From Arthrobacter sp. NicSoilB8 (GTDB lineage: Bacteria; Actinomycetota; Actinomycetes; Actinomycetales; Micrococcaceae), in contig NZ_AP024655.1 in assembly GCF_019977355.1 (NCBI RefSeq), forward strand, positions 806,001 to 870,000: a stretch of 64,000 nt of DNA, written 5' to 3'. Position numbers and translations under genes: made by a program. A model generated the notes under the pieces. That model was not told the origin of the DNA. It searched no databases and saw nothing but the letters and a program-made list of their open reading frames with translations. This document shows, one piece after another, positions 1 through 64,000 of the stretch. Position 1 is the first letter of the stretch. Every line of letters starts with the position of its first letter.

Positions 1-1539
1 CGGACACCGGAGGACCGGCTCGCTGCCGGCTTCAGCGCCGAGGTGGCCGCCGTCGTCGAACGCCAGCCCATCCGCGAACATGTGACGGTTTCCGAGCCGT
101 ATCCGCTGCTGGTGGAGCGCGCGCTGGCCGGCTGCGGCTCCTGGTACGAATTCTTTCCGCGCTCCGAAGGCGCCGTGCGCAACCATGCGACCGGGGAATG
201 GACGTCAGGCAACTTCCGCACCGCGGCGAAACGCCTTGACGCCGTCGCCGCCATGGGCTTCGACATCATCTACATGCCGCCGATCCACCCGATCGGTATC
301 CAGCACCGCAAGGGGCCGAACAACACCCTGATCGCCGGCCCGCACGATCCCGGCTCGCCGTGGGCCATCGGCTCCGCGGAGGGCGGCCACGACGCCATCC
401 ACCCGGATCTGGGCACCTTCGAGGACTTCGACGCCTTCGTGGCGCGGGCCGGTGAGTTGGGGCTCGAGGTGGCCCTTGACCTCGCCCTGCAGGCCGCGCC
501 GGACCACCCCTGGGTCCAAAGCCATCCGGAATGGTTCACCACCCGGGTGGACGGCAGCATCGCCTACGCGGAGAACCCGCCGAAGAAATACCAGGACATT
601 TTCCCGCTGAATTTCGACAATGACCCCGCCGGGTTGTCCAACGAAATTCTACGGATCGTGATGCTCTGGATCAGCCACGGCGTCAAGGTTTTCCGGGTGG
701 ACAACCCGCACACCAAACCCGTGTGGTTCTGGGAATGGCTGATCGGCAAGGTGAATAAGAAGCACCCCGACGTCGTCTTCCTCGCCGAGGCGTTCACCCG
801 CCCTGCCATGATGCACGCCCTGGGCCGGGCCGGTTTCCAGCAGTCCTACACGTACTTCACCTGGCGGAACACCAAGAAGGAACTGGAGGAGTACTTCCAG
901 GAGGTCAGCCACGAATCGGCGGCCTACTTCCGGCCGAACTTCTTCGTCAACACCCCGGACATCCTCACCGAATACCTGCAGTTCGGCGGCCCGGCGGCGT
1001 TCAAGATCCGTGCCGCCCTGGCCGCGACAGCAAGCCCGATCTGGGGCGTGTACGCCGGCTTTGAGCTCTACGAACACGTGGCGCGTCCCGGCGCCGAGGA
1101 GTACATCGACAACGAGAAGTTCGAGTACAAATCCCGCGACTGGGACGCCGCGGCCGAGTCCGGGCGCAGCCTGGCCCCGTATCTGACCCGCCTCAACGAG
1201 ATCCGCCGCGCGCACCCGGCCCTCGGGGACCTGCAGAACCTGACGCTGCACCAGAGCACGGACAGCTCCACCGTGGTGTTCTCCAAGCACAAGACCCTCC
1301 CCGACGGGACGAAGGACACCCTGGTCATCGTCGTCAACGTGGACCCGCACGTCACCAAGGAGAGCACCGTGTCCCTGGACCTGCCGGCGCTGGAACTGGA
1401 TCCGGAGAACTTCACCCACAACGGCCGCTTCATGGTCGATGACCTGCTGACCGGAGAAAGCTGGGAATGGGGGGAGTACAACTACGTCCGCCTGGACCCG
1501 CACGTCGAGCCCGCCCACATTCTTAGCATCCGGAGGTAA
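1..1539 (+). CDS. glgE: GlgE, alpha-1,4-glucan:maltose-1-phosphate maltosyltransferase (5' end missing)
   Basis: The reading frame is open from base 1, so the gene begins before the window; about 512 codons of a usual 650-700 are present. GlgE (GH13 subfamily 3) moves maltose from maltose-1-phosphate onto the end of a growing alpha-1,4-glucan in the cytoplasm. The catalytic triad is visible: nucleophile Asp in [10 protein letters not shown] (codon 700-702), acid/base Glu in LAEAFTRP (787-789) and a third Asp in NTPDIL (958-960). [10 protein letters not shown] is typical of GlgE and not of ordinary amylases. The N-terminal domain is mostly outside the window. The stop TAA overlaps the next start region, so glgE and treS are translated together. 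The neighbours treS, maltokinase and glgB complete the GlgE pathway. Confidence 0.93.
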
Positions 1540-1544
1540 TGCCC

Positions 1545-3341
1545 GTGAGTTTCAGCCCGCAGAACCCCAGCCAGCACTTCAGCCCGAGGGGAAGCTTTGA
1601 ACTGAACGCGCCGGGCCTCCAGCACGATCCGCTCTGGTACCGCAAGGCCGTGTTTTACGAGGTGCTGGTCCGGGGCTTCGCCGACGGCAACGGAGACGGA
1701 TCGGGCGACTTCCATGGCCTGATCGAGAAACTGGACTACCTGCAGTGGCTTGGCGTGGACTGCCTCTGGCTCCCGCCGTTCTTCCAATCGCCGCTGCGCG
1801 ACGGCGGCTACGACATCTCGGACTACAACTCCGTGCTGGACGAGTTCGGCACCATCAGCGACTTCAAACGGCTCGTGGCGGAGGCCCATGCCCGGGGCGT
1901 CCGGGTCATCATCGACCTTCCGCTGAACCACACCTCGGACCAGCACCCGTGGTTCCAGGAGTCGCGCAAGGATCCTGACGGGCCCTTCGGCGACTTTTAC
2001 GTCTGGAGCGACACGGACGAGAAATACGAAGACGCCCGCATCATCTTCGTGGACACCGAGGAATCCAACTGGACCTTCGACCCCATCCGCCGTCAGTTCT
2101 TCTGGCACCGGTTCTTCAGCCACCAGCCCGACCTGAACTTCGAGAACCCCAAAGTCATTGACGCCCTCTTCGACGTCGTGCGGTTCTGGCTGGACCAGGG
2201 CATCGACGGCTTCCGCGCCGACGCCATTCCATACCTCTTCGAGGAAGAGGGCACCAACTGCGAGAACCTGCCCGCAACCCACGAGTTCCTCCGCCAGTTG
2301 CGCCGGATGGTCGATGAAAGCTACCCGGGCCGCGTGATCATTGCCGAGGCCAACCAGCCGCCGGCCGAAGTAGTGGAGTATTTCGGTACCGAGGAGGAAC
2401 CGGAATGCCACATGGCGTTCCACTTCCCCATCATGCCGCGCCTGTACTACGCGCTGCGGGACCAGAAGGCGGCGCCCATCATCGAGACGATGAAGGACAC
2501 GCCGGACATTCCCGAAGGCGCCCAGTGGGGCACGTTCCTGCGCAACCACGACGAACTGACCCTGGAAATGGTCACCGCCGACGAACGCGCCGCGATGCTC
2601 GGCTGGTACGCGCCGGATCCGCGCATGCGCGCCAACATCGGCATCCGGCGCCGGCTGGCTCCGCTGCTGGACAACTCCCGCTCCGAAATCGAGCTCATCA
2701 ACGCCCTGCTGCTGTCCCTGCCGGGCAGCCCGTTCCTGTATTACGGGGACGAGATCGGCATGGGCGACAACATCTGGCTCGAGGACCGGGACGCCGTCCG
2801 CACCCCGATGCAGTGGAATCCGGACCGGAACGCCGGGTTCTCCAGCGCCGACCCCGGAAAGCTCTACCTGCCGGTGATCCAGTCGCTGGTCTACAACTAC
2901 AGCATGGCGAACGTGGAGGCGGAAGCGGCCCATTCGGGGTCGCTGCTGCGCTGGACCCGGCAGATCCTGAGCGTCCGCAAAAACCACCCCGCCTTCGGGC
3001 TCGGCGGATTCCAGCACGTGGAAGCTGACCACGACGTCGTCCTCGCCTACCTGCGCGAACTCCCGGAAGGAAACGCCGCCGGTGAGGACGCAGAGACCAT
3101 TCTGTGCGCCTTCAACCTCTCGCAGCACCCCGTGGCAACCACCCTGCGGGTGCCGAAATTCGCCAGCCGGGGCCTCCGGGACGTCTTCGGCGGCCAGGCG
3201 TTCCCGGCGATCGGCGAGGACGGAACGCTGACGCTGACCCTGGGCAGCCACGATTTCTTCTGGCTCCGGATCCGCTCCGCGGCCTCCAACCCGTCATCCC
3301 CGTTCACTCAGGCGATGCCCGTCCTGTCCATCGAAGGCTGA
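1545..3341 (+). CDS. treS: Trehalose synthase (maltose alpha-D-glucosyltransferase) TreS
   Basis: TreS interconverts trehalose and maltose; here it should supply maltose to the downstream maltokinase. It is about 598 residues, the usual length for stand-alone actinobacterial TreS. Counted from an ATG at 1539, the GH13 triad is Asp228 (GFRADAI), Glu270 (IIAEANQPP) and Asp338 (LRNHDEL); the N-terminal [19 protein letters not shown] block is typical of TreS. Two starts compete. ATG 1539 overlaps the glgE stop (TAATG) but lies only 2 bases from the GGAGG at 1532-1536. GTG 1545 is 8 bases from the same GGAGG and is preferred. It is the second gene of the glgE-treS-mak/glgB operon; the next start comes 1 base after its stop. 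Confidence 0.93.
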
Positions 3342-3342
3342 G

Positions 3343-6300
3343 ATGACCCGACCGACCCTAGCCCCGGCCCTGAGCGGACTGCTTGGCGCCTGGCTTCCGC
3401 ACCAGCGATGGTTCCCCGTCAAGAGCGCGGAGTTCACCTTCGCGCCGGCGGGCAGCCTGCGGCTCGACTCCGGCGACCCGGAAGGTGCCCCCGGCGGCAC
3501 GGCGTTTGAAGTGCTGCTCCTTGCCGTGTCCTATCCCACCCCCGACGGCAGCCGCACCGACATCGTCCAGGTGCCGCTCAGTTTCCGCCCCGAACCCCTC
3601 CCCGGGGCAGACCGTGCGCTGATCGGCGAGCTTCCCGGCACCCTTACCGATGCTGCCCACCGGTGGGTCTACGACGGCGTCCACGACGCCGCGTTCGTCG
3701 CCGCCTGGCTGGAGCTCATGCGCCACGGCGGAAGCACGCCGTCGGGGAATGCCACCGGCCACCTGGTGGAGTCCGGCTACCGCCTGCCCTTCGCCACGGG
3801 GAAGGTGAACGTGCTTTCCGGCGAACAGTCGAACAGTTCGGTGATCGTCGACGACGACGACGGCAGCACAGCTGCGATCCTGAAGTTCTTCCGGGTGCTG
3901 TCGGAGGGCCAGAACCCCGAAGTTGAAATCGGCGCGGCGCTGACGGCCGGGCGCACCGCGGAGGTCCCGGCGACCCTTGGCTGGGTGACCGGCGAATGGG
4001 AGACGCCGGCGGCCGCGCCCGGCGTGGAGCCTTCCGCCGCCGTCCGTCCCGCCCGCGGCGAACTCGCGGTCGCTCACGAATTCCTCTCCGGCGGACTCGA
4101 CGCCTGGCGGCTCGCCGTGGACGCGGCCAGCCGGGGGATCGGGTTCACCGCCGAAGCCCATGCGCTGGGCGCCGCGACGGCCACCGTGCACCGGCGGCTC
4201 GCCGAGGCACTGGGCACAGCCGCCGAATCCGCGCCGGGCCAGGACATCGCCCCCGGAGTAGCCCAGCGCGTGCGCCAGTCCTGGGCCCAGGCGGGCAACG
4301 CCGTCGGGCCCTATGAAGACCAGCTGGACCGTCTCCTCGGACGGCTCGAAGGCACCGGCGCCGGGCAGCTCCAGCGCATCCACGGCGACCTCCACCTCGG
4401 GCAGATCCTGAAGGTTCCGGACCATGCCGTTCCGGGGGAGGCCGGCGCTGCGCCGCGCTGGGCCATCCTGGATTTCGAGGGCGAGCCGCTGCGGCCCATC
4501 TCCGAACGCAACTTCCCCGACGTGCCGCTCCGCGACGTCGTGGGTATGCTGCGGTCCTTTGACTACGCCGCCGGCGCGGCTGTCCGCGAAAATCCCGGCG
4601 CTGTGGTTCCGGGGACATGGGTGGACGACTGCGCCGAGGCCTTCCTGGCCGGCTATGCAGGCGTAATCCCCGGCAGCATCGACCGCGACTCGCCGCTCTT
4701 TGTGGCGCTGTGGCTCGACAAAGCCCTCTATGAAGTCATCTACGAACTAAGGAACAGACCGGACTGGCTCTCCATTCCGGTAAATGCATCGCGTCGTCTC
4801 CTCGGCAGTACAGGTTCCGGCGTTGCCGCCGAAACCGCAGCGGAAGGTATAAAAATGACAGGATCAGCAAGTATCGATCGGCCCGGCGCACCATTGCCCG
4901 TGGACGGTGACACCCTCGCAAGGGTCGGGACAGGCGAACACCACGCGCCCCACTCGGTCCTCGGGGCCCACCTTGATGACCACGGCCACGTCACGATCCG
5001 GACCGTGAAGCACCTGGCGGAATCGGTCTCTGTCGTCACGTCGGCGGGTACGGTGCCCATGACGCACGAATCGGGCGGCGTGTGGGTGGCCGTGATGGAA
5101 CCGATCGAGCGCGGCCACGTGCCGGACTACCGTCTCGAAGTGACCTACAAGGACCACGAGCCGCAGGTCATGGACGATCCCTACCGCTACCTGCCGACCA
5201 TCGGCGAAATCGACCTGCACCTGATCGGCGAGGGCCGGCACGAGCGCCTGTGGGACGCCCTCGGCGCGCATGTCCAGCACTACAAGTCCTCACTGGGCGA
5301 CGTCGACGGCGTGTCCTTCGCCGTCTGGGCACCGAACGCCCAGGCCGTCCGCGTCAAGGGTGACTTCAACGGCTGGGACGGCCGGGAACACTCCATGCGC
5401 TCCCTGGGTTCCACCGGCGTGTGGGAACTGTTCATCCCTGGCGTTGTAGCAGGGGCGTGCTACAAGTTTGAACTCAGGACCCGGCACGGATACTGGGTGG
5501 AGAAGGCGGACCCGCTGGCCTTCGGGACCGAGATCCCGCCGCTGACGGCTTCGCGGGTGGTGGAACCTTCCTACGTCTTCAAGGATGCCGAGTGGATGCA
5601 GGCACGTGCCGGCCGCGATCCCCACAACTCGCCCATGAGCGTCTATGAGGTCCACCTCGGATCGTGGCGGATGGGGCTGGGCTACCGCGAACTGGCCAAA
5701 GAACTCGTGGAGTACGTCAAAGGGCTCGGCTTCACCCACGTCGAATTCATGCCCGTGGCAGAGCACCCCTTCGGCGGCTCGTGGGGCTATCAGGTCACGT
5801 CCTACTTCGCGCCGACCTCCCGCTTTGGGCACCCGGACGAATTCCGGCACCTCGTCGATGAACTCCACCAGGCCGGCATCGGTGTCCTCCTGGACTGGGT
5901 CCCGGCGCACTTCCCCAAGGACGAATGGGCCCTGGCCCGGTTCGACGGCGAAGCGCTTTACGAGCACGCCGACCCGAACCTGGGCGAACACCCGGACTGG
6001 GGAACGCTGATCTTCGATTTCGGCCGCACGGAGGTGCGCAACTTCCTCGTGGCCAACGCGCTGTACTGGCTCGAGGAGTTCCACATCGACGGGCTGCGCG
6101 TGGATGCCGTCGCCTCCATGCTGTACCTGGACTACTCGCGCGAAGAGGGCCAATGGCAGCCGAACCGCTACGGCGGCCGCGAAAACCTTGAGGCGATCTC
6201 CTTCCTCCAGGAAGTCAACGCCACGGTGTACAAGACCCACCCGGGCGCCGTCATGATCGCCGAGGAATCCACCGCATTCCCCGGCGTCACCGCGCCCACG

Positions 6301-7068
6301 AGCGGCGGCGGCCTGGGCTTCGGCCTCAAATGGAACATGGGCTGGATGCACGACTCGCTCAAATACATGGCCGAGGACCCGTACAACCGCAGGTGGCACC
6401 ACGGCACCATCACCTTCTCGATGGTCTACGCCTTCTCGGAAAACTTCCTCCTGCCGATCAGCCATGACGAAGTGGTGCACGGCAAGGGCTCCATGCTGCG
6501 CAAGATGCCCGGGGACCGGTGGCAGCAGCTGGCCAACCTCCGCGCGTTCCTGGGATATCAGTGGGCGCACCCGGGCAAGCAGCTGATCTTCATGGGCACC
6601 GAATTCGGCCAGGAAGCGGAGTGGTCCGAGCAGTACGGCCTGGACTGGTGGCTCGCAGACATCCCGGCGCACAACGGCATTCAGCTCCTGACCAGGGACC
6701 TCAACGAGCTGTACCGCTCCACCCCGGCCATGTACGAACGGGATAACCAGCCCGAAGGTTTCCAGTGGATCAACGGGGGAGACTCTGACCGCAACGTGCT
6801 GACGTTCATCCGCCGTGACGCGGACGGCAACCCGCTGGTCTGCGCGGTGAACTTCTCCGGCGGCCCCCACACGGACTACCTTCTCGGCGTTCCCGCCGCC
6901 GGTGAATGGCAGGAAGTGCTCAATACCGACGCCGCCACCTACGGAGGCTCCGGTGTGGAGAACACAGGAACCCTGACAGCGACGGCGGACGGTATTGACG
7001 GGCAGCCGGCCACGCTGACCGTCACGCTGCCGCCGCTCGGGGCGGCATACTTCAAGCCGCTGAGCTAG
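3343..7068 (+). CDS. glgB: Maltokinase / 1,4-alpha-glucan branching enzyme fusion (Mak-GlgB)
   Basis: One 1241-residue frame carries two enzymes. Residues 1 to about 480 are a maltokinase (Pep2/Mak): the N-terminal cap with [12 protein letters not shown], the phosphotransferase loop [10 protein letters not shown] (347-356) and [11 protein letters not shown]. It should make maltose-1-phosphate from ATP and maltose. From about residue 505 it is a full-length branching enzyme: a CBM48 domain ([20 protein letters not shown]) and a GH13 barrel with Asp921 (GLRVDAVAS), Glu974 (MIAEES) and Asp1042 (ISHDEVVHG). A possible internal ribosome binding site and ATG at 4842-4857 could also yield separate GlgB of 737 residues, the normal GlgB length. 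As last gene of the operon it links phosphorylation of maltose to glucan branching; a terminator follows. Confidence 0.92.
4842..4857 (+). promoter_or_regulatory. Possible internal ribosome binding site and ATG for separate GlgB
   Basis: Inside the fusion gene, GGAAGG (4842-4847) lies 7 bases before an in-frame ATG (4855-4857, MTGSASID). This falls in the low-complexity linker between the maltokinase and branching-enzyme parts, exactly where a stand-alone GlgB would begin. Local sequence (ATAAAAATG) is A-rich, unlike the surrounding GC-rich codons. It could be a live internal start or a relic of two formerly separate genes. Confidence 0.5.
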
Positions 7069-7097
7069 GCGACCGCCGGATCTGAGGCGCCCGTGAG

Positions 7098-7128
7098 AAG
7101 CCCGGAATCCCCGTGATTCCGGGCTTTT
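7098..7128 (+). terminator. Terminator of the glgE-treS-mak/glgB operon
   Basis: An 11-bp inverted repeat (AAGCCCGGAAT / ATTCCGGGCTT) with a 7-base loop is followed by TTTT. It lies 30 bases after the glgB stop and before the rRNA promoter. Confidence 0.85.
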
Positions 7129-7150
7129 CTGCACCCTCCCCGGGGTGGCT

Positions 7151-7179
7151 TTGTCAGCGGGCCCAAGTGGTGGTAGAGT
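7151..7179 (+). promoter_or_regulatory. rRNA operon promoter
   Basis: TTGTCA (7151-7156) and TAGAGT (7174-7179) are separated by exactly 17 bases, a good match to a primary-sigma promoter. It is the only strong match between the glgB terminator and the 16S gene, about 345 bases upstream of mature 16S. The leader between holds the boxA-like element and the 16S processing arm and no protein gene. Confidence 0.7.
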
Positions 7180-7348
7180 TTATTTCCGCGCTGCTCCCCG
7201 GAGTTGAACGGCCACCAAGACCCAGAAGCCTATGGCAAAACTGAGTACGGATCGCCGATTTGACTAGGGTGAAGCAAGCGGGTAAGTTTGAAAAGTTGCT
7301 CCGGAGCGATCCTTGACCGTGTGGTTGTGGTGGTGCCGGGTGTGTCTG

Positions 7349-7380
7349 TTGTTTGAGAACTCAATAGTGTGCCAAGTTTG
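7349..7380 (+). promoter_or_regulatory. rrn leader boxA-like antitermination element and 5' arm of the 16S processing stem
   Basis: The leader contains TTGTTTGAGAACTCAATAG, the boxA-type motif found ahead of actinobacterial 16S genes. The segment 7355-7377 also pairs with 9270-9292 downstream of 16S (shared core AGTGTGCCAA), giving a stem of about 22 bp with G-U pairs and one mismatch. Such a stem should bracket 16S for RNase III. The rest of the leader (7180-7523) shows no gene. Confidence 0.7.
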
Positions 7381-7523
7381 TTGATACCAATTTATTGTAT
7401 TGAATTGGTTGAATGTGCCAGGTTGCGCCACCCCGTGGTGTGGTCTGGTGTTTTTGGCTGGTTTCAAATTTTGTGCATTGTGTGTTTCCCGTTTTCCCGG
7501 GGGCGCATGGTGTGTCTGTTTTT

Positions 7524-9058
<1,535 letters not shown>

Positions 9059-9302
9059 AGCGCCTACAGTCACCTTGCCCCGTGTATGCGGGTGTGGAGG
9101 GGTTGTCAGGAGTACGCCCGTTGCGCAGACGCTAGTTCTGCGGCGGGTGCTCACGGGTGGAATATCAGCAAATAGCGGCCGCCGGTTCTTCGCCGGCACC
9201 CAGTACGGACACTCACCCCTCGGGGCGGGAGGTCCTGGAACGGTGCGGGTGGGTGATCAGCGGTTTAGTGTTTGGCACACTGTTGGGTCCTGAGGCAACA
9301 GG

Positions 9303-9337
9303 ACCACGGCCTGCGGGCCGCGTGGTTCCCCTTTTTT
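9303..9337 (+). terminator. Terminator-like hairpin inside the rRNA spacer
   Basis: ACCACGGCC and GGCCGCGTGGT form a GC-rich hairpin followed by CCCC and a run of six T. In form it is an intrinsic terminator lying between 16S and 23S. The boxA-like elements before it would be expected to let the antitermination complex read through. Confidence 0.45.
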
Positions 9338-9464
9338 GTGGGGGGTGCGCGGGCTTGCGGGGTGTGGGGCTGGTTTGTTTCTGGTTTCCTGGCTGCACCG
9401 AGCATGCATGGTGGTTCTTCCTTTGGTGGGAGGGTCGGTGTGTGGGGTGTGTGGTACGGGGTTG

Positions 9465-9495
9465 TTGTTTGAGAACTACATAGTGGACGCGAGCA
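9465..9495 (+). promoter_or_regulatory. Second boxA-like element and 5' arm of the 23S processing stem
   Basis: TTGTTTGAGAACTACATAGTG repeats the leader boxA motif with few changes. Bases 9468-9495 pair with 12821-12848 over about 28 bp, with G-U pairs and one mismatch (core ACATAGTGGACGC). This is the expected stem that loops out pre-23S for RNase III. Confidence 0.75.
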
Positions 9496-9607
9496 TCTTT
9501 TATAAGAAGCAATTTCCAAGAATATGAACCTGGATCTGTCCTTGCATCCTTTGGGGTGTGGGGGTGGTTTCTGTGGTTCTCTCGAAAATTACTCCTTGAT
9601 CTTTTGT

Positions 9608-12750
<3,143 letters not shown>

Positions 12751-12820
12751 CACACACCCCTCCCGCGAACCCGTTTCAAAAGGGGTTCGCACCACGGGAG
12801 AGGGTACAAAGAAACAAGAC

Positions 12821-12848
12821 TGCTTGCGTCCACTATGTGGTTCCCAAC
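12821..12848 (+). other. 3' arm of the 23S processing stem
   Basis: TGCTTGCGTCCACTATGTGG and the following bases are complementary to 9468-9495 before 23S. It lies about 70 bases after mature 23S, in the 23S-5S spacer. Confidence 0.75.
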
Positions 12849-12969
12849 CAACAAACCCGTTGCTTGAGAACCAACAACTAAATAACACCACAACTGCACA
12901 ACATGCAGCGTGTTGTAACCACAAGATTTCCCCGCCACACCCCCACAGGGTCGAAGCGGCGGAGCAAGG

Positions 12970-13087
12970 GTTACGGCGGTCATAGCGTGGGGGAAACGCC
13001 CGGTCCCATTCCGAACCCGGAAGCTAAGACCCACAGCGCCGATGGTACTGCACCCGGGAGGGTGTGGGAGAGTAGGTCACCGCCGGA
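12970..13087 (+). rRNA. rrf: 5S ribosomal RNA
   Basis: GTTACGGCGGTCATAGCGTG at the 5' end pairs with GGTCACCGCCGGAAC at the 3' end. The conserved loop CCCATTCCGAACCCGGAAG is present. Length is about 118 bases. It is the last gene of the single rRNA operon. Confidence 0.95.
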
Positions 13088-13101
13088 ACATCATTAAGGT
13101 C

Positions 13102-13130
13102 GAGGACCCCCAACCACGTTGGGGGTCCTC
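13102..13130 (+). terminator. rRNA operon terminator
   Basis: A perfect 12-bp inverted repeat (GAGGACCCCCAA / TTGGGGGTCCTC) with a 5-base loop begins 15 bases after 5S. The following T tract is weak (CCGCATTT). The converging nuclease gene ends 93 bases further on. Confidence 0.85.
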
Positions 13131-13222
13131 CCGCATTTAAAACCCCTTCTTAAACCCCCAACCTGTCATGCCCCCGGCCCCCGACGGGTGCCCGCCACAC
13201 TCAGGTCCGGGCCGCCCGAAAC

Positions 13223-14089
13223 TCACCCGCGGCTCACTCTCCCGAGGCACCACGAACGGCCGCTTTCCTGGAGCATTGTCTGCAGCGCGAGAAGCCGTTC
13301 CAGCACCTCATCGAACGTGATGACCTCGATGCCATAGAGTCCGTTGCGATAGCGCACAAAGGAATCTACTCGGAGTTGGTCCATGGCGCTGAAGGTTCCT
13401 GCTATTACGGCTCCCGTAATTACCTTTGTATCGAGCGGGGCGGCGCCGGGAGTGCGGCGGACGATTTGCTCAAAGTCGGTGCGGGCCGATTCCATCTGTG
13501 CTTGGAGTTGTGCGATGGCCCCGGATAGCTCTTTGTCGGGAGGGTAGACCTCTGCGCTGGATGCTCCGCGGTACTTGTTTTTGGCGACAAGCGCCGTCGA
13601 TGGCGTTTTGATCTCAACGAGGACCATGCTGCGGGTCAAGGTATTGAACAACACAAAGTCAGCGATTTGGCTGCCAGCGCCCTTCATGTCCGGTGATCGT
13701 ACGTGCACCTGCTCCCCGTAGAAGGCCACGGGGGCAGCGAAAATCTGCTTCAAGGCGAAGGTGTTTGCTGTGAAGAATTGCTGCCAGGCGCCCTCATTCT
13801 TGGCGCCATTTCCCGTCAAGTTATTACTGAAATTCTCGATGAGAACATCCAGCGTCACCAGCTGTAGGTTCTCGCGTAGCGTGCCAAAGGCCTGAGGTTG
13901 TTCCGTCGCTAACCGTCTCGACTCTGCATGCACCCGTGCCACAAGCGTAGACCGGTCACTAGCATCGAGAGGAGTGCCGTCCTCGATGGCACGGGACCTG
14001 GCCCGGGTCCGGCCCCGCTTGCCGCGCCTTGTAAGATGAAGCGCCGTAACCACGGCCCATGCCGGAGCCCCGGCCCGGCACTCTCTCAC
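13223..14089 (-). CDS. Shedu-type (DUF4263) immune nuclease
   Basis: Shedu (SduA) proteins are single-gene anti-phage nucleases of the PD-(D/E)xK fold. Counting from GTG 14089, the family pattern is clear: NEGAWQQFF (98-106), QIADFVLF with Asp144, VLVEIKTP with Glu159 and Lys161, then AIAQLQ (191-196), VITGAVIAG and a C-terminal NGLYGIEVITFDEVLERL. The first 40 or so residues are Arg-rich and look non-coding. The frame is closed by a stop near 14135, so the true start may lie further in or the N-terminus has been lost; many Shedu proteins are 350-420 residues against at most 288 here. It stands alone, converging on the rRNA operon. The function is inferred from motifs only. Confidence 0.75.
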   Translation of the reverse strand: MRECRAGAPAWAVVTALHLTRRGKRGRTRARSRAIEDGTPLDASDRSTLVARVHAESRRLATEQPQAFGTLRENLQLVTLDVLIENFSNNLTGNGAKNEGAWQQFFTANTFALKQIFAAPVAFYGEQVHVRSPDMKGAGSQIADFVLFNTLTRSMVLVEIKTPSTALVAKNKYRGASSAEVYPPDKELSGAIAQLQAQMESARTDFEQIVRRTPGAAPLDTKVITGAVIAGTFSAMDQLRVDSFVRYRNGLYGIEVITFDEVLERLLALQTMLQESGRSWCLGRVSRG

Positions 14090-14312
14090 CCTCTCGCGTC
14101 TCCGCCGAACATCCGCCCGAGTTGGACTTGCTGTTCATCACTGCGATCCCCCCGATCAGTCAGCTGTCCCCAATGGCGGAACGGTACTGGGGGGAGCGTT
14201 ACTACTGCGTTACGGGATCCATCTGCTCTCCCTCGCCAACTGGCCGTGACTGAGGCCCGGCAGAACCCTTCCCAGAAAGCGCTAGCCGCCCGCGCAGGTA
14301 AAGTTGTTGCCC

Positions 14313-14828
14313 ATGGATAACCTCTTCAGCCATGCCCCGTCCGGAGCTCCGGAACCCGACGCAGCGGACGAACTTGATCCCGTCGTCATTAGCGTCGTCG
14401 TCCCCGGCCCCGTGGCGCGGGCGTTCATGGGCTTCACCGAACACACGCACCTCTGGTGGCCGCTCGAGGACCACAGCGTCTATGGGGCCGGCTCCTATGT
14501 GGAGTTCGAGGAGAGCCTGATCCTGGAGACCGCTGATGACGGCAGGACCGCCGTCTGGGGATCGATTGACGACTGGCAGCCGCCGCTGTCATTCCACGCC
14601 AGCTGGCACCCTGGAACCACCGCCATGTGGTCCACGGAACTGCGGGTGGCGTTCAAGGCGGTTGGCGACGGCACAGAGCTCCGGCTGGTGCACAGTGGCT
14701 GGGAAGGCGCCGAAGACCCCGCTGCGACACGAGACGACTACTCGGCCGGCTGGCCTGTCGTCCTGGACCGTTTCGTTCGGTTCATGGGCGGCGCCGGTGC
14801 GGGCGGCCCGGCGAAGCCGGAAGCTTAA
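14313..14828 (+). CDS. SRPBCC (AHSA1-like) family protein
   Basis: About 171 residues from ATG 14313; in-frame TTG codons at 14304 and 14307 are less likely starts. The central pattern VVVPGPVARAFMGFTEHTHLWWPLEDHSVYGAG, then a strand-rich middle and a C-terminal amphipathic helix (GWPVVLDRFVRFM), fits the START/Bet v1-like AHSA1 fold that binds hydrophobic ligands. No enzyme function can be assigned. The C-terminus is Gly/Ala-rich. Its stop overlaps the stop of the converging lacI gene by 3-4 bases, and no intrinsic terminator is seen between them. Confidence 0.7.
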   Translation: MDNLFSHAPSGAPEPDAADELDPVVISVVVPGPVARAFMGFTEHTHLWWPLEDHSVYGAGSYVEFEESLILETADDGRTAVWGSIDDWQPPLSFHASWHPGTTAMWSTELRVAFKAVGDGTELRLVHSGWEGAEDPAATRDDYSAGWPVVLDRFVRFMGGAGAGGPAKPEA

Positions 14829-15859
14829 TCCCGCAGGGAGCCCTGGTCGACGGGCGGAACGGCGGTGCTGGAGCGGATCACGAAGCGGGTGGGGTATTCG
14901 GTGTCCGCGGCCGCAAAGTCCGTGCCGCCGTCGAGCCCTGCCAAGAGGCGCCGGACCGCCAGCGCGCCCTGGCCGCGCGCGTCCTGGTCGATCGTGGTCA
15001 ACCCAAAGACCTCGCCCAGCTCATGACCATCTATGCCGATCACGGAGAGGTCGTGCGGCACCCGCAGGCCGAAATCCCGGGCTGCGAGGATGGTGCCGAT
15101 CGCCATCTCGTCGGAGGCGGCAAAGACGGCCGTGGGGCGTTCCGGCGAGCTGCCGAGCAGCTGCCGGGCGCTGGCGTACGCACCCTGAATGGTGAAATCG
15201 GCGGAGACCTGCCATTCGGGCCGGACGGCCAGACACGCATCGCGCATGGCTTTCTTGAACCCCGCCTGACGGGTCCCGGGCAGGCGGAAATCCTGCTCAT
15301 AGGCGGCGTCGCCGGTCATGTGGGCGATCCTGCTGTGGCCGAGCTGGATCAGGTGCCGGGCCGCGGCCTCGGCGATGCCGGAGTCATTGATGCGGATGGT
15401 CGACGCCCCGGGCAGCGGGCCGCCGATCCCCACGATCGGGCGGTGGATAGCCAGCAGCTGATCGATCTCGGACTCGGAGAGCTCCAGGGACACCGCGATC
15501 ACGGCGTCCACGCGTTTGCGGAGCAGGAAGTCGTTCAGCACACTGTGCCTGCGCTCCTGCCCCTCGCTGACGTTGTACAGCGTCAGGTCGTAGCCGGCGT
15601 CCAGCAGGGTCGCCGAGACGCCCTCGACCACCGAGGAAAAGAACCAGCGATGGACCGAAGGAACCACGACGCCGACATTGTGGTTACGCCCGGAGGCCAG
15701 GCTGGAGGCATGGTAGGACAGGACGAAGCCGAGTTCGGCTGCGGCTGCCCGGGCCCGTTCCCGGCTGCGCGGGGAGACGTTGCCTTTGCCGCTCAAGGCG
15801 CGCGAAACGGTAGCGATGGAGAGGCCGGCCCGTTCCGCGACGTCCTTGATGCCGGGCAT
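14825..15859 (-). CDS. LacI-family repressor of the malto-oligosaccharide genes
   Basis: The N-terminal helix-turn-helix IKDVAERAGLSIATVSRALS is textbook LacI, followed by the hinge and a periplasmic-binding-protein-like sugar sensor (NVGVVVPSVHRWFFSSVVEG, then VFAASDEMAIG and VIGIDGHELGE). ATG 15859 is chosen because GGAGGGG lies just upstream; the length is then 344 residues, normal for the family. It starts 2 bases after the stop of the alpha-glucosidase gene, so the two share a transcript. The matching AAGCGCTT operators at 17699-17706 and 17922-17929 are its probable binding sites, which makes it an autoregulated repressor of both arms of the locus. Confidence 0.9.
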   Translation of the reverse strand: MPGIKDVAERAGLSIATVSRALSGKGNVSPRSRERARAAAAELGFVLSYHASSLASGRNHNVGVVVPSVHRWFFSSVVEGVSATLLDAGYDLTLYNVSEGQERRHSVLNDFLLRKRVDAVIAVSLELSESEIDQLLAIHRPIVGIGGPLPGASTIRINDSGIAEAAARHLIQLGHSRIAHMTGDAAYEQDFRLPGTRQAGFKKAMRDACLAVRPEWQVSADFTIQGAYASARQLLGSSPERPTAVFAASDEMAIGTILAARDFGLRVPHDLSVIGIDGHELGEVFGLTTIDQDARGQGALAVRRLLAGLDGGTDFAAADTEYPTRFVIRSSTAVPPVDQGSLRD

Positions 15860-15861
15860 TC

Positions 15862-17664
15862 CTACCCCTCCGTGTCCTCGATGTAGATTTCCAGCCAAAC
15901 AGTTTCACCTGAGCTTAACTGATCTCCGGTGCTGGACCCGTCCCCGGCAGCGTAACCTGCCTGCGCGGCTGTCGAGCTGCGCAGGAGCACCCGGCCGGCC
16001 GGCATCTGGAGGGGTTCGGATCCCGTGTTCAGCAGCACCAGCGTGGTGCCGTTGAGGAAGGCAAGGCTCGTGTCCGTGCACAGGTCCTCATACCAGGACA
16101 GCGATCCGCGGCCAAGTTCCAGCCCGCGGCGCAGGTCCAGCATGCGCTTGTAGAGGCTCAGGTGCGACGACGGCGAGGCAGCCTGCACGTCCCGCGCCAG
16201 CCCGGCGAAGCTTTCCGGCTGCGGCAGCCAGGGGTCCTGCCCGTGGCCGAATCCTGCGTGGAGTTCGCCGGCCCGCCAGGGCAGCGGGACGCGGCAGCCG
16301 TCGCGGCCCAGCCGCTCGCCGCCGGTGCGGGCGAAGGTGGGATCCTGGCGCCGGGTGTCCGGGATGTCGATCCCGTCCGGGAGGCCCAGCTCTTCGCCCT
16401 GGTAGAGGTAAGCCCCGCCGGGCAGCCCCAGCATGAACATGGACGCCGCGGCCGCGCGGGACCGGCCGAGGTCCTCGTCCGGCTGCGGGTCCGCGGTGCC
16501 GATTCCGTCACCGTCGCGCGGCGCCCGGCCGTTGTACCCGAAGCGGGTGGCGTGGCGGACGACGTCATGGTTGGACAGCACCCAGGTGGTGGGGGCGGCG
16601 ACGGCGTCCAACGCCGTCAGCGACTCAGTGATGACGTTACGCATGCGGTGCACGTCAAGGCCCGTGTGGAGGTAGGGGAAGTTGAAGGCCTGGTGCATTT
16701 CGTCGGGACGGACCCAGTCGGCCAGCCGGGGGAGCGGGTCCACATTGGCCTCGGCACAGAGGATCCGGTCCGGGCCGTACTCTGCGAGGATCCGCCGCCA
16801 CTGCCGGTAGATCTCATGCAGGGCAGGCTGGCCGAACATCGGAGCGTCGTGGCCGGGGAAGCCGTCGCAGCTGTTGCCGTCGGCGCGGCCGCCCCACTCC
16901 GGCAGCCCGGGAGCCTTCACGAGGGCATGCGCCACGTCCACCCGGAAGCCGGAGACCCCGCGGTCCAGCCAGAAGCGCAGGACCCGCTCGAATTCGTCGT
17001 GGACAGCGCGGTTGTCCCAGTTGAAGTCTGGCTGGGAGGAGTCGAAGAGGTGCAGGTACCACTGGCCCGGGGCACCGTCCGGTTCGGTGATCCGGGTCCA
17101 TGCCGGGCCGCCGAAGTGGGACTGCCAGTTATTTGGCGGTTCTTCGCCGAGCAGGCCGCGGCCGTCGCGGAAGATGAACATATCCCGCTCCGGGCTGCCG
17201 GCGGGGGCGGCCAGGGCGGCCTGGAAGGTCAGGTGCTGATCCGAGCAATGGTTGGGCACGAGGTCCACGATCATCCGCAAACCCAGCCGGGTGGCCTCGG
17301 CCATCATGGCGTCGAAATCGCCCAGCGTGCCGAACAGGGGGTCGACGTCGCAGTAGTCACTGACGTCGTACCCGGCGTCGCGCTGCGGCGACCGGTAGAA
17401 CGGGGAAAGCCAGACGGCGTCGATGTCGAGTTCGGCAAGCCGCGGCAGCTCGGCGGTGATTCCTGCAAGATCGCCGATGCCGTCACCGTTCAGGTCCCGG
17501 AAGGAGCGCGGATAGACCTGGTAGATGACGGCGGAGCGCCACCAACCGGGAATGTGATCTGCGGCGTGCACCGGGGTCAGCGGGCCCGTCAGGGCACCGG
17601 CCTGGATGTCGGCCTGCATGTCGGCCTCTGCGGCGGGGAAGAAGAGAACTGAATCAACGGACAT
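15862..17664 (-). CDS. GH13 alpha-glucosidase (oligo-1,4/1,6-glucosidase type)
   Basis: It hydrolyses short malto-oligosaccharides in the cytoplasm after import. The protein is 600 residues from ATG 17664; upstream in-frame codons are out-of-character, so this start is preferred. GH13 signatures in order: WWRSAVIYQVYPRSFRDLNG, then DLVPNHCSDQH, nucleophile Asp243 (GFRVDVAHA), acid/base Glu305 (ILCAEANVDP) and Asp367 (VLSNHDVVRH). Spacing and length fit the GH13 alpha-glucosidases (subfamily 30-like). It is the first gene of a two-gene operon with the LacI repressor and is divergent from malEFG. Its promoter region carries one LacI-type operator. Confidence 0.9.
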   Translation of the reverse strand: MSVDSVLFFPAAEADMQADIQAGALTGPLTPVHAADHIPGWWRSAVIYQVYPRSFRDLNGDGIGDLAGITAELPRLAELDIDAVWLSPFYRSPQRDAGYDVSDYCDVDPLFGTLGDFDAMMAEATRLGLRMIVDLVPNHCSDQHLTFQAALAAPAGSPERDMFIFRDGRGLLGEEPPNNWQSHFGGPAWTRITEPDGAPGQWYLHLFDSSQPDFNWDNRAVHDEFERVLRFWLDRGVSGFRVDVAHALVKAPGLPEWGGRADGNSCDGFPGHDAPMFGQPALHEIYRQWRRILAEYGPDRILCAEANVDPLPRLADWVRPDEMHQAFNFPYLHTGLDVHRMRNVITESLTALDAVAAPTTWVLSNHDVVRHATRFGYNGRAPRDGDGIGTADPQPDEDLGRSRAAAASMFMLGLPGGAYLYQGEELGLPDGIDIPDTRRQDPTFARTGGERLGRDGCRVPLPWRAGELHAGFGHGQDPWLPQPESFAGLARDVQAASPSSHLSLYKRMLDLRRGLELGRGSLSWYEDLCTDTSLAFLNGTTLVLLNTGSEPLQMPAGRVLLRSSTAAQAGYAAGDGSSTGDQLSSGETVWLEIYIEDTEG

Positions 17665-17686
17665 GAGGGTAATCGTAAGTCCCGGA

Positions 17687-17714
17687 TACGTAAAATGAAA
17701 GCGCTTCCAGTCAA
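17687..17714 (-). promoter_or_regulatory. Alpha-glucosidase promoter with LacI-type operator
   Basis: On the minus strand, TTGACT (17709-17714) and TACGTA (17687-17692) are 16 bases apart. The palindrome GGAAGCGCTTTC (core AAGCGCTT at 17699-17706) lies between them. A LacI protein bound there would block polymerase. The core matches the site before malE. Confidence 0.65.
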
Positions 17715-17757
17715 AAAGGACACAGCGGGTTCGGCCAGCGACTGGACGATCCCTTTC

Positions 17758-17823
17758 CCCAACTAGCTCGCAGCAGGGGCCGTTTTGAGGGCTCAAAACG
17801 GCCCCTGCTGCGAGTCAGTTGGG
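17758..17823. repeat. 66-nt long palindromic intergenic repeat, copy 1
   Basis: Two 32-base arms match at 30 of 32 positions around a GG centre. The core is GCAGCAGGGGCCGTTTTGAG and its complement. A second copy in the same orientation (25626-25691) differs at only about four positions. Here the element lies in a divergent promoter region, so it cannot simply be a terminator for a converging pair. Confidence 0.9.
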
Positions 17824-17890
17824 AAGCGGGGCGGGGCCGCAACCCGTCGCTGCCACCAGGGGGCCGCCCGCTACCGGCCGGTAGGCTGAC

Positions 17891-17930
17891 TTTTCAAAGC
17901 GGCCCTTAGCGTGTACTTTGGAAGCGCTTG
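17891..17930 (+). promoter_or_regulatory. malE promoter with LacI-type operator
   Basis: TTTTCA (17891-17896) and TACTTT (17914-17919) are 17 bases apart. GGAAGCGCTTGC follows at once (core AAGCGCTT at 17922-17929), overlapping the expected transcription start. It is the partner of the operator before the alpha-glucosidase gene. Confidence 0.6.
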
Positions 17931-18025
17931 CAGCTGTGAGCCACATCACCGACGATGCCACGGGGCTCTGGAACGGACTTCCAGGGCCTTATGCGTGGAT
18001 GCAGGATTTTATGAAAGGGACACCA

Positions 18026-19324
18026 ATGAAGGTGCAGAACACCCTCACGAACGGGACGAGCCGCCGCGTATTCACCGCGGGCGCGATCTCCGTCGTGGCA
18101 GCGCTGGCCCTCAGCGCGTGCGGCGGCGCCGCAGCCACCGCACCCGCCACGGCGACGGCCAAGCCTGACCTGAAGGCCTCCGGCGCCAGCACGATCACCA
18201 TGTGGGTCGATGCGGAGCGCTCGCCCGCGCTGAAGGACATCACGGCCAAGTTCCAGGCCGACACCGGCATCGAGGTCAAGCTCGTGGTCAAGGACTTCGC
18301 CGCCGTCCGTGACGACTTCATCACCCAGGTCCCGACCGGCAAGGGCCCGGACCTGATCGTCGGACCGCACGACTGGGTCGGCAAGTTCGTCCAGAACGGT
18401 GTGATCGCGCCGGTGGAGCTCGGTGACAAGAAGTCCGCGTTCCAGGACTCCTCCATCAAGGCCATGACGTACAACGGCTCCGTCTATGGTGTCCCGTACG
18501 CGATCGAGAACATCGCCCTCCTGCGCAACACGGACCTCGTGCCCCAGAGCGCCAAGACCTTGGACGAGGTCATCGCCAACGGCAAGAAGGCCGTGGCAGA
18601 GGGCAAGGCGAAGTTCCCATTCCTCGTGGGCATGGACCCGAAGCAGGGCGACCCGTACCACCTCTACCCGCTGCAGGCCTCGATGGGCTCGCAGGTCTTC
18701 GGCAAGGCTGCCGACGGTGGCTACGACCCCAAGCAGCTCCTGATCGGCGACGCCGCCGGCGTCGAGTTCGCCAAGAAGCTGGCCGCCTGGGGCGACGCCG
18801 GTGAGAAGATCATCAACTCCAACATCACCGGTGACATCGCCAAGGAGAAGTTCCTGGCCGGCGAGTCCCCGTACTACCTGACCGGCCCGTGGAACGTGCC
18901 GGACGTGCAGAAAAAGGGCATCAAGTTCGCCGTCGACGAGCTGCCCACCGCCGGCGACAAGCCCGCCCAGCCGTTCATCGGCGTCAACGGCTTCTTCATC
19001 AGCGCCAAGAGCGCCAACGCCCTTGCCACGAACGAGTTCGTCACCAACTACCTCACCACCGAGGCAGCACAGGACTCCATGTACAAGGCAGGAGGCCGTC
19101 CGCCGGCCCTCAAGGCCTCGTTCGACAAGGCCGCGAGCGACCCCATCGTGGCAGCCTTCGGCAAGATCGGCGCCGACGGCGTCCCGATGCCGGCCATCCC
19201 CGAAATGAGCGCCGTCTGGGCTGACTGGGGAGCCACCGAGCTCGCCCTCATCAAGGGCCAGGGCGATCCCGCCGCCGACTGGGCCAAGATGGCCGCCAGC
19301 ATCAAGGCCAAGATCGCGGGTTAG
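18026..19324 (+). CDS. malE: Maltose/maltodextrin-binding lipoprotein of an ABC importer (MalE-like)
   Basis: This is the extracellular solute receptor for the MalFG importer. ATG 18026 is preceded by AAAGGGA at a 5-base spacing. The signal peptide has SRRVFTAG and a lipobox LSAC (Cys32), so the mature protein is lipid-anchored; the Arg pair might allow Tat export. The mature part is a cluster-B/MalE-type binding protein, with TITMWVDAERSPALKDITAKF at its start, DLIVGPHDWVGKFVQNGVIAP, YGVPYAIENIALLRNTDL and AGESPYYLTGPWNV. Total length is 432 residues. It is the first gene of malEFG plus a GH13 gene, and a LacI-type operator precedes it. Ligand specificity comes from context. Confidence 0.88.
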   Translation: MKVQNTLTNGTSRRVFTAGAISVVAALALSACGGAAATAPATATAKPDLKASGASTITMWVDAERSPALKDITAKFQADTGIEVKLVVKDFAAVRDDFITQVPTGKGPDLIVGPHDWVGKFVQNGVIAPVELGDKKSAFQDSSIKAMTYNGSVYGVPYAIENIALLRNTDLVPQSAKTLDEVIANGKKAVAEGKAKFPFLVGMDPKQGDPYHLYPLQASMGSQVFGKAADGGYDPKQLLIGDAAGVEFAKKLAAWGDAGEKIINSNITGDIAKEKFLAGESPYYLTGPWNVPDVQKKGIKFAVDELPTAGDKPAQPFIGVNGFFISAKSANALATNEFVTNYLTTEAAQDSMYKAGGRPPALKASFDKAASDPIVAAFGKIGADGVPMPAIPEMSAVWADWGATELALIKGQGDPAADWAKMAASIKAKIAG

Positions 19325-19453
19325 CCACCGCGCGGTTCCCAAGGATCCCGTTCAGGATGCCGAGGAACCGCACAGCACCGGGCCGGGCGGCACACCATGC
19401 CGCCCGGCCCGTTCCTGCACCACCCAGCTTTCTCCCGAGGACCGTAGACAGCC

Positions 19454-21115
19454 ATGACAGACACCGAACTCCGCCAGGCCGGCGATTCCGCCCCCGCAGC
19501 GCCCGGCGGCCCCGCCGGGACACCCGCAGGGAAACCGGCACAGAAACCAAACGGCTCGCGCCGCCGAACCTTCGGCCCCGACACCACCAGGGGGACGGTC
19601 GCCAAGATCGTGCTGCTGGGCCTCGTGGACGCCGTCGCCGTCTACGTGCTCATGATGCTGTTCCTCAGCCAGTCCTGGGGCGCGCTGGCCGTCTCCGCCG
19701 TCGTGGTGGCAGTGATCAACTGGATCTACCTGCGCAAGGGCGGACTGCCCGCGAAGTATCTCGCCCCCGGCGTGCTGTTCCTCCTCGTGTTCCAGGTCTT
19801 CGTCGTGCTGTTCAGCGGCTACATCGCCTTCACCAACTACGGCGACGGGCACAACAGCACCAAGGAAGACGCCATCGCGGCCATCCAGCTCACCGCGCAG
19901 AAACGCGTCCCGGACTCCCCGGCTTACAAGGCAGCCGTGCTGTCGAAGGACGGCGCCTTCTACCTGCTGTTCACGGACCCGGACGGGAAGGTCTCGCTCG
20001 GCAGCACCGAGGCGCCGCTGGAACAGGTCTCCGGCGCCGCCAAGGATTCCACCGGCAAGGCCAACGCCCTCGACGGCTACCGGACCCTGAACTTCCAGGA
20101 GATCGTCGCCAACCAGCAGCGGATCCTGGGCATCACCGTTCCGGTCTCTGCCGACCCCGCGGACGGCACCCTGCGCACCGCGGACGGCAGCTCCGCCTAC
20201 CAGTTCAAGCCGGCCCTGAAGTACGACGACGCCGCCGGCACCTTTACTGACACGGACACCGGCGCCGTCTACCGGGACAACGGCAAGGGCGCGTTCGCCG
20301 CGGACAGCGGCGAGACCCTGGCCACCGGCTGGAAGATCGACGTCGGCATGGAGAACTTCGCGCGGGCCTTCACCGATCCGAGCCTCCGCGGTCCGCTGCT
20401 CGGCGTCATCCTCTGGACCTTCACCTTCGCCGTCGCGTCCGTGGCACTGACCTTCGCCCTGGGCCTGTTCCTGGCGATCACGTTCAACCGCGAGGACCTG
20501 CGCGGCAAGAAGATCTACCGGATCCTCATGATCCTGCCTTACGCGTTCCCGGCCTTCCTTTCCGGCCTGGTCTGGTCCGGCATCCTGAACCCGCAGTTCG
20601 GCTGGCTCAACCAGACCCTGCTGGGCGGTGCCACGATCGGCTGGCTCACGGACCCGGTCCTGGCCAAGATCAGCGTGCTGGTGGTCAACCTGTGGCTCGG
20701 CTTCCCGTACATGTTCCTCGTCTGCACCGGTGCTTTGCAGTCCCTGCCCACGGAACTGGACGAGGCGGCCCGGATGGACGGCGCCAGCCCGTGGCGGGTG
20801 TTCCGCTCCATCAAGCTGCCGCTCCTGCTGGTCTCCATCGCGCCGCTGCTGATCTCCTCCTTCGCCTTCAATTTCAACAACTTCAACGTGATCTTCATGC
20901 TCACCGGCGGCGGTCCGCGCTTCGCCGACACGGACCGGGACATCGGGGCGACGGACATCCTGATCACCCTCGTCTACAAGGTGGCGTTCGGGCAGGGCAC
21001 CGGGCGGGACTACGGCCTCGCCAGCGCCCTGGCGATCATCATCTTCATCATCGTGGCCACTGTCTCGGCCATCAGCTTCAAGCAGACCAAGGCACTTGAG
21101 GAAGTGAACTCATGA
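19454..21115 (+). CDS. malF: Maltose/maltodextrin ABC importer permease MalF
   Basis: One of the two membrane subunits of the maltodextrin importer. The 553-residue protein has three N-terminal membrane segments (about 48-125). A large hydrophilic extracytoplasmic insertion follows (about 130-300, the MalF P2 loop), then five more segments. The EAA loop that docks on the ATPase is ELDEAARMDGASPWRVFRSI. The P2 loop, which in E. coli MalF contacts MalE, separates it from short MalF-like permeases. The Pro/Ala-rich N-terminus is extended. Its stop overlaps the malG start (ATGA). No ATPase gene is in this operon; MsiK at 27.2-28.3 kb is the likely partner. Confidence 0.9.
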   Translation: MTDTELRQAGDSAPAAPGGPAGTPAGKPAQKPNGSRRRTFGPDTTRGTVAKIVLLGLVDAVAVYVLMMLFLSQSWGALAVSAVVVAVINWIYLRKGGLPAKYLAPGVLFLLVFQVFVVLFSGYIAFTNYGDGHNSTKEDAIAAIQLTAQKRVPDSPAYKAAVLSKDGAFYLLFTDPDGKVSLGSTEAPLEQVSGAAKDSTGKANALDGYRTLNFQEIVANQQRILGITVPVSADPADGTLRTADGSSAYQFKPALKYDDAAGTFTDTDTGAVYRDNGKGAFAADSGETLATGWKIDVGMENFARAFTDPSLRGPLLGVILWTFTFAVASVALTFALGLFLAITFNREDLRGKKIYRILMILPYAFPAFLSGLVWSGILNPQFGWLNQTLLGGATIGWLTDPVLAKISVLVVNLWLGFPYMFLVCTGALQSLPTELDEAARMDGASPWRVFRSIKLPLLLVSIAPLLISSFAFNFNNFNVIFMLTGGGPRFADTDRDIGATDILITLVYKVAFGQGTGRDYGLASALAIIIFIIVATVSAISFKQTKALEEVNS

Positions 21116-22158
21116 ACGGGCCCGCACCGCGCGTCGACTCCACGACGGACCACCCGCAGCTCCCCGCCGCAGGCAAGAAAACAGGCAAGAAGACAGGCGA
21201 TGAACCAGGAGCTAAATCGGTCAGGAGGACCGGCGCTGAAGACAGCCCCGTTCTGGCCGGCGCAGCGCCCGCGGCTGACCTCTCAGCACTCCGGCGGCGC
21301 AAGTCCTTCGGCGCCTGGTCCAAGGACAAGGGCTGGCGGCACCTGGTGGGGATCGTCGTCACGATCTTTGCGATCTTCCCGCTGCTGTACGTGCTCTCCG
21401 CGGCCTTCAACTCCACCGGAACCCTGGTGGGATCCAACGCCCTGTTCAGCCGGATCGACTTCGGCAACTTCACCGAGCTGATGAACAACCCCTCGCGCCC
21501 CTTCGCCCGCTGGTTCGTCAACACCATGGTGGTGGGCGGTGTGACCTCGGCGGCCACCGTGTTCCTGGGGGCCATGGCGGCGTACGCGTTCTCCCGCATG
21601 CGCTTCACCGGCCGTCGGATCGGCCTGCTGAGCCTGCTGCTCCTGCAGATGTTCCCGCAGCTGCTCGCCGTCGTCGCCATCTTCCTGCTCTTGAGCGGCA
21701 TCTCCGAGGTCATCCCGGCCCTCGGCCTGGGCAGCCAGCTGGGCCTGATCATGGTCTATCTCGGCGGCGCCCTGGGCGTGAACACCTACCTCATGTACGG
21801 ATTCTTCAACACCGTGCCGCAGTCCCTGGACGAGGCGGCCAAGATCGACGGCGCCAGCCACGCGCAGATCTTCTTCGGCATCATCATGCGGCTCGTCACC
21901 CCGATCCTGGCCGTCGTGGGTCTCCTGACCTTCATCGGCATCTCCGGCGAGTTTGTCATCGCCAGCGTGGTGCTCACGGACCCCGACAGCCAGACCCTCG
22001 CCGTCGGGCTGTACTCCTTCGTGGCGCAGCAGCGTTCGGAGAACTGGGGAGTCTTCGCCGCCGGCGCCGTGCTGTCCGCCGTCCCCGTTATGGCCCTGTT
22101 CCTGTACCTGCAGCGCTACATCGTCAGCGGCCTCACCGCGGGCTCGGTGAAGGGCTAG
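21112..22158 (+). CDS. malG: Maltose/maltodextrin ABC importer permease MalG
   Basis: The second membrane subunit, 348 residues. It has a charged, Lys-rich N-terminal extension of about 65 residues and six membrane segments starting at HLVGIVVTIFAIFPLLYVLS. The ATPase-docking EAA loop is SLDEAAKIDGASHAQIFFGI. The end, YLQRYIVSGLTAGSVKG, is the standard MalG C-terminus that reaches into the ATPase. The start overlaps the malF stop by 4 bases, and the next gene starts 2 bases after its stop, so the four genes form one transcript. Confidence 0.92.
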   Translation: MNGPAPRVDSTTDHPQLPAAGKKTGKKTGDEPGAKSVRRTGAEDSPVLAGAAPAADLSALRRRKSFGAWSKDKGWRHLVGIVVTIFAIFPLLYVLSAAFNSTGTLVGSNALFSRIDFGNFTELMNNPSRPFARWFVNTMVVGGVTSAATVFLGAMAAYAFSRMRFTGRRIGLLSLLLLQMFPQLLAVVAIFLLLSGISEVIPALGLGSQLGLIMVYLGGALGVNTYLMYGFFNTVPQSLDEAAKIDGASHAQIFFGIIMRLVTPILAVVGLLTFIGISGEFVIASVVLTDPDSQTLAVGLYSFVAQQRSENWGVFAAGAVLSAVPVMALFLYLQRYIVSGLTAGSVKG

Positions 22159-22160
22159 GC

Positions 22161-24179
22161 ATGACGCTCCCGGGCAGCGCGGGCCCGCTCCCGCACCACG
22201 ACGGCTCGGCCCTCCACGCGCCACAACAGGTGGAACTCGGGGCGGAGGTCCGCCTGCGGCTCCGCGTGCCGGCCGTCTGGGGCCGGCCCGCCCGGGTCTG
22301 GCTCCGGTCCCTCCACGACGGCGAACCCCGCTACGAGAGCTGCGTGAACCTCGGAGAGTCCGACGGCTGGGGGTGGTGGGAAGCGGCGATGACGGTCACC
22401 AACCCGGTGGCCCGCTACCGGTTCCTTCTGGAAGTCCCGGACGCAACTACCGGCGCCGCGGCCGCCGCGGACGCAGCTATCGGGGACGCAACTACCGGCG
22501 CCGCGGCCGGGGGCAGCCAGCGGTACTGGAGCCTCAACGCGCACGGCCTCTTCAGCCGGGACGTCTCCGACTATGCGGACTTCCGGCTGACGACATTCGG
22601 GCCCGCCCCCGGCTGGCTGCGCCAGGGCACGATATACCAGGTTTTCCCGGACCGCTTCGCACGCTCGGCGTCCGCACAAGACCCGTACCCGGCCCCGGAC
22701 TGGGCCGTGCCGTGCAGCTGGGACACCTCCGAGGTGGAGGGCGCCGGCCCGCAGACCCCGTACCAGTACTACGGCGGCGACCTTCGGGGCATCACCGAGC
22801 GTCTGGACCACATCCGGGCCCTCGGCGCCGACGTCATCTACCTGACGCCGTTCTTCCCGGCCCGCTCCAACCACCGCTACGACGCAGCCACCTTCACGTG
22901 CGTGGATCCGCTGCTGGGCGGGGACGAGGCGCTCGTGGAACTTGTCGAAGCCGCCCACGCCCGCGGCCTGCGGGTGATGGGCGACCTCACGGCCAACCAC
23001 TCCGGCGACGCCCACGAATGGTTCCGGCGCGCCCTCGCGGACCCGGCCTCCGAGGAATCCGGGTTCTACTATTTCAACGCCGACCACACGGAATACGAGT
23101 CCTGGTACGGCGTCCGGTCCCTGCCCAAACTCAACTGGGCATCCCCGGGCCTGCGCGAGAAGTTCGTCCTGGCCGATGATTCACCCGTGGCGCGCTGGCT
23201 CCGGCCGCCTTTCAACCTGGACGGCTGGCGGATTGACGTCGGCAACATGACCGGCCGGCTCGGCGGCACCGACCTCAACCACGACGTCGCCCGGCTGATC
23301 GCGGACCGGGTCCGCTCGATCAACCCCGAGGCGGCGCTGCTCGCCGAGGCCACAAATGACGCAGCCCCCGACTTCAGCGGCGAGCACTGGCACGGCGCCA
23401 TGACCTACTCCAACTTCACCCGGCCGTTGTGGTCCTGGCTTGCCGGGGACGCCGGGCACGTCAACTTCTTCGGAACCCCGCTGCCCGGCCCTAACAAGAC
23501 GGACGCCGAGGACTTCCTGGCTACCCACCTGGACCTCGCCTCCGCGTTCAGCTGGGATGTCCGGCAGCAGAACATGAACGCTCTGAACAGCCACGACACG
23601 GCCCGGGCGGCCACGGTGATGATCGACGGCGGCCAGCGGCTCGGCGCGCTGCTGATGTTCACCCTGCCGGGGGTTCCCGTGCTGTTCGCCGGGGACGAGT
23701 TCGGACTCAAAGGCGACAACGGGGAGGCCTCCCGGACGCCCATGCCCTGGAACGATCCCGGCCGCATCCTCACCGACCTGCGGGCGGACTACGCTGCCCT
23801 CGCCGCGCTGCGCCGGGAACAGCCCGCGCTGACCGGCGGCGGCATCCGCTGGCTGTACGCCCGCGGGGACGTCTTGGCATTCGTTCGCGAAACCTCGCAA
23901 GGCGCCGTGCTGGTGTTCGTCGCCCGGGCGGGCGCCGAGGCGGAACTGGCTCCAGGGGCGCTCTCTGGGACCCAGTACGCTGCCCTGGCCGGGCGGCCCG
24001 CCTACGCGACGGGCGAGGTCACGGTGGCGCTGAGCCGCGAGCCGGGGCCGTCAGCGGGCCCGTCCGCCGGAAGGGTGAGGGCCGATGAAGCTGGCGGAAC
24101 CGTCCGGATCTGCACCGGGGGTCCGGCCGCCGCCGCATGGGTGCTGCCGGGGACCCGGGGGCCGGTCCCGCAGCCTTAG
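22161..24179 (+). CDS. GH13 maltodextrin glucosidase / neopullulanase-like enzyme
   Basis: A 672-residue GH13 enzyme co-transcribed with malEFG, so probably a cytoplasmic enzyme acting on imported maltodextrins. It has an N-terminal beta-rich domain (about 1-150) as in neopullulanase-type enzymes, then the barrel with TIYQVFPDRFARS, DLTANHSGDAHEWF, Asp359 (GWRIDVGN), Glu396 (LLAEATND) and Asp479 (LNSHDTAR). FNLDGWRIDVGNMTGR is typical of the GH13_20-like group. A small in-frame duplication sits in the N-terminal domain (residues about 93-116). The C-terminus is Pro/Gly-rich. No signal peptide is seen. Cleavage specificity cannot be read from the sequence. Confidence 0.87.
   Translation: MTLPGSAGPLPHHDGSALHAPQQVELGAEVRLRLRVPAVWGRPARVWLRSLHDGEPRYESCVNLGESDGWGWWEAAMTVTNPVARYRFLLEVPDATTGAAAAADAAIGDATTGAAAGGSQRYWSLNAHGLFSRDVSDYADFRLTTFGPAPGWLRQGTIYQVFPDRFARSASAQDPYPAPDWAVPCSWDTSEVEGAGPQTPYQYYGGDLRGITERLDHIRALGADVIYLTPFFPARSNHRYDAATFTCVDPLLGGDEALVELVEAAHARGLRVMGDLTANHSGDAHEWFRRALADPASEESGFYYFNADHTEYESWYGVRSLPKLNWASPGLREKFVLADDSPVARWLRPPFNLDGWRIDVGNMTGRLGGTDLNHDVARLIADRVRSINPEAALLAEATNDAAPDFSGEHWHGAMTYSNFTRPLWSWLAGDAGHVNFFGTPLPGPNKTDAEDFLATHLDLASAFSWDVRQQNMNALNSHDTARAATVMIDGGQRLGALLMFTLPGVPVLFAGDEFGLKGDNGEASRTPMPWNDPGRILTDLRADYAALAALRREQPALTGGGIRWLYARGDVLAFVRETSQGAVLVFVARAGAEAELAPGALSGTQYAALAGRPAYATGEVTVALSREPGPSAGPSAGRVRADEAGGTVRICTGGPAAAAWVLPGTRGPVPQP
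22439..22509 (+). repeat. In-frame duplication within the GH13 gene
   Basis: GGACGCAACTACCGGCGCCG and the next six bases occur at 22439-22464 and again, unchanged, at 22484-22509. The offset is 45 bases (15 codons), and between them lies a partly degenerate third unit (ACGCAGCTATCGG). The protein reads DATTGAAA twice, in a probable surface loop. Confidence 0.85.
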
Positions 24180-24213
24180 ACTGGGATCCGGATTCGACCG
24201 AACTGGAGACCGC

Positions 24214-25584
24214 ATGCGCAGCATCATCGACGAGCTGACCTCTGCCCTGGGGCCGGCGAAAATTGCCGTGGACGACGCCACCCTGGCCGCCTACGCCGTG
24301 GACCAGGCGCCGGTCCTGGACTATCAGCTCCCGCAGGCGGTGGTCCGCGCCGAATCGGTGGCCGACGTCCAGGCCGCCGTGCGGGCCTGCGCCGCACGCG
24401 GCGTCTCACTCGTGGCGCGCGGGGCCGGAACCGGCGTCTCGGGGGGTGCCCACGCGTCCGAGGGCTGCGTGGTGCTTTCCCTCGAGCGGATGAACCGCAT
24501 CCTGGAGCTCAACCCGGATGACGAGACCGCCGTCGTCGAACCCGGCGTCATCAACGCGGACCTCAACGCCGCCGCCGCCGTGCACGGGCTGATGTACGCC
24601 CCGGATCCGGCAAGCTTCAAGATGTCCACCATCGGCGGCAACGTGGCCACCAACGCGGGCGGGCTTCGCTGCGCGAAATACGGGGTGACCCGGGATTCGG
24701 TCCTGGCCCTCGACGTCGTGCTCGCGGACGGCTCGCTCATCCACACCGGCCACCAGACTTTCAAAGGTGTCGCCGGCTACGACCTCACCGGGCTGTTCGT
24801 CGGCTCGGAAGGGACCCTGGGAATAGTTGTTGGCGTGACCGTGCGGCTGAAATACCTGCCGCGCGACGTACACACCATCGCCGCCTTCTACCCGGACTTC
24901 CGCAGCGCCGCTGCCGGCGTCCTTGCCGTCGGCAAGGCCCGCGTTCAGCCGGCCATCATGGAACTGCTCGACGGCGGCTCGCTCGCGCAGCTCGACGACC
25001 TCCACGGCTCGGACCTGGCCTCACGCGGGGCATCCCTGCTGCTGATCCAGACCGACGGCTTCGGCGCGGCGGCGGAAGCCGCGGCCATCCGCCCGGTCCT
25101 CGCGGCCGGGGGAGCGGTGGTGAGCATGGAAGCCAGCGCGGAGGCCGAGCAGCTTGTCGAGCTGCGGCGCAACAGCCGCGGGACCGAGGTGGACGACGAA
25201 TACCGGGTGGGCGAGGACGTGGCCGTGCCGCGCTCGCGGCTGGTGGACTACGTGGCCGAGCTGGAAGCCATGGCGGCCGAGCACCGGGTCCAGCTCAAGG
25301 TCGTGGCGCATGCCGGCGACGGCAACCTGCACCCCACGTTCTGGATCGAGCGGGTGGAGAACACCGTGGATGCCGATGCCATGGCCCGGCTCGGCGCCGC
25401 CCTGGATAAGTCCATCACCGTGGCGCTGGCCATGGGCGGCACCATCACCGGCGAACACGGGATCGGGCAGTACAAGCTGCGCTGGCTGGGCCTGGAGCAG
25501 AAGGAACCGGTGCGCGAACTGCAGCGCCGAATCAAGGAACTCTTTGACCCGGCCGGGATCCTGAATCCGGGGAAGGCGATTTAG
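24214..25584 (+). CDS. FAD-binding oxidoreductase, GlcD / D-lactate dehydrogenase type
   Basis: A flavoenzyme of the vanillyl-alcohol-oxidase superfamily that oxidises a 2-hydroxy acid such as glycolate or D-lactate. ATG 24214 has CTGGAGA at a good distance; the length is 457 residues, normal for GlcD/Dld. FAD-binding features are ARGAGTGVSGGAHASEG, PGVINADLNAAAAVHG, STIGGNVATNAGGLRCAKYG and FVGSEGTLGIV. The C-terminal domain has HAGDGNLHPTFW and the terminal TGEHGIGQYKLRWL. It starts 34 bases after the GH13 stop and may be read from that operon, though its function is unrelated. A palindromic repeat separates it from the converging DUF4032 gene. Confidence 0.88.
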   Translation: MRSIIDELTSALGPAKIAVDDATLAAYAVDQAPVLDYQLPQAVVRAESVADVQAAVRACAARGVSLVARGAGTGVSGGAHASEGCVVLSLERMNRILELNPDDETAVVEPGVINADLNAAAAVHGLMYAPDPASFKMSTIGGNVATNAGGLRCAKYGVTRDSVLALDVVLADGSLIHTGHQTFKGVAGYDLTGLFVGSEGTLGIVVGVTVRLKYLPRDVHTIAAFYPDFRSAAAGVLAVGKARVQPAIMELLDGGSLAQLDDLHGSDLASRGASLLLIQTDGFGAAAEAAAIRPVLAAGGAVVSMEASAEAEQLVELRRNSRGTEVDDEYRVGEDVAVPRSRLVDYVAELEAMAAEHRVQLKVVAHAGDGNLHPTFWIERVENTVDADAMARLGAALDKSITVALAMGGTITGEHGIGQYKLRWLGLEQKEPVRELQRRIKELFDPAGILNPGKAI

Positions 25585-25625
25585 CCCGCCCGTGCTGTAA
25601 CCCGCCCGCCGCCCGCCCGCCCAAA

Positions 25626-25691
25626 CCCAACTAGCTGGCAGCAGGGGCCGTTTTGAGCGCCCAGAACGGCCCCTGCTGCGAGTCAGTTGGG
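25626..25691. repeat. 66-nt long palindromic intergenic repeat, copy 2
   Basis: Same element as 17758-17823 (about 62 of 66 identical, same orientation), with slightly more mismatches near the centre. Here it sits between two converging genes, glcD-like and DUF4032, where it could act as a two-way terminator. The second gene's stop comes 3 bases after it. Confidence 0.9.
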
Positions 25692-25694
25692 TGG

Positions 25695-27131
25695 CTAGTC
25701 GTCGGCGTCCGGGTATTCGGCAATTGATTCGTCGGCGCCGTACCGTGATTCCTCGGTTTCGACCTCGAGGATCTTGAGCAGCCCAGTGTCCGGGTTGAGC
25801 ATGATTGCGGCCTCGTCCCGGCGGTGGCGGAGTTCGTTGTCGATGTAGGACTGGACGGCCTCGGCCAAGGGGATGTGCCGGTTCTCCTTCTCGGAGATGT
25901 ACCAGCGGTGCTCCAGGACCTCGTGCACGGCCTCGGCGGGCTCGAGCTTGCCGGAGAGGTCGCGGGGGATGGCCCGCACAATCGGCTCGAAGATCTGGCT
26001 GACCCAGAGGTGCGCGCTGTATTCCTCATCCATGCCCGGGTTGTTGTCCGCCCGGAACGAGTCCATGTCGTTCAGGAGCCTGCGGGCCTGGTTTTCCTGG
26101 GCGTCCAGGCCGGTCAGGCGCAGCAGCCGGCGCTGGTGGTGCCCGGCGTCGACCACCTTGGGCTGGAGCTGGATGGTGGAGCCGTTCTGCGTCGTCTTGA
26201 TGGCGTATTCCTCGACGTCGAAGCCGAGCTCGTTGAGCCGCCGGATACGGGCGGCCACGCGCCAGCGTTCCCCGATCTCAAACGACTCCTTCGCCGTCAG
26301 CTCGGTCCACAGCCGCCGGTAGCTGTCCATGATCAGCTCGCTGGTGGCCACCGGGTCGACCTTCTCCTCGATCAGGCCGCCGTCGAGGAGGTCCATGAGT
26401 TCCCCGGCGATGTTGACCCGGGCGATTTCGAGGTCGTACTCGCGCTGGCCGGTGGACAAATCGGGATACAGCTCGCCGGTCTCGGCGTCCACGAGGTAGG
26501 CGGCGAAGGCGCCGGCGTCGCGGCGGAACAAGGTGTTGGAAAGCGAGACATCGCCCCAGTAGAAGCCGATCAGGTGCAGCCGGACCAGCAGCAGGGCCTG
26601 GGCGTCGATCAGCCGGGTCAGGGTGTCCTTGCGCAGCATCTGCGAGAAGAGGGCGCGGTACGGCATGGAGAACTTCAGGTGCCGGGTGACCAGTACCGGG
26701 TTCAGCGGCCGGCCCTCCGGGGTGGTGCGTCCGGTGATGACGGCCACCGGCTCCACGCAGGGCACGTCCAGCCGGGCGAGCTTGCGGAGCATGTGGTACT
26801 CATGGCGGGCCACGTGCTCCGAGGTTTCCTTGATGGCGATGACCGACCCGCCAAGGTGGGCGAAGCGCACGATATGCCGCGAGATGCCGCGGGGGAGTGC
26901 CGCCAGATTCTCTGCCGGCCAGTCCTCGAGGGCAATGTGCCAGGGCAGGTCGAGCAGCTCCGGCTCGGTGGCGGCGGCCGTGATGCTGAGCGAACTGGAC
27001 ACCATGGAGGCCTTCTGGTCATTGGCGCTCGCGGCCTCAAACCGGGGCAGCTTCCCGATCTGACCGTAGTCGGTGGGCTCGTCGTGCCACTGGGCACTGT
27101 TTTCCTCGGTCATGGGGTTTTCCTCGGTCAT
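25695..27131 (-). CDS. DUF4032 domain protein (kinase-like fold)
   Basis: A 478-residue protein with the actinobacterial DUF4032 architecture. The N-terminal part looks like a lipopolysaccharide-kinase/RIO-like fold: IAIKETSEHVARHEYHML (a possible ATP-binding Lys and Glu), then LLLVRLHLIGFYWGDVSLSN and AYLVDAETGE, in place of the kinase catalytic HxD and metal-binding Asp. The C-terminal DUF4032 region follows (ERWRVAARIRRLNELGFDVEEY). The biochemical role is unknown. The start is uncertain because MTEEN is duplicated (MTEENPMTEEN, from a short DNA repeat), so ATG 27131 and ATG 27113 are both possible. It lies downstream of msiK on the same strand, beyond a terminator. Confidence 0.8.
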   Translation of the reverse strand: MTEENPMTEENSAQWHDEPTDYGQIGKLPRFEAASANDQKASMVSSSLSITAAATEPELLDLPWHIALEDWPAENLAALPRGISRHIVRFAHLGGSVIAIKETSEHVARHEYHMLRKLARLDVPCVEPVAVITGRTTPEGRPLNPVLVTRHLKFSMPYRALFSQMLRKDTLTRLIDAQALLLVRLHLIGFYWGDVSLSNTLFRRDAGAFAAYLVDAETGELYPDLSTGQREYDLEIARVNIAGELMDLLDGGLIEEKVDPVATSELIMDSYRRLWTELTAKESFEIGERWRVAARIRRLNELGFDVEEYAIKTTQNGSTIQLQPKVVDAGHHQRRLLRLTGLDAQENQARRLLNDMDSFRADNNPGMDEEYSAHLWVSQIFEPIVRAIPRDLSGKLEPAEAVHEVLEHRWYISEKENRHIPLAEAVQSYIDNELRHRRDEAAIMLNPDTGLLKILEVETEESRYGADESIAEYPDADD

Positions 27132-27179
27132 GGATCAATTCTTCCGTATTAAAAGGACCGCGCCTAAAGCGTCGAAGTT

Positions 27180-27224
27180 AAAGCCCGACGGCGGCCCTCC
27201 AGTGGGGAGGACCGCCGTCGGTTT
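27180..27224 (-). terminator. Terminator after msiK
   Basis: CCGACGGCGGCCCTCC and GGAGGACCGCCGTCGG form a 16-bp stem with one mismatch and a 4-base loop. On the minus strand it is followed by GGCTTTAACTT. It starts about 20 bases past the msiK stop. Confidence 0.75.
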
Positions 27225-27245
27225 CAGCGTGGGAACCGGTGGGGA

Positions 27246-28328
<1,083 letters not shown>

Positions 28329-28497
28329 AGTTATCAATCCCTTCACCGGCAGGTACGTGCCGGACGATCCGTAGTGAATGGTCTTTTTATGCAGTTGTAA
28401 TTCAGTTATGGGTTTTCACGCGCATGCTCCCCGGCCGAAGTCGGGGAGTATGTCGAGAAATATCCAGTGACGCCGCACGGTAGCTGTGCGCCACATC

Positions 28498-28512
28498 ACA
28501 TACAGAGTATGT
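28498..28512. promoter_or_regulatory. Short inverted repeat in the msiK / VOC-protein intergenic region
   Basis: ACATAC-AGA-GTATGT, six perfect pairs with a 3-base centre, lies in the unusually A/T-rich 273-base gap between divergent msiK and the VOC gene. It could be an operator. Nothing else in the gap is convincing. Confidence 0.3.
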
Positions 28513-28601
28513 CAGATATATGGCATTTAGGTTAAAATGTTACGGATGTCACACGTGGGGTCCGTCACGTGGCGCCGGAAGCGGCTGTGTATGCTGTGCG
28601 C

Positions 28602-29003
28602 ATGACGGCACTGCAGATCTATGTCAGTTTCCCCGGCACGGCACGTGAAGCACTTGGTTTCTACGCCGACGTTTTCGGCGGAGAGCTTGCATTGTTCACG
28701 TACGAGGAGTTCAACCGCAGCGACGGCCCGCCGGATGCCATTGCCCACGGACAGCTGAACGGCGCAGTCGCTTTGGCGGGGTCAGATGCGGCAGCGGGCG
28801 AGAAAAGCGTCCGGTTCGAAGGCCTCATGCTCTCGCTGCTGGGGACCGCCGAGCCGTCAGTTCTCCACGAGTGGTTCGACAAACTCGCCGTTGACGGCCG
28901 AGTGATCGACCCTCTCGCCCCGAAGCCCTGGGGCGCCTCAGACGGCCAGGTCATCGACCGTCACGGACTTCACTGGCTGATCGGCTACGAACCTGAATCG
29001 TGA
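28602..29003 (+). CDS. VOC-superfamily protein (PhnB/3-demethylubiquinone-like)
   Basis: A 133-residue glyoxalase-fold protein. It starts IYVSFPGTAREALGFYADVFGGELALFTYEEF, the usual PhnB-type opening, and ends with IDRHGLHWLIGYEP. ATG 28602 is used. Such proteins bind small ligands and sometimes a metal, and several act in resistance or ring cleavage; no substrate can be named. It is a single gene divergent from msiK and converging on otsB. Confidence 0.8.
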   Translation: MTALQIYVSFPGTAREALGFYADVFGGELALFTYEEFNRSDGPPDAIAHGQLNGAVALAGSDAAAGEKSVRFEGLMLSLLGTAEPSVLHEWFDKLAVDGRVIDPLAPKPWGASDGQVIDRHGLHWLIGYEPES

Positions 29004-29036
29004 CCGACGCCCAGTTGCCCGCTTGGTAAGCCAGCT

Positions 29037-29897
29037 TTAGTTCCGGGACGCTACGGACTTAGTCCGTTCGCGCAGCAGCGCCTCCAGCAGTTCGCAGACG
29101 TGGACGGGCGACTCGATCCGGAACTCGGCCTGGGTGAAATCAAGCCCCACTTTTACGCCGAGATCGCCCGGGACAAGGCTGGCGAGGGCGTCCTCGTCAG
29201 TGGTGTCGTCTCCGGCGAAAGCAACCGCCGTGGCCCCGGCAGCCTGCCGCAGGAAGGCAATGCCCTCTCCCTTGGAGGCGTTCACCACGGAGGTCTCCAG
29301 GACGCGGTTGCCGGTCTTGATGAAGACGCCGCTGCGGTCCTGCAGGACCGCCCGCGCCGCGGCGACGGCGTCCTCGGCGACGTCGTCCGCCGCGAGCCGG
29401 GTGTGCAGGACGACGCCGGCGGGTTTGTCCTCCAGGAGGGTCCCGGGGGCCTGTTCCACGATCCCCTCAAGCTCTTTGCGGATCTCGGCCAGGAGTTCGC
29501 GCTGGGCGTCGTCGAGCATCAGCTGGGAAGAGCCGGGCCCCATCCAGACTTCTGCGCCGTGGCTGCCGATCAGCAGTGTCTCCTCCGGCGGGGAGGCGAC
29601 GGCCCGCAGGCTGTCCAGCGCACGGCCGGAGATGAGCGCCGTCGTCGTCCGGGGAAGTTCAGTCAGGGCCGCGAAGGCGGCCGAGGAGCGCGGGAGTGCG
29701 CGGGCGTCGGCCGCATGATCCACCAGGGGTGCCATGGTGCCGTCGAAGTCCATCGCCACGAGCAAGTGCTCGGTGCCGGCGACGCGGCGCACCGCCTCGA
29801 GCAGTTCGGGGGACAGCGAGAGCGGGGCGGCGTCTGAACTGTTGGCGTCTGAACTGTTGGTGCCTGAGCTGTTGGCGCCGGTGGTGTCAGGAGTCAT
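29037..29897 (-). CDS. otsB: Trehalose-6-phosphate phosphatase OtsB
   Basis: It removes phosphate from trehalose-6-phosphate, the second step of trehalose synthesis. HAD-family motifs are all present: MDFDGTMAPL (nucleophile Asp near residue 50), ALISGR, KGEGIAFL and FAGDDTTDEDA. It is 286 residues from ATG 29897 (a GTG directly before it is possible). The start lies inside the last codons of otsA, so translation is coupled. The N-terminus has a Ser/Asn-rich repeat made by a 15-bp tandem duplication. The product should feed TreS at the start of the window. Confidence 0.92.
   Translation of the reverse strand: MTPDTTGANSSGTNSSDANSSDAAPLSLSPELLEAVRRVAGTEHLLVAMDFDGTMAPLVDHAADARALPRSSAAFAALTELPRTTTALISGRALDSLRAVASPPEETLLIGSHGAEVWMGPGSSQLMLDDAQRELLAEIRKELEGIVEQAPGTLLEDKPAGVVLHTRLAADDVAEDAVAAARAVLQDRSGVFIKTGNRVLETSVVNASKGEGIAFLRQAAGATAVAFAGDDTTDEDALASLVPGDLGVKVGLDFTQAEFRIESPVHVCELLEALLRERTKSVASRN
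29830..29874. repeat. 15-bp tandem repeat, three copies, at the otsB N-terminus
   Basis: GCGTCTGAACTGTTG occurs twice without change and then once with three changes (GTGCCTGAGCTGTTG). On the coding strand it gives repeated (A/G)NSSD-like residues. It keeps the frame. Confidence 0.9.
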
Positions 29898-31407
29898 CAC
29901 GCACCACCTTTTCGGCCAGGGCGGTCAGGAAGTCCGAGGACCAGAGGTCGACGTCGTGGTCCAGAATCTGCTTGCGCATGGCCCGCATGCGTCGGGACGC
30001 CTCGGCGGGCTGCATGTTGACGGCCTTCATGATGGTGTCCTTGAGGCCGTCGATGTCGTGCGGGTTCATCAGCAGGGCCTGCTTGAGCTGGTCCGCGGCG
30101 CCGGCAAATTCACTGAGCACCAGTGCGCCGTCGTTGTTCGTCCGGGCTGTGACGTATTCCTTGGCCACGAGGTTCATGCCGTCGCGCAGGGCCGTGACCA
30201 GCATGACGTCAGCGGCCAGGTACAGAGCCACCATCTCCTCGATGGGGTAGCTGTGGTGGAGGTAGCGGACCGCGCTGTTCTCCATGGTGTCGAAGGTGCC
30301 GTTGATATGGCCCACGGTGCCCTCCACCTCCTCGCGGAGCAGACGGTACTGTTCCACGCGTTCCCGGCTGGGGCTGGCCACCTGGATCAGGGTTGCGTCC
30401 TCCACGGTGACTTTGCGGTCCTGCAGCAGTTCTTCGTAGGCCTTGAGCCGGTGCCGGATGCCCTTGGTGTAGTCGAGGCGGTCGACGCCCAGCAGGATGG
30501 TCTTGGGGTTGCCGAGGTCCCGGCGGATCTGCTTGGCGCGCTCAATGACTTCCGGCTTCCTGGCCAGCTCGCTGATCTGCTTGACATCAATGGAGATGGG
30601 AAACGCCTGGGCCCGGGCAATGTGGGTGGTTTCGCCGTCGGCGCCCCTGACGTGGACCTGCTGCTGCTTGACGCTGGCGCCGAGGAAGCGCCGGGCGGAG
30701 CGCATGAAGTTTCCGGCGTCGCTGCTGCGCTGGAAGCCCACCAGGTCCGCGCCCAGCAGGCCGTCGATGATCGCACGGCGCCACGGGAGCTGGGCGAAAA
30801 TCTCCGGCGGCGGGAACGGAATGTGGTTGAAGAACCCGATCTTCAGGTCCGGCCGGGCCTCCCGGAGCATCTTCGGGACCAGCTGGAGCTGGTAGTCCTG
30901 CACCCAGATCGTGGCGCCCTCGGCTGCGTGGCGGACGACGGCGTCGGCAAACCTGCGGTTCACCTTCCGGTAGGAGTCCCACCAGGTGCGGTGGAACTCC
31001 GGCGGGGCGATCACGTCGTGGTACAGCGGCCACAATGTGGCGTTGGAGAATCCCTCGTAGAAGAGCTCGATGTCGTCCGTGCTCAGCTGGACCGGGATGA
31101 GGTCGATGCCGCCATGGCTGAAGGGCTTGACGGTCTCATCGGGCGCGCCGTGCCAGCCCACCCAGGCGCCGTCAGTCTTGGTCATCATCGGGGCCAGAGC
31201 TGTGACGAGTCCGCCGGGGGAGCGGCGCCAGCCGTCCTCGCAGCCGGATTCATCGTCGGAGCAGCGGTCAACGGGCAGCCGGTTGGACACCACCATGAAG
31301 TCGAACTGGTCCCCCGCCCCGGCGCTCTGTGCCGCGCCGTCCGTAGCAGCCCCCGCCGCTTCAGTGGTGTGCTGCGCGCCGTGGCTGGCGCTTTCCGTTG
31401 CTTCCAT
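29887..31407 (-). CDS. otsA: Trehalose-6-phosphate synthase OtsA
   Basis: A GT20 glycosyltransferase that makes trehalose-6-phosphate from a nucleotide-glucose and glucose-6-phosphate. ATG 31407 is chosen because AGGGGGC precedes it; the protein is then 506 residues with an Ala/Thr-rich N-terminal tail of about 33 residues before FMVVSNRLPVDR. Other family blocks are RRSPGGLVTAL, DYQLQLVPKMLREARPDLKIG, FFNHIPFPPPEIF, GVDRLDYTKGI and TALRDGMNLVAKEY. It is the first gene of otsA-otsB, with overlapping reading frames. Together with TreS-Mak-GlgE-GlgB upstream it gives a full path from sugar phosphate to glucan through trehalose. Confidence 0.93.
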   Translation of the reverse strand: MEATESASHGAQHTTEAAGAATDGAAQSAGAGDQFDFMVVSNRLPVDRCSDDESGCEDGWRRSPGGLVTALAPMMTKTDGAWVGWHGAPDETVKPFSHGGIDLIPVQLSTDDIELFYEGFSNATLWPLYHDVIAPPEFHRTWWDSYRKVNRRFADAVVRHAAEGATIWVQDYQLQLVPKMLREARPDLKIGFFNHIPFPPPEIFAQLPWRRAIIDGLLGADLVGFQRSSDAGNFMRSARRFLGASVKQQQVHVRGADGETTHIARAQAFPISIDVKQISELARKPEVIERAKQIRRDLGNPKTILLGVDRLDYTKGIRHRLKAYEELLQDRKVTVEDATLIQVASPSRERVEQYRLLREEVEGTVGHINGTFDTMENSAVRYLHHSYPIEEMVALYLAADVMLVTALRDGMNLVAKEYVTARTNNDGALVLSEFAGAADQLKQALLMNPHDIDGLKDTIMKAVNMQPAEASRRMRAMRKQILDHDVDLWSSDFLTALAEKVVRDDS

Positions 31408-31588
31408 TGGTGCCCCCTGGGCTTGCTTGTGGCTCTCCGTCAACCCTAGCCGCACGGAATCTTCCGGGCTATTCGTCCGTTGGGCAGGCGGTGGGGAAAC
31501 TTGAAAGCGCAAGTTCTCGGGTTTCTCCCCTAAAATGATGAAGTTGCCACTGAGTGGACCGTCCCTGGCCGAACGACCCGAGGAAACA

Positions 31589-32479
31589 ATGAGCCCCGCA
31601 AACGAACCCCGACAGTCGAAGGCAGAGCGCACTGCCGCGGCGCGCGAGAAAGCCCGTGAGATCCGCGAAGCGCAGCTGAAAAAGGACAAGCGCAACAAGC
31701 TCCTGATCGGCTGGGGCATTGTTGCCGCGGTCGTCGCCATCATCGTGATCGTGGCGCTCGTGGTGACTTCCAACATCAAGAACAACGCCCCGGTTGCCGA
31801 CGAAGGACCCACGCCGGCCAACGGCAATATCCACGGCGGTGTCACTCTGCTGGCGAACACCGACGTGGCCAAGACCGACCCCGCGACAGTGAAGCTCTCC
31901 GACCTCCCGGCCGCACCGGCCACCCCGCCGTCTCCGGTCACGGCCCCGGGCGCCGAGGCTGAGGCCGGCAAGCCGGTCAAGGTGGTCCTCTACATCGACT
32001 TCATCTGCCCCGTCTGCAAGAACTTCGAGGCGCAGTACAACGAGACCCTCACCAAGCTGCGCAACGAAGGCAAGATCACGGTGGAATACCGCCCGCTGGG
32101 CTTCCTCGACAGCCGATCGACCACGAACTACTCCTCGCGCGCGGCCAACGCCGCAGCCTGCGTGGTGAACGAATCCCCGGAGAAGTTCTCGGACTTCGTC
32201 GACCTGCTGTTCGCGAAGCAGCCGGCCGAAGGCAGTGCGGGCCTGTCCGACACGGAGCTGAAGAAGATGGCCACCGACGTCGGGTCCAAGAGCATCGAGA
32301 AGTGTGTGGACGACAAGACGTACCGCCCGTGGGTCAAACACACCACCCAGGAGGCCGCGGTGATCGGTGTGACCGGCACGCCCACCGTGTTCGTCGAGGG
32401 CAAGCAGTGGGGCACGGGCGACAGTGCCCAGACCCCGTTCGACCAGTTCCTGCAGGCCGCGGTCGACGCCAAGAAGTAA
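31589..32479 (+). CDS. Membrane-anchored DsbA-family thiol-disulfide oxidoreductase
   Basis: A 296-residue protein from ATG 31589 (GAGGAAAC upstream). It has a charged cytoplasmic N-terminus (1-37), one membrane segment (about 38-60), a Pro/Ala-rich linker and an outward-facing thioredoxin-like domain. The active site is FICPVC (Cys140 and Cys143), and the cis-proline loop is GVTGTPTVFVEG. It should oxidise or isomerise disulfides in exported proteins, as do actinobacterial DsbA/Thioredoxin_4 proteins. It is divergent from otsA; a TAAAAT (31531-31536) is a possible -10 box. A strong terminator follows. Confidence 0.88.
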   Translation: MSPANEPRQSKAERTAAAREKAREIREAQLKKDKRNKLLIGWGIVAAVVAIIVIVALVVTSNIKNNAPVADEGPTPANGNIHGGVTLLANTDVAKTDPATVKLSDLPAAPATPPSPVTAPGAEAEAGKPVKVVLYIDFICPVCKNFEAQYNETLTKLRNEGKITVEYRPLGFLDSRSTTNYSSRAANAAACVVNESPEKFSDFVDLLFAKQPAEGSAGLSDTELKKMATDVGSKSIEKCVDDKTYRPWVKHTTQEAAVIGVTGTPTVFVEGKQWGTGDSAQTPFDQFLQAAVDAKK

Positions 32480-32544
32480 GCGCCCATGGCACTGAAGCTG
32501 TTGAAGGCCCGCAGTCGTAGGTTGCAGGTGAGGCAGTAGAAGAA

Positions 32545-32585
32545 GGCCGGGCTCCGGGATCACTCCGGAGCCCGGCCCTCTTTTT
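32545..32585 (+). terminator. Terminator after the DsbA-like gene
   Basis: A perfect 13-bp stem (GGCCGGGCTCCGG / CCGGAGCCCGGCC) with a 7-base loop is followed by CTCTTTTT. It is the clearest intrinsic terminator in the window. Confidence 0.92.
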
Positions 32586-32701
32586 GTGGCGGGGGCGTTG
32601 CGCGTTTTTCCCACCCGGCGTCGGTGGGCTACCCTTGTCTAGCGTCCTAATATCTGCCCCGTGTTTCGCATCTGGTGCGTGGATAGTCAGGCTGCAGGAA
32701 T

Positions 32702-32778
32702 GCCTCCTTAGCTCAGTTGGCCAGAGCACCGCTCTTGTAAAGCGGGGGTCGTCGGTTCGAATCCGACAGGGGGCCCCA
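32702..32778 (+). tRNA. tRNA-Thr (anticodon TGT), CCA encoded
   Basis: The acceptor stem GCCTCCT pairs with AGGGGGC (one G-U). The D-arm is AGCTCAGTTGGCCAGAGC, the anticodon stem CCGCT/AGCGG encloses CTTGTAA with anticodon TGT, and the T-arm is GTCGGTTCGAATCCGAC. The bases after the discriminator are CCA. The region that follows holds gene remnants and orphan genes. Confidence 0.95.
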
Positions 32779-32884
32779 CGAAGAACCGCGCCGTTACTTG
32801 GAACTTACCTGGTGGCGGCGCGGTTTTGCTTTGCCTCGTCTGTGGGCTTTCCCTCCAAAACCCCTCCGACACCCGATTTGGTGT

Positions 32885-33073
32885 TTATCTAGGACACGGC
32901 CGAAGGGAGCCGGCCACGATCAGGCTAAAACCCAATCCGTCACTGATGGCTGCTGTACGGAGGCCGTCTGGGATTTCCGCCCGATCTACTGGGTTAGTGC
33001 CAAGTAGGACGGCCTCGGCGCCAGAATGAGTTCCAAGGGCACTGGCATCGTAACTCTGCAGTAAGTCATACTT
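32885..33073 (-). pseudogene. Possible remnant of a coding region
   Basis: One minus-strand frame reads YDASALGTHSGAEAVLLGTN and goes on through IPDGLRTAAISDGLGFSLIVAG to a TAA at 32885-32887. The composition looks like real protein and it is open for about 60 codons, but no start or ribosome binding site is seen. I do not recognise the family. It may be the tail of a deleted gene next to the tRNA, or chance. Confidence 0.25.
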
Positions 33074-33126
33074 CTCATACTTCGTGGAGGGAAGTCTTCT
33101 GCATCGAGATTGGGGGAGGAGGGAAA

Positions 33127-33819
33127 TTGGCCGATGGGGACACTGGCTCGCGCCCGGGACCGTCGCGGGTCAGGAAATGGAGTTTGACCAAGAAAATCGT
33201 GACAGGTCTGATTGCCACCGCGGCGGCAATCGGGACGCTGGCCGGGGCCTACACGGTTGTCAGCAATATGGCGAACTGGTTCCAGCATAAGGATGATCCT
33301 CCGTCCGAGTTCGAGCAGACGCCCAAATTAGGCTTGCAGTTTTTGCAGGATGGCGTTCAAGTCGGCATGCACTCGGCTGACTCGTCGGACATAACCTCTA
33401 TTCGCCTCAAAATGCTGACCAAACCTTTTGAGCTCAGATTCCCGCAACCGCCGCCGCATGTTGCTGTTCAAATTTGTGGGTGGACCGACAGTTCGGTATT
33501 CGACCTTCCAGCGCAGGGAGTGCGGATGGAAGATGCCGGATGCTTTGCCCCGGGCCATGGTGTGGCCGACTATGAGTACGCAAGCGGGCGGATGGTGATC
33601 GCCCGTGAAGGAATGAACTACCTGGTAGACAACAGGATCATCCCGGCAGGTGACGGTAAGGGTAAGACCTACTTTTCCACCATTGTCACCGAACCGTACG
33701 CTACTGTTCCGCTGACCAAACTTAAAGGAAAGACGTTGTTTCTGACTGTCGTTATCGATTACAACTCGGACCAATTCATCTCGTTCGGCGAATACGAGTA
33801 TGTGGAACTGGATTTCTAA
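33127..33819 (+). CDS. Membrane-anchored protein of unknown function
   Basis: I do not recognise this 230-residue protein. It starts at TTG 33127 behind a very strong GGAGGAGGG. Layout: a short basic cytoplasmic N-terminus, one membrane segment (about 24-45, IVTGLIATAAAIGTLAGAYTVV), then an outward-facing domain of about 180 residues that is mostly strand-like. Two Cys in that domain (in VQICGW and DAGCFAP) could pair. Codon choice is less GC-biased than in neighbouring genes, which hints at transfer. It lies between tRNA-Thr and a decayed histidine kinase, on the opposite strand to the latter, with no operon partner. Confidence 0.6.
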   Translation: MADGDTGSRPGPSRVRKWSLTKKIVTGLIATAAAIGTLAGAYTVVSNMANWFQHKDDPPSEFEQTPKLGLQFLQDGVQVGMHSADSSDITSIRLKMLTKPFELRFPQPPPHVAVQICGWTDSSVFDLPAQGVRMEDAGCFAPGHGVADYEYASGRMVIAREGMNYLVDNRIIPAGDGKGKTYFSTIVTEPYATVPLTKLKGKTLFLTVVIDYNSDQFISFGEYEYVELDF

Positions 33820-33829
33820 AAGCGAGCGT

Positions 33830-34400
33830 TGACTGACGGAGGCTCTCAAACTCCGTCGGGCGTCGCGAAGATACAAGGCCGAGTTGCGTGGTTCCTGCCA
33901 AAGCTTGCACACGTCGGTCCAGACGATCCCTTGTAGCTGCGTCGGCCGAGAGGGCGCCGTGCCCGTCATCGCGTACGTTGATCTGGAGGTTGTCCTCATC
34001 GCCGTCCCACTGGGCCCGAACTCTCCCGGACATCCGGGTTGTTCCACCATGGCCAGAACTAGTCCGCGGAAGACCGCCCGCGCCTCATGAGCGACTTCGC
34101 CTGGGAGAGCCCGCCCAGATAGTGGTGGCTCAATGATCTGAAGGTCGATGCCGCTATAGCGCGCAGGCGGAAGAAGGTCCTCTTGTAATCGCGCGAATGC
34201 CATTGGTGACAGGCTCCTCGACCAAGTCCGTCGTGCCGTCGTTGACAGTGCGGAGCGCGACGAGCGCTTTTGCGCCAAATCCGTGACGGTCGAGCGTGCC
34301 AAGCCGTTGTCCAGGATGAAGAGCGCAAGGCGGCCAACAACCGAGTGGGCCCGCCAGCTGTCGGTTTCGCGACCTGCCCGGTCGGGCAGCGACGACTGCC
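33830..34400 (-). pseudogene. Frameshifted sensor histidine kinase / HATPase-type gene
   Basis: Reading the minus strand from about 34400, one protein-like track moves through at least three frames. It begins VVGRLALFILDNGLARSTVTD, then ALVALRTVNDGTTDLVEEP in a second frame, then ARLQEDLLPPARYSGIDLQI and ALPGEVAHEARAVFRGLVLA in another. It ends VRAQWDGDEDNLQINVRDDG with HGALSAD and RVQALAGTTQLGLVSSRRPTEF. The last part is the G-box region of a histidine-kinase ATPase domain (DDGHG, then RVQALAG). Breaks lie near 34275, 34190 and 34030. No single frame covers it, so it is a dead gene. The neighbouring unknown genes are intact. Confidence 0.7.
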
Positions 34401-34436
34401 CACGCGCATGCCCATTCCGGCACTGGCGCAACGGCT

Positions 34437-35525
34437 GTGCGGGGAAAGATGGTCCTGGTGATGCTGCACAGACATACGCTGGGCACGGAGTGGATTGCGG
34501 CTGACGAAGGAACTACCCGGTCGCAGCGGCTGGCATCGTCGCCGCCGCTGGCGTTCGCGCGCGCCGCGCTGGACCCGATCACGGTCGCGCGACTGCAGGG
34601 CGCGGTTGGCAACCAGACCGTGCTTGAATTGTTGCGCGGCGGTACCCCGGTCGCCGGTCGACCCCAGCCCGTCGTCGGCCTGGAGGCGGCCGTCGTCTTC
34701 CAGCGGGACAAGACGGAGGGCAAGGGCTCCCCGGCCAAGCGGACCATCGGTGGCGGGCAGCAGCAGCTCTGGGTGGTGCGCGATCGCACAATCGGGCTGG
34801 GCGGTGGCGTCTTGGTGAGTGATCTGGCCGACTTTAAGAGCCGGGTCATGGGCACGAGCGACAAAGACGGCTGGACCCTGGTGCTCGCAATCCACGGCTC
34901 GGAGGACCGCCTCGGCGCGCAGGCGCCGCCTGACTGGCAGAAAAATGCGGTCTTCTACCGGGCGGATGACATCGAGGCGCTCTTCGGCAAGGACGAGGCG
35001 TTTGCCAAATGGCGAGACGAGTTCGGGCCCACCCAGCTGTCGCTGGTCTCCTGTCAGGTGAGTGCCTCGTTCGAGAAGGCGCTGATCACCAACCTGACCC
35101 GCCCGGGAGACAAGGGCGTTCGGCAACAAGGGCGGGGCCTGGGCGCGGGCTGCAAACCGGTCTCGAACGCATGGGCCATCGGTGAGGCTCCGAAGACGCG
35201 CCGTCAGTACGACAGGCTCGACGAAACCGGGAAGCAGAAGGCCCTCGACAAGCTCGGCGAGCTGAACCAGAAGTGGGGCTACTACGGGGCGCCGCCGGTG
35301 CCCGACGACCAGCTGGTCCACTACTACTACGACGAGGACCCAAAGGGCGAGTGGGTGACCGTCGAGGTGCAGGTCGACAACGGCAAGCACGAGTTGACGC
35401 CGACGGGCATCCCCTACTGGAACCGGACGTTCGGTCCCGATGCCGCGCGGTTCCGGCAGCTGTGCACCCAGGGCGTCGGCACGCTCAAGGAACGAGAATC
35501 CAAGGCGCCGACCGTCGCGGACTGA
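34437..35525 (+). CDS. Protein of unknown function with a possible caspase-like His-Gly/Cys pair
   Basis: A 362-residue protein at most; the start is uncertain (GTG 34437, ATG 34449 or ATG 34461). Near the N-terminus, ARLQGAVGNQTVLELL (about 51-66) resembles the LQ..xGN.AV..LL motif of proteins linked to extracellular contractile injection systems and DUF4157 toxins. The middle has LVLAIHGSEDRLG (His153-Gly154) and, about 50 residues later, LSLVSCQVSASF (Cys206). Each follows a hydrophobic strand, the arrangement of clan CD (caspase/DUF4347-like) cysteine peptidases. The C-terminal part (YYYDEDPKGEWVTVEVQVD) is unassigned. No injection-system genes are in the window. The peptidase idea is inference. 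Confidence 0.55.
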   Translation: MRGKMVLVMLHRHTLGTEWIAADEGTTRSQRLASSPPLAFARAALDPITVARLQGAVGNQTVLELLRGGTPVAGRPQPVVGLEAAVVFQRDKTEGKGSPAKRTIGGGQQQLWVVRDRTIGLGGGVLVSDLADFKSRVMGTSDKDGWTLVLAIHGSEDRLGAQAPPDWQKNAVFYRADDIEALFGKDEAFAKWRDEFGPTQLSLVSCQVSASFEKALITNLTRPGDKGVRQQGRGLGAGCKPVSNAWAIGEAPKTRRQYDRLDETGKQKALDKLGELNQKWGYYGAPPVPDDQLVHYYYDEDPKGEWVTVEVQVDNGKHELTPTGIPYWNRTFGPDAARFRQLCTQGVGTLKERESKAPTVAD

Positions 35526-35634
35526 GCGGGCCGGATCGAGCCGCAGGGGAGCGCGCGCCGAAAGCGGGGGCGCAAGGGCAGCGGATTCTCATCACGCACT
35601 ACGCGATGCTCGCCGCGGCTGACTGCCTCAGCCG

Positions 35635-37179
35635 TTAACGCCGTGGAGTGCTGACGTCGGCCGTGGGCAGATGCCCCAGCTTGCCCTGGACGCCCATGGC
35701 GTCATGGATCTGCAGGGCAAACCACAGTTGTGCAATCGTGGAGGTTTCGGACATATCAAGGCCCGTCAGCTCACTGATCTTCCGGATGCGATAGATGATG
35801 GTCTGTCGATGCGCGAACAGGGCGGTCGCCGTCTTCTGCCAGGACCGTTGCGAGTCAAGGAACGTCTTCAGCGTGACAAGGAGGTCACCGTTTTCTCCCT
35901 GTTCGTACTGGAATATGGGTCCGAGAAGCCGCTGGACCAATGCGTGGCCCTCCTCGAAGCTGGTGAGCCCCAGCCACGAGGGTCCCTCGGCATAACGGAC
36001 CAAGCCCTCGCCGGTGCTTGACGCCGTCCCCAGCGCCCACATTGATTCCTGAAGTGCTCTCTGCGCCCCGGCCGCCGCGGAAGGCCGGCTGATTCCGATC
36101 CTCACGTCCGAGGGGACGGCATGCCGCAGCAGATCGTCGGAACAGTCTGAGGCGACAGCCAAATGCAGTGTGTTGAAAGTGCGCTGGCACGCCGTCGGAT
36201 AGCCGTGCCGCCAAAGATCCACGTGGATCTCCGCCAGGCGCTCGCCGTTGTCGCTGGACATGGAGACGATTCGGAATTCCCGCGACGAAATCCCAAACTC
36301 AGGCAGCCGGCTTTCAATGTCGGCTATGCCCAGGCGCCCGTCAAAAGCCTGCAAAAGGAACTCCGCGCCTAGGCGGCGCTGGTTCTCAAGGGACAGCATC
36401 GTCCGCGACAGCTCCAGCCCAAGGACCGTGGCCGCATGGAGCAGCACCACCGCATCCGGGACGGGCTCGGAATTGGGCAACACCACCAGAAGCGCATTGG
36501 CGTGAGTCGGGATGTCCATCAACAGAACGTGGCTGCCCGCCAAACGGTGCCACTGGAACTTCTTGCTGGCGACCGGTGATTTGCTGGTCAGCGGTTCAAG
36601 ATCCTGCTTTAGGCCCGGAGGCAATGACTGGCCTCCGGGATGCCAGGCATGCAGGCACCGTCGATCAACCACGAAGAGGCTCGCGTCGAGTTCGGCTTCG
36701 ATGCCCAGGATCAGGCTTAGCCAGTTGTCCTCAGATGGCCCGGCAAGCCGCAGCAGGTCATAGATGCGGGCCGTCTGACGCAGTCTGCGGGACTCCTCAA
36801 GCAGCGAAGACTCGGCGACAGAACGTGCGATGGCGATGAATGGAAGCGGGTAAGGGATGCTGATGACCGGCAAGGGCAGGTGGTCGCAGACTTCGAAAAA
36901 CTCGGGAAGTAGCTCAGGGGCATGCATCTGCTCGCCGATCGCAAGGGCGCTGGCACCTGCATTGACCAGTGCCTCGGCCAGCTCCACCTGCCCCGCGGGA
37001 TCCGCCGGGATGGAGAGCCCGTTGGTCATCATGAGTTCCCCGCCGGTGACCCATTCCCACAGGCGCGGGAGGTCGGACGTATGGGCCCAGGTGACCCTGT
37101 TGCCCAGGCCGGCGGAACCCGCCAGAAGACTCAGGCCCAGCTGGGGTTCGGCCAGCAATTCCGACACGGTGATCGCCAT
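35635..37179 (-). CDS. PucR-family transcriptional regulator
   Basis: A 514-residue regulator. The N-terminal PucR ligand domain (about 1-130) includes LGNRVTWAHTSDLPRLWEWV and GGELMMTNGL, and the C-terminal PucR helix-turn-helix reads LKTFLDSQRSWQKTATALFA, then HRQTIIYRIRKISELTGLD. PucR proteins usually activate purine, amino-acid or polyamine catabolic genes when the substrate is present. It is divergent from the ureohydrolase gene, and a 20-bp perfect palindrome lies between their starts (37223-37242). It is therefore the probable regulator of the 37.4-45.7 kb cluster and possibly of itself. Confidence 0.9.
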   Translation of the reverse strand: MAITVSELLAEPQLGLSLLAGSAGLGNRVTWAHTSDLPRLWEWVTGGELMMTNGLSIPADPAGQVELAEALVNAGASALAIGEQMHAPELLPEFFEVCDHLPLPVISIPYPLPFIAIARSVAESSLLEESRRLRQTARIYDLLRLAGPSEDNWLSLILGIEAELDASLFVVDRRCLHAWHPGGQSLPPGLKQDLEPLTSKSPVASKKFQWHRLAGSHVLLMDIPTHANALLVVLPNSEPVPDAVVLLHAATVLGLELSRTMLSLENQRRLGAEFLLQAFDGRLGIADIESRLPEFGISSREFRIVSMSSDNGERLAEIHVDLWRHGYPTACQRTFNTLHLAVASDCSDDLLRHAVPSDVRIGISRPSAAAGAQRALQESMWALGTASSTGEGLVRYAEGPSWLGLTSFEEGHALVQRLLGPIFQYEQGENGDLLVTLKTFLDSQRSWQKTATALFAHRQTIIYRIRKISELTGLDMSETSTIAQLWFALQIHDAMGVQGKLGHLPTADVSTPRR

Positions 37180-37222
37180 GCGTGGTTCCTATTCATGAGT
37201 GCTGAGGCCGCCACCCCAAGCC

Positions 37223-37242
37223 GCTTATACATATGTATAAGC
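37223..37242. promoter_or_regulatory. 20-bp perfect palindrome, likely PucR-family operator
   Basis: GCTTATACATATGTATAAGC reads the same on both strands. It lies 44 bases from the pucR-like start and about 160 bases from the ureohydrolase start. The TACATATGTA core recurs before the NCS1 permease gene (38438-38447). Confidence 0.7.
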
Positions 37243-37400
37243 CCCTCGGTTATTTGTAGTCAATCGGCGCATAGGCCGCGTGACGCCGATCACTAATAGT
37301 TAAGGCATAGACCTCAACCGGCGCAGGAGCCCAGTACCGCCAAGTACGGAAAAGAAAACCGCCAAGCCGGCTGAACCCAAGTAACTGGAGGATCCCTGAC

Positions 37401-38405
37401 ATGACCACCCACAAGCCAATCGGTCCCGTCGATGCAACAAAAGTCCCCCGCTACGCAGGCCTGGGCACCTTCGCCAGGCTTCCGCAGATTGACCGTGTCC
37501 CGGACTACGACATTGCGATAGTCGGTGTCCCGTTCGACGGCGGCACCTCCTACCGCCCGGGCGCCCGCTTCGGTCCGGCGGCTGTCCGTGAAGCGTCGCG
37601 GCTCCTGCGCCCCGGCTACCACCCGGAACTCGACGTCGAGCCCGTGTACGAGGCCCAGGTTGTAGACGCCGGCGACATCGCCTGCACCCCCTACGACATC
37701 GCCCGCGCAGTCCGCGAGATCGAGGAGCAGGCCCTCCCGCTCCTCGGCGACGCCGGCTCCGGCAAGAGGCTGATCTCCATCGGCGGTGACCACACCATCG
37801 CGCTCCCGATGCTGCGGGCATTGAACAAGGTCCACGGCCCGGTGGCCCTGCTCCACTTTGACGCGCACCTGGACACCTGGGACGCCTATTTCGACCAGCC
37901 GGTCACGCACGGAACCATCTTTCGCCGGGCATTCGAAGAAGGCCTTCTCGTCGAGGATAAGTCGATGCACGTGGGCATCCGCGGCCCGGTTTACGACCGT
38001 AACGACTTCCTCCGCGACCACGAGTTCGGCTTCCAGATCATCCGCTGCTCGGACCTGGACGTCATCGGTGTTCCGGCCGCGATCCAGCGCGTCAAGGACC
38101 GGCTGGGCGACACCCCGGTCTATGTCTCCATCGACATCGATGTCCTGGACCCGTCCTACGCGCCGGGCACCGGCACTCCGGAAATGGGCGGGCTCCACTC
38201 TCGCGAGCTCCTGGCGCTGCTCCGCGGACTAAACGGCATCAACATCGTAGGTGCCGACGTCGTCGAGGTCGCTCCGGCCTACGACCACGCGGACATCACC
38301 ACCGTCGCCGCGGCGACCCTTGTCTTCGACCTCCTCGCCCTGATGGTGAACCGCAGCAAGGCCTCCGCCAACGTCGCCCAGGAGCTGCAAGCGGCCACCG
38401 TTTGA
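37401..38405 (+). CDS. speB: Ureohydrolase (agmatinase / guanidinobutyrase family)
   Basis: A Mn-dependent enzyme that releases urea from a guanidino compound. It is 334 residues, preceded by GGAGG. Metal ligands are intact: His131 (GGDHT), Asp154, His156 and Asp158 (FDAHLDTWD), Asp245 and Asp247 (SIDIDVLDP). PRYAGLGTFARLP near the N-terminus and the overall length match the agmatinase/guanidinobutyrase/guanidinopropionase group; the exact substrate cannot be read. The neighbouring NCS1 permease and aminobutyraldehyde-type dehydrogenase suggest guanidinobutyrate or a relative. The first codons (MTTHKPIGP) are nearly the same as in the permease at 47745. Confidence 0.87.
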   Translation: MTTHKPIGPVDATKVPRYAGLGTFARLPQIDRVPDYDIAIVGVPFDGGTSYRPGARFGPAAVREASRLLRPGYHPELDVEPVYEAQVVDAGDIACTPYDIARAVREIEEQALPLLGDAGSGKRLISIGGDHTIALPMLRALNKVHGPVALLHFDAHLDTWDAYFDQPVTHGTIFRRAFEEGLLVEDKSMHVGIRGPVYDRNDFLRDHEFGFQIIRCSDLDVIGVPAAIQRVKDRLGDTPVYVSIDIDVLDPSYAPGTGTPEMGGLHSRELLALLRGLNGINIVGADVVEVAPAYDHADITTVAAATLVFDLLALMVNRSKASANVAQELQAATV

Positions 38406-38434
38406 GCCACAACTGCTGGGCATTCGCGCCTGAT

Positions 38435-38450
38435 TTGTACATATGTATGA
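38435..38450. promoter_or_regulatory. Second TACATATGTA operator, before the NCS1 permease
   Basis: TTGTACATATGTATGA has the same 10-bp palindromic core as the site at 37223-37242, with flanking half-matches. It lies about 140 bases before the permease start and suggests that the permease has its own PucR-controlled promoter. Confidence 0.6.
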
Positions 38451-38565
38451 ACAGGTCTACGGCTACTATTCAATCGCCGGATTTCCTCTGTGACGAAAGT
38501 CACGAATGATTGATACATCAGATCCCGTGCTCGACGAAGCGCCGGGACAGAACAAAGAGAATCCC

Positions 38566-38589
38566 ATGAACTCCTGGAACGCATCATGA
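38566..38589 (+). CDS. Possible leader peptide MNSWNAS coupled to the NCS1 permease
   Basis: ATG 38566 begins a 7-codon frame whose TGA overlaps the permease ATG (ATGA at 38586-38589). AAAGAGA lies 5 bases before it, while the permease itself has only a weak TGGAA. It could couple translation of the permease. Unproven. Confidence 0.3.
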   Translation: MNSWNAS

Positions 38590-40055
38590 ACGCTCACCGC
38601 CCACCCACCGCAGCCGAGGTACCCCGGCTCGAGGACAAGACCATTCAACCCATCCCCGCCCACGAACGCCATGGAAAAGCCCGGGACCTTTTCACCATCT
38701 GGTTTGGTTCCAACATCATGATCATGACCATCGTGACCGGGGGACTCGCGACCACTGTGTTCGGGCTCAACTTTGTGCCCGCCATCGTCGGAATCATCAT
38801 TGGGAACGTCGTCGGTGGCATCTTCATGGCGCTGCATTCGGCCCAAGGTCCACAACTGGGTGTGGCGCAGATGATTCAGACCCGCGGCCAATTCGGTTCG
38901 TACGGTGCGCTACTGATCGTTGTCATCGTGGTGATCATGTACGTCGGGTTCTTTGCGGCGAACCTCGTCTTTGGCGGTCAAGCACTGGCCGCAGTCAGCC
39001 CAGGCATCAGTGTTGACGCAGGCATCATTGTCATTGGCGTCTTGAGCGTCGTTGCCACCATCTTCGGCTACCGGCTCATCCACGCCTATGCACGCTTCTT
39101 GAGCATCGTGGCGGGTCTGGCGCTGGTGCTGGCCTTCGTCTGGATCCTGGCCGTCCACGGATTGCCGGCCAGCTTCCTGAACCAGGGAAACTTCAACTGG
39201 GTGGGCTTCATGGCCACCATCTCCGTCTCCGCCCTCTGGCAGCTCGCCTACGCTCCCTACGTCTCGGACTACTCCCGCTATATGCCTCAGGGCACCGGCT
39301 CGGCCCCGGCGTTCTGGGCATCGTACTCGGGCTGCGTCTTGGGAACACTCTTCCCGATGGTGTTGGGTGCCTTGGTGGGAACGCTTGCCCTGACACTGAT
39401 CAACGATGGCAGCAGCGTCGAAATAGTCGGGAGCCTGGGAGCCATGCTAGGGCCATGGACCATGGTGATCATCGGAATCTTCTGCCTCGGCGTTGCGGCG
39501 TCGAACGCCATGAACCTCTACTGCGGGGTCCTGTGCACGCTCACCATCGGGCAGACGTTCAGGCCGACCTGGTTGCCCCACGCCAAGACCCGGACCATTG
39601 CGGCGATCCTCATCTTCACCCTCGCCCTCGTGATCGCACTGTTTGCCCGCGACAATTTCATCTTCTTCTACACGAACTTCCTCTCCTTCCTGATGTACGT
39701 CCTGGTTCCCTGGACGGCCATCAACCTCGTCGACTACTACCTCCTGCGTCACGGCGACTACAGGGTTGAAGACTTCTTCAAGCGCGACGGCGGGGTGTAC
39801 GGACGGTTCAACTGGGTTGCGATCGGAGCCTATGTTGCCGGCGCACTGATCCAGGTTCCGTTCTCGGCAACAGCGATGTTCACAGGCCCTGCTGCCGCAG
39901 CGATGAACGGCGTGGACGTCTCCTGGATTGTTGGCCTGGTGGTCGTTGCACCCCTCTACTACTTTGCGGCGCGAGTGTTCCGGAAGGAGCCGGAAGCAGC
40001 CCCCTTTCAGTCGCCTGCATTCGCAACTGAGCTGATTGAAGCCCCTCAGGCCTAA
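38586..40055 (+). CDS. NCS1-family permease (purine/cytosine/allantoin type), first copy
   Basis: A 489-residue membrane transporter with 12 predicted segments. NCS1 features are the cytoplasmic opening HGKARDLFTIWFGSNIMIMT and ALHSAQGPQLGVAQMIQTRGQFG, with the usual AYAPYVSDYSRYMP in the middle. NCS1 carriers import nucleobases, hydantoins, allantoin or similar nitrogen compounds with Na+ or H+. It lies between the ureohydrolase and the aldehyde dehydrogenase and has its own operator-like site, so it probably brings in the substrate of the pathway. Specificity is unknown. Confidence 0.88.
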   Translation: MNAHRPPTAAEVPRLEDKTIQPIPAHERHGKARDLFTIWFGSNIMIMTIVTGGLATTVFGLNFVPAIVGIIIGNVVGGIFMALHSAQGPQLGVAQMIQTRGQFGSYGALLIVVIVVIMYVGFFAANLVFGGQALAAVSPGISVDAGIIVIGVLSVVATIFGYRLIHAYARFLSIVAGLALVLAFVWILAVHGLPASFLNQGNFNWVGFMATISVSALWQLAYAPYVSDYSRYMPQGTGSAPAFWASYSGCVLGTLFPMVLGALVGTLALTLINDGSSVEIVGSLGAMLGPWTMVIIGIFCLGVAASNAMNLYCGVLCTLTIGQTFRPTWLPHAKTRTIAAILIFTLALVIALFARDNFIFFYTNFLSFLMYVLVPWTAINLVDYYLLRHGDYRVEDFFKRDGGVYGRFNWVAIGAYVAGALIQVPFSATAMFTGPAAAAMNGVDVSWIVGLVVVAPLYYFAARVFRKEPEAAPFQSPAFATELIEAPQA

Positions 40056-40173
40056 CGCCCACCCTCGCGCAAGTCGGCCCGGGGGCGGCCATACCGCCCA
40101 CCCCCGGGCATGTCCCCCCACCCCACATGACTGCCGACGTCGAAATCGGCGCAGAAAACAAAGGCTAAAAATC

Positions 40174-41676
40174 ATGACAATCACTGACCTCGAGCGGTTC
40201 ACAGTCCGACGCTCGTCCGCGGAGCAAAGCTGCGCCAGCGTTTTGCCTCCAACGGGGCATTTCATCGGTGGATCATTCGTTCCCGGCTCCTCGACCCGGC
40301 TCATAGACGTTGTGGATCCCACCACGGAGCAGGTCATCGCGTCCGTGCAGGCCGGCACGGCCTCGGATGTGGACGTCGCGGTTGAGGCGGCCGTGGCGGC
40401 CCAGAAGTCCTGGGGCGCCACGACCCCGAAGGAACGGTCCGAGGTGCTCTCGCTGATCGCCAACATCATTGAAGCCAACCGTGAAGCATTCGAAATCATC
40501 GAGTCCGCCAACACCGGTAAACCGCGAATGGTCGCGGAAGACGATGTCTCCAGCACCATCGATACCTTCCGGTTCATGGCCGGAGCTTCCCGCACACTGA
40601 CGTCCATGGCAGGCGGCGACTACGCCACCGGACATACCTCGGTCATCCTCAGGGAACCCGTCGGCGTCGTAGGCGTCATCACGCCTTGGAACTACCCGCT
40701 ACTGATGGCTGCTTGGAAGATCGCGCCCATCCTGGCCGCCGGAAACAGCATCGTCCTCAAGCCTTCGGAACAGACTCCGCTCTCGACGCTGAAGCTGGCA
40801 GAACTTACAGCCGGACGCATCCCCGATGGAATTCTCAACGTCGTGACGGGACAAGGCCGAACCGTTGGGCAGCGGCTCTCCGAGCACCCTGATGTCGCCC
40901 TCATTGCGTTGACGGGAAGCGTCGTCAGCGGACAGGCAGTGGCAGAGACCGCGGCCAAATCCGTCAAGCGCGTCCACCTCGAACTCGGCGGCAAGGCCCC
41001 TGTTGTTGTCTTCCCCGACGCGGACCTCCGCGCGGCCGCCGCCGGTGTGCGAAACGCCGGCTTCTGGAATGCCGGCCAGGACTGTGGCGCTGCGTGCCGC
41101 GTGCTGGTCCACGAATCGGTGGCTGAGGAGTTCGCCGAGCATCTGGTGCGGGAAGTCGGCACGCTCGTCGTCGGCGCCCCGGGTGCAGGGGACGAGGTGG
41201 AAATCGGTCCCATGATTTCGCGGCCGCACTTCGAACGCGTAAAGGAATCGCTTGCCGAGGCAAAGGCCGCGGGTCTTCAGGTGGCCATCGGTGGCTCGGC
41301 CTTGGAAGGTCCCGGCTACTTCATTGAACCCACAGTGATCAGCAACGTACCGGCCGGGGCCCACATTGCCACTCACGAAATCTTTGGTCCCGTCGTCACC
41401 GTCGAGTCCTTCAGCTCCACCGAAGAGGCCATTACCCGGGCCAACGAGAGCCCCTACGGCCTTTCTGCCTCGGTATGGACGCGGGATTCGAGCCTCTCGC
41501 TCAGCGTTCCGAAGCAACTCGATTTCGGCACCGTCTGGGTCAATTCACACCTGGTCTTGGCTTGTGAGGTTCCGTGGGGCGGATTCAAAGGATCCGGCTA
41601 TGGCCGCGACCTCTCGCTGTATGCCTTGGACGATTACTCCCGGACCAAGCACGTCATGATCAACCACAGCGCGTGA
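40174..41676 (+). CDS. Aldehyde dehydrogenase, gamma-aminobutyraldehyde (PatD) type
   Basis: A 500-residue NAD(P)-dependent aldehyde dehydrogenase. ATG 40174 follows AAAGG; the frame is open further upstream but the sequence there is Pro/Arg-rich and not protein-like. Active-site residues are Glu270 (LELGGKAPVV) and Cys304 in GQDCGAACR. That motif is close to the GQDCTAACR of E. coli aminobutyraldehyde dehydrogenase and unlike most other subfamilies. PWNYPLLMAAWKIAPILAAGN and the NAD fold GSVVSGQAVAETA are also present. In context it may oxidise 4-aminobutanal or 4-guanidinobutanal to the acid. It lies in the operon after the permease. Confidence 0.88.
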   Translation: MTITDLERFTVRRSSAEQSCASVLPPTGHFIGGSFVPGSSTRLIDVVDPTTEQVIASVQAGTASDVDVAVEAAVAAQKSWGATTPKERSEVLSLIANIIEANREAFEIIESANTGKPRMVAEDDVSSTIDTFRFMAGASRTLTSMAGGDYATGHTSVILREPVGVVGVITPWNYPLLMAAWKIAPILAAGNSIVLKPSEQTPLSTLKLAELTAGRIPDGILNVVTGQGRTVGQRLSEHPDVALIALTGSVVSGQAVAETAAKSVKRVHLELGGKAPVVVFPDADLRAAAAGVRNAGFWNAGQDCGAACRVLVHESVAEEFAEHLVREVGTLVVGAPGAGDEVEIGPMISRPHFERVKESLAEAKAAGLQVAIGGSALEGPGYFIEPTVISNVPAGAHIATHEIFGPVVTVESFSSTEEAITRANESPYGLSASVWTRDSSLSLSVPKQLDFGTVWVNSHLVLACEVPWGGFKGSGYGRDLSLYALDDYSRTKHVMINHSA

Positions 41677-41704
41677 GCGTTGAGACCAGCATCGGAGCTC
41701 AGCA

Positions 41705-43000
41705 ATGACCACCACGAATCATCCCCACGCCGCGTCGTCGGCACGCGCCGCAACCCCGTCCGCTCCCTTCGGGACAGACGTAACGTGGACCAACTGGGGC
41801 GGAAACCAGAGCGCCACGCCGGCCTTCACGGTCCGGCCGCGGACTGAACAGGAAGCGCTCGACGCCGTCCGGTTCGCCATCCGCGAAGGCCTGCCAGTCC
41901 GCGCAGTCGGCTCAGGACATTCCTCCTCTCCGCTTGTTCAGACGGGCGGCGTCCTGATGGACATGTCCGCACTCTCGGCAATCACCGGGACCGACACTGT
42001 GCGGCGTCGCGCGAGGGCCCTGGCGGGCACCACCATCAGCGCTTTTGGCGATCCGCTGTGGGAGCAGGGGCTGGCACTGGGCAACCAGGGCGACATCGAT
42101 AAGCAGCAGATCGCCGGGGCGCTCTCGACCAGCACCCACGGCTCCGGAAAGGATCTGGGCAGCTTTTCATCAAACCTGCGTTGGGTCAGGCTGATCAACG
42201 GTTACGGCGAAATCGTCGAAATTGGTGAAGGGCAGCTCCGCGAACTCAAGGCCGCCCAGGTCGCCTTGGGGACGCTCGGAATCTTCCTGGAGGTCGAACT
42301 GGCGGTAGCGGACCGCTATTACCTGCAGGAGGAGATTACGTATCCCACGTGGGCGGAGACCGCGGCAACCTGGCAGGCCGACATCGACGCGAACAGGCAC
42401 TACTCGTTCCTCTGGTGCCCGGACGACGATTCATGCGAGCTCCTGGACCTACCCGGTTCGCCGAGCCAGAAGATGGCGAACCGCAGCTACACCAAGCGGT
42501 ACAACATTGCCCCGATCCAGGACGAGCATGAAATTTCGCGCACGGAGGGTGCCCGGCTGGACCGGTCTTACCGCATCTACCCGGGCGGATTCACCACACA
42601 GTTCCATGAACTCGAGTACTTCGTTCCCAGCCAGCACGGCCTGGAGGCCGTCGAGGCTGTCCAGGAGCTGATCCGCACCAAGCATCCCGACCAGAAGTAC
42701 CCCGTTGAGGTCCGCTGGGTGAAAGCCGACGAAGGTTACATGTCCCAGTTCCAGGGACGGGACACCACCGTCATTACCCTGACCACCCAACCTGGAACTG
42801 ACTACTGGCCTTTCTTCCGGGATGCAGACGCGCTGCTTCAGGAATTCGAGCCGCGTGCGCACTGGGGAAAGATCCATTTCATGACGAGGAGCCGCTTGGA
42901 GCGTCTCTACCCGGAGATTGACACCTTCATCCAGGTGCGCCGGGAGTTCGACCCCCGCGGAATATTCCTTAACGACCACACTCGTGCGCTCGTTGGCTAA
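41705..43000 (+). CDS. FAD-linked sugar-1,4-lactone oxidase-like protein
   Basis: A 431-residue flavoprotein of the L-gulono/D-arabinono-1,4-lactone oxidase group. GGAG lies 7 bases before the ATG. The FAD-binding part has VRAVGSGHSSSPLVQTGGV, whose His is the usual covalent FAD site in this family, and ALSTSTHGSG. The substrate domain has the near-terminal RAHWGKIHF and EFDPRGIFLNDHTR typical of the family. It should oxidise a sugar lactone or polyol with O2 or a dehydrogenase partner. Its place in a guanidino/nitrogen cluster is unusual and suggests a sugar- or polyol-like substrate. It starts 28 bases after the ALDH stop. Confidence 0.85.
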   Translation: MTTTNHPHAASSARAATPSAPFGTDVTWTNWGGNQSATPAFTVRPRTEQEALDAVRFAIREGLPVRAVGSGHSSSPLVQTGGVLMDMSALSAITGTDTVRRRARALAGTTISAFGDPLWEQGLALGNQGDIDKQQIAGALSTSTHGSGKDLGSFSSNLRWVRLINGYGEIVEIGEGQLRELKAAQVALGTLGIFLEVELAVADRYYLQEEITYPTWAETAATWQADIDANRHYSFLWCPDDDSCELLDLPGSPSQKMANRSYTKRYNIAPIQDEHEISRTEGARLDRSYRIYPGGFTTQFHELEYFVPSQHGLEAVEAVQELIRTKHPDQKYPVEVRWVKADEGYMSQFQGRDTTVITLTTQPGTDYWPFFRDADALLQEFEPRAHWGKIHFMTRSRLERLYPEIDTFIQVRREFDPRGIFLNDHTRALVG

Positions 43001-43100
43001 ATCAGCCAGCTAGGCTAAATCGGCAATTCCGGCGTATGCCCCCGAATCGTGACCGGGGGCATACTGCCCACCCTGGCACAATCAATGGGGAAGAGAAGAC

Positions 43101-43859
43101 ATGAGCCATTTTCAGGACAAGACCTACCTTGTCACCGGAGCCAGCTCCGGCATCGGTCTCGCGACCACCAGGGCCCTCCTGGCGCAAGGGGCAAAGGTTG
43201 CAGCAGTAGGGCTCCCGGACCGTCTGCTTGATGACGCAAAACGCCAACTGTCGGGCGCCGTGATCTTCATCGAAGCTGACGTCTCTGAGTCCCAGCAGGT
43301 CGATAGCGCCTTCGCCCGGGCGGAAACAGAACTCGGCCCCCTGAGCGGGGCCTTCAACGCCGCGGGAATTTCCAGCGTTGCGCCCATCGCCGAAACGTCC
43401 GACAAACTGTGGCAGAGACTGATCCAGGTGAACTTGACCGGCACTTTCCACTTCGCCAGGGCAGCGGCGCGAACGCTCTCATCCAACGGCGGGGGCTCGC
43501 TCGTCTGCACTGCCAGCGAACTATCACTCGTCGGCCAGGCCGGCTACAGCGCATACACCGCGACCAAGGGCGGCGTCCTGTCGATGGTGCGGTCCTTGGC
43601 CGCCGAACTTGCACCTGCCGGCGTCCGGGTCAACGCGCTGTCGCCGGGCACGACAGATACTCCGATGCTTGCGGCCGAGTTCGCGAACGAAGAAGAACGC
43701 GCCAGGGACGAAGCGTCCGTGCCTCTTGGCCGATTCGCCCTGCCGGAGGAGATTGCGGCCGCGGCGCTGTGGCTGTTGGGCCCCGATTCCTCATATGTCA
43801 CGGGAACAAACCTTGTTGTCGACGGTGGTCGAACCACGACGTTCCCCCTCGGACACTGA
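43101..43859 (+). CDS. Short-chain dehydrogenase/reductase
   Basis: A classical SDR of 252 residues. The cofactor loop is TGASSGIGLA, the structural motif is FNAAGIS, and catalytic Ser and YSAYTATKGG (Tyr, Lys) are in place. The C-terminal NALSPGTTDTPM and VTGTNLVVDGGRTTTFPLGH are standard. The absence of an Arg/Lys-rich cofactor loop and the presence of an acidic residue after the second strand (EADVSES) fit NAD. The substrate, probably an alcohol or sugar-like intermediate, is unknown. It lies in the same direction as its neighbours with a 100-base gap before it. Confidence 0.88.
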   Translation: MSHFQDKTYLVTGASSGIGLATTRALLAQGAKVAAVGLPDRLLDDAKRQLSGAVIFIEADVSESQQVDSAFARAETELGPLSGAFNAAGISSVAPIAETSDKLWQRLIQVNLTGTFHFARAAARTLSSNGGGSLVCTASELSLVGQAGYSAYTATKGGVLSMVRSLAAELAPAGVRVNALSPGTTDTPMLAAEFANEEERARDEASVPLGRFALPEEIAAAALWLLGPDSSYVTGTNLVVDGGRTTTFPLGH

Positions 43860-43891
43860 CATCTATCACTCGCGCTGAAAGGCAAAATCAC

Positions 43892-44815
43892 ATGAGCTCT
43901 GTCCTGGTCACAGGTGGTGCCGGATTCACTGGCCGCCACATCATCAACGAACTTGCCGACGCCGGCCATCAGACTGTCAGCTACAACCGGGATTTCCTCG
44001 AGGCTCCACGCCCCGATGTGGTTTCCATTCAGGGCGAACTGTTTGATATCCCTCGCCTCCTCGAAGTATTCAAGGAGCACGACATTGACACCATCGTCCA
44101 TACCGCCGCGATATCCCACCCGACCTATTCTTTGAGCTTTCCCCTGGCGACGTTTGCAGCCAACGTCGAGGGAACAGTGGCGGTTTTCGAGGCAGCACGA
44201 CTCCACGGCGTCAAACGGATCATCAACTTCTCTTCCGAGTGCGTGTACGGAAAGACCTCAGCACCGGTCGTTCTCGAATCGGAGCCGGTAAATCCCACGA
44301 CGCCCTACGCCGTGACGAAGGTTACCGGGGAATGGCTCGGCCAGGTCTACGGCGACAGGTATGGAATCGACGTCATCTCCCTGCGCATCGGCCAAGTTTA
44401 CGGACCCGGAAACCGCATGGATGAAGTCCTGCGGGATATCATGCGCGGCGTAGTCCGTGACGGTTCATTCTCACAGGACCACGGGGCCGATCACCGCTAT
44501 AACCTGGTCTACGTCCGCGACGTCGCTCTTGCCATACTGGCGGCAGTCCAGGCACCGCAAACAGCCTCGGCCAGGCCCCTGGCCTACAACATCTCCGGCA
44601 GCGAGTACTGGACACTCAGTGACGTAGTCAAAGAAGTTCGAATGGCATTCCCGGACGCCACCGTGGAGATCGGTCCCGGGACGGATCCAACCTTGGACCT
44701 GCAGGGCCACTTCAGCATCGCTTCCGCTGGCGCGGATCTGGGCTACGAATCGGCCTGGCCCCTGCAGCGGGCCCTCGGCGACTACGCCGACTGGCTCTCC
44801 ACTCATGACTTCTGA
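43892..44815 (+). CDS. NAD(P)-dependent epimerase/dehydratase
   Basis: An extended SDR of 307 residues; ATG 43892 has GAAAGG 9 bases before it. The Rossmann loop is VTGGAGFTGRHI, and the catalytic pair is in YAVTK; INFSSECVYG and VISLRIGQVYGPGNRM match the NAD-sugar epimerase pattern. It probably works on a sugar or sugar-like acid rather than a nucleotide sugar, given the catabolic context, but that is inference. It starts 33 bases after the SDR stop. Confidence 0.87.
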   Translation: MSSVLVTGGAGFTGRHIINELADAGHQTVSYNRDFLEAPRPDVVSIQGELFDIPRLLEVFKEHDIDTIVHTAAISHPTYSLSFPLATFAANVEGTVAVFEAARLHGVKRIINFSSECVYGKTSAPVVLESEPVNPTTPYAVTKVTGEWLGQVYGDRYGIDVISLRIGQVYGPGNRMDEVLRDIMRGVVRDGSFSQDHGADHRYNLVYVRDVALAILAAVQAPQTASARPLAYNISGSEYWTLSDVVKEVRMAFPDATVEIGPGTDPTLDLQGHFSIASAGADLGYESAWPLQRALGDYADWLSTHDF

Positions 44816-44854
44816 GCCTGTTCTTCTGACCCATTTCTTCTGATAGGGGCAATC

Positions 44855-45733
44855 ATGACATTTAATAAGAGCGGCTGGAGGCAGGGGGCGGCGTGCGTTG
44901 CCGCGCTGACGTTCGACGTCGACGCCGAGTCCCCCATCCTGGCCGCCGGCCGCCGCCATGCCGACAATGCAATGGCGATGACTCACCAGGCGTTCGGACC
45001 CAAGGTGGGTGTTCCGCGGATTCTCCAAATGTTGAAAGACGTGCAGCAGCCGGCGACATTCTTTATTCCAGGCGTAACCGCGGAATGGTATCCCCACATG
45101 GTTGAGCAGGTCCTGGAAGCCGGTCATGAGATCGCGCACCACTCACACACTCACCGCACGGCGGTGAGCATGAGTTTCGACGACGAGCGCGCTGACTTCG
45201 ATCTGGCGCTTTCCGCGCTCGGGCGCTTCGGCATTTCTCCAAAAGGGCATCGCGCCGCAATGTGGGAGCCCTCGTGGCAGACTCCGTCGCTGGTGGCTGA
45301 GTATGGGCTGAAATACGATTCCAGCCTGATGGATGCGGACATCCCGTATCTCATTGAAACGCCCGCGGGGACGGTTGCGGAGCTCCCCCCGCATTGGAGC
45401 CTGGACGACTGGGAGCAGTATGCCTTCCTTCCGGAACCCAAGATCGGTGGAATCATCCAGTCGCCACTGGTCGTGGCGGACATGTGGATTCACGAGATCG
45501 ACGCAATGCGACGCCATGGCGCGCTTTTCATGCTCACGTGCCACCCTTTCCTCACTGGGCGGGCAGGACGGCTGGAGGCGCTGCGGACGGTTATCGAAAC
45601 TGCGCTGGAACGAGGCGACGTCCGCTTCTCGACGTGCGAAGCGCTCGCGGAAGCGGCACTCGATGACCCTGCATTGATCGCCGAGCCCCTCAATCCAGTG
45701 ACAGCGTCCGCGGAGCTGTATCCGCACTACTGA
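44855..45733 (+). CDS. Polysaccharide-deacetylase-family hydrolase (PuuE/PgdA-like)
   Basis: A 292-residue NodB-fold metallohydrolase without a signal peptide. Metal/catalytic motifs are ALTFDVDAES (Asp pair), HHSHTHR (two His) and a late FMLTCHPFLTGR. Cytoplasmic members include allantoinase PuuE and related amidohydrolases, which fits the NCS1/PucR context better than cell-wall deacetylation. It is the last gene of the run that starts at 43101. Its stop TGA lies inside the first of three 31-bp repeats. Confidence 0.82.
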   Translation: MTFNKSGWRQGAACVAALTFDVDAESPILAAGRRHADNAMAMTHQAFGPKVGVPRILQMLKDVQQPATFFIPGVTAEWYPHMVEQVLEAGHEIAHHSHTHRTAVSMSFDDERADFDLALSALGRFGISPKGHRAAMWEPSWQTPSLVAEYGLKYDSSLMDADIPYLIETPAGTVAELPPHWSLDDWEQYAFLPEPKIGGIIQSPLVVADMWIHEIDAMRRHGALFMLTCHPFLTGRAGRLEALRTVIETALERGDVRFSTCEALAEAALDDPALIAEPLNPVTASAELYPHY

Positions 45734-45821
45734 GCGCCGGACTGCTGAACCCGGCGCCAACTGAGCGCCGGACTGCTGAATCCGGCGCCAACTGAGCGCC
45801 GGGCTGCTGAATCCGGCGACA
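45729..45821. repeat. 31-bp tandem repeat, three copies
   Basis: Units start at 45729, 45760 and 45791, each beginning ACTGAGCGCCGG. Within each unit GCGCCGGA and TCCGGCGC (or close variants) can form a hairpin around CTGCTGAA. Copies differ at one to four positions. The first unit contains the stop codon of the deacetylase gene. The array may serve as terminator or mRNA stabiliser. Confidence 0.9.
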
Positions 45822-45943
45822 TGGCGAAAATTTATGACCCCAAAACACAACAGCCCTAGGGCGAAGCCCTTGGCCGCCCATCAGCCACGCCCGCCGCGCG
45901 TTGTGAAGCTTCCCCCTAAGACCGACCCAGCGAAAGAAGGCTC

Positions 45944-47452
45944 ATGGCAATGAACTCCCCGTCCCAGCTGTTGTCGGACGCCTCTGGTCCAACACAGACG
46001 CCTAATCCTGAATCCCTCCAACTGAAACGGGAGATGGGGTTCTGGTCCTCCTTCTCGTTGGCGTTCGCATTCATGTCGCCAATCATCGGCTTGTACGGAG
46101 TATTTGGCTTGGCCCTGATGGCCGCAGGCCCGGCCTTCTGGTGGGGGTTGTTGGTGGTCCTCCTAGGCCAGGCCCTGGTAGCAGCCGTGCTTGCCGAACT
46201 CGCTTCACGATGGCCCGTTGCCGGCGGGGTCTGCCTCTGGTCCAGGTCCCTTCTCGGACACACCTACAGCTGGTACGCAGGGTGGGCCTACATCTGGACG
46301 CTCATCATCACAGTTGCCGCCGTGGCCTTCGGCGGTGGCACATTTCTTGCCTCATTGCTCGGCATTGAGCAGCCTGACACCACAACGAAAATCGTGCTGG
46401 GCGCCGTCATCTTGTTGATAAGTACTATCGCCAACTCTGCCGGAAGGAAATGGCTGAGTCTGCTAGTGACTGTGAGCATCGTGTGTGAGGTCATCGCCAG
46501 CCTGGGAGTCGGGTTGGTACTGATCATCTTCCATCGCCGAAATTCCCTGAGCACGATTCTGGACGCTTTCGGATCCGCACCCGACACAACCGCATATGTC
46601 TTTGGGCCTTTCCTTGCCGCGGTGGCAATCATCGGTTGGTCGTTTGTGGGATTCGAAAGTGCGGGCGCAATTGCCGAGGAAGTCCGATCTCCCGAACGCA
46701 AAGTTCCGAGGGCAGTACTTACGTCTCTGATCACGGTGGCATCTGTCATTACGTTTTCTTGCCTGGCCCTGCTCCTCGCAATCCCGGATATTGGCGCCGC
46801 CATGTCGGGGGCCGACCCGGACCCGATTACGACAACCCTCACTGCCAATCTCGGCGAGGGCGTCACCAAACCCCTCCTGGTGGCCATCGTCCTGGGATTC
46901 ATCGCCGGGACGGTGGCACTGCAGGCGGCCGTATCTCGATCGGTTTTCGCGTTCGCCAGGCTGGATGCCCTACCTGCGGCCAAGATCCTGAGGCGTCTCA
47001 GCAAGACCGACCGACTGCCCATCAACGCCCTCTTAGTCTCCGCGGTCGCTTCAATGATTGTTCTGGCCCTGTCGGCATCACAGGTGTACGGCGCCCTCGT
47101 TGCCTTCGCGACGGCGGGCTTCTACGTGGCTTTCATCTTTCCAGTGCTGGCCGCGCTGGTAGTACGGCTGAAGGGAGAGTGGAATGCCGGACCCTTCAGC
47201 CTGGGAGTTCTTGGCCCAGTAGTGAACGTGGCCGCATTGCTGTGGTTGGGTTTTGAGATCGTCAATATCGCATGGCCGCGCCAACCGGAAGCGCCCTGGT
47301 ACCAGAACTACGCAGTGACTGTGGTCTTCGTGCTCCTTGGCCTGGCGGGATTTGCGGTGGAGAGACGCCTGCGTCGACGCAATAGCGACGCCCACTTGGC
47401 GACAGAGACAGAGACAGATCCGGAGCCGGAACTGGTGAAAGTCGCGCCGTGA
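45944..47452 (+). CDS. APC-superfamily amino acid/amine permease
   Basis: A 502-residue transporter with about 12 membrane segments. The start (ATG 45944, with a second ATG two codons later) follows GAAAGAAGG. The family blocks are LKREMGFWSSFSLAFAFMSPIIGLYGVFG, VLAELASRWPVAGG and GFESAGAIAEEVRSPERKVPRAVL. It resembles the amino-acid/GABA/choline (ACT) branch and may import a polyamine or amino-acid product linked to the upstream pathway. The C-terminus is acidic and hydrophilic. A terminator-like hairpin follows. Confidence 0.87.
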   Translation: MAMNSPSQLLSDASGPTQTPNPESLQLKREMGFWSSFSLAFAFMSPIIGLYGVFGLALMAAGPAFWWGLLVVLLGQALVAAVLAELASRWPVAGGVCLWSRSLLGHTYSWYAGWAYIWTLIITVAAVAFGGGTFLASLLGIEQPDTTTKIVLGAVILLISTIANSAGRKWLSLLVTVSIVCEVIASLGVGLVLIIFHRRNSLSTILDAFGSAPDTTAYVFGPFLAAVAIIGWSFVGFESAGAIAEEVRSPERKVPRAVLTSLITVASVITFSCLALLLAIPDIGAAMSGADPDPITTTLTANLGEGVTKPLLVAIVLGFIAGTVALQAAVSRSVFAFARLDALPAAKILRRLSKTDRLPINALLVSAVASMIVLALSASQVYGALVAFATAGFYVAFIFPVLAALVVRLKGEWNAGPFSLGVLGPVVNVAALLWLGFEIVNIAWPRQPEAPWYQNYAVTVVFVLLGLAGFAVERRLRRRNSDAHLATETETDPEPELVKVAP

Positions 47453-47493
47453 ACGCCGCCAAACAAAAAGCGGGCCAATAGTCCCAATCATAA

Positions 47494-47538
47494 AATGAGA
47501 GGCCTCGTGAACATTTTGACCATCGGGGCCTTTCATTT
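47494..47538 (+). terminator. Terminator-like hairpin after the APC permease
   Basis: AATGAGAGGCCTCG pairs with CGGGGCCTTTCATT (with G-U pairs) across a loop of about 15 bases; the right arm is followed by T-rich bases. It lies 42 bases after the stop. The remaining bases up to 47744 show no gene. Confidence 0.55.
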
Positions 47539-47744
47539 ATCTGCGTCGCACGTACCGGTAGTTGCACCGCTTCCCATATGCACGAATAAGCGCCTTTGCC
47601 TATGTCGGCAATCTGCGCGCTGATGAATCACGCCAGTCAGAACCACTAAACCACCGAAAACTCGGTGCCCAATAATGACCATCTACAAGACGATTTGAAC
47701 GGAACTACGTCCGCCACAACCGAAACGACCAAAGGATCTGTGCC

Positions 47745-49244
47745 ATGACCACATACAAGCCAATCGGCCCCGGCAGTGCCGAGCGTACCAACACCGAAGT
47801 CCATCTCGGAGACTACGAAGCGTCACTTCAGCCGATTCCGGAGGCGGCTCGCACTCGAAAAGTCTCGGGACAATTCTGGATTTGGGCCGGCGCCAACCTC
47901 GCGCCAATCAACTGGGTCCTCGGGGCTTTGGGCATTCACCTGGGCCTCGGGCTCGCTGACACTATTTTGGTTCTGGTACTGGGGAACCTGATCGGCATGC
48001 TGTTGTTCGGTTGTTTTGTGTTACTCGGTCAGAAGACGGGGGCGACGGCCATGGTGCAGTCCCGGGCCGCCTTCGGCCGCCGCGGAAACTACATTCCTGC
48101 GGGAATGCAAGCCCTCCTCGTCATCGGCTGGTGCGCAGTGAATACGTGGGTCATTTTGGATCTGGTGATGGCCCTGTTGGGCATGCTTGGTTGGGTTGAT
48201 CCGGACGCACCGAACTATGCATGGAAGATTTCCGTCGCGGCAGCGATTATGGGTGCCCAAGTGGCAATCGCCTGGTTTGGGTACAAAGCCATTGCTGCTT
48301 TTGAACGCTGGACTGTGCCGCCCACGCTTGTCATCCTCGTTATCATGTCCGCGGTCGCGTGGTTGGGACTGAAGATCGACTGGGCCTATGCGGGGCCCTC
48401 CGGCCAGATTCTCGAAGGATCCGAGCGGATTGCTGCCATGAGCGCCGTCATGACTGCCATCGGCATCGGCTGGGGAATTACTTGGTTCACCTACGCCGCA
48501 GACTATTCACGATTTGTCAGTATTTCCGTACCTGGGCGGAAGGTCTACCTGGCCTCCGTGCTTGGGCAATTCATCCCGGTTGTCTGGCTTGGAATTCTGG
48601 GCGCCAGCCTCGCAACCAATAGCGGAGAGATCGATCCAGGCAAGCTCATCGTGCAGAATTTTGGGGCGTTGGCGATCCCGGTCCTCTTCATGGTTCTGCA
48701 TGGCCCGATCGCCACAAACATCCTGAATATTTACAGCTTTTCAGTGACGACGCAGGCCCTGGATATACAAATCAGCCGACGGAAGCTTAACGTCTTCGTC
48801 GGGGCACTTTCTTTTGTGGCCGTGGTCTTCTTTATTTTCCAGGATGACTTTGCATCCGTGCTTGATTCGTGGCTCGTGGGCCTGGTTGCGTGGGTTGCCG
48901 CGTGGAGCGGCGTCATGCTGGTTCACTTCTTCTGGCTGGAAAAGAAATGGCCGCGTGGCACAGACCGTCTATTTGCGGCTCCCGGGTCAAACAGGCTGCC
49001 CTCTGTGAACTGGGCCGGAATTACTTCCCTTGTGCTCGGGGTTTTCGCCACATGGCTATTCATGTACGGACTGGTGCCTCAGATGCAGGGGCCCATAGCC
49101 ACGGCACTTGGCGGGTGGGACCTCTCCTGGCTGGCCGGGGGACTGACTAGTGCTGCCAGCTACGCGCTGCTGGGGCGCCGAGCTCACCAAAGGTCCGACA
49201 TTGACTCGCATCGCATCGAAGAACTGAAGGTGCAGCAAAACTGA
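47745..49244 (+). CDS. NCS1-family permease, second copy
   Basis: A 499-residue NCS1 transporter, clearly different from the first copy. It has RKVSGQFWIWAGANLAPINWVLGALG, then QKTGATAMVQSRAAFGRRGNY and TWFTYAADYSRFVS at the usual places, and about 12 membrane segments. The N-terminal MTTYKPIGPGSAERT closely resembles the start of the ureohydrolase (MTTHKPIGP), down to the DNA around the start codon. Transported compound unknown, probably a nucleobase or hydantoin-like molecule. It is a single gene at the edge of the PucR cluster, converging on the L,D-transpeptidase gene. Confidence 0.87.
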   Translation: MTTYKPIGPGSAERTNTEVHLGDYEASLQPIPEAARTRKVSGQFWIWAGANLAPINWVLGALGIHLGLGLADTILVLVLGNLIGMLLFGCFVLLGQKTGATAMVQSRAAFGRRGNYIPAGMQALLVIGWCAVNTWVILDLVMALLGMLGWVDPDAPNYAWKISVAAAIMGAQVAIAWFGYKAIAAFERWTVPPTLVILVIMSAVAWLGLKIDWAYAGPSGQILEGSERIAAMSAVMTAIGIGWGITWFTYAADYSRFVSISVPGRKVYLASVLGQFIPVVWLGILGASLATNSGEIDPGKLIVQNFGALAIPVLFMVLHGPIATNILNIYSFSVTTQALDIQISRRKLNVFVGALSFVAVVFFIFQDDFASVLDSWLVGLVAWVAAWSGVMLVHFFWLEKKWPRGTDRLFAAPGSNRLPSVNWAGITSLVLGVFATWLFMYGLVPQMQGPIATALGGWDLSWLAGGLTSAASYALLGRRAHQRSDIDSHRIEELKVQQN

Positions 49245-49284
49245 GCACGTCCTCGGCCCTAGTCGCCGAACCCCAGGCGGAGGG

Positions 49285-50229
49285 TCAGGACCGTTGGGCC
49301 TTCCGGCGTTTCCGCAGCACAAAGGAGATGGCTACGGCCCCGGCACCGCCGACAACAAGCAGCAACCCGAGGGAGACCAGCGACGGTCCGCCGGTGTCCG
49401 CGGTAGGAGTGCCCTGGCTTTGGGATGTGGTTGTGGCTGGAGCGGCCCGAGCCGGGGAAGGAGCAGGAGAAGACGCCGCAGGAGAGGACACTGTAGGGGG
49501 CGAAGTGGCAGGCGGGGCCGCCACGAAGATGTCACTGACCGCCCCCATGATGAAGCGGTCGCCGGGAACAAGGGTCTTCACTACCCGGGTCGAGGTCTCG
49601 AGTGTTGTGGAAACGCACCCCGCCGAGACCCTGTTGCCGGCACCAAAGAAGATTGCGTAGTCGGCGCCAGGGACTGGCACGGCATCCGGCAGGCGGTTGT
49701 AGTTGATGACGGCTGCCTGCTCATAGGTGCCCTGGTTCATCCAGTACCAGAGGTTCTCGTCGGCGGGAGATCCGCCCTCCACGTAATTGTTGTAGGCGGG
49801 ACTGCCCGGTCCGCCCCACCGTGATCTCGGATTGACCGTGTGGTACAGCAGCCTGGTGCCCGGATCCGCCCGGCGCAGGGCCCCGGTGGCCGAGAACGCG
49901 CCGGTGGGTGACCGGTATGGGCCTTCTCGCAGCTGTCCTTCCGGGGCGAACCCGTTCTTGCCGATGAAGCCGGTCTGCTGCCACTCCTGAATGTAACCTT
50001 CGCCGTTGCGGACACAGCCAGTGATCAGCACGGCGTCGGTGGCCGTCACGAAGACCACCCTGGTGGCGGTGCCGGCGCTGAACCGTGTCTGGTGGGCACT
50101 CAACTTCGCGCAGGGCGCGGCTTCCTGGGGCGGGGCGGGTGAGGCGTGGAGGGCGGACGGTACCACCGCGATGAACCCCGTGACGAGTGCTGCGAGCAGC
50201 AGACTCCTGGAAATATGGCGGAGGGCCAT
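49285..50229 (-). CDS. Secreted, surface-anchored L,D-transpeptidase-like protein (YkuD fold)
   Basis: A 314-residue exported protein with a signal peptide (1-29, ending ALHAS). The catalytic domain (about 40-225) has YRSPTGAFSATG and the active-site VSAGCVSTT with Cys205; the His of the classical SHGC motif is replaced by Ala, as seen in some YkuD-like families. A Pro/Ser/Ala stalk (about 235-275), a final membrane segment (SLVSLGLLLVVGGAGAVAIS) and the basic tail RKRRKAQRS follow. TADTGG just before the segment resembles a sortase signal. It may cross-link or modify peptidoglycan outside the cell; activity is inferred. Confidence 0.75.
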   Translation of the reverse strand: MALRHISRSLLLAALVTGFIAVVPSALHASPAPPQEAAPCAKLSAHQTRFSAGTATRVVFVTATDAVLITGCVRNGEGYIQEWQQTGFIGKNGFAPEGQLREGPYRSPTGAFSATGALRRADPGTRLLYHTVNPRSRWGGPGSPAYNNYVEGGSPADENLWYWMNQGTYEQAAVINYNRLPDAVPVPGADYAIFFGAGNRVSAGCVSTTLETSTRVVKTLVPGDRFIMGAVSDIFVAAPPATSPPTVSSPAASSPAPSPARAAPATTTSQSQGTPTADTGGPSLVSLGLLLVVGGAGAVAISFVLRKRRKAQRS

Positions 50230-50250
50230 GGCCCAATTTTAGTCCGCAGA

Positions 50251-50292
50251 CGTACGGCCCCGCTCCCGGAGTCCGGGGAGCGGGGCCGTACG
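50251..50292 (-). terminator. Terminator of the agmatine operon
   Basis: A perfect 17-bp stem (CGTACGGCCCCGCTCCC / GGGAGCGGGGCCGTACG) around an 8-base loop, 18 bases past the permease stop. No long T run follows on the minus strand, so its strength is uncertain. Confidence 0.75.
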
Positions 50293-50310
50293 CGTCTGGA
50301 AGCCTTGCGG

Positions 50311-51885
50311 CTACTCCGGAACCACCAGGGCGGGGGTGTCCTTGCGGATGGTCTCACCCCGGAAGAAGCCCGGATGCCATTTCGCCGCGACGAGCATGAT
50401 CACGAGGCCAAGGGCGAGGATGCCGATCCCCAGGATGAACACCAGGCCCACCCCGAAGACCTCCGAGCCGCTACCGAATTCCGGCGCCCAGCTGTCCACG
50501 GCGGTCTGGAAGAAGACTACGGTGAGGACCAGGCCGCCCAGGACCGGGAACAGCAGCCGCATGAAGAAGTTGCGGACGCTGGAGAACAGGCTGTGCCGGA
50601 AGTACCACGTGCAGGCGAACGCCGTCAGGCCGTAGTAGAAGCAGATCATCAGGCCCAGGGCCATGATGGTGTCGTTGAGGACGTTCTCGCTGACCACCTT
50701 CATGACGGCGTAGAAGCCGCCGGAAATCAGGCCCGCGATCACCGTGGCGTAACCGGGGGATCCGAAGCGCTTGCTGACGGAAGCGAAACGCGGCGGCAGG
50801 GCGCCGTAGTGGCCCATCGCCAGCAGACTGCGCGCCGGGGAAGCCATGGTGGACTGCAGGGAGGACGCGGTGCCGGAGAGTACGGCCAGGGACATCAGGA
50901 TGGCGAGCGGACCCATGACCGGGGAGGCCAGTGCTGCGAAGATATTCGACTGGTTGTCCGGGTTGTTCAGGCCGATGCCGTCGGCTCCGGTGCCAGCCAC
51001 CATCATGGTGGCCACGATCACGACGAGGTAGAGGGCCAGGACGGCGACCGCCGTCGTGGTTCCTGCCCGGCCGGCGGTGCCCTTGCCGCCCTTGGTTTCC
51101 TCGTTCACGGTGAGGCAGACGTCCCAGCCCCAGTAGACGAAGACGGCCAGGGACATGCCGGCGGTGAACTGCTCGAAGCTTTCGATCTTGGCCGGGTTGA
51201 ACCAGTCCCAGCTGAAGGCGATCGAGGTGCCCGCGTCACCGGAGGCGGCGTGGCTGAGCGCCATGATGACGAAGACGGCCAGGACCAGCACTTGGAATCC
51301 GACCATGCTGTACTGCACGAGCTTGGTGGCGTGCAGGCCGCGGTAGCTGACCCAGACGGCGAGTGCCACGAACACGAGGCACGTAACGATGTTCACAGCC
51401 GTGTTGGAGGTCAGGTCCGCGAGCTCGGGGTTGTTGAACACCTGGGCCAGGAAGAGGTAGAAGAAGTCCACCGCGACGCCGGCCAGATTGGACAGGACGA
51501 TGATGTTGGCGGCCAGCAGCCCCCAGCCTCCCATCCAGCCGACGAACGGGCCGAACGCCTTCGTGGCCCACGTGAAGGTGGTGCCGCTGTCCGGGGAATC
51601 GGCGTTGAGCTCCCGGTAGGCGAACGCCACCAGGATCATGGGAATGAACGCGACGATGAAGATCGCCGGCAGCTGCACACCGACGGCGCCGACGGCCGGT
51701 CCCAGCGAACTGGTGAGGCTGTAGGCGGGCGCCACGGAGGAAATGCCCAGGACGACGACGGCGAGCAGGCCCAGCTGGCCGCCCTTGAGGCCCTTGCCGG
51801 TGATGCCGTGCTTGGAGCCGGCCGGATCGACGACGTCGTGACCGGTGGTGGTGATGCCGTCTTCACGGCCGATAGTTTGACTCAT
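50311..51885 (-). CDS. APC-superfamily permease of the agmatine operon
   Basis: A 524-residue transporter with about 12 membrane segments. The family opening is LGLLAVVVLGISSVAPAYSLTSSLG, followed by FAYRELNADSPDSGTTFTW and VYWGWDVCLTVNEETKG. It is third in aguB-aguA-permease, 10 bases after the aguA stop, so it most likely imports agmatine or exports/imports putrescine. It differs from the permease at 45944. A strong hairpin ends the operon. Confidence 0.87.
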   Translation of the reverse strand: MSQTIGREDGITTTGHDVVDPAGSKHGITGKGLKGGQLGLLAVVVLGISSVAPAYSLTSSLGPAVGAVGVQLPAIFIVAFIPMILVAFAYRELNADSPDSGTTFTWATKAFGPFVGWMGGWGLLAANIIVLSNLAGVAVDFFYLFLAQVFNNPELADLTSNTAVNIVTCLVFVALAVWVSYRGLHATKLVQYSMVGFQVLVLAVFVIMALSHAASGDAGTSIAFSWDWFNPAKIESFEQFTAGMSLAVFVYWGWDVCLTVNEETKGGKGTAGRAGTTTAVAVLALYLVVIVATMMVAGTGADGIGLNNPDNQSNIFAALASPVMGPLAILMSLAVLSGTASSLQSTMASPARSLLAMGHYGALPPRFASVSKRFGSPGYATVIAGLISGGFYAVMKVVSENVLNDTIMALGLMICFYYGLTAFACTWYFRHSLFSSVRNFFMRLLFPVLGGLVLTVVFFQTAVDSWAPEFGSGSEVFGVGLVFILGIGILALGLVIMLVAAKWHPGFFRGETIRKDTPALVVPE

Positions 51886-51894
51886 GGCTGACCC

Positions 51895-52935
51895 TTATTC
51901 CGGGAGATTCTGGGAGGTGGACGGTTGCTGTTGGGTGATGCAGTGGATGCCGCCGCCGCGGGCGAAGAGCTCGCGGGCGTTGATGCCGACCACTTTGCGG
52001 CCCGGGTAGGCGTCGCCGAGGATGCGCAACGCCTTCTCATCCATCGGGTCGCCGAACGTGCAGGCGATGACGCCGCCGTTGACCACCAGATGGTTGATGT
52101 AGCTGTAGTCGACGAAGCCTTCCTCGTCCGTGAGGGTTTCCGGGGCGGGAACCTCGATGATGTTCCATTCACGGCCGGCCGCGTCCCGGGTGGTGGCGAG
52201 GTGGCCGATGATCTCTCGGCTGACCTCGAAATCGGGATGGGCCGGGTTCTGCTGCGAGTGGACCAGCACGGTGCCCGGGGACGGGATGGCCGCGACGATA
52301 TCGACGTGGCCGCGCGTGCCGAACCGCTCCGAATCCCGGGTCAGCCCCCGCGGCAGCCAGACGACGTGGCTGGCGCCGAGGGTCCGGGCCAGCTCCGCCT
52401 CGACGTCGGCCTTGCTGAGCCCGGGGTTGCGGCCCGGATCCAGCTGCACCGTCTCGGTGACGAGGACCGTGCCTTCGCCGTCCACATGGATGCCGCCGCC
52501 CTCGTTCACCAAGGGCGACACCACGTGGCTGGCTCCCGAGCGGGCCGCGACCTCCGCCGCCACGAGCGAATCCTTGTCCCAGACGGCCCAGTCCTGGCCG
52601 CCCCAGCCGTTGAACACCCAGTCCACGGCGCCGAGCCGGCCGGTGGCGTCCAGGACAAACGTGGGGCCGATGTCCCGCATCCAGGCATCGTTCAGCGCGG
52701 CGGTGACCACCTCGACATCGGGGTGGAGGTAGCGCGCGGCAGTTTCCGCATCCTCCGGGGCCACCAGCATGGTGACCGGTTCGAACTCCACCACGGCGTT
52801 CGCGACGCCGGCCCACACGGAGCGGGCGGCGTGGGCGTCTTCCGCTGTCTCGCCCAGGGTGTAGCCGCCGGTGGGGAACGCCATCCAGACGCGGTCCTGG
52901 GGTGCCGTTTCGGACGGCATCCGCCAGGCGCTCAC
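51895..52935 (-). CDS. aguA: Agmatine deiminase AguA
   Basis: It converts agmatine to N-carbamoylputrescine and ammonia. It is 346 residues, the normal size, of the pentein fold. Family blocks are RVWMAFPTGGYTLG, NDAWMRDIGPTFV, WVFNGWGGQDW, VNEGGGIHVDGEGTVLVTE and TRGHVDIVA, with the catalytic Cys332 in GGGIHCITQQQ. The GTG start overlaps the aguB stop by 4 bases (GTGA), so the two are coupled. An internal ATG 15 bases further on is possible. Confidence 0.93.
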   Translation of the reverse strand: MSAWRMPSETAPQDRVWMAFPTGGYTLGETAEDAHAARSVWAGVANAVVEFEPVTMLVAPEDAETAARYLHPDVEVVTAALNDAWMRDIGPTFVLDATGRLGAVDWVFNGWGGQDWAVWDKDSLVAAEVAARSGASHVVSPLVNEGGGIHVDGEGTVLVTETVQLDPGRNPGLSKADVEAELARTLGASHVVWLPRGLTRDSERFGTRGHVDIVAAIPSPGTVLVHSQQNPAHPDFEVSREIIGHLATTRDAAGREWNIIEVPAPETLTDEEGFVDYSYINHLVVNGGVIACTFGDPMDEKALRILGDAYPGRKVVGINARELFARGGGIHCITQQQPSTSQNLPE

Positions 52936-53999
52936 GCGGTGACCTTCCGCGCACTGGCCTCATACTCGTTGGCCTCATCCGCACTGGCCTCATCCGCAGG
53001 ACGGCCGAGCGGGGCGTCGGTGCGCACGGGCTCGGTCAGCCGGGTGTAGGTTTCCGGGCGGCGCGTGGCCAGGAACGGGAAGAGCGTGAGCCAGTCCCGG
53101 CGCTGGTCGAGGTCCAGGTCGGCGACGAGGACGGCGGATTCGTCCCGCGGCGCCTGGGCGAGGATCCGGCCGTAGGGATCGGAGATGAAGGAGGAACCGT
53201 AGAAGTTCAGCGTGCCTTCGCTGCCCCAGCGGTTGGGGGCCACCATAAACAGCCCGTTGGCGATACCGTTGCCCACAATGACCTGCTGCCACAACGGCTG
53301 GGTGTCGAAGTCCGGGTGGTCCGGCTCGGAGCCGATGGCGGTGGGGTAGACCAGGAGCTCCGCCCCGCCGAGGGAGTAGATCCGGGCCAGTTCGGGGAAC
53401 CATTCGTCCCAGCAGGTGGGCATGCCCAACCGTGCGCCGCCGAGTTCGGCGGGGGAGTGGACCTCGTAGGCGTCATCGCCGTCGGGCCCCTGCCGGAAGA
53501 ACTTGTCCTCGTAGTAGCCGGCCGTCACCGGGATATGCAGCTTGTGCGTGCGTCCCAGCAGTTCGCCAGCGGGGGACACCAAAATGGCGGTGTTCAGGCC
53601 CAGCCCGTCGTCAGTTCCATTCGGGTTTTCCGACTTCTGGTACAGCGAGGCGTGGACGCAGATTCCGTGCCGGCGGGCCGCGTCCGCCGCGAAACGGAAC
53701 GTGGGTCCGGTGAACAGGTCTTCGGCGATGTCCGAGGGCCGCGGGCGGGTGCCGCCCCCGGCGGCATCGTTTTCGGGCAGCGTGTCGGCAGGGTAGCGGG
53801 ACAGCGTGAGCTCGGGCAGGAAGACGACGGTGGCTCCCAGCCGGGCGGCCCGTTCGATGCCTTCGTCCAGTTCGGCGCGCAGGACGGCGCCGTCCGGATG
53901 CCAGCGGTGCTGCACGACGCCGACCCGCAGTGCCGGGCGGCTGGACGGGAGGGTACGGGCGAGGGAGGGCGGGGTGTCGAGGGAAGTGATTTCGATCAT
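52932..53999 (-). CDS. aguB: N-carbamoylputrescine amidase AguB (nitrilase family)
   Basis: It hydrolyses N-carbamoylputrescine to putrescine, ammonia and CO2. It is 355 residues from ATG 53999 with TGGAG upstream. The nitrilase triad is visible: Glu in FLPELTLSRYP, Lys in GRTHKLHIP and Cys in GMPTCWDEWFPE. The N-terminal VGVVQHRW and the VFLPELTLS block place it in the carbamoylputrescine amidase branch. The protein is longer than most (about 290-300) because of N- and C-terminal tails; the C-terminus has short ADEAS/ADEAN repeats. It is the first gene of the operon, with a palindromic operator 28 bases upstream. Confidence 0.9.
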   Translation of the reverse strand: MIEITSLDTPPSLARTLPSSRPALRVGVVQHRWHPDGAVLRAELDEGIERAARLGATVVFLPELTLSRYPADTLPENDAAGGGTRPRPSDIAEDLFTGPTFRFAADAARRHGICVHASLYQKSENPNGTDDGLGLNTAILVSPAGELLGRTHKLHIPVTAGYYEDKFFRQGPDGDDAYEVHSPAELGGARLGMPTCWDEWFPELARIYSLGGAELLVYPTAIGSEPDHPDFDTQPLWQQVIVGNGIANGLFMVAPNRWGSEGTLNFYGSSFISDPYGRILAQAPRDESAVLVADLDLDQRRDWLTLFPFLATRRPETYTRLTEPVRTDAPLGRPADEASADEANEYEASARKVTA

Positions 54000-54026
54000 G
54001 GCTACTCCAGTGAGACGGGCGTCACA

Positions 54027-54047
54027 TAAATGAACAGTGTTCATTTA
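54027..54047. promoter_or_regulatory. Perfect palindromic operator before aguB
   Basis: TAAATGAACA and TGTTCATTTA, ten perfect pairs around a single central base, lie 28 bases before the aguB start. The form is typical of TetR-family operators. No regulator gene is adjacent, so the protein that binds is unknown. Confidence 0.75.
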
Positions 54048-54083
54048 GTATTGGGGTGATCGGCGTGCGAGGCAAGACCTAAT

Positions 54084-54098
54084 ATGAATAAAGTTCAT
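54084..54098. promoter_or_regulatory. Second, weaker ATGAA-TTCAT site
   Basis: ATGAATAAAGTTCAT has the same half-sites (ATGAA, TTCAT) and the same 5-base spacing as the operator at 54027-54047. It may be an auxiliary site. It lies in an A/T-rich patch. Confidence 0.5.
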
Positions 54099-54241
54099 TT
54101 ATTTATTGGCGGGTTCGTGCTCACTTCCTTGTCCGCCGCAGGGCGCTTCCAGGGGCGCATTACAGGTCACTGTCCGGGCACTTCCGCCGCGCGGGACGTA
54201 AGGCCCTAGACCGTGGCATGGGCTCGGCAGAGTCTGGGCGT

Positions 54242-54733
54242 ATGACTGAAGCAAACCCGGGTTCGCCGGACATCAGGGCCGCCCAGCTGAAGGAACAGCC
54301 AACGGCGGTGGTGCGCGAGACCGTCCCGATGAACGCGTTGAGAGACTTTTTCGGCCGTGCCTTCGGGGCCGTCATGGGCGCAGTGCAGGAACAGCATGTC
54401 CAACTGGCCGGCCCTCCCTTCGCGCTTTACCGCGGGATGCCGACCGACGTCGTCGACGTCGAAGCAGGATTCCCCCTCGCCGCGCCGTTCAAGAGCGCGG
54501 GCGGGGAAGTTTCGGCGGTGGTCGCCGGGACCCTGCCCGCGGGCCAAGCCTACGAGGCGATGCACATTGGCCCCTATGAATCGCTGCAGCACACCTATGG
54601 CGCGATCATGGCGCGGATGCAGGAGGACGGGGCGAGCCCGGGGGAGGCCATGTGGGAGTACTACCTCACCGATCCCGGCGCCGAACCAGACCCGGCGAAA
54701 TGGCAGACCCTGGTGGTCTGGCCCGTTGCTTGA
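54242..54733 (+). CDS. GyrI-like / effector-binding-domain protein
   Basis: A 163-residue stand-alone protein of the SOUL/GyrI-like fold, the ligand-binding part of AraC/BmrR-type regulators. It has FALYRGMPTDVVDVEAGFPL, then GTLPAGQAYEAMHIGPYESLQHTYGAI and the terminal WEYYLTDPGAEPDPAKWQTLVVWPV, all characteristic. No DNA-binding domain is present. It may bind or hydrolyse small toxic molecules. ATG 54242 is used. It is a single gene. Confidence 0.82.
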   Translation: MTEANPGSPDIRAAQLKEQPTAVVRETVPMNALRDFFGRAFGAVMGAVQEQHVQLAGPPFALYRGMPTDVVDVEAGFPLAAPFKSAGGEVSAVVAGTLPAGQAYEAMHIGPYESLQHTYGAIMARMQEDGASPGEAMWEYYLTDPGAEPDPAKWQTLVVWPVA

Positions 54734-54915
54734 ACTGTGCGCCGGGGCGTAACGGCGGGGGCCCGGCCGGAGGCGGCTTCACCCCGTGTGTGGCGCCGGA
54801 ACGACTCATTCTGTCGGATTGGCCACACTATTCTTCAACTCCATGCATAATGTCCTAAACTGCTTCACTGAGGTGCCTGAAATGGCGCTGCGCAGCAACG
54901 AAAGTGAACCCCGAT

Positions 54916-55218
54916 ATGGCTACCGATTACGATGCCCCACGCAAGACAGAAGAAGAATCTCCCGCTGAGTCGCTAGAGGCGCTTCAGGCGTCGCGCGGAG
55001 GCGGCGCCCAGACCGCTGTAATTGATGTCGACGAGAACGACACGGCGGAAGGCATCGACCTTCCGGGTGCGGATCTGTCCGGCGAAGAGCTGACCGTCAT
55101 TGTTGTTCCCGAGCAGTCAGATGAATTCACCTGCTCCTCCTGCTTCTTGGTCCGCCACCGGTCCCAGGTGGCCAAAGAAAAGAACGGCCTGAAGTACTGC
55201 CGCGACTGCGAAGGCTAG
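54916..55218 (+). CDS. DUF4193 zinc-ribbon protein
   Basis: A 100-residue actinobacterial protein, MATDYDAPRKTEEES at the start. The acidic N-terminal half contains Asp/Glu-rich segments. The C-terminal half has two CxxC pairs, CSSC and CRDC (EFTCSSCFLVRHRSQV and YCRDCEG), that should hold a zinc ion. Members are widespread and conserved next to housekeeping genes, but no function is known to me. A terminator follows. Confidence 0.85.
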   Translation: MATDYDAPRKTEEESPAESLEALQASRGGGAQTAVIDVDENDTAEGIDLPGADLSGEELTVIVVPEQSDEFTCSSCFLVRHRSQVAKEKNGLKYCRDCEG

Positions 55219-55261
55219 GGGACCCCTCCAGCGCGCGGCACCAATTTCATCCGTATCAAGC

Positions 55262-55298
55262 AAGCGTCGGCATCCCGCAGGGGGCCGGCGCTTTGTTT
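55262..55298 (+). terminator. Terminator after the DUF4193 gene
   Basis: AAGCGTCGGC pairs with GCCGGCGCTT (one G-U) around a 12-base loop and is followed by TTGTTTG. It lies 44 bases after the stop. The rest of the gap to 55547 shows no gene. Confidence 0.7.
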
Positions 55299-55547
55299 GT
55301 ATCCGGTGGCGTCTGGTTCGTTGCCCCGTCTCTTGGTTTCTGGCCTGGTTTTTCGCCGGGTTTCCCGTCTCGTCGCCGGCATGGACCGCGGCCCGGGTTG
55401 GCACCGCTTCGCGCGGCGTGCGGACAGGTGGCAGGTCACGTTCCGGTGACCCGGCACCGGCCGGATTAACGGTTCGGCGCCGAAGACCGTCCGGCACTCG
55501 CGCATCGAGGCCAACGCTTCTACGCTTGAGCCACCGCATCGCAGGGG

Positions 55548-56132
55548 GTGGCTCAATTGAAAACGACCCAGTTGAAAACGATCCAGTTGAAGAGGATCCA
55601 CGCATTGCTTGCGGCAGTGCTGATGGCCGTGGCCCTGGGGGTCCTTGCGCCGGCCCCGGCGGCCGCGGATCCTTACTGCGGACTGGTCTGGGGTTCGCTG
55701 GTGAAAACGGATCCGGCCATGACCCAGGCCAAGGTGGTCAATGTCCGGACCGGCCAGCACTACTGCTTTGACCGGCTGGTTATCGACCTCAACGCGCCCG
55801 TGGCCGGCTACACCGTTCGCTATGTTCCCCAGGTGGTGCAGGACGGGTCCGGTCTGCCGGTTCCGCTGCGCGGCCAGGCTTTCATTCAGCTCACGGTCAA
55901 TGCGCCCGCTTATGACGACGCCGGCAATCCCACCTACAGCCCGGCGGACAAGAATGAACTCTCCAACGTGACCGGTTACCAGACGTTTCGGCAGGTGGCG
56001 TGGGCTGGCAGCTTCGAAGGCTACAGCACCCTCGGCCTCGGCGTCCGCGCGCGGTTGCCGTTCCGGGTCTTTGCCCTGCCGGGGCCAGGTGCCGGGTCTC
56101 GACTCGTGGTGGACGTCGCGCACTTCTGGTGA
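55548..56132 (+). CDS. Secreted AMIN-like domain protein
   Basis: A 194-residue exported protein. The GTG start 55548 follows AGGGG. The n-region is unusual: QLKTTQLKTIQLK, from a 15-bp repeat in three copies. A hydrophobic core (ALLAAVLMAVALGVLAP) and an AAA-D signal-peptidase site follow. The mature part has GQHYCFDRLVIDLNAP and YTVRYVPQV, which match the AMIN-like domain of actinobacterial secreted proteins. There are two Cys (DPYCGL and HYCFDR). Its role, perhaps cell-wall binding, is unknown. Confidence 0.72.
   Translation: MAQLKTTQLKTIQLKRIHALLAAVLMAVALGVLAPAPAAADPYCGLVWGSLVKTDPAMTQAKVVNVRTGQHYCFDRLVIDLNAPVAGYTVRYVPQVVQDGSGLPVPLRGQAFIQLTVNAPAYDDAGNPTYSPADKNELSNVTGYQTFRQVAWAGSFEGYSTLGLGVRARLPFRVFALPGPGAGSRLVVDVAHFW
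55554..55598 (+). repeat. 15-bp repeat, three copies, in the signal-peptide region
   Basis: CAATTGAAAACGACC, CAGTTGAAAACGATC and CAGTTGAAGAGGATC follow one another. They encode QLKTT, QLKTI and QLKRI. TTG codons inside each copy could serve as other starts. Confidence 0.85.
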
Positions 56133-56257
56133 GGCCGGTGCGGCGCCTCGGGGTCAAGTCGCGGTGCCGTGCGGGTTGGCGAGTTGAAGCCGGGCCGGAT
56201 CGGTAGGCCCGGCCGTCCAGCTTGGTCCGGATGTAGCGTCCCGTGCGGCGCTCGCCG

Positions 56258-57424
56258 TCAGGCAGCCTGCCAGGACACGGGAAGCTGCTTCACCCCGTAG
56301 ACGATCGTGCTATCCATCCGCTCCAGTTGCGCTTCGGGAGCCACGGCCAGCCCGGGCAACCGTGAGAGAACGGCCTGCAACGCGATCCTGGCCTCGAGCC
56401 GGGCCAGAGGAGCCCCGAGGCAGAAGTGGATGCCCTGCCCGAAGGCGAGGTGTCGGTTTGGTGCGCGTCCGACGTCGAACACGTCAGGGTGCGGGAACTG
56501 ACCGCCGTCGCGGTTCGCCGAACCGATCCAGGCCACAACCGGCGACCCCGCGGGGACGGACCGGTCACCCAGCGTCGTGTCGACGGCGGAGATCCGGTAC
56601 ATGGACTGCACGGGGGAGCGGTAGCGCAGCACCTCCTCGATCGCCAGCGGGAGCAGACCCGGTTCGGCGATCAGGCGTTCCGCCGTGCCTGGCGCTTCGG
56701 TGAAACACAGCACCGCGTTGCCGATCAGGTTGGTGGTGGTCTCATTGCCTGCCACGAGCAGCAGGCTGCAGAACCCGAGCAGCTCGATGACACTGAGTTT
56801 CTGTCCGTCAATCTCGGCCGCGAGGAGCGCGCTGATCAAATCAGGGCCCGGCTCCCGGCGCCGCTGCTCGATCATGCCCATGAAGTACTCCGCCATTTCC
56901 CGATGGGCCCCCGTGTGGCTGGACTCGTCGGCGCCCGGGCGGGTTTGGCTGACAATCACGTCAGACCACTGCTTGAACCGGTCCCGGTCCGCGGCGGGGA
57001 TGCCCATCAGCTCCGCGATCACGATGACCGGCAGAGGATAGGCCAGCTGTTCGATCAGGTCCGTGCTGCCGGCGGCAACTACCGGGGCCAGTAACTCATC
57101 GGTGAGCTCCGAGATCCGCGGGCCGAGCGCTTCCACTGACCGCGGCGTGAATGCCTGGGAGACCAGGGAACGCAACTGACGGTGCCGGGGCGGATCCGTG
57201 TTGATCAGGCTGGCGGCGAAGAGCTGGCCTGTTTCGGAGGGATTGTCGCCGCCGATCCGGGACGAAAACGTGGCGTGCTCGGACAGGACACGCTGCACAT
57301 CGTCATAACCGAAGACGTGCCAGACCCCGGTCTCCTGGTCCTGAAAAACGGGCTCGCTGCGCCGCATGGCTTCGTAGTTGGGAAACGGGTTCAACGAGTG
57401 CTCAAATACCGGAAACGACCCCAT
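56258..57424 (-). CDS. Cytochrome P450
   Basis: A soluble class I bacterial P450 of 388 residues. The oxygen-activation helix is LLLVAGNETTT, the ExxR motif is in IEEVLRYRSP, and the heme-binding loop is FGQGIHFCLGAPLAR with the Cys thiolate ligand. DPPRHRQLRSLVSQAFTPR is the usual C-helix block. It needs ferredoxin and reductase partners, none of which are nearby. The substrate is unknown. It is a single gene with no clear promoter. Confidence 0.93.
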   Translation of the reverse strand: MGSFPVFEHSLNPFPNYEAMRRSEPVFQDQETGVWHVFGYDDVQRVLSEHATFSSRIGGDNPSETGQLFAASLINTDPPRHRQLRSLVSQAFTPRSVEALGPRISELTDELLAPVVAAGSTDLIEQLAYPLPVIVIAELMGIPAADRDRFKQWSDVIVSQTRPGADESSHTGAHREMAEYFMGMIEQRRREPGPDLISALLAAEIDGQKLSVIELLGFCSLLLVAGNETTTNLIGNAVLCFTEAPGTAERLIAEPGLLPLAIEEVLRYRSPVQSMYRISAVDTTLGDRSVPAGSPVVAWIGSANRDGGQFPHPDVFDVGRAPNRHLAFGQGIHFCLGAPLARLEARIALQAVLSRLPGLAVAPEAQLERMDSTIVYGVKQLPVSWQAA

Positions 57425-57735
57425 GGCTGGCCTTCCTGACGAGGCGGGCGGCCGTTATGTCCGGCACTGGAACAGTCCAACGGGGCGGGCCGCTTGGCCC
57501 CGTCAGCTCCCACCCTAATGCCGGGCGGCTGCCGTGGCACAGGCCCGGACCCCAACAAGGGAGTCTAAGCGGCCCCCGGAGCGGTTAGTAAGCCGACTTA
57601 GTAAGCTGACCGAGAAATTCCTTCCGGAACCATCGCCGCCCGTAGCTGCCCTGGGGTAGCGTCGAAATCATCGGCCGGTGCGCCAGAACGTGGCGCGCGA
57701 GGCCCGCACGGTACCGGTTCTATCCAGGAGGATGC
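57425..57735. other. Divergent intergenic region between P450 and dps, with a 13-bp direct repeat
   Basis: No gene is seen in these 311 bases. TTAGTAAGCCGAC (57585-57597) is followed directly by TTAGTAAGCTGAC (57598-57610), a near-perfect 13-bp tandem repeat about 130 bases before dps. It could be a regulator site. No clear -35/-10 pair stands out; a ribosome binding site AGGAGG lies just before the dps start. Confidence 0.5.
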
Positions 57736-58215
57736 ATGAAAGCAACACCAACACTGACAGCCAACCTGCAGGCAGTCCTAGTGGACCTGATCGAACTCCA
57801 CCTCCAGGGCAAGCAGGCGCACTGGAACATCGTCGGAACCAACTTCCGGGACCTCCACCTTCAGCTGGATGAGATCATCGACGCCGCCCGGGACTTCGCG
57901 GACGACCTCGCCGAACGCATGCGCGCCCTCCACGCCCTGCCGGACGGACGCAGCTCAACGGTTTCCAAGTCCACCGCACTCGCCGAGTTCCCCGCGGGCC
58001 TGATCAACACCAAGGACGCCATCGAGCGGATTGTCGCGGCCCTCGAAGCAGCCGTCGGCACGATGCGCAAAGTCCATGACGAAGTGGACGAGGAAGACCC
58101 CACCACCGCCGACCTCCTGCACGCGTTCATCGCCAAGCTGGAGCAGTACGCCTGGCTGGTGAATGCCGAGACCATGCGGGCAAACGCCAGCGTGACCACT
58201 CCGGACAACAAGTAA
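57736..58215 (+). CDS. dps: Dps, DNA-protecting ferritin-like protein
   Basis: A 159-residue member of the Dps/ferritin-like family. It forms a dodecamer that stores iron and protects DNA during starvation and oxidative stress. The ferroxidase ligands are visible: KQAHWNIVG and FRDLHLQLDEI (His, His, Asp/Glu), and DDLAERMRAL. AGGAGG lies 4 bases before ATG 57736. A perfect terminator follows. Confidence 0.92.
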   Translation: MKATPTLTANLQAVLVDLIELHLQGKQAHWNIVGTNFRDLHLQLDEIIDAARDFADDLAERMRALHALPDGRSSTVSKSTALAEFPAGLINTKDAIERIVAALEAAVGTMRKVHDEVDEEDPTTADLLHAFIAKLEQYAWLVNAETMRANASVTTPDNK

Positions 58216-58256
58216 GGGCAGGCGCGACTGCCCGCCCCCCACGCGCGCTCATTGGG

Positions 58257-58298
58257 ACAGGAGTCCGGCACCGGGATTTTCCGGTGCCGGACTCCTGT
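58257..58298. terminator. Two-way terminator between dps and the MFS gene
   Basis: A perfect 18-bp stem (ACAGGAGTCCGGCACCGG / CCGGTGCCGGACTCCTGT) with a 6-base loop lies between the converging genes, 41 bases after the dps stop and 19 bases beyond the MFS stop. No strong T run is present on either side. Confidence 0.85.
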
Positions 58299-58317
58299 GT
58301 TTAGCGCTCCGAGGCCG

Positions 58318-59904
58318 CTATCTTGCCTTGGGCACCTTCCGGAGCACAACAGCGGCGAGGACGCAGGCCCCGGACATCAGGACCAAGGCGATTGCCGCTG
58401 TGACGTGCACGCCCGAGTCGAACGCGGTGCGCGCGGCCGCCGTTACCGCCTCCGCCAGGGGAGCGGGAAGCATCCGGGCGAGTTCCACCGCGCCGGCGAG
58501 GGTTTCGCCGGCCTGGCTGGTGGCCGCGGCCGGGACCAGCCCGGACACCCCGTCGGGCAGCCGGAGATTGCCCTGGTACGAGGCCGTCAGGATGGAGCCG
58601 AGGATCGCCGTGCCCAGCAGGGACCCCACCTCATAGCCGGTCTCGGAAATAGCGGCTGCGGCGCCCGCCTTGTCCGCGGGTGCCGCGCCCAGGATCAGGT
58701 CGTTGGAGATTGTCTCGGCGGCGCCCACGCCCAGGCACAGAACCAGGAGCGCGGCCAGTAGCAGGGAGGGCCCGTGGCTGTGGTCGCCGAAGGCCACCAT
58801 GAAATAGCCGGCCGCGCTCAGCAGCAGGCCACCGGCCACCACGAAGCCGGGCCGGACCCTCCGCACCAGCGGGACCACCAGCAGGCCCGCCACGACCGTG
58901 GCGATCAGGGCCGGGACCATGGCGACACCGGAGGCCGAGGGGGACTGCCCCTCCAGCAGTTGCAGATGCTGAGCCAGGAACAGGATGAAGCCGTTGAAGG
59001 AGAACAGCGCCAGCACGTTGGCAATGATTGCCGTGCTGAAGATCCGGTTGCCAAAGAGGCTCACATCGAGCATCGGCGCTGTGCTGTGGCCTGTCCTGTG
59101 GCCTCCGGCCAGGGCGTGCTGCCGGCGGATGAAGACATAGCCCATGAACAGGCCGACGCCGATGCCCGCGAACGCCTCCGGTGCCGGCCCGTGGGTGGCG
59201 AGTGCCTTGATCCCGTAGACCACAGGCACCATCACCAAGAGGGACAGGATGATGCTGGGCACGTCTACGCGGCCTGGCTTCGGGTCACGGGACTCCGGGA
59301 TCAGCGCCGGCCCGAGCAGCAGCAGCGGCAGGATGATCGGCACCGCGACCAGCAGGACGGCGCCCCACCAGAAGTGTTCCACGAGCCAGCCGCCGGCAAT
59401 CGGGCCGAGTGCGGCGCCGCCGGAGAATCCCGCGGCCCAGATCGCGACTGCCAGGCGTCGCCGGTTGGGCTGCGGAAAGATGTTGCGGATCAGGGAGAGC
59501 GTGGACGGCATGAGCATGGCGCCAAAGAGGCCAAGGCCGGCGCGGCCGGCGATCAGCCATTCGGCGCTCGGCGCGAACGCCGTCGCGGCCGAGACCGCGG
59601 CAAAGCCGGCGCTGCCCACAAAGAGGAGCCTGCGCCGGCCGATCCTGTCGCCCAGGCTGCCCATTGCGACCAGCAGTCCGGCCAGCACCAGGGGATAAGC
59701 ATCGATAATCCAGAGCAGTTGGACGCCGGAGGCGGACAGGCTGCGGGCGATGGCCGGCAGGGCGAACGTCAGCGCGGTGTTGTCCACGGCCACCAGCAGG
59801 ACGGGGAACATCAGCAGGGCCAGCGCCACCCAGTCGCGCCAGGGCGCCTGGGGCCGCGAAGGCGCCGTGGTGCTGGTTGCCGTCGTGATCGATGAAGTGC
59901 TCAT
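58318..59904 (-). CDS. MFS drug exporter, 14-segment (DHA2) type
   Basis: A 528-residue proton-driven exporter. Motif A is GSLGDRIGRRRLLFVG, the DHA2 motif C-like segment is GFSGGAALGPIAGGWLVEHFWW, and ALTFALPAIARSLSASGVQLLWIIDAYPL is the usual start. About 14 membrane segments fit the QacA/EmrB family. The substrate is unknown. It is divergent from a TetR gene and shares an operator with it, which implies induction by its own substrate. Confidence 0.9.
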   Translation of the reverse strand: MSTSSITTATSTTAPSRPQAPWRDWVALALLMFPVLLVAVDNTALTFALPAIARSLSASGVQLLWIIDAYPLVLAGLLVAMGSLGDRIGRRRLLFVGSAGFAAVSAATAFAPSAEWLIAGRAGLGLFGAMLMPSTLSLIRNIFPQPNRRRLAVAIWAAGFSGGAALGPIAGGWLVEHFWWGAVLLVAVPIILPLLLLGPALIPESRDPKPGRVDVPSIILSLLVMVPVVYGIKALATHGPAPEAFAGIGVGLFMGYVFIRRQHALAGGHRTGHSTAPMLDVSLFGNRIFSTAIIANVLALFSFNGFILFLAQHLQLLEGQSPSASGVAMVPALIATVVAGLLVVPLVRRVRPGFVVAGGLLLSAAGYFMVAFGDHSHGPSLLLAALLVLCLGVGAAETISNDLILGAAPADKAGAAAAISETGYEVGSLLGTAILGSILTASYQGNLRLPDGVSGLVPAAATSQAGETLAGAVELARMLPAPLAEAVTAAARTAFDSGVHVTAAIALVLMSGACVLAAVVLRKVPKAR

Positions 59905-59910
59905 GCATCG

Positions 59911-59938
59911 TAACTATACCGTCTGGACGGTACAGTTA
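59911..59938. promoter_or_regulatory. Shared TetR operator covering both divergent -10 boxes
   Basis: TAACTATACCGTC and GACGGTACAGTTA are inverted arms (12 of 13 matching) around TG. TATAGT on the minus strand (59913-59918) and TACAGT on the plus strand (59931-59936) lie in the two arms at the right distance for -10 boxes of the MFS and TetR genes. Confidence 0.8.
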
Positions 59939-59942
59939 AGAA

Positions 59943-60512
59943 ATGCGGGTACGGACAGGCATGATGGGAAGCATGCCCAGGAAACCCGTGGCCCGCGAGG
60001 CCGTCCTCGATGCCTTCGAATCCCTGCTCATCGAAGTGGGTGAACGCGCCGCGACGCTGGACGCCGTCGCCCGCCGGGCCGGCGTGTCCAAGGGCGGCCT
60101 GCTCTATCACTTCCCGACCAAGGAGGCGATGATCGCGGTCCTCCTGGAACGTCTCGACCGGCTCCTGGCGGCGGACGTCGCGGCCATGGCGGCGGCTCCG
60201 GAAGGAGCGGCGGCGTACTTCATCAAGTCCTCGGTGTGGGCGGATACGCCCATGGACCGGGTGTTCGTGGCGGCCACCCGGCTGGCTGAGGTGGCGCACG
60301 AGGAAACCCAGCGCCGCTTCGCCGCCGGCCAGGCGAGCTGGCTGGAACTGCTGGCGGCCGACGTCGGGCCCGCCGCGGCGAAGGCCGTCCTCTATATGGG
60401 GGACGGGCTGTACTTCAACGCCATGCTGGGCCGGGGCCCCGCCGGCCCGCCTGCTGAAATCGAGGCGGATGTCGAAAGTCTCCTGGCCGCCGTCGAGAAA
60501 CTGCGCCGCTGA
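59943..60512 (+). CDS. TetR-family repressor of the MFS exporter
   Basis: Up to 189 residues. The helix-turn-helix TLDAVARRAGVSKGGLLYHFPTKEAMIAVLLERL is standard TetR. The C-terminal ligand domain includes YFIKSSVWADTPMDRVFVAATRLAEVA. Several ATGs are possible (59943, 59961, 59964, 59973); the first lies 7 bases after the TACAGT box and would give a leaderless mRNA, which is common in this phylum. It should bind the palindrome directly upstream. Confidence 0.88.
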   Translation: MRVRTGMMGSMPRKPVAREAVLDAFESLLIEVGERAATLDAVARRAGVSKGGLLYHFPTKEAMIAVLLERLDRLLAADVAAMAAAPEGAAAYFIKSSVWADTPMDRVFVAATRLAEVAHEETQRRFAAGQASWLELLAADVGPAAAKAVLYMGDGLYFNAMLGRGPAGPPAEIEADVESLLAAVEKLRR

Positions 60513-60671
60513 GCCCGGGAGCGCCCCCGGCGCCCGCCCGGTCGCCGAAAACGTCCCGGGGGGGCGTTTATGCGGCTACGGCGACCCGGCGGAGATCCCG
60601 CGAAATCGCGTTGGCGGACCCTTCGGGAGTGGCTCGCCGTCCGTAACCTGGGGCCCGCAGCGGCCGGCAGT

Positions 60672-60700
60672 TTGCGGACGCGCGCCCGGCATAGGACAAT
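60672..60700 (+). promoter_or_regulatory. Possible gcv promoter
   Basis: TTGCGG (60672-60677) and GACAAT (60695-60700) are 17 bases apart, with 3 and 4 matches to consensus. Transcription from here would start about 40 bases before the glycine aptamer. Confidence 0.35.
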
Positions 60701-60745
60701 GGGATCTGTGACTGTTGTCACCCCCAACTGAATACGCCTTTGATC

Positions 60746-60958
60746 TGCGGCGGGAGAGTCCTGCAAGTAGGTACAAGCAGGCGCCGTAGGAGCAAATCCT
60801 CCCCAGGAATCTCTCAGGCCCAAGTACCGCCGCGGCAAGGCACCTCTGGAAAGTAGCAAGCGCGTCCTTGGCGCGCTGTGCTCACCGACGGTGCAAGCGA
60901 AGCCACTCACACGCATGGCTGCGCGGAAACTCTCAGGTCCAATACAGAGCGGGGAGGA
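60746..60958 (+). promoter_or_regulatory. Tandem glycine riboswitch
   Basis: Two aptamers in a row precede gcvP. The first has CGGGAGAGTCCTGCAAG, GCGCCGTAGGAGCAAATCC and ATCTCTCAGGCCCAAGTACC. The second has GACGGTGCAAGCGAAGCC and GAAACTCTCAGGTCCAATAC. CTCTCAGG(C/T)CCAA in both is the family's best-known element. Binding of glycine should turn on the glycine cleavage genes. The gap between it and gcvP is only about 40-50 bases, so control may act on translation or on a short terminator. Confidence 0.92.
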
Positions 60959-61008
60959 ACCCGAATCAATGTGGCGTACCCTGCGCCGCCTGAGTTATGG
61001 AGTTCCTT

Positions 61009-63906
<2,898 letters not shown>

Positions 63907-63918
63907 GGACAGCCAACG

Positions 63919-64000
63919 ATGACTGAGAACTACACGGCACTTTACGAAGAGCACAAGAAGCTTGGCGCCTCCTTCACGGACTTCGGCGGCTGGCAGATGC
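63919..64000 (+). CDS. gcvT: Aminomethyltransferase GcvT (T protein), start only
   Basis: The first 27 residues, MTENYTALYEEHKKLGASFT and then DFGGWQM, match the conserved GcvT start (L...H...GA.M..F.GW.MP). The gene runs out of the window. It lies 12 bases after gcvP in the glycine cleavage operon. Confidence 0.9.
   Translation, partial: MTENYTALYEEHKKLGASFTDFGGWQM

What the first reader, a model, noticed from the sequence alone, without database searches (positions are those of the whole stretch)
35635..45733. Uncharacterised PucR-controlled cluster joining a ureohydrolase to sugar-type oxidoreductases
A guanidino hydrolase and an aminobutyraldehyde-type dehydrogenase fit guanidinobutyrate-like compounds, but the same run has a lactone oxidase, an SDR, a sugar epimerase and a PuuE-like hydrolase. 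The set suggests stepwise breakdown of a substrate with both a guanidino or ureido group and a sugar- or polyol-like part. No described pathway with this exact gene set is known to me.
Basis: inference. Interest (0 to 1): 0.75.

Follow-up and report, generated by a model that had tools for sequence, protein, structure and literature searches.

The report
Two-part guanidino-compound catabolic gene cluster
A soil actinobacterium carries a jointly controlled gene cluster that probably breaks down a nitrogen-rich guanidino compound to urea and an amino acid, and an optional block of dehydrogenases plus a probable ring-opening enzyme has been added to it; variants of that block recur in distant bacteria, but its substrate is unknown.

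Summary
It is two modules. PucR|Ureo-NCS1-ALDH-oxidase is common: the Ureo orthologue is in 63 of 198 genus genomes; 14 of 20 contexts read have all three partners. SDR-EPI-PuuE-permease is an optional cassette starting just after the oxidase stop codon; EPI is in 4 of 395 family genomes. A 20-bp palindrome between PucR and Ureo, with a second site before the NCS1 gene, is a probable operator; with at most 2 mismatches only these two places match in 5.17 Mb. In the EPI loci read elsewhere a PuuE-like, creatininase or hydantoinase gene is close by, and in a Pseudomonas plasmid also a 3-guanidinopropionase orthologue with beta-alanine-type genes. Best model: the dehydrogenases oxidise an alcohol to a cyclic amide, the PuuE-like enzyme opens it, Ureo releases urea. 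A sugar part is only weakly hinted at. Substrate unknown.

The parts
35635..37179 (-). PucR-family transcriptional regulator, divergent from the operon
   Evidence: PF07905 and PF13556
37223..37242 (.). probable PucR operator 1, 20-bp perfect palindrome GCTTATACATATGTATAAGC between PucR and the ureohydrolase
   Evidence: only 2 places in the genome match its 16-bp core with <=2 mismatches; conserved in relatives
37401..38405 (+). ureohydrolase (guanidino-acid hydrolase; GpuA/GbuA/PAH group)
   Evidence: PF00491; PDB 3nip 264 bits, 3nio 249, 1gq6 237; Tyr at the GpuA Tyr157 position
38435..38450 (.). probable PucR operator 2 (TTGTACATATGTATGA) upstream of the NCS1 permease
38586..40055 (+). NCS1-type permease (NCS1a)
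   Evidence: PF02133; TIGR00800 below its cut-off
40174..41676 (+). aminoaldehyde-type aldehyde dehydrogenase (500 aa from the ATG)
   Evidence: PRK13473 612.7 bits against cut-off 615; start
41705..43000 (+). VAO-family FAD oxidase, alditol/lactone-oxidase type; last gene of the common core
   Evidence: TIGR01679 285.5 bits against 292.25; PDB 2vfr best
43101..43859 (+). classical SDR, first gene of the optional cassette
   Evidence: PF13561/PF00106; cassette boundary
43892..44815 (+). extended SDR (EPI), NAD(P)-dependent dehydrogenase/epimerase fold
   Evidence: PF01370; start; model pLDDT 91.7 ties GalE and L-threonine dehydrogenase folds
44855..45733 (+). PuuE-like CE4-fold hydrolase, probable cyclic amide/imide/ureide hydrolase
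45944..47452 (+). APC-family amino-acid permease (AAP), last gene of the cassette
   Evidence: PF13520; TIGR03428 below its cut-off; beside the cassette in seven relatives, not found in L037 or L038

Best explanation
A PucR-controlled catabolic cluster for guanidino compounds, built of two modules around one hub enzyme. Hub: the ureohydrolase cleaves a short guanidino acid to urea plus an omega-amino acid; urease can use the urea. Module A (core, common in the genus): NCS1 permease, VAO oxidase and aminoaldehyde-type dehydrogenase turn an alcohol into an aldehyde and then into the guanidino acid. Module B (optional cassette): amino-acid permease imports a substrate, the two SDR-type dehydrogenases oxidise an alcohol and then the ring-closed aldehyde (a cyclic hemiaminal formed with the guanidine nitrogen) to a cyclic acylguanidine or similar cyclic amide, and the PuuE-like hydrolase opens that ring to the same guanidino acid. 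Shown by computation: families, architecture, modularity, conserved probable operators, recurrent partnership of the dehydrogenases with cyclic-amide hydrolases. Inferred: order of steps, the cyclic intermediate, the acid being 3-guanidinopropionate or a near homologue.
For: Ureo: guanidino-acid hydrolases lead the PDB matches (3nip 264, 3nio 249, 1gq6 237; the next, agmatinases, 207-209), with Tyr where GpuA has specificity residue Y157 (residue from PMC10833137, passages). Co-regulation: probable operators before Ureo and before NCS1a, and about 300 bp before the permease gene in two relatives without NCS1a. Modularity. EPI-anchored loci: in a mycobacterial genus (11 of 148 genomes) SDR, PucR and a creatininase-family gene lie by EPI in 11 of 11, PuuE in 5, Ureo in 3; three plasmid records have PuuE-like (L118), D-hydantoinase (L119) or PuuE allantoinase (L125) close to EPI. 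Endpoint: in L118 the Ureo is a GpuA orthologue (631 bits to 3nip) followed by an AptA-type aminotransferase and methylmalonate-semialdehyde dehydrogenase; the Rubrobacter plasmid has the same dehydrogenase, alanine dehydrogenase and an aminotransferase with Ureo-permease-SDR-SDR-PuuE. Precedent: HxnW makes and HxnM (PuuE/HpPgdA-like imidase) opens a cyclic imide in A. nidulans (PMC9304392, passages). L038 keeps SDR-PuuE without EPI. Urease.
Against: The window has no beta-alanine genes in the unit, and its Ureo is only slightly nearer GpuA than GbuA; A. niger GBase also has Tyr at that position. Of 80 PuuE-anchored loci (best 80 of 526) only 16 have a Ureo; a protein cluster with an old-yellow-enzyme representative is in 47 and a PucR cluster in 47, so PuuE-like proteins have another common context. 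8 of 11 mycobacterial EPI loci lack Ureo in the operon, and 5 lack Ureo and PuuE in the stretch fetched, so the cassette can serve other products: beside one of these (L141) lie serine/glycine genes, and in Thermoactinospora L069, which has no Ureo hit, hydroxypyruvate isomerase, tartronate-semialdehyde reductase and glyoxylate carboligase follow the module. 4 of 5 plasmid contexts of GpuA-like genes read had no such module (the fifth has creatininase and two SDRs). The Thermomicrobium PuuE-like context showed no link. No biochemistry was done; no step order is shown.
Confidence: 0.45

Rival explanations
1. Ordinary guanidino-acid catabolism: the core alone (permease, oxidase, ALDH, ureohydrolase) degrades 4-guanidinobutyrate or a guanidino/amino alcohol, and SDR-EPI-PuuE-permease is an unrelated pathway that landed downstream and borrows the promoter.
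For: The core occurs without the full cassette in 11 of the 14 core-bearing contexts read, and the cassette boundary lies between genes, just after the oxidase stop codon. Six of 20 contexts have PucR and Ureo without either block; in these an ORF of 460-505 aa overlaps the Ureo start, and the two of the six that were scanned (L201, L211) are MFS transporters, enough for uptake and cleavage of a guanidino acid.
Against: In MYb227 (L039) and G246 (L149) the cassette genes sit with PucR and Ureo without NCS1a and oxidase (an ALDH 70% alike lies about 6.6 kb beyond Ureo in L149), and a second operator-like site precedes the permease gene. PuuE-EPI-SDR also joins Ureo in mycobacteria and in a Pseudomonas plasmid.
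Confidence: 0.27
2. Breakdown of a cyclic ureide or pyrimidine-like compound (hydantoin, dihydrouracil or imide type), with the ureohydrolase acting on an unusual ureido or formimino intermediate.
For: PuuE-like, dihydropyrimidinase and creatininase partners belong to families with cyclic-amide hydrolases; one MAG locus (L092) pairs Ureo-PuuE with a cytosine deaminase-type protein, and it and others have NCS1, a HydA relative and methylmalonate-semialdehyde dehydrogenase nearby.
Against: The ureohydrolase is nearest to enzymes of guanidino substrates and passes agmatinase cut-offs; the cassette transporter is an amino-acid permease.
Confidence: 0.15
3. One reading: a guanidinylated or ureido sugar or polyol degraded stepwise.
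For: EPI and the VAO oxidase belong to superfamilies that include sugar enzymes; the alditol-oxidase resemblance is real; a Peripla_BP_4 gene follows EPI in Shinella L125; hydroxypyruvate isomerase lies behind the module in L069.
Against: The window unit itself has no kinase, isomerase, glycosidase or sugar transporter among its scanned genes; EPI misses GalE's cut-off and its fold ties threonine dehydrogenase; in two plasmids the endpoint genes point to beta-alanine or 3-aminoisobutyrate.
Confidence: 0.08

Closest known systems
gpu (3-guanidinopropionate) utilisation in Pseudomonas aeruginosa (GpuA, PDB 3nip; gpuPAR gene order recalled)
   Same: Ureohydrolase of the same group; in plasmid pF061_1 a GpuA orthologue stands with PuuE-EPI-SDR, a LysR regulator and a sodium symporter.
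   Different: The window uses a PucR regulator, NCS1 and APC permeases, and adds oxidase, ALDH, SDRs and a PuuE-like hydrolase; its Ureo is about equally near GbuA.
Nicotinate hxn pathway of Aspergillus nidulans (HxnW dehydrogenase, HxnM cyclic imidase; PMC9304392)
   Same: A dehydrogenase described as NAD-dependent polyol-dehydrogenase type makes a cyclic imide that a hydrolase related to HpPgdA and PuuE opens (passages).
   Different: Pyridine-derived substrate; no ureohydrolase in the passages seen; HxnM itself was not compared with the window protein here.
PuuE allantoinase (PDB 3cl6, TIGR03212)
   Different: 48 bits against a cut-off of 424.6; 22% identity in the structural alignment.
Creatinine degradation (creatininase TIGR04448 and later steps)
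   Same: Mycobacterial versions of the cassette carry a creatininase-family protein, over the cut-off in the one scanned.
   Different: No creatininase among the scanned genes of the window unit; creatinase and sarcosine oxidase were not sought.

Membership tests
3-guanidinopropionase (GpuA) | closest characterised relative and ureohydrolase metal motifs | tested here: met
   3nip best of the PDB matches (264 bits), but 3nio 249 and 1gq6 237 are close; GGDH, DAHxD and DxDxxDP motifs (recalled as metal motifs) present in the sequence
3-guanidinopropionase (GpuA) | Tyr at position 157 | tested here: met
   Tyr aligned to GpuA Y157; not decisive, a 4-guanidinobutyrase also has Tyr there
3-guanidinopropionase (GpuA) | activity on 3-guanidinopropionate | not testable with these tools
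   needs an assay
agmatinase (SpeB) | TIGR01230 cut-off and closest relative | tested here: inconclusive
   240.8 bits against 174.3, yet guanidino-acid hydrolases score above the agmatinases in PDB
PuuE allantoinase | TIGR03212 cut-off | tested here: not met
   48.4 against 424.6 bits
CE4-type cyclic imide hydrolase (HxnM, P. putida CIH) | PuuE/HpPgdA-like fold with conserved Asp/His metal-type residues | tested here: met
   that these residues bind metal is inferred
CE4-type cyclic imide hydrolase (HxnM, P. putida CIH) | direct sequence similarity to HxnM or CIH and imidase activity | not tested
   neither sequence was in hand
UDP-glucose 4-epimerase (GalE) | TIGR01179 cut-off | tested here: not met
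   93.4 against 262.3 bits, scored on the over-long ORF that contains the whole protein
sugar 1,4-lactone oxidase | TIGR01678 cut-off | tested here: not met
   144.7 against 396.8 bits; the broader TIGR01679 is 285.5 against 292.25
aminobutyraldehyde dehydrogenase | TIGR03374 and PRK13473 cut-offs | tested here: not met
   511.5 against 909.3; 612.7 against 615
PucR regulator | PucR N-terminal and HTH_30 domains | tested here: met

The most novel reading that the evidence does not exclude
A general, undescribed 'ring detour' for guanidino- and ureido-aldehydes that close on themselves: SDR-type dehydrogenases oxidise the cyclic hemiaminal to a cyclic acylguanidine or ureide, a swappable ring-opening hydrolase (PuuE-like, creatininase or hydantoinase) makes the acid, and a ureohydrolase releases urea; spread across Actinomycetota and Pseudomonadota, partly on plasmids.
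Probability: 0.28. Interest if true: 0.7.

Novelty: new variant of a known kind. Interest (0 to 1): 0.47.

Why it matters
Genes of this kind are labelled 'agmatinase', 'polysaccharide deacetylase', 'UDP-glucose 4-epimerase' or 'creatininase' in the records seen. Their recurrent partnership suggests a catabolic route for guanidino nitrogen, and gives testable functions to a PuuE-like family with 5,089 members at E <= 1e-30 among 7,996 candidates scored; the named ones among the 120 listed bear generic deacetylase names.

Tried and rejected
Sugar-nucleotide role for EPI: rejected as a default. PuuE-like as a true allantoinase: cut-off not met. NCS1b (47745-49244) and the APC-agmatine deiminase-CN-hydrolase genes (50311-54044) as part of the unit: rejected; APC-AguA-CNH follows the cassette in L034, L035 and L037, but APC also stands in L200, where the cassette is absent, and relatives of NCS1b sit next to a different, widespread PuuE-like paralogue 38-43% identical in L007-L030. 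Known non-coding RNA in 33000-55000: none at the gathering score. The Arthrobacter palindrome itself was not found in the 14 mycobacterial or Thermoactinospora intergenic regions read; a different palindrome was. EPI searches giving nothing beyond the seed: phylum sample 1 of 396, family of the Thermoactinospora genome 1 of 250; 0 of 6, which had no positive control. In some searches only part of the first-look candidates was scored in many genomes, so counts are lower bounds. Literature searches for the gene set gave no match (listings; passages of PMC9304392, PMC9772407 and PMC10833137). Speculative substrates considered (capreomycidine-like amino acids, lombricine-derived guanidinoethanol, arginine glycation products, isocytosine) have no direct evidence and are not claimed. 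The gpuPAR gene order and the chemistry of guanidino-aldehyde cyclisation are recalled, not from a call.
Full report
OBSERVATION. The window lies in a 5.17-Mb genome (two contigs). Relatives whose PuuE-like protein is 91-95% identical are named Arthrobacter species, so it is called an Arthrobacter-type genome here by inference. At 35635-47452 a PucR regulator (minus strand) faces Ureo, NCS1a, ALDH, VAO oxidase, SDR, EPI, PuuE-like hydrolase and APC permease. EPI likely starts at 43892, not 43409; the ALDH likely at 40174.

TWO MODULES. The Ureo orthologue (E <= 1e-130, 90-100% identity) is in 63 of 198 genus genomes. Of the 30 short loci returned (the best matches, the window's own included), 28 have NCS1a by Ureo. 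In these six and in L210 an ORF of 460-505 aa overlaps the start of Ureo; the three scanned (L201, L210, L211) are MFS transporters, all below curated cut-offs. EPI is in 4 of 395 genomes of the family. DNA similarity to the window stops at 42998-43003, the end of the oxidase gene, in L199, L200 and L203; in cassette-bearing L196 and L198 the alignment breaks at 43000-43006 and resumes at 43077-43088; L034 is continuous from 35625 to 47460. In G246 and MYb227 (L149, L039) the cassette genes stand with PucR and Ureo, without NCS1a and oxidase. A. hankyongi (L038) has SDR-PuuE without EPI.

REGULATION. A perfect 20-bp palindrome lies between PucR and Ureo. In the whole genome its 16-bp core (one position degenerate) with at most 2 mismatches occurs at two places, here and upstream of NCS1a, and the reversed control pattern at none. 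Of the 20 further stretches (two of them repeats of these genomes) 16 have a site with at most 3 mismatches and four none (L206, L208, L210, L215; PucR 69-72% identical), but others with PucR 68-71% keep a site. The mycobacterial loci have a palindrome of their own, first seen in L093, L142, L144 and L145. Its pattern CATACNNNNGTATG, with at most 2 mismatches, is found beside PucR in those four and in 8 of the 10 other loci read (not in L107 or L069); outside these regions it occurs 0 times with 0-1 mismatches and 10 times with 2 in the 233,749 bases of the 14 loci. Both palindromes share the half-sites ATAC-N4-GTAT. Binding by PucR is inferred.

THE CASSETTE ELSEWHERE. EPI-anchored searches: 11 of 148 genomes of a mycobacterial genus, two of them already known, and 3 of 72,556 plasmid records. 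In the 11, PucR, SDR and a creatininase-family gene lie by EPI in 11 of 11, an APC permease in 7, PuuE in 5 and Ureo in 3 (L137 is cut short by its contig, and L143 has a second cluster PuuE-Ureo-SDR-SDR-permease-PucR next door). One such creatininase-family protein was scanned and passes TIGR04448 (249 against 235 bits). The plasmids: P. aeruginosa pF061_1 has an APC permease, Ureo, PuuE, EPI, SDR, LysR, sodium symporter, aminotransferase and methylmalonate-semialdehyde dehydrogenase; its Ureo scores 631 bits with 3-guanidinopropionase 3nip against 327 with guanidinobutyrase, and the aminotransferase passes the AptA model (704.7 against 500). Aminobacter SR38 has an ABC transporter set, then EPI-SDR-dihydropyrimidinase, the last over the D-hydantoinase cut-off. 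Shinella Teo12 has a PuuE allantoinase over its cut-off directly before EPI, a Peripla_BP_4 gene after it and an SDR hit about 4 kb further. Rubrobacter radiotolerans has a related set with two SDRs and no EPI hit: PucR, methylmalonate-semialdehyde dehydrogenase, alanine dehydrogenase, aminotransferase, Ureo, permease, SDR, SDR, PuuE. Among 80 PuuE-anchored loci from genome contigs (the best 80 of 526, lengths 4.5-20.9 kb), 16 have Ureo, 15 EPI and 8 both. A protein cluster whose one scanned member is of the old-yellow-enzyme family is in 47 of the 80 loci, and a PucR cluster in 47: a different, common context.

MECHANISM. The ureohydrolase is nearest to hydrolases of guanidino acids and has the GpuA Tyr. 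PuuE-like: CE4/PuuE fold (the model has mean pLDDT 79 with low stretches at 26-41 and 136-139) with invariant Asp and His residues. Exchange of PuuE-like, creatininase and hydantoinase families near the same EPI-SDR pair argues that the shared step is opening of a cyclic amide. Where a GpuA orthologue is present (L118), genes fitting beta-alanine or 3-aminoisobutyrate follow. Five mycobacterial loci (L139, L141, L142, L144, L145) had neither PuuE nor Ureo in the stretch fetched; beside L141 lie serine hydroxymethyltransferase, serine ammonia-lyase and lipoamide dehydrogenase genes. In Thermoactinospora L069, without a Ureo hit, hydroxypyruvate isomerase, tartronate-semialdehyde reductase and glyoxylate carboligase follow the module. 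So some versions may feed glycine, serine or glyoxylate metabolism instead. I infer alcohol -> aldehyde (closing to a hemiaminal) -> cyclic amide -> acid -> amino acid plus urea, by analogy with HxnW/HxnM. The oxidase and ALDH of the core would be an open-chain parallel. The genome has urease and another ureohydrolase followed by a TPP enzyme, resembling but below the cut-off of 5-guanidino-2-oxopentanoate decarboxylase, so this cluster is probably not its only guanidino-compound route.

LIMITS. No assay, no expression data. The substrate is open. Counts by the genome search score only part of the first-look candidates in many genomes. Of five plasmid contexts of GpuA-like genes read (of 325 records matched), four showed no such module and one did.

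Noticed in passing
window 45732-45820: Three head-to-tail copies of an about 30-bp hairpin-forming repeat (GAGCGCCGGACTGCTGAATCCGGCGCC, slightly varied) between PuuE and the permease; the stretch 45730-45945 folds with z -3.2.
   Followed up: partly
window 50311-54044: Agmatine deiminase (PF04371), CN-hydrolase (N-carbamoylputrescine amidase-like by position) and APC permease genes on the minus strand next to the cluster; probably a separate agmatine route.
   Followed up: partly
L041-L113 (many): A recurrent set of PuuE-like hydrolase, old-yellow-enzyme-type protein, DUF1989 protein, PucR and NCS1 permease in actinomycetes, reminiscent of the HxnT/HxnM pair.
   Followed up: partly
L149 96-4245; L039 2110-6229: A LamB/YcsF (PxpA), carboxyltransferase-domain and biotin-carboxylase-type gene set next to PucR in two relatives (scanned in L149, the carboxylase in L039); possibly another cyclic-amide hydrolase.
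   Followed up: no
L160 6971-13369: In a Shinella plasmid a PuuE-like gene stands with a hydantoinase/carbamoylase-family amidase and a 5-guanidino-2-oxopentanoate decarboxylase.
   Followed up: no
L069 10001-18631: In Thermoactinospora two PuuE-like genes flank EPI, and glyoxylate-to-glycerate genes follow.
   Followed up: no
window 32702-32778: tRNA-Thr gene about 3 kb from the cluster, not examined as an integration site.
   Followed up: no
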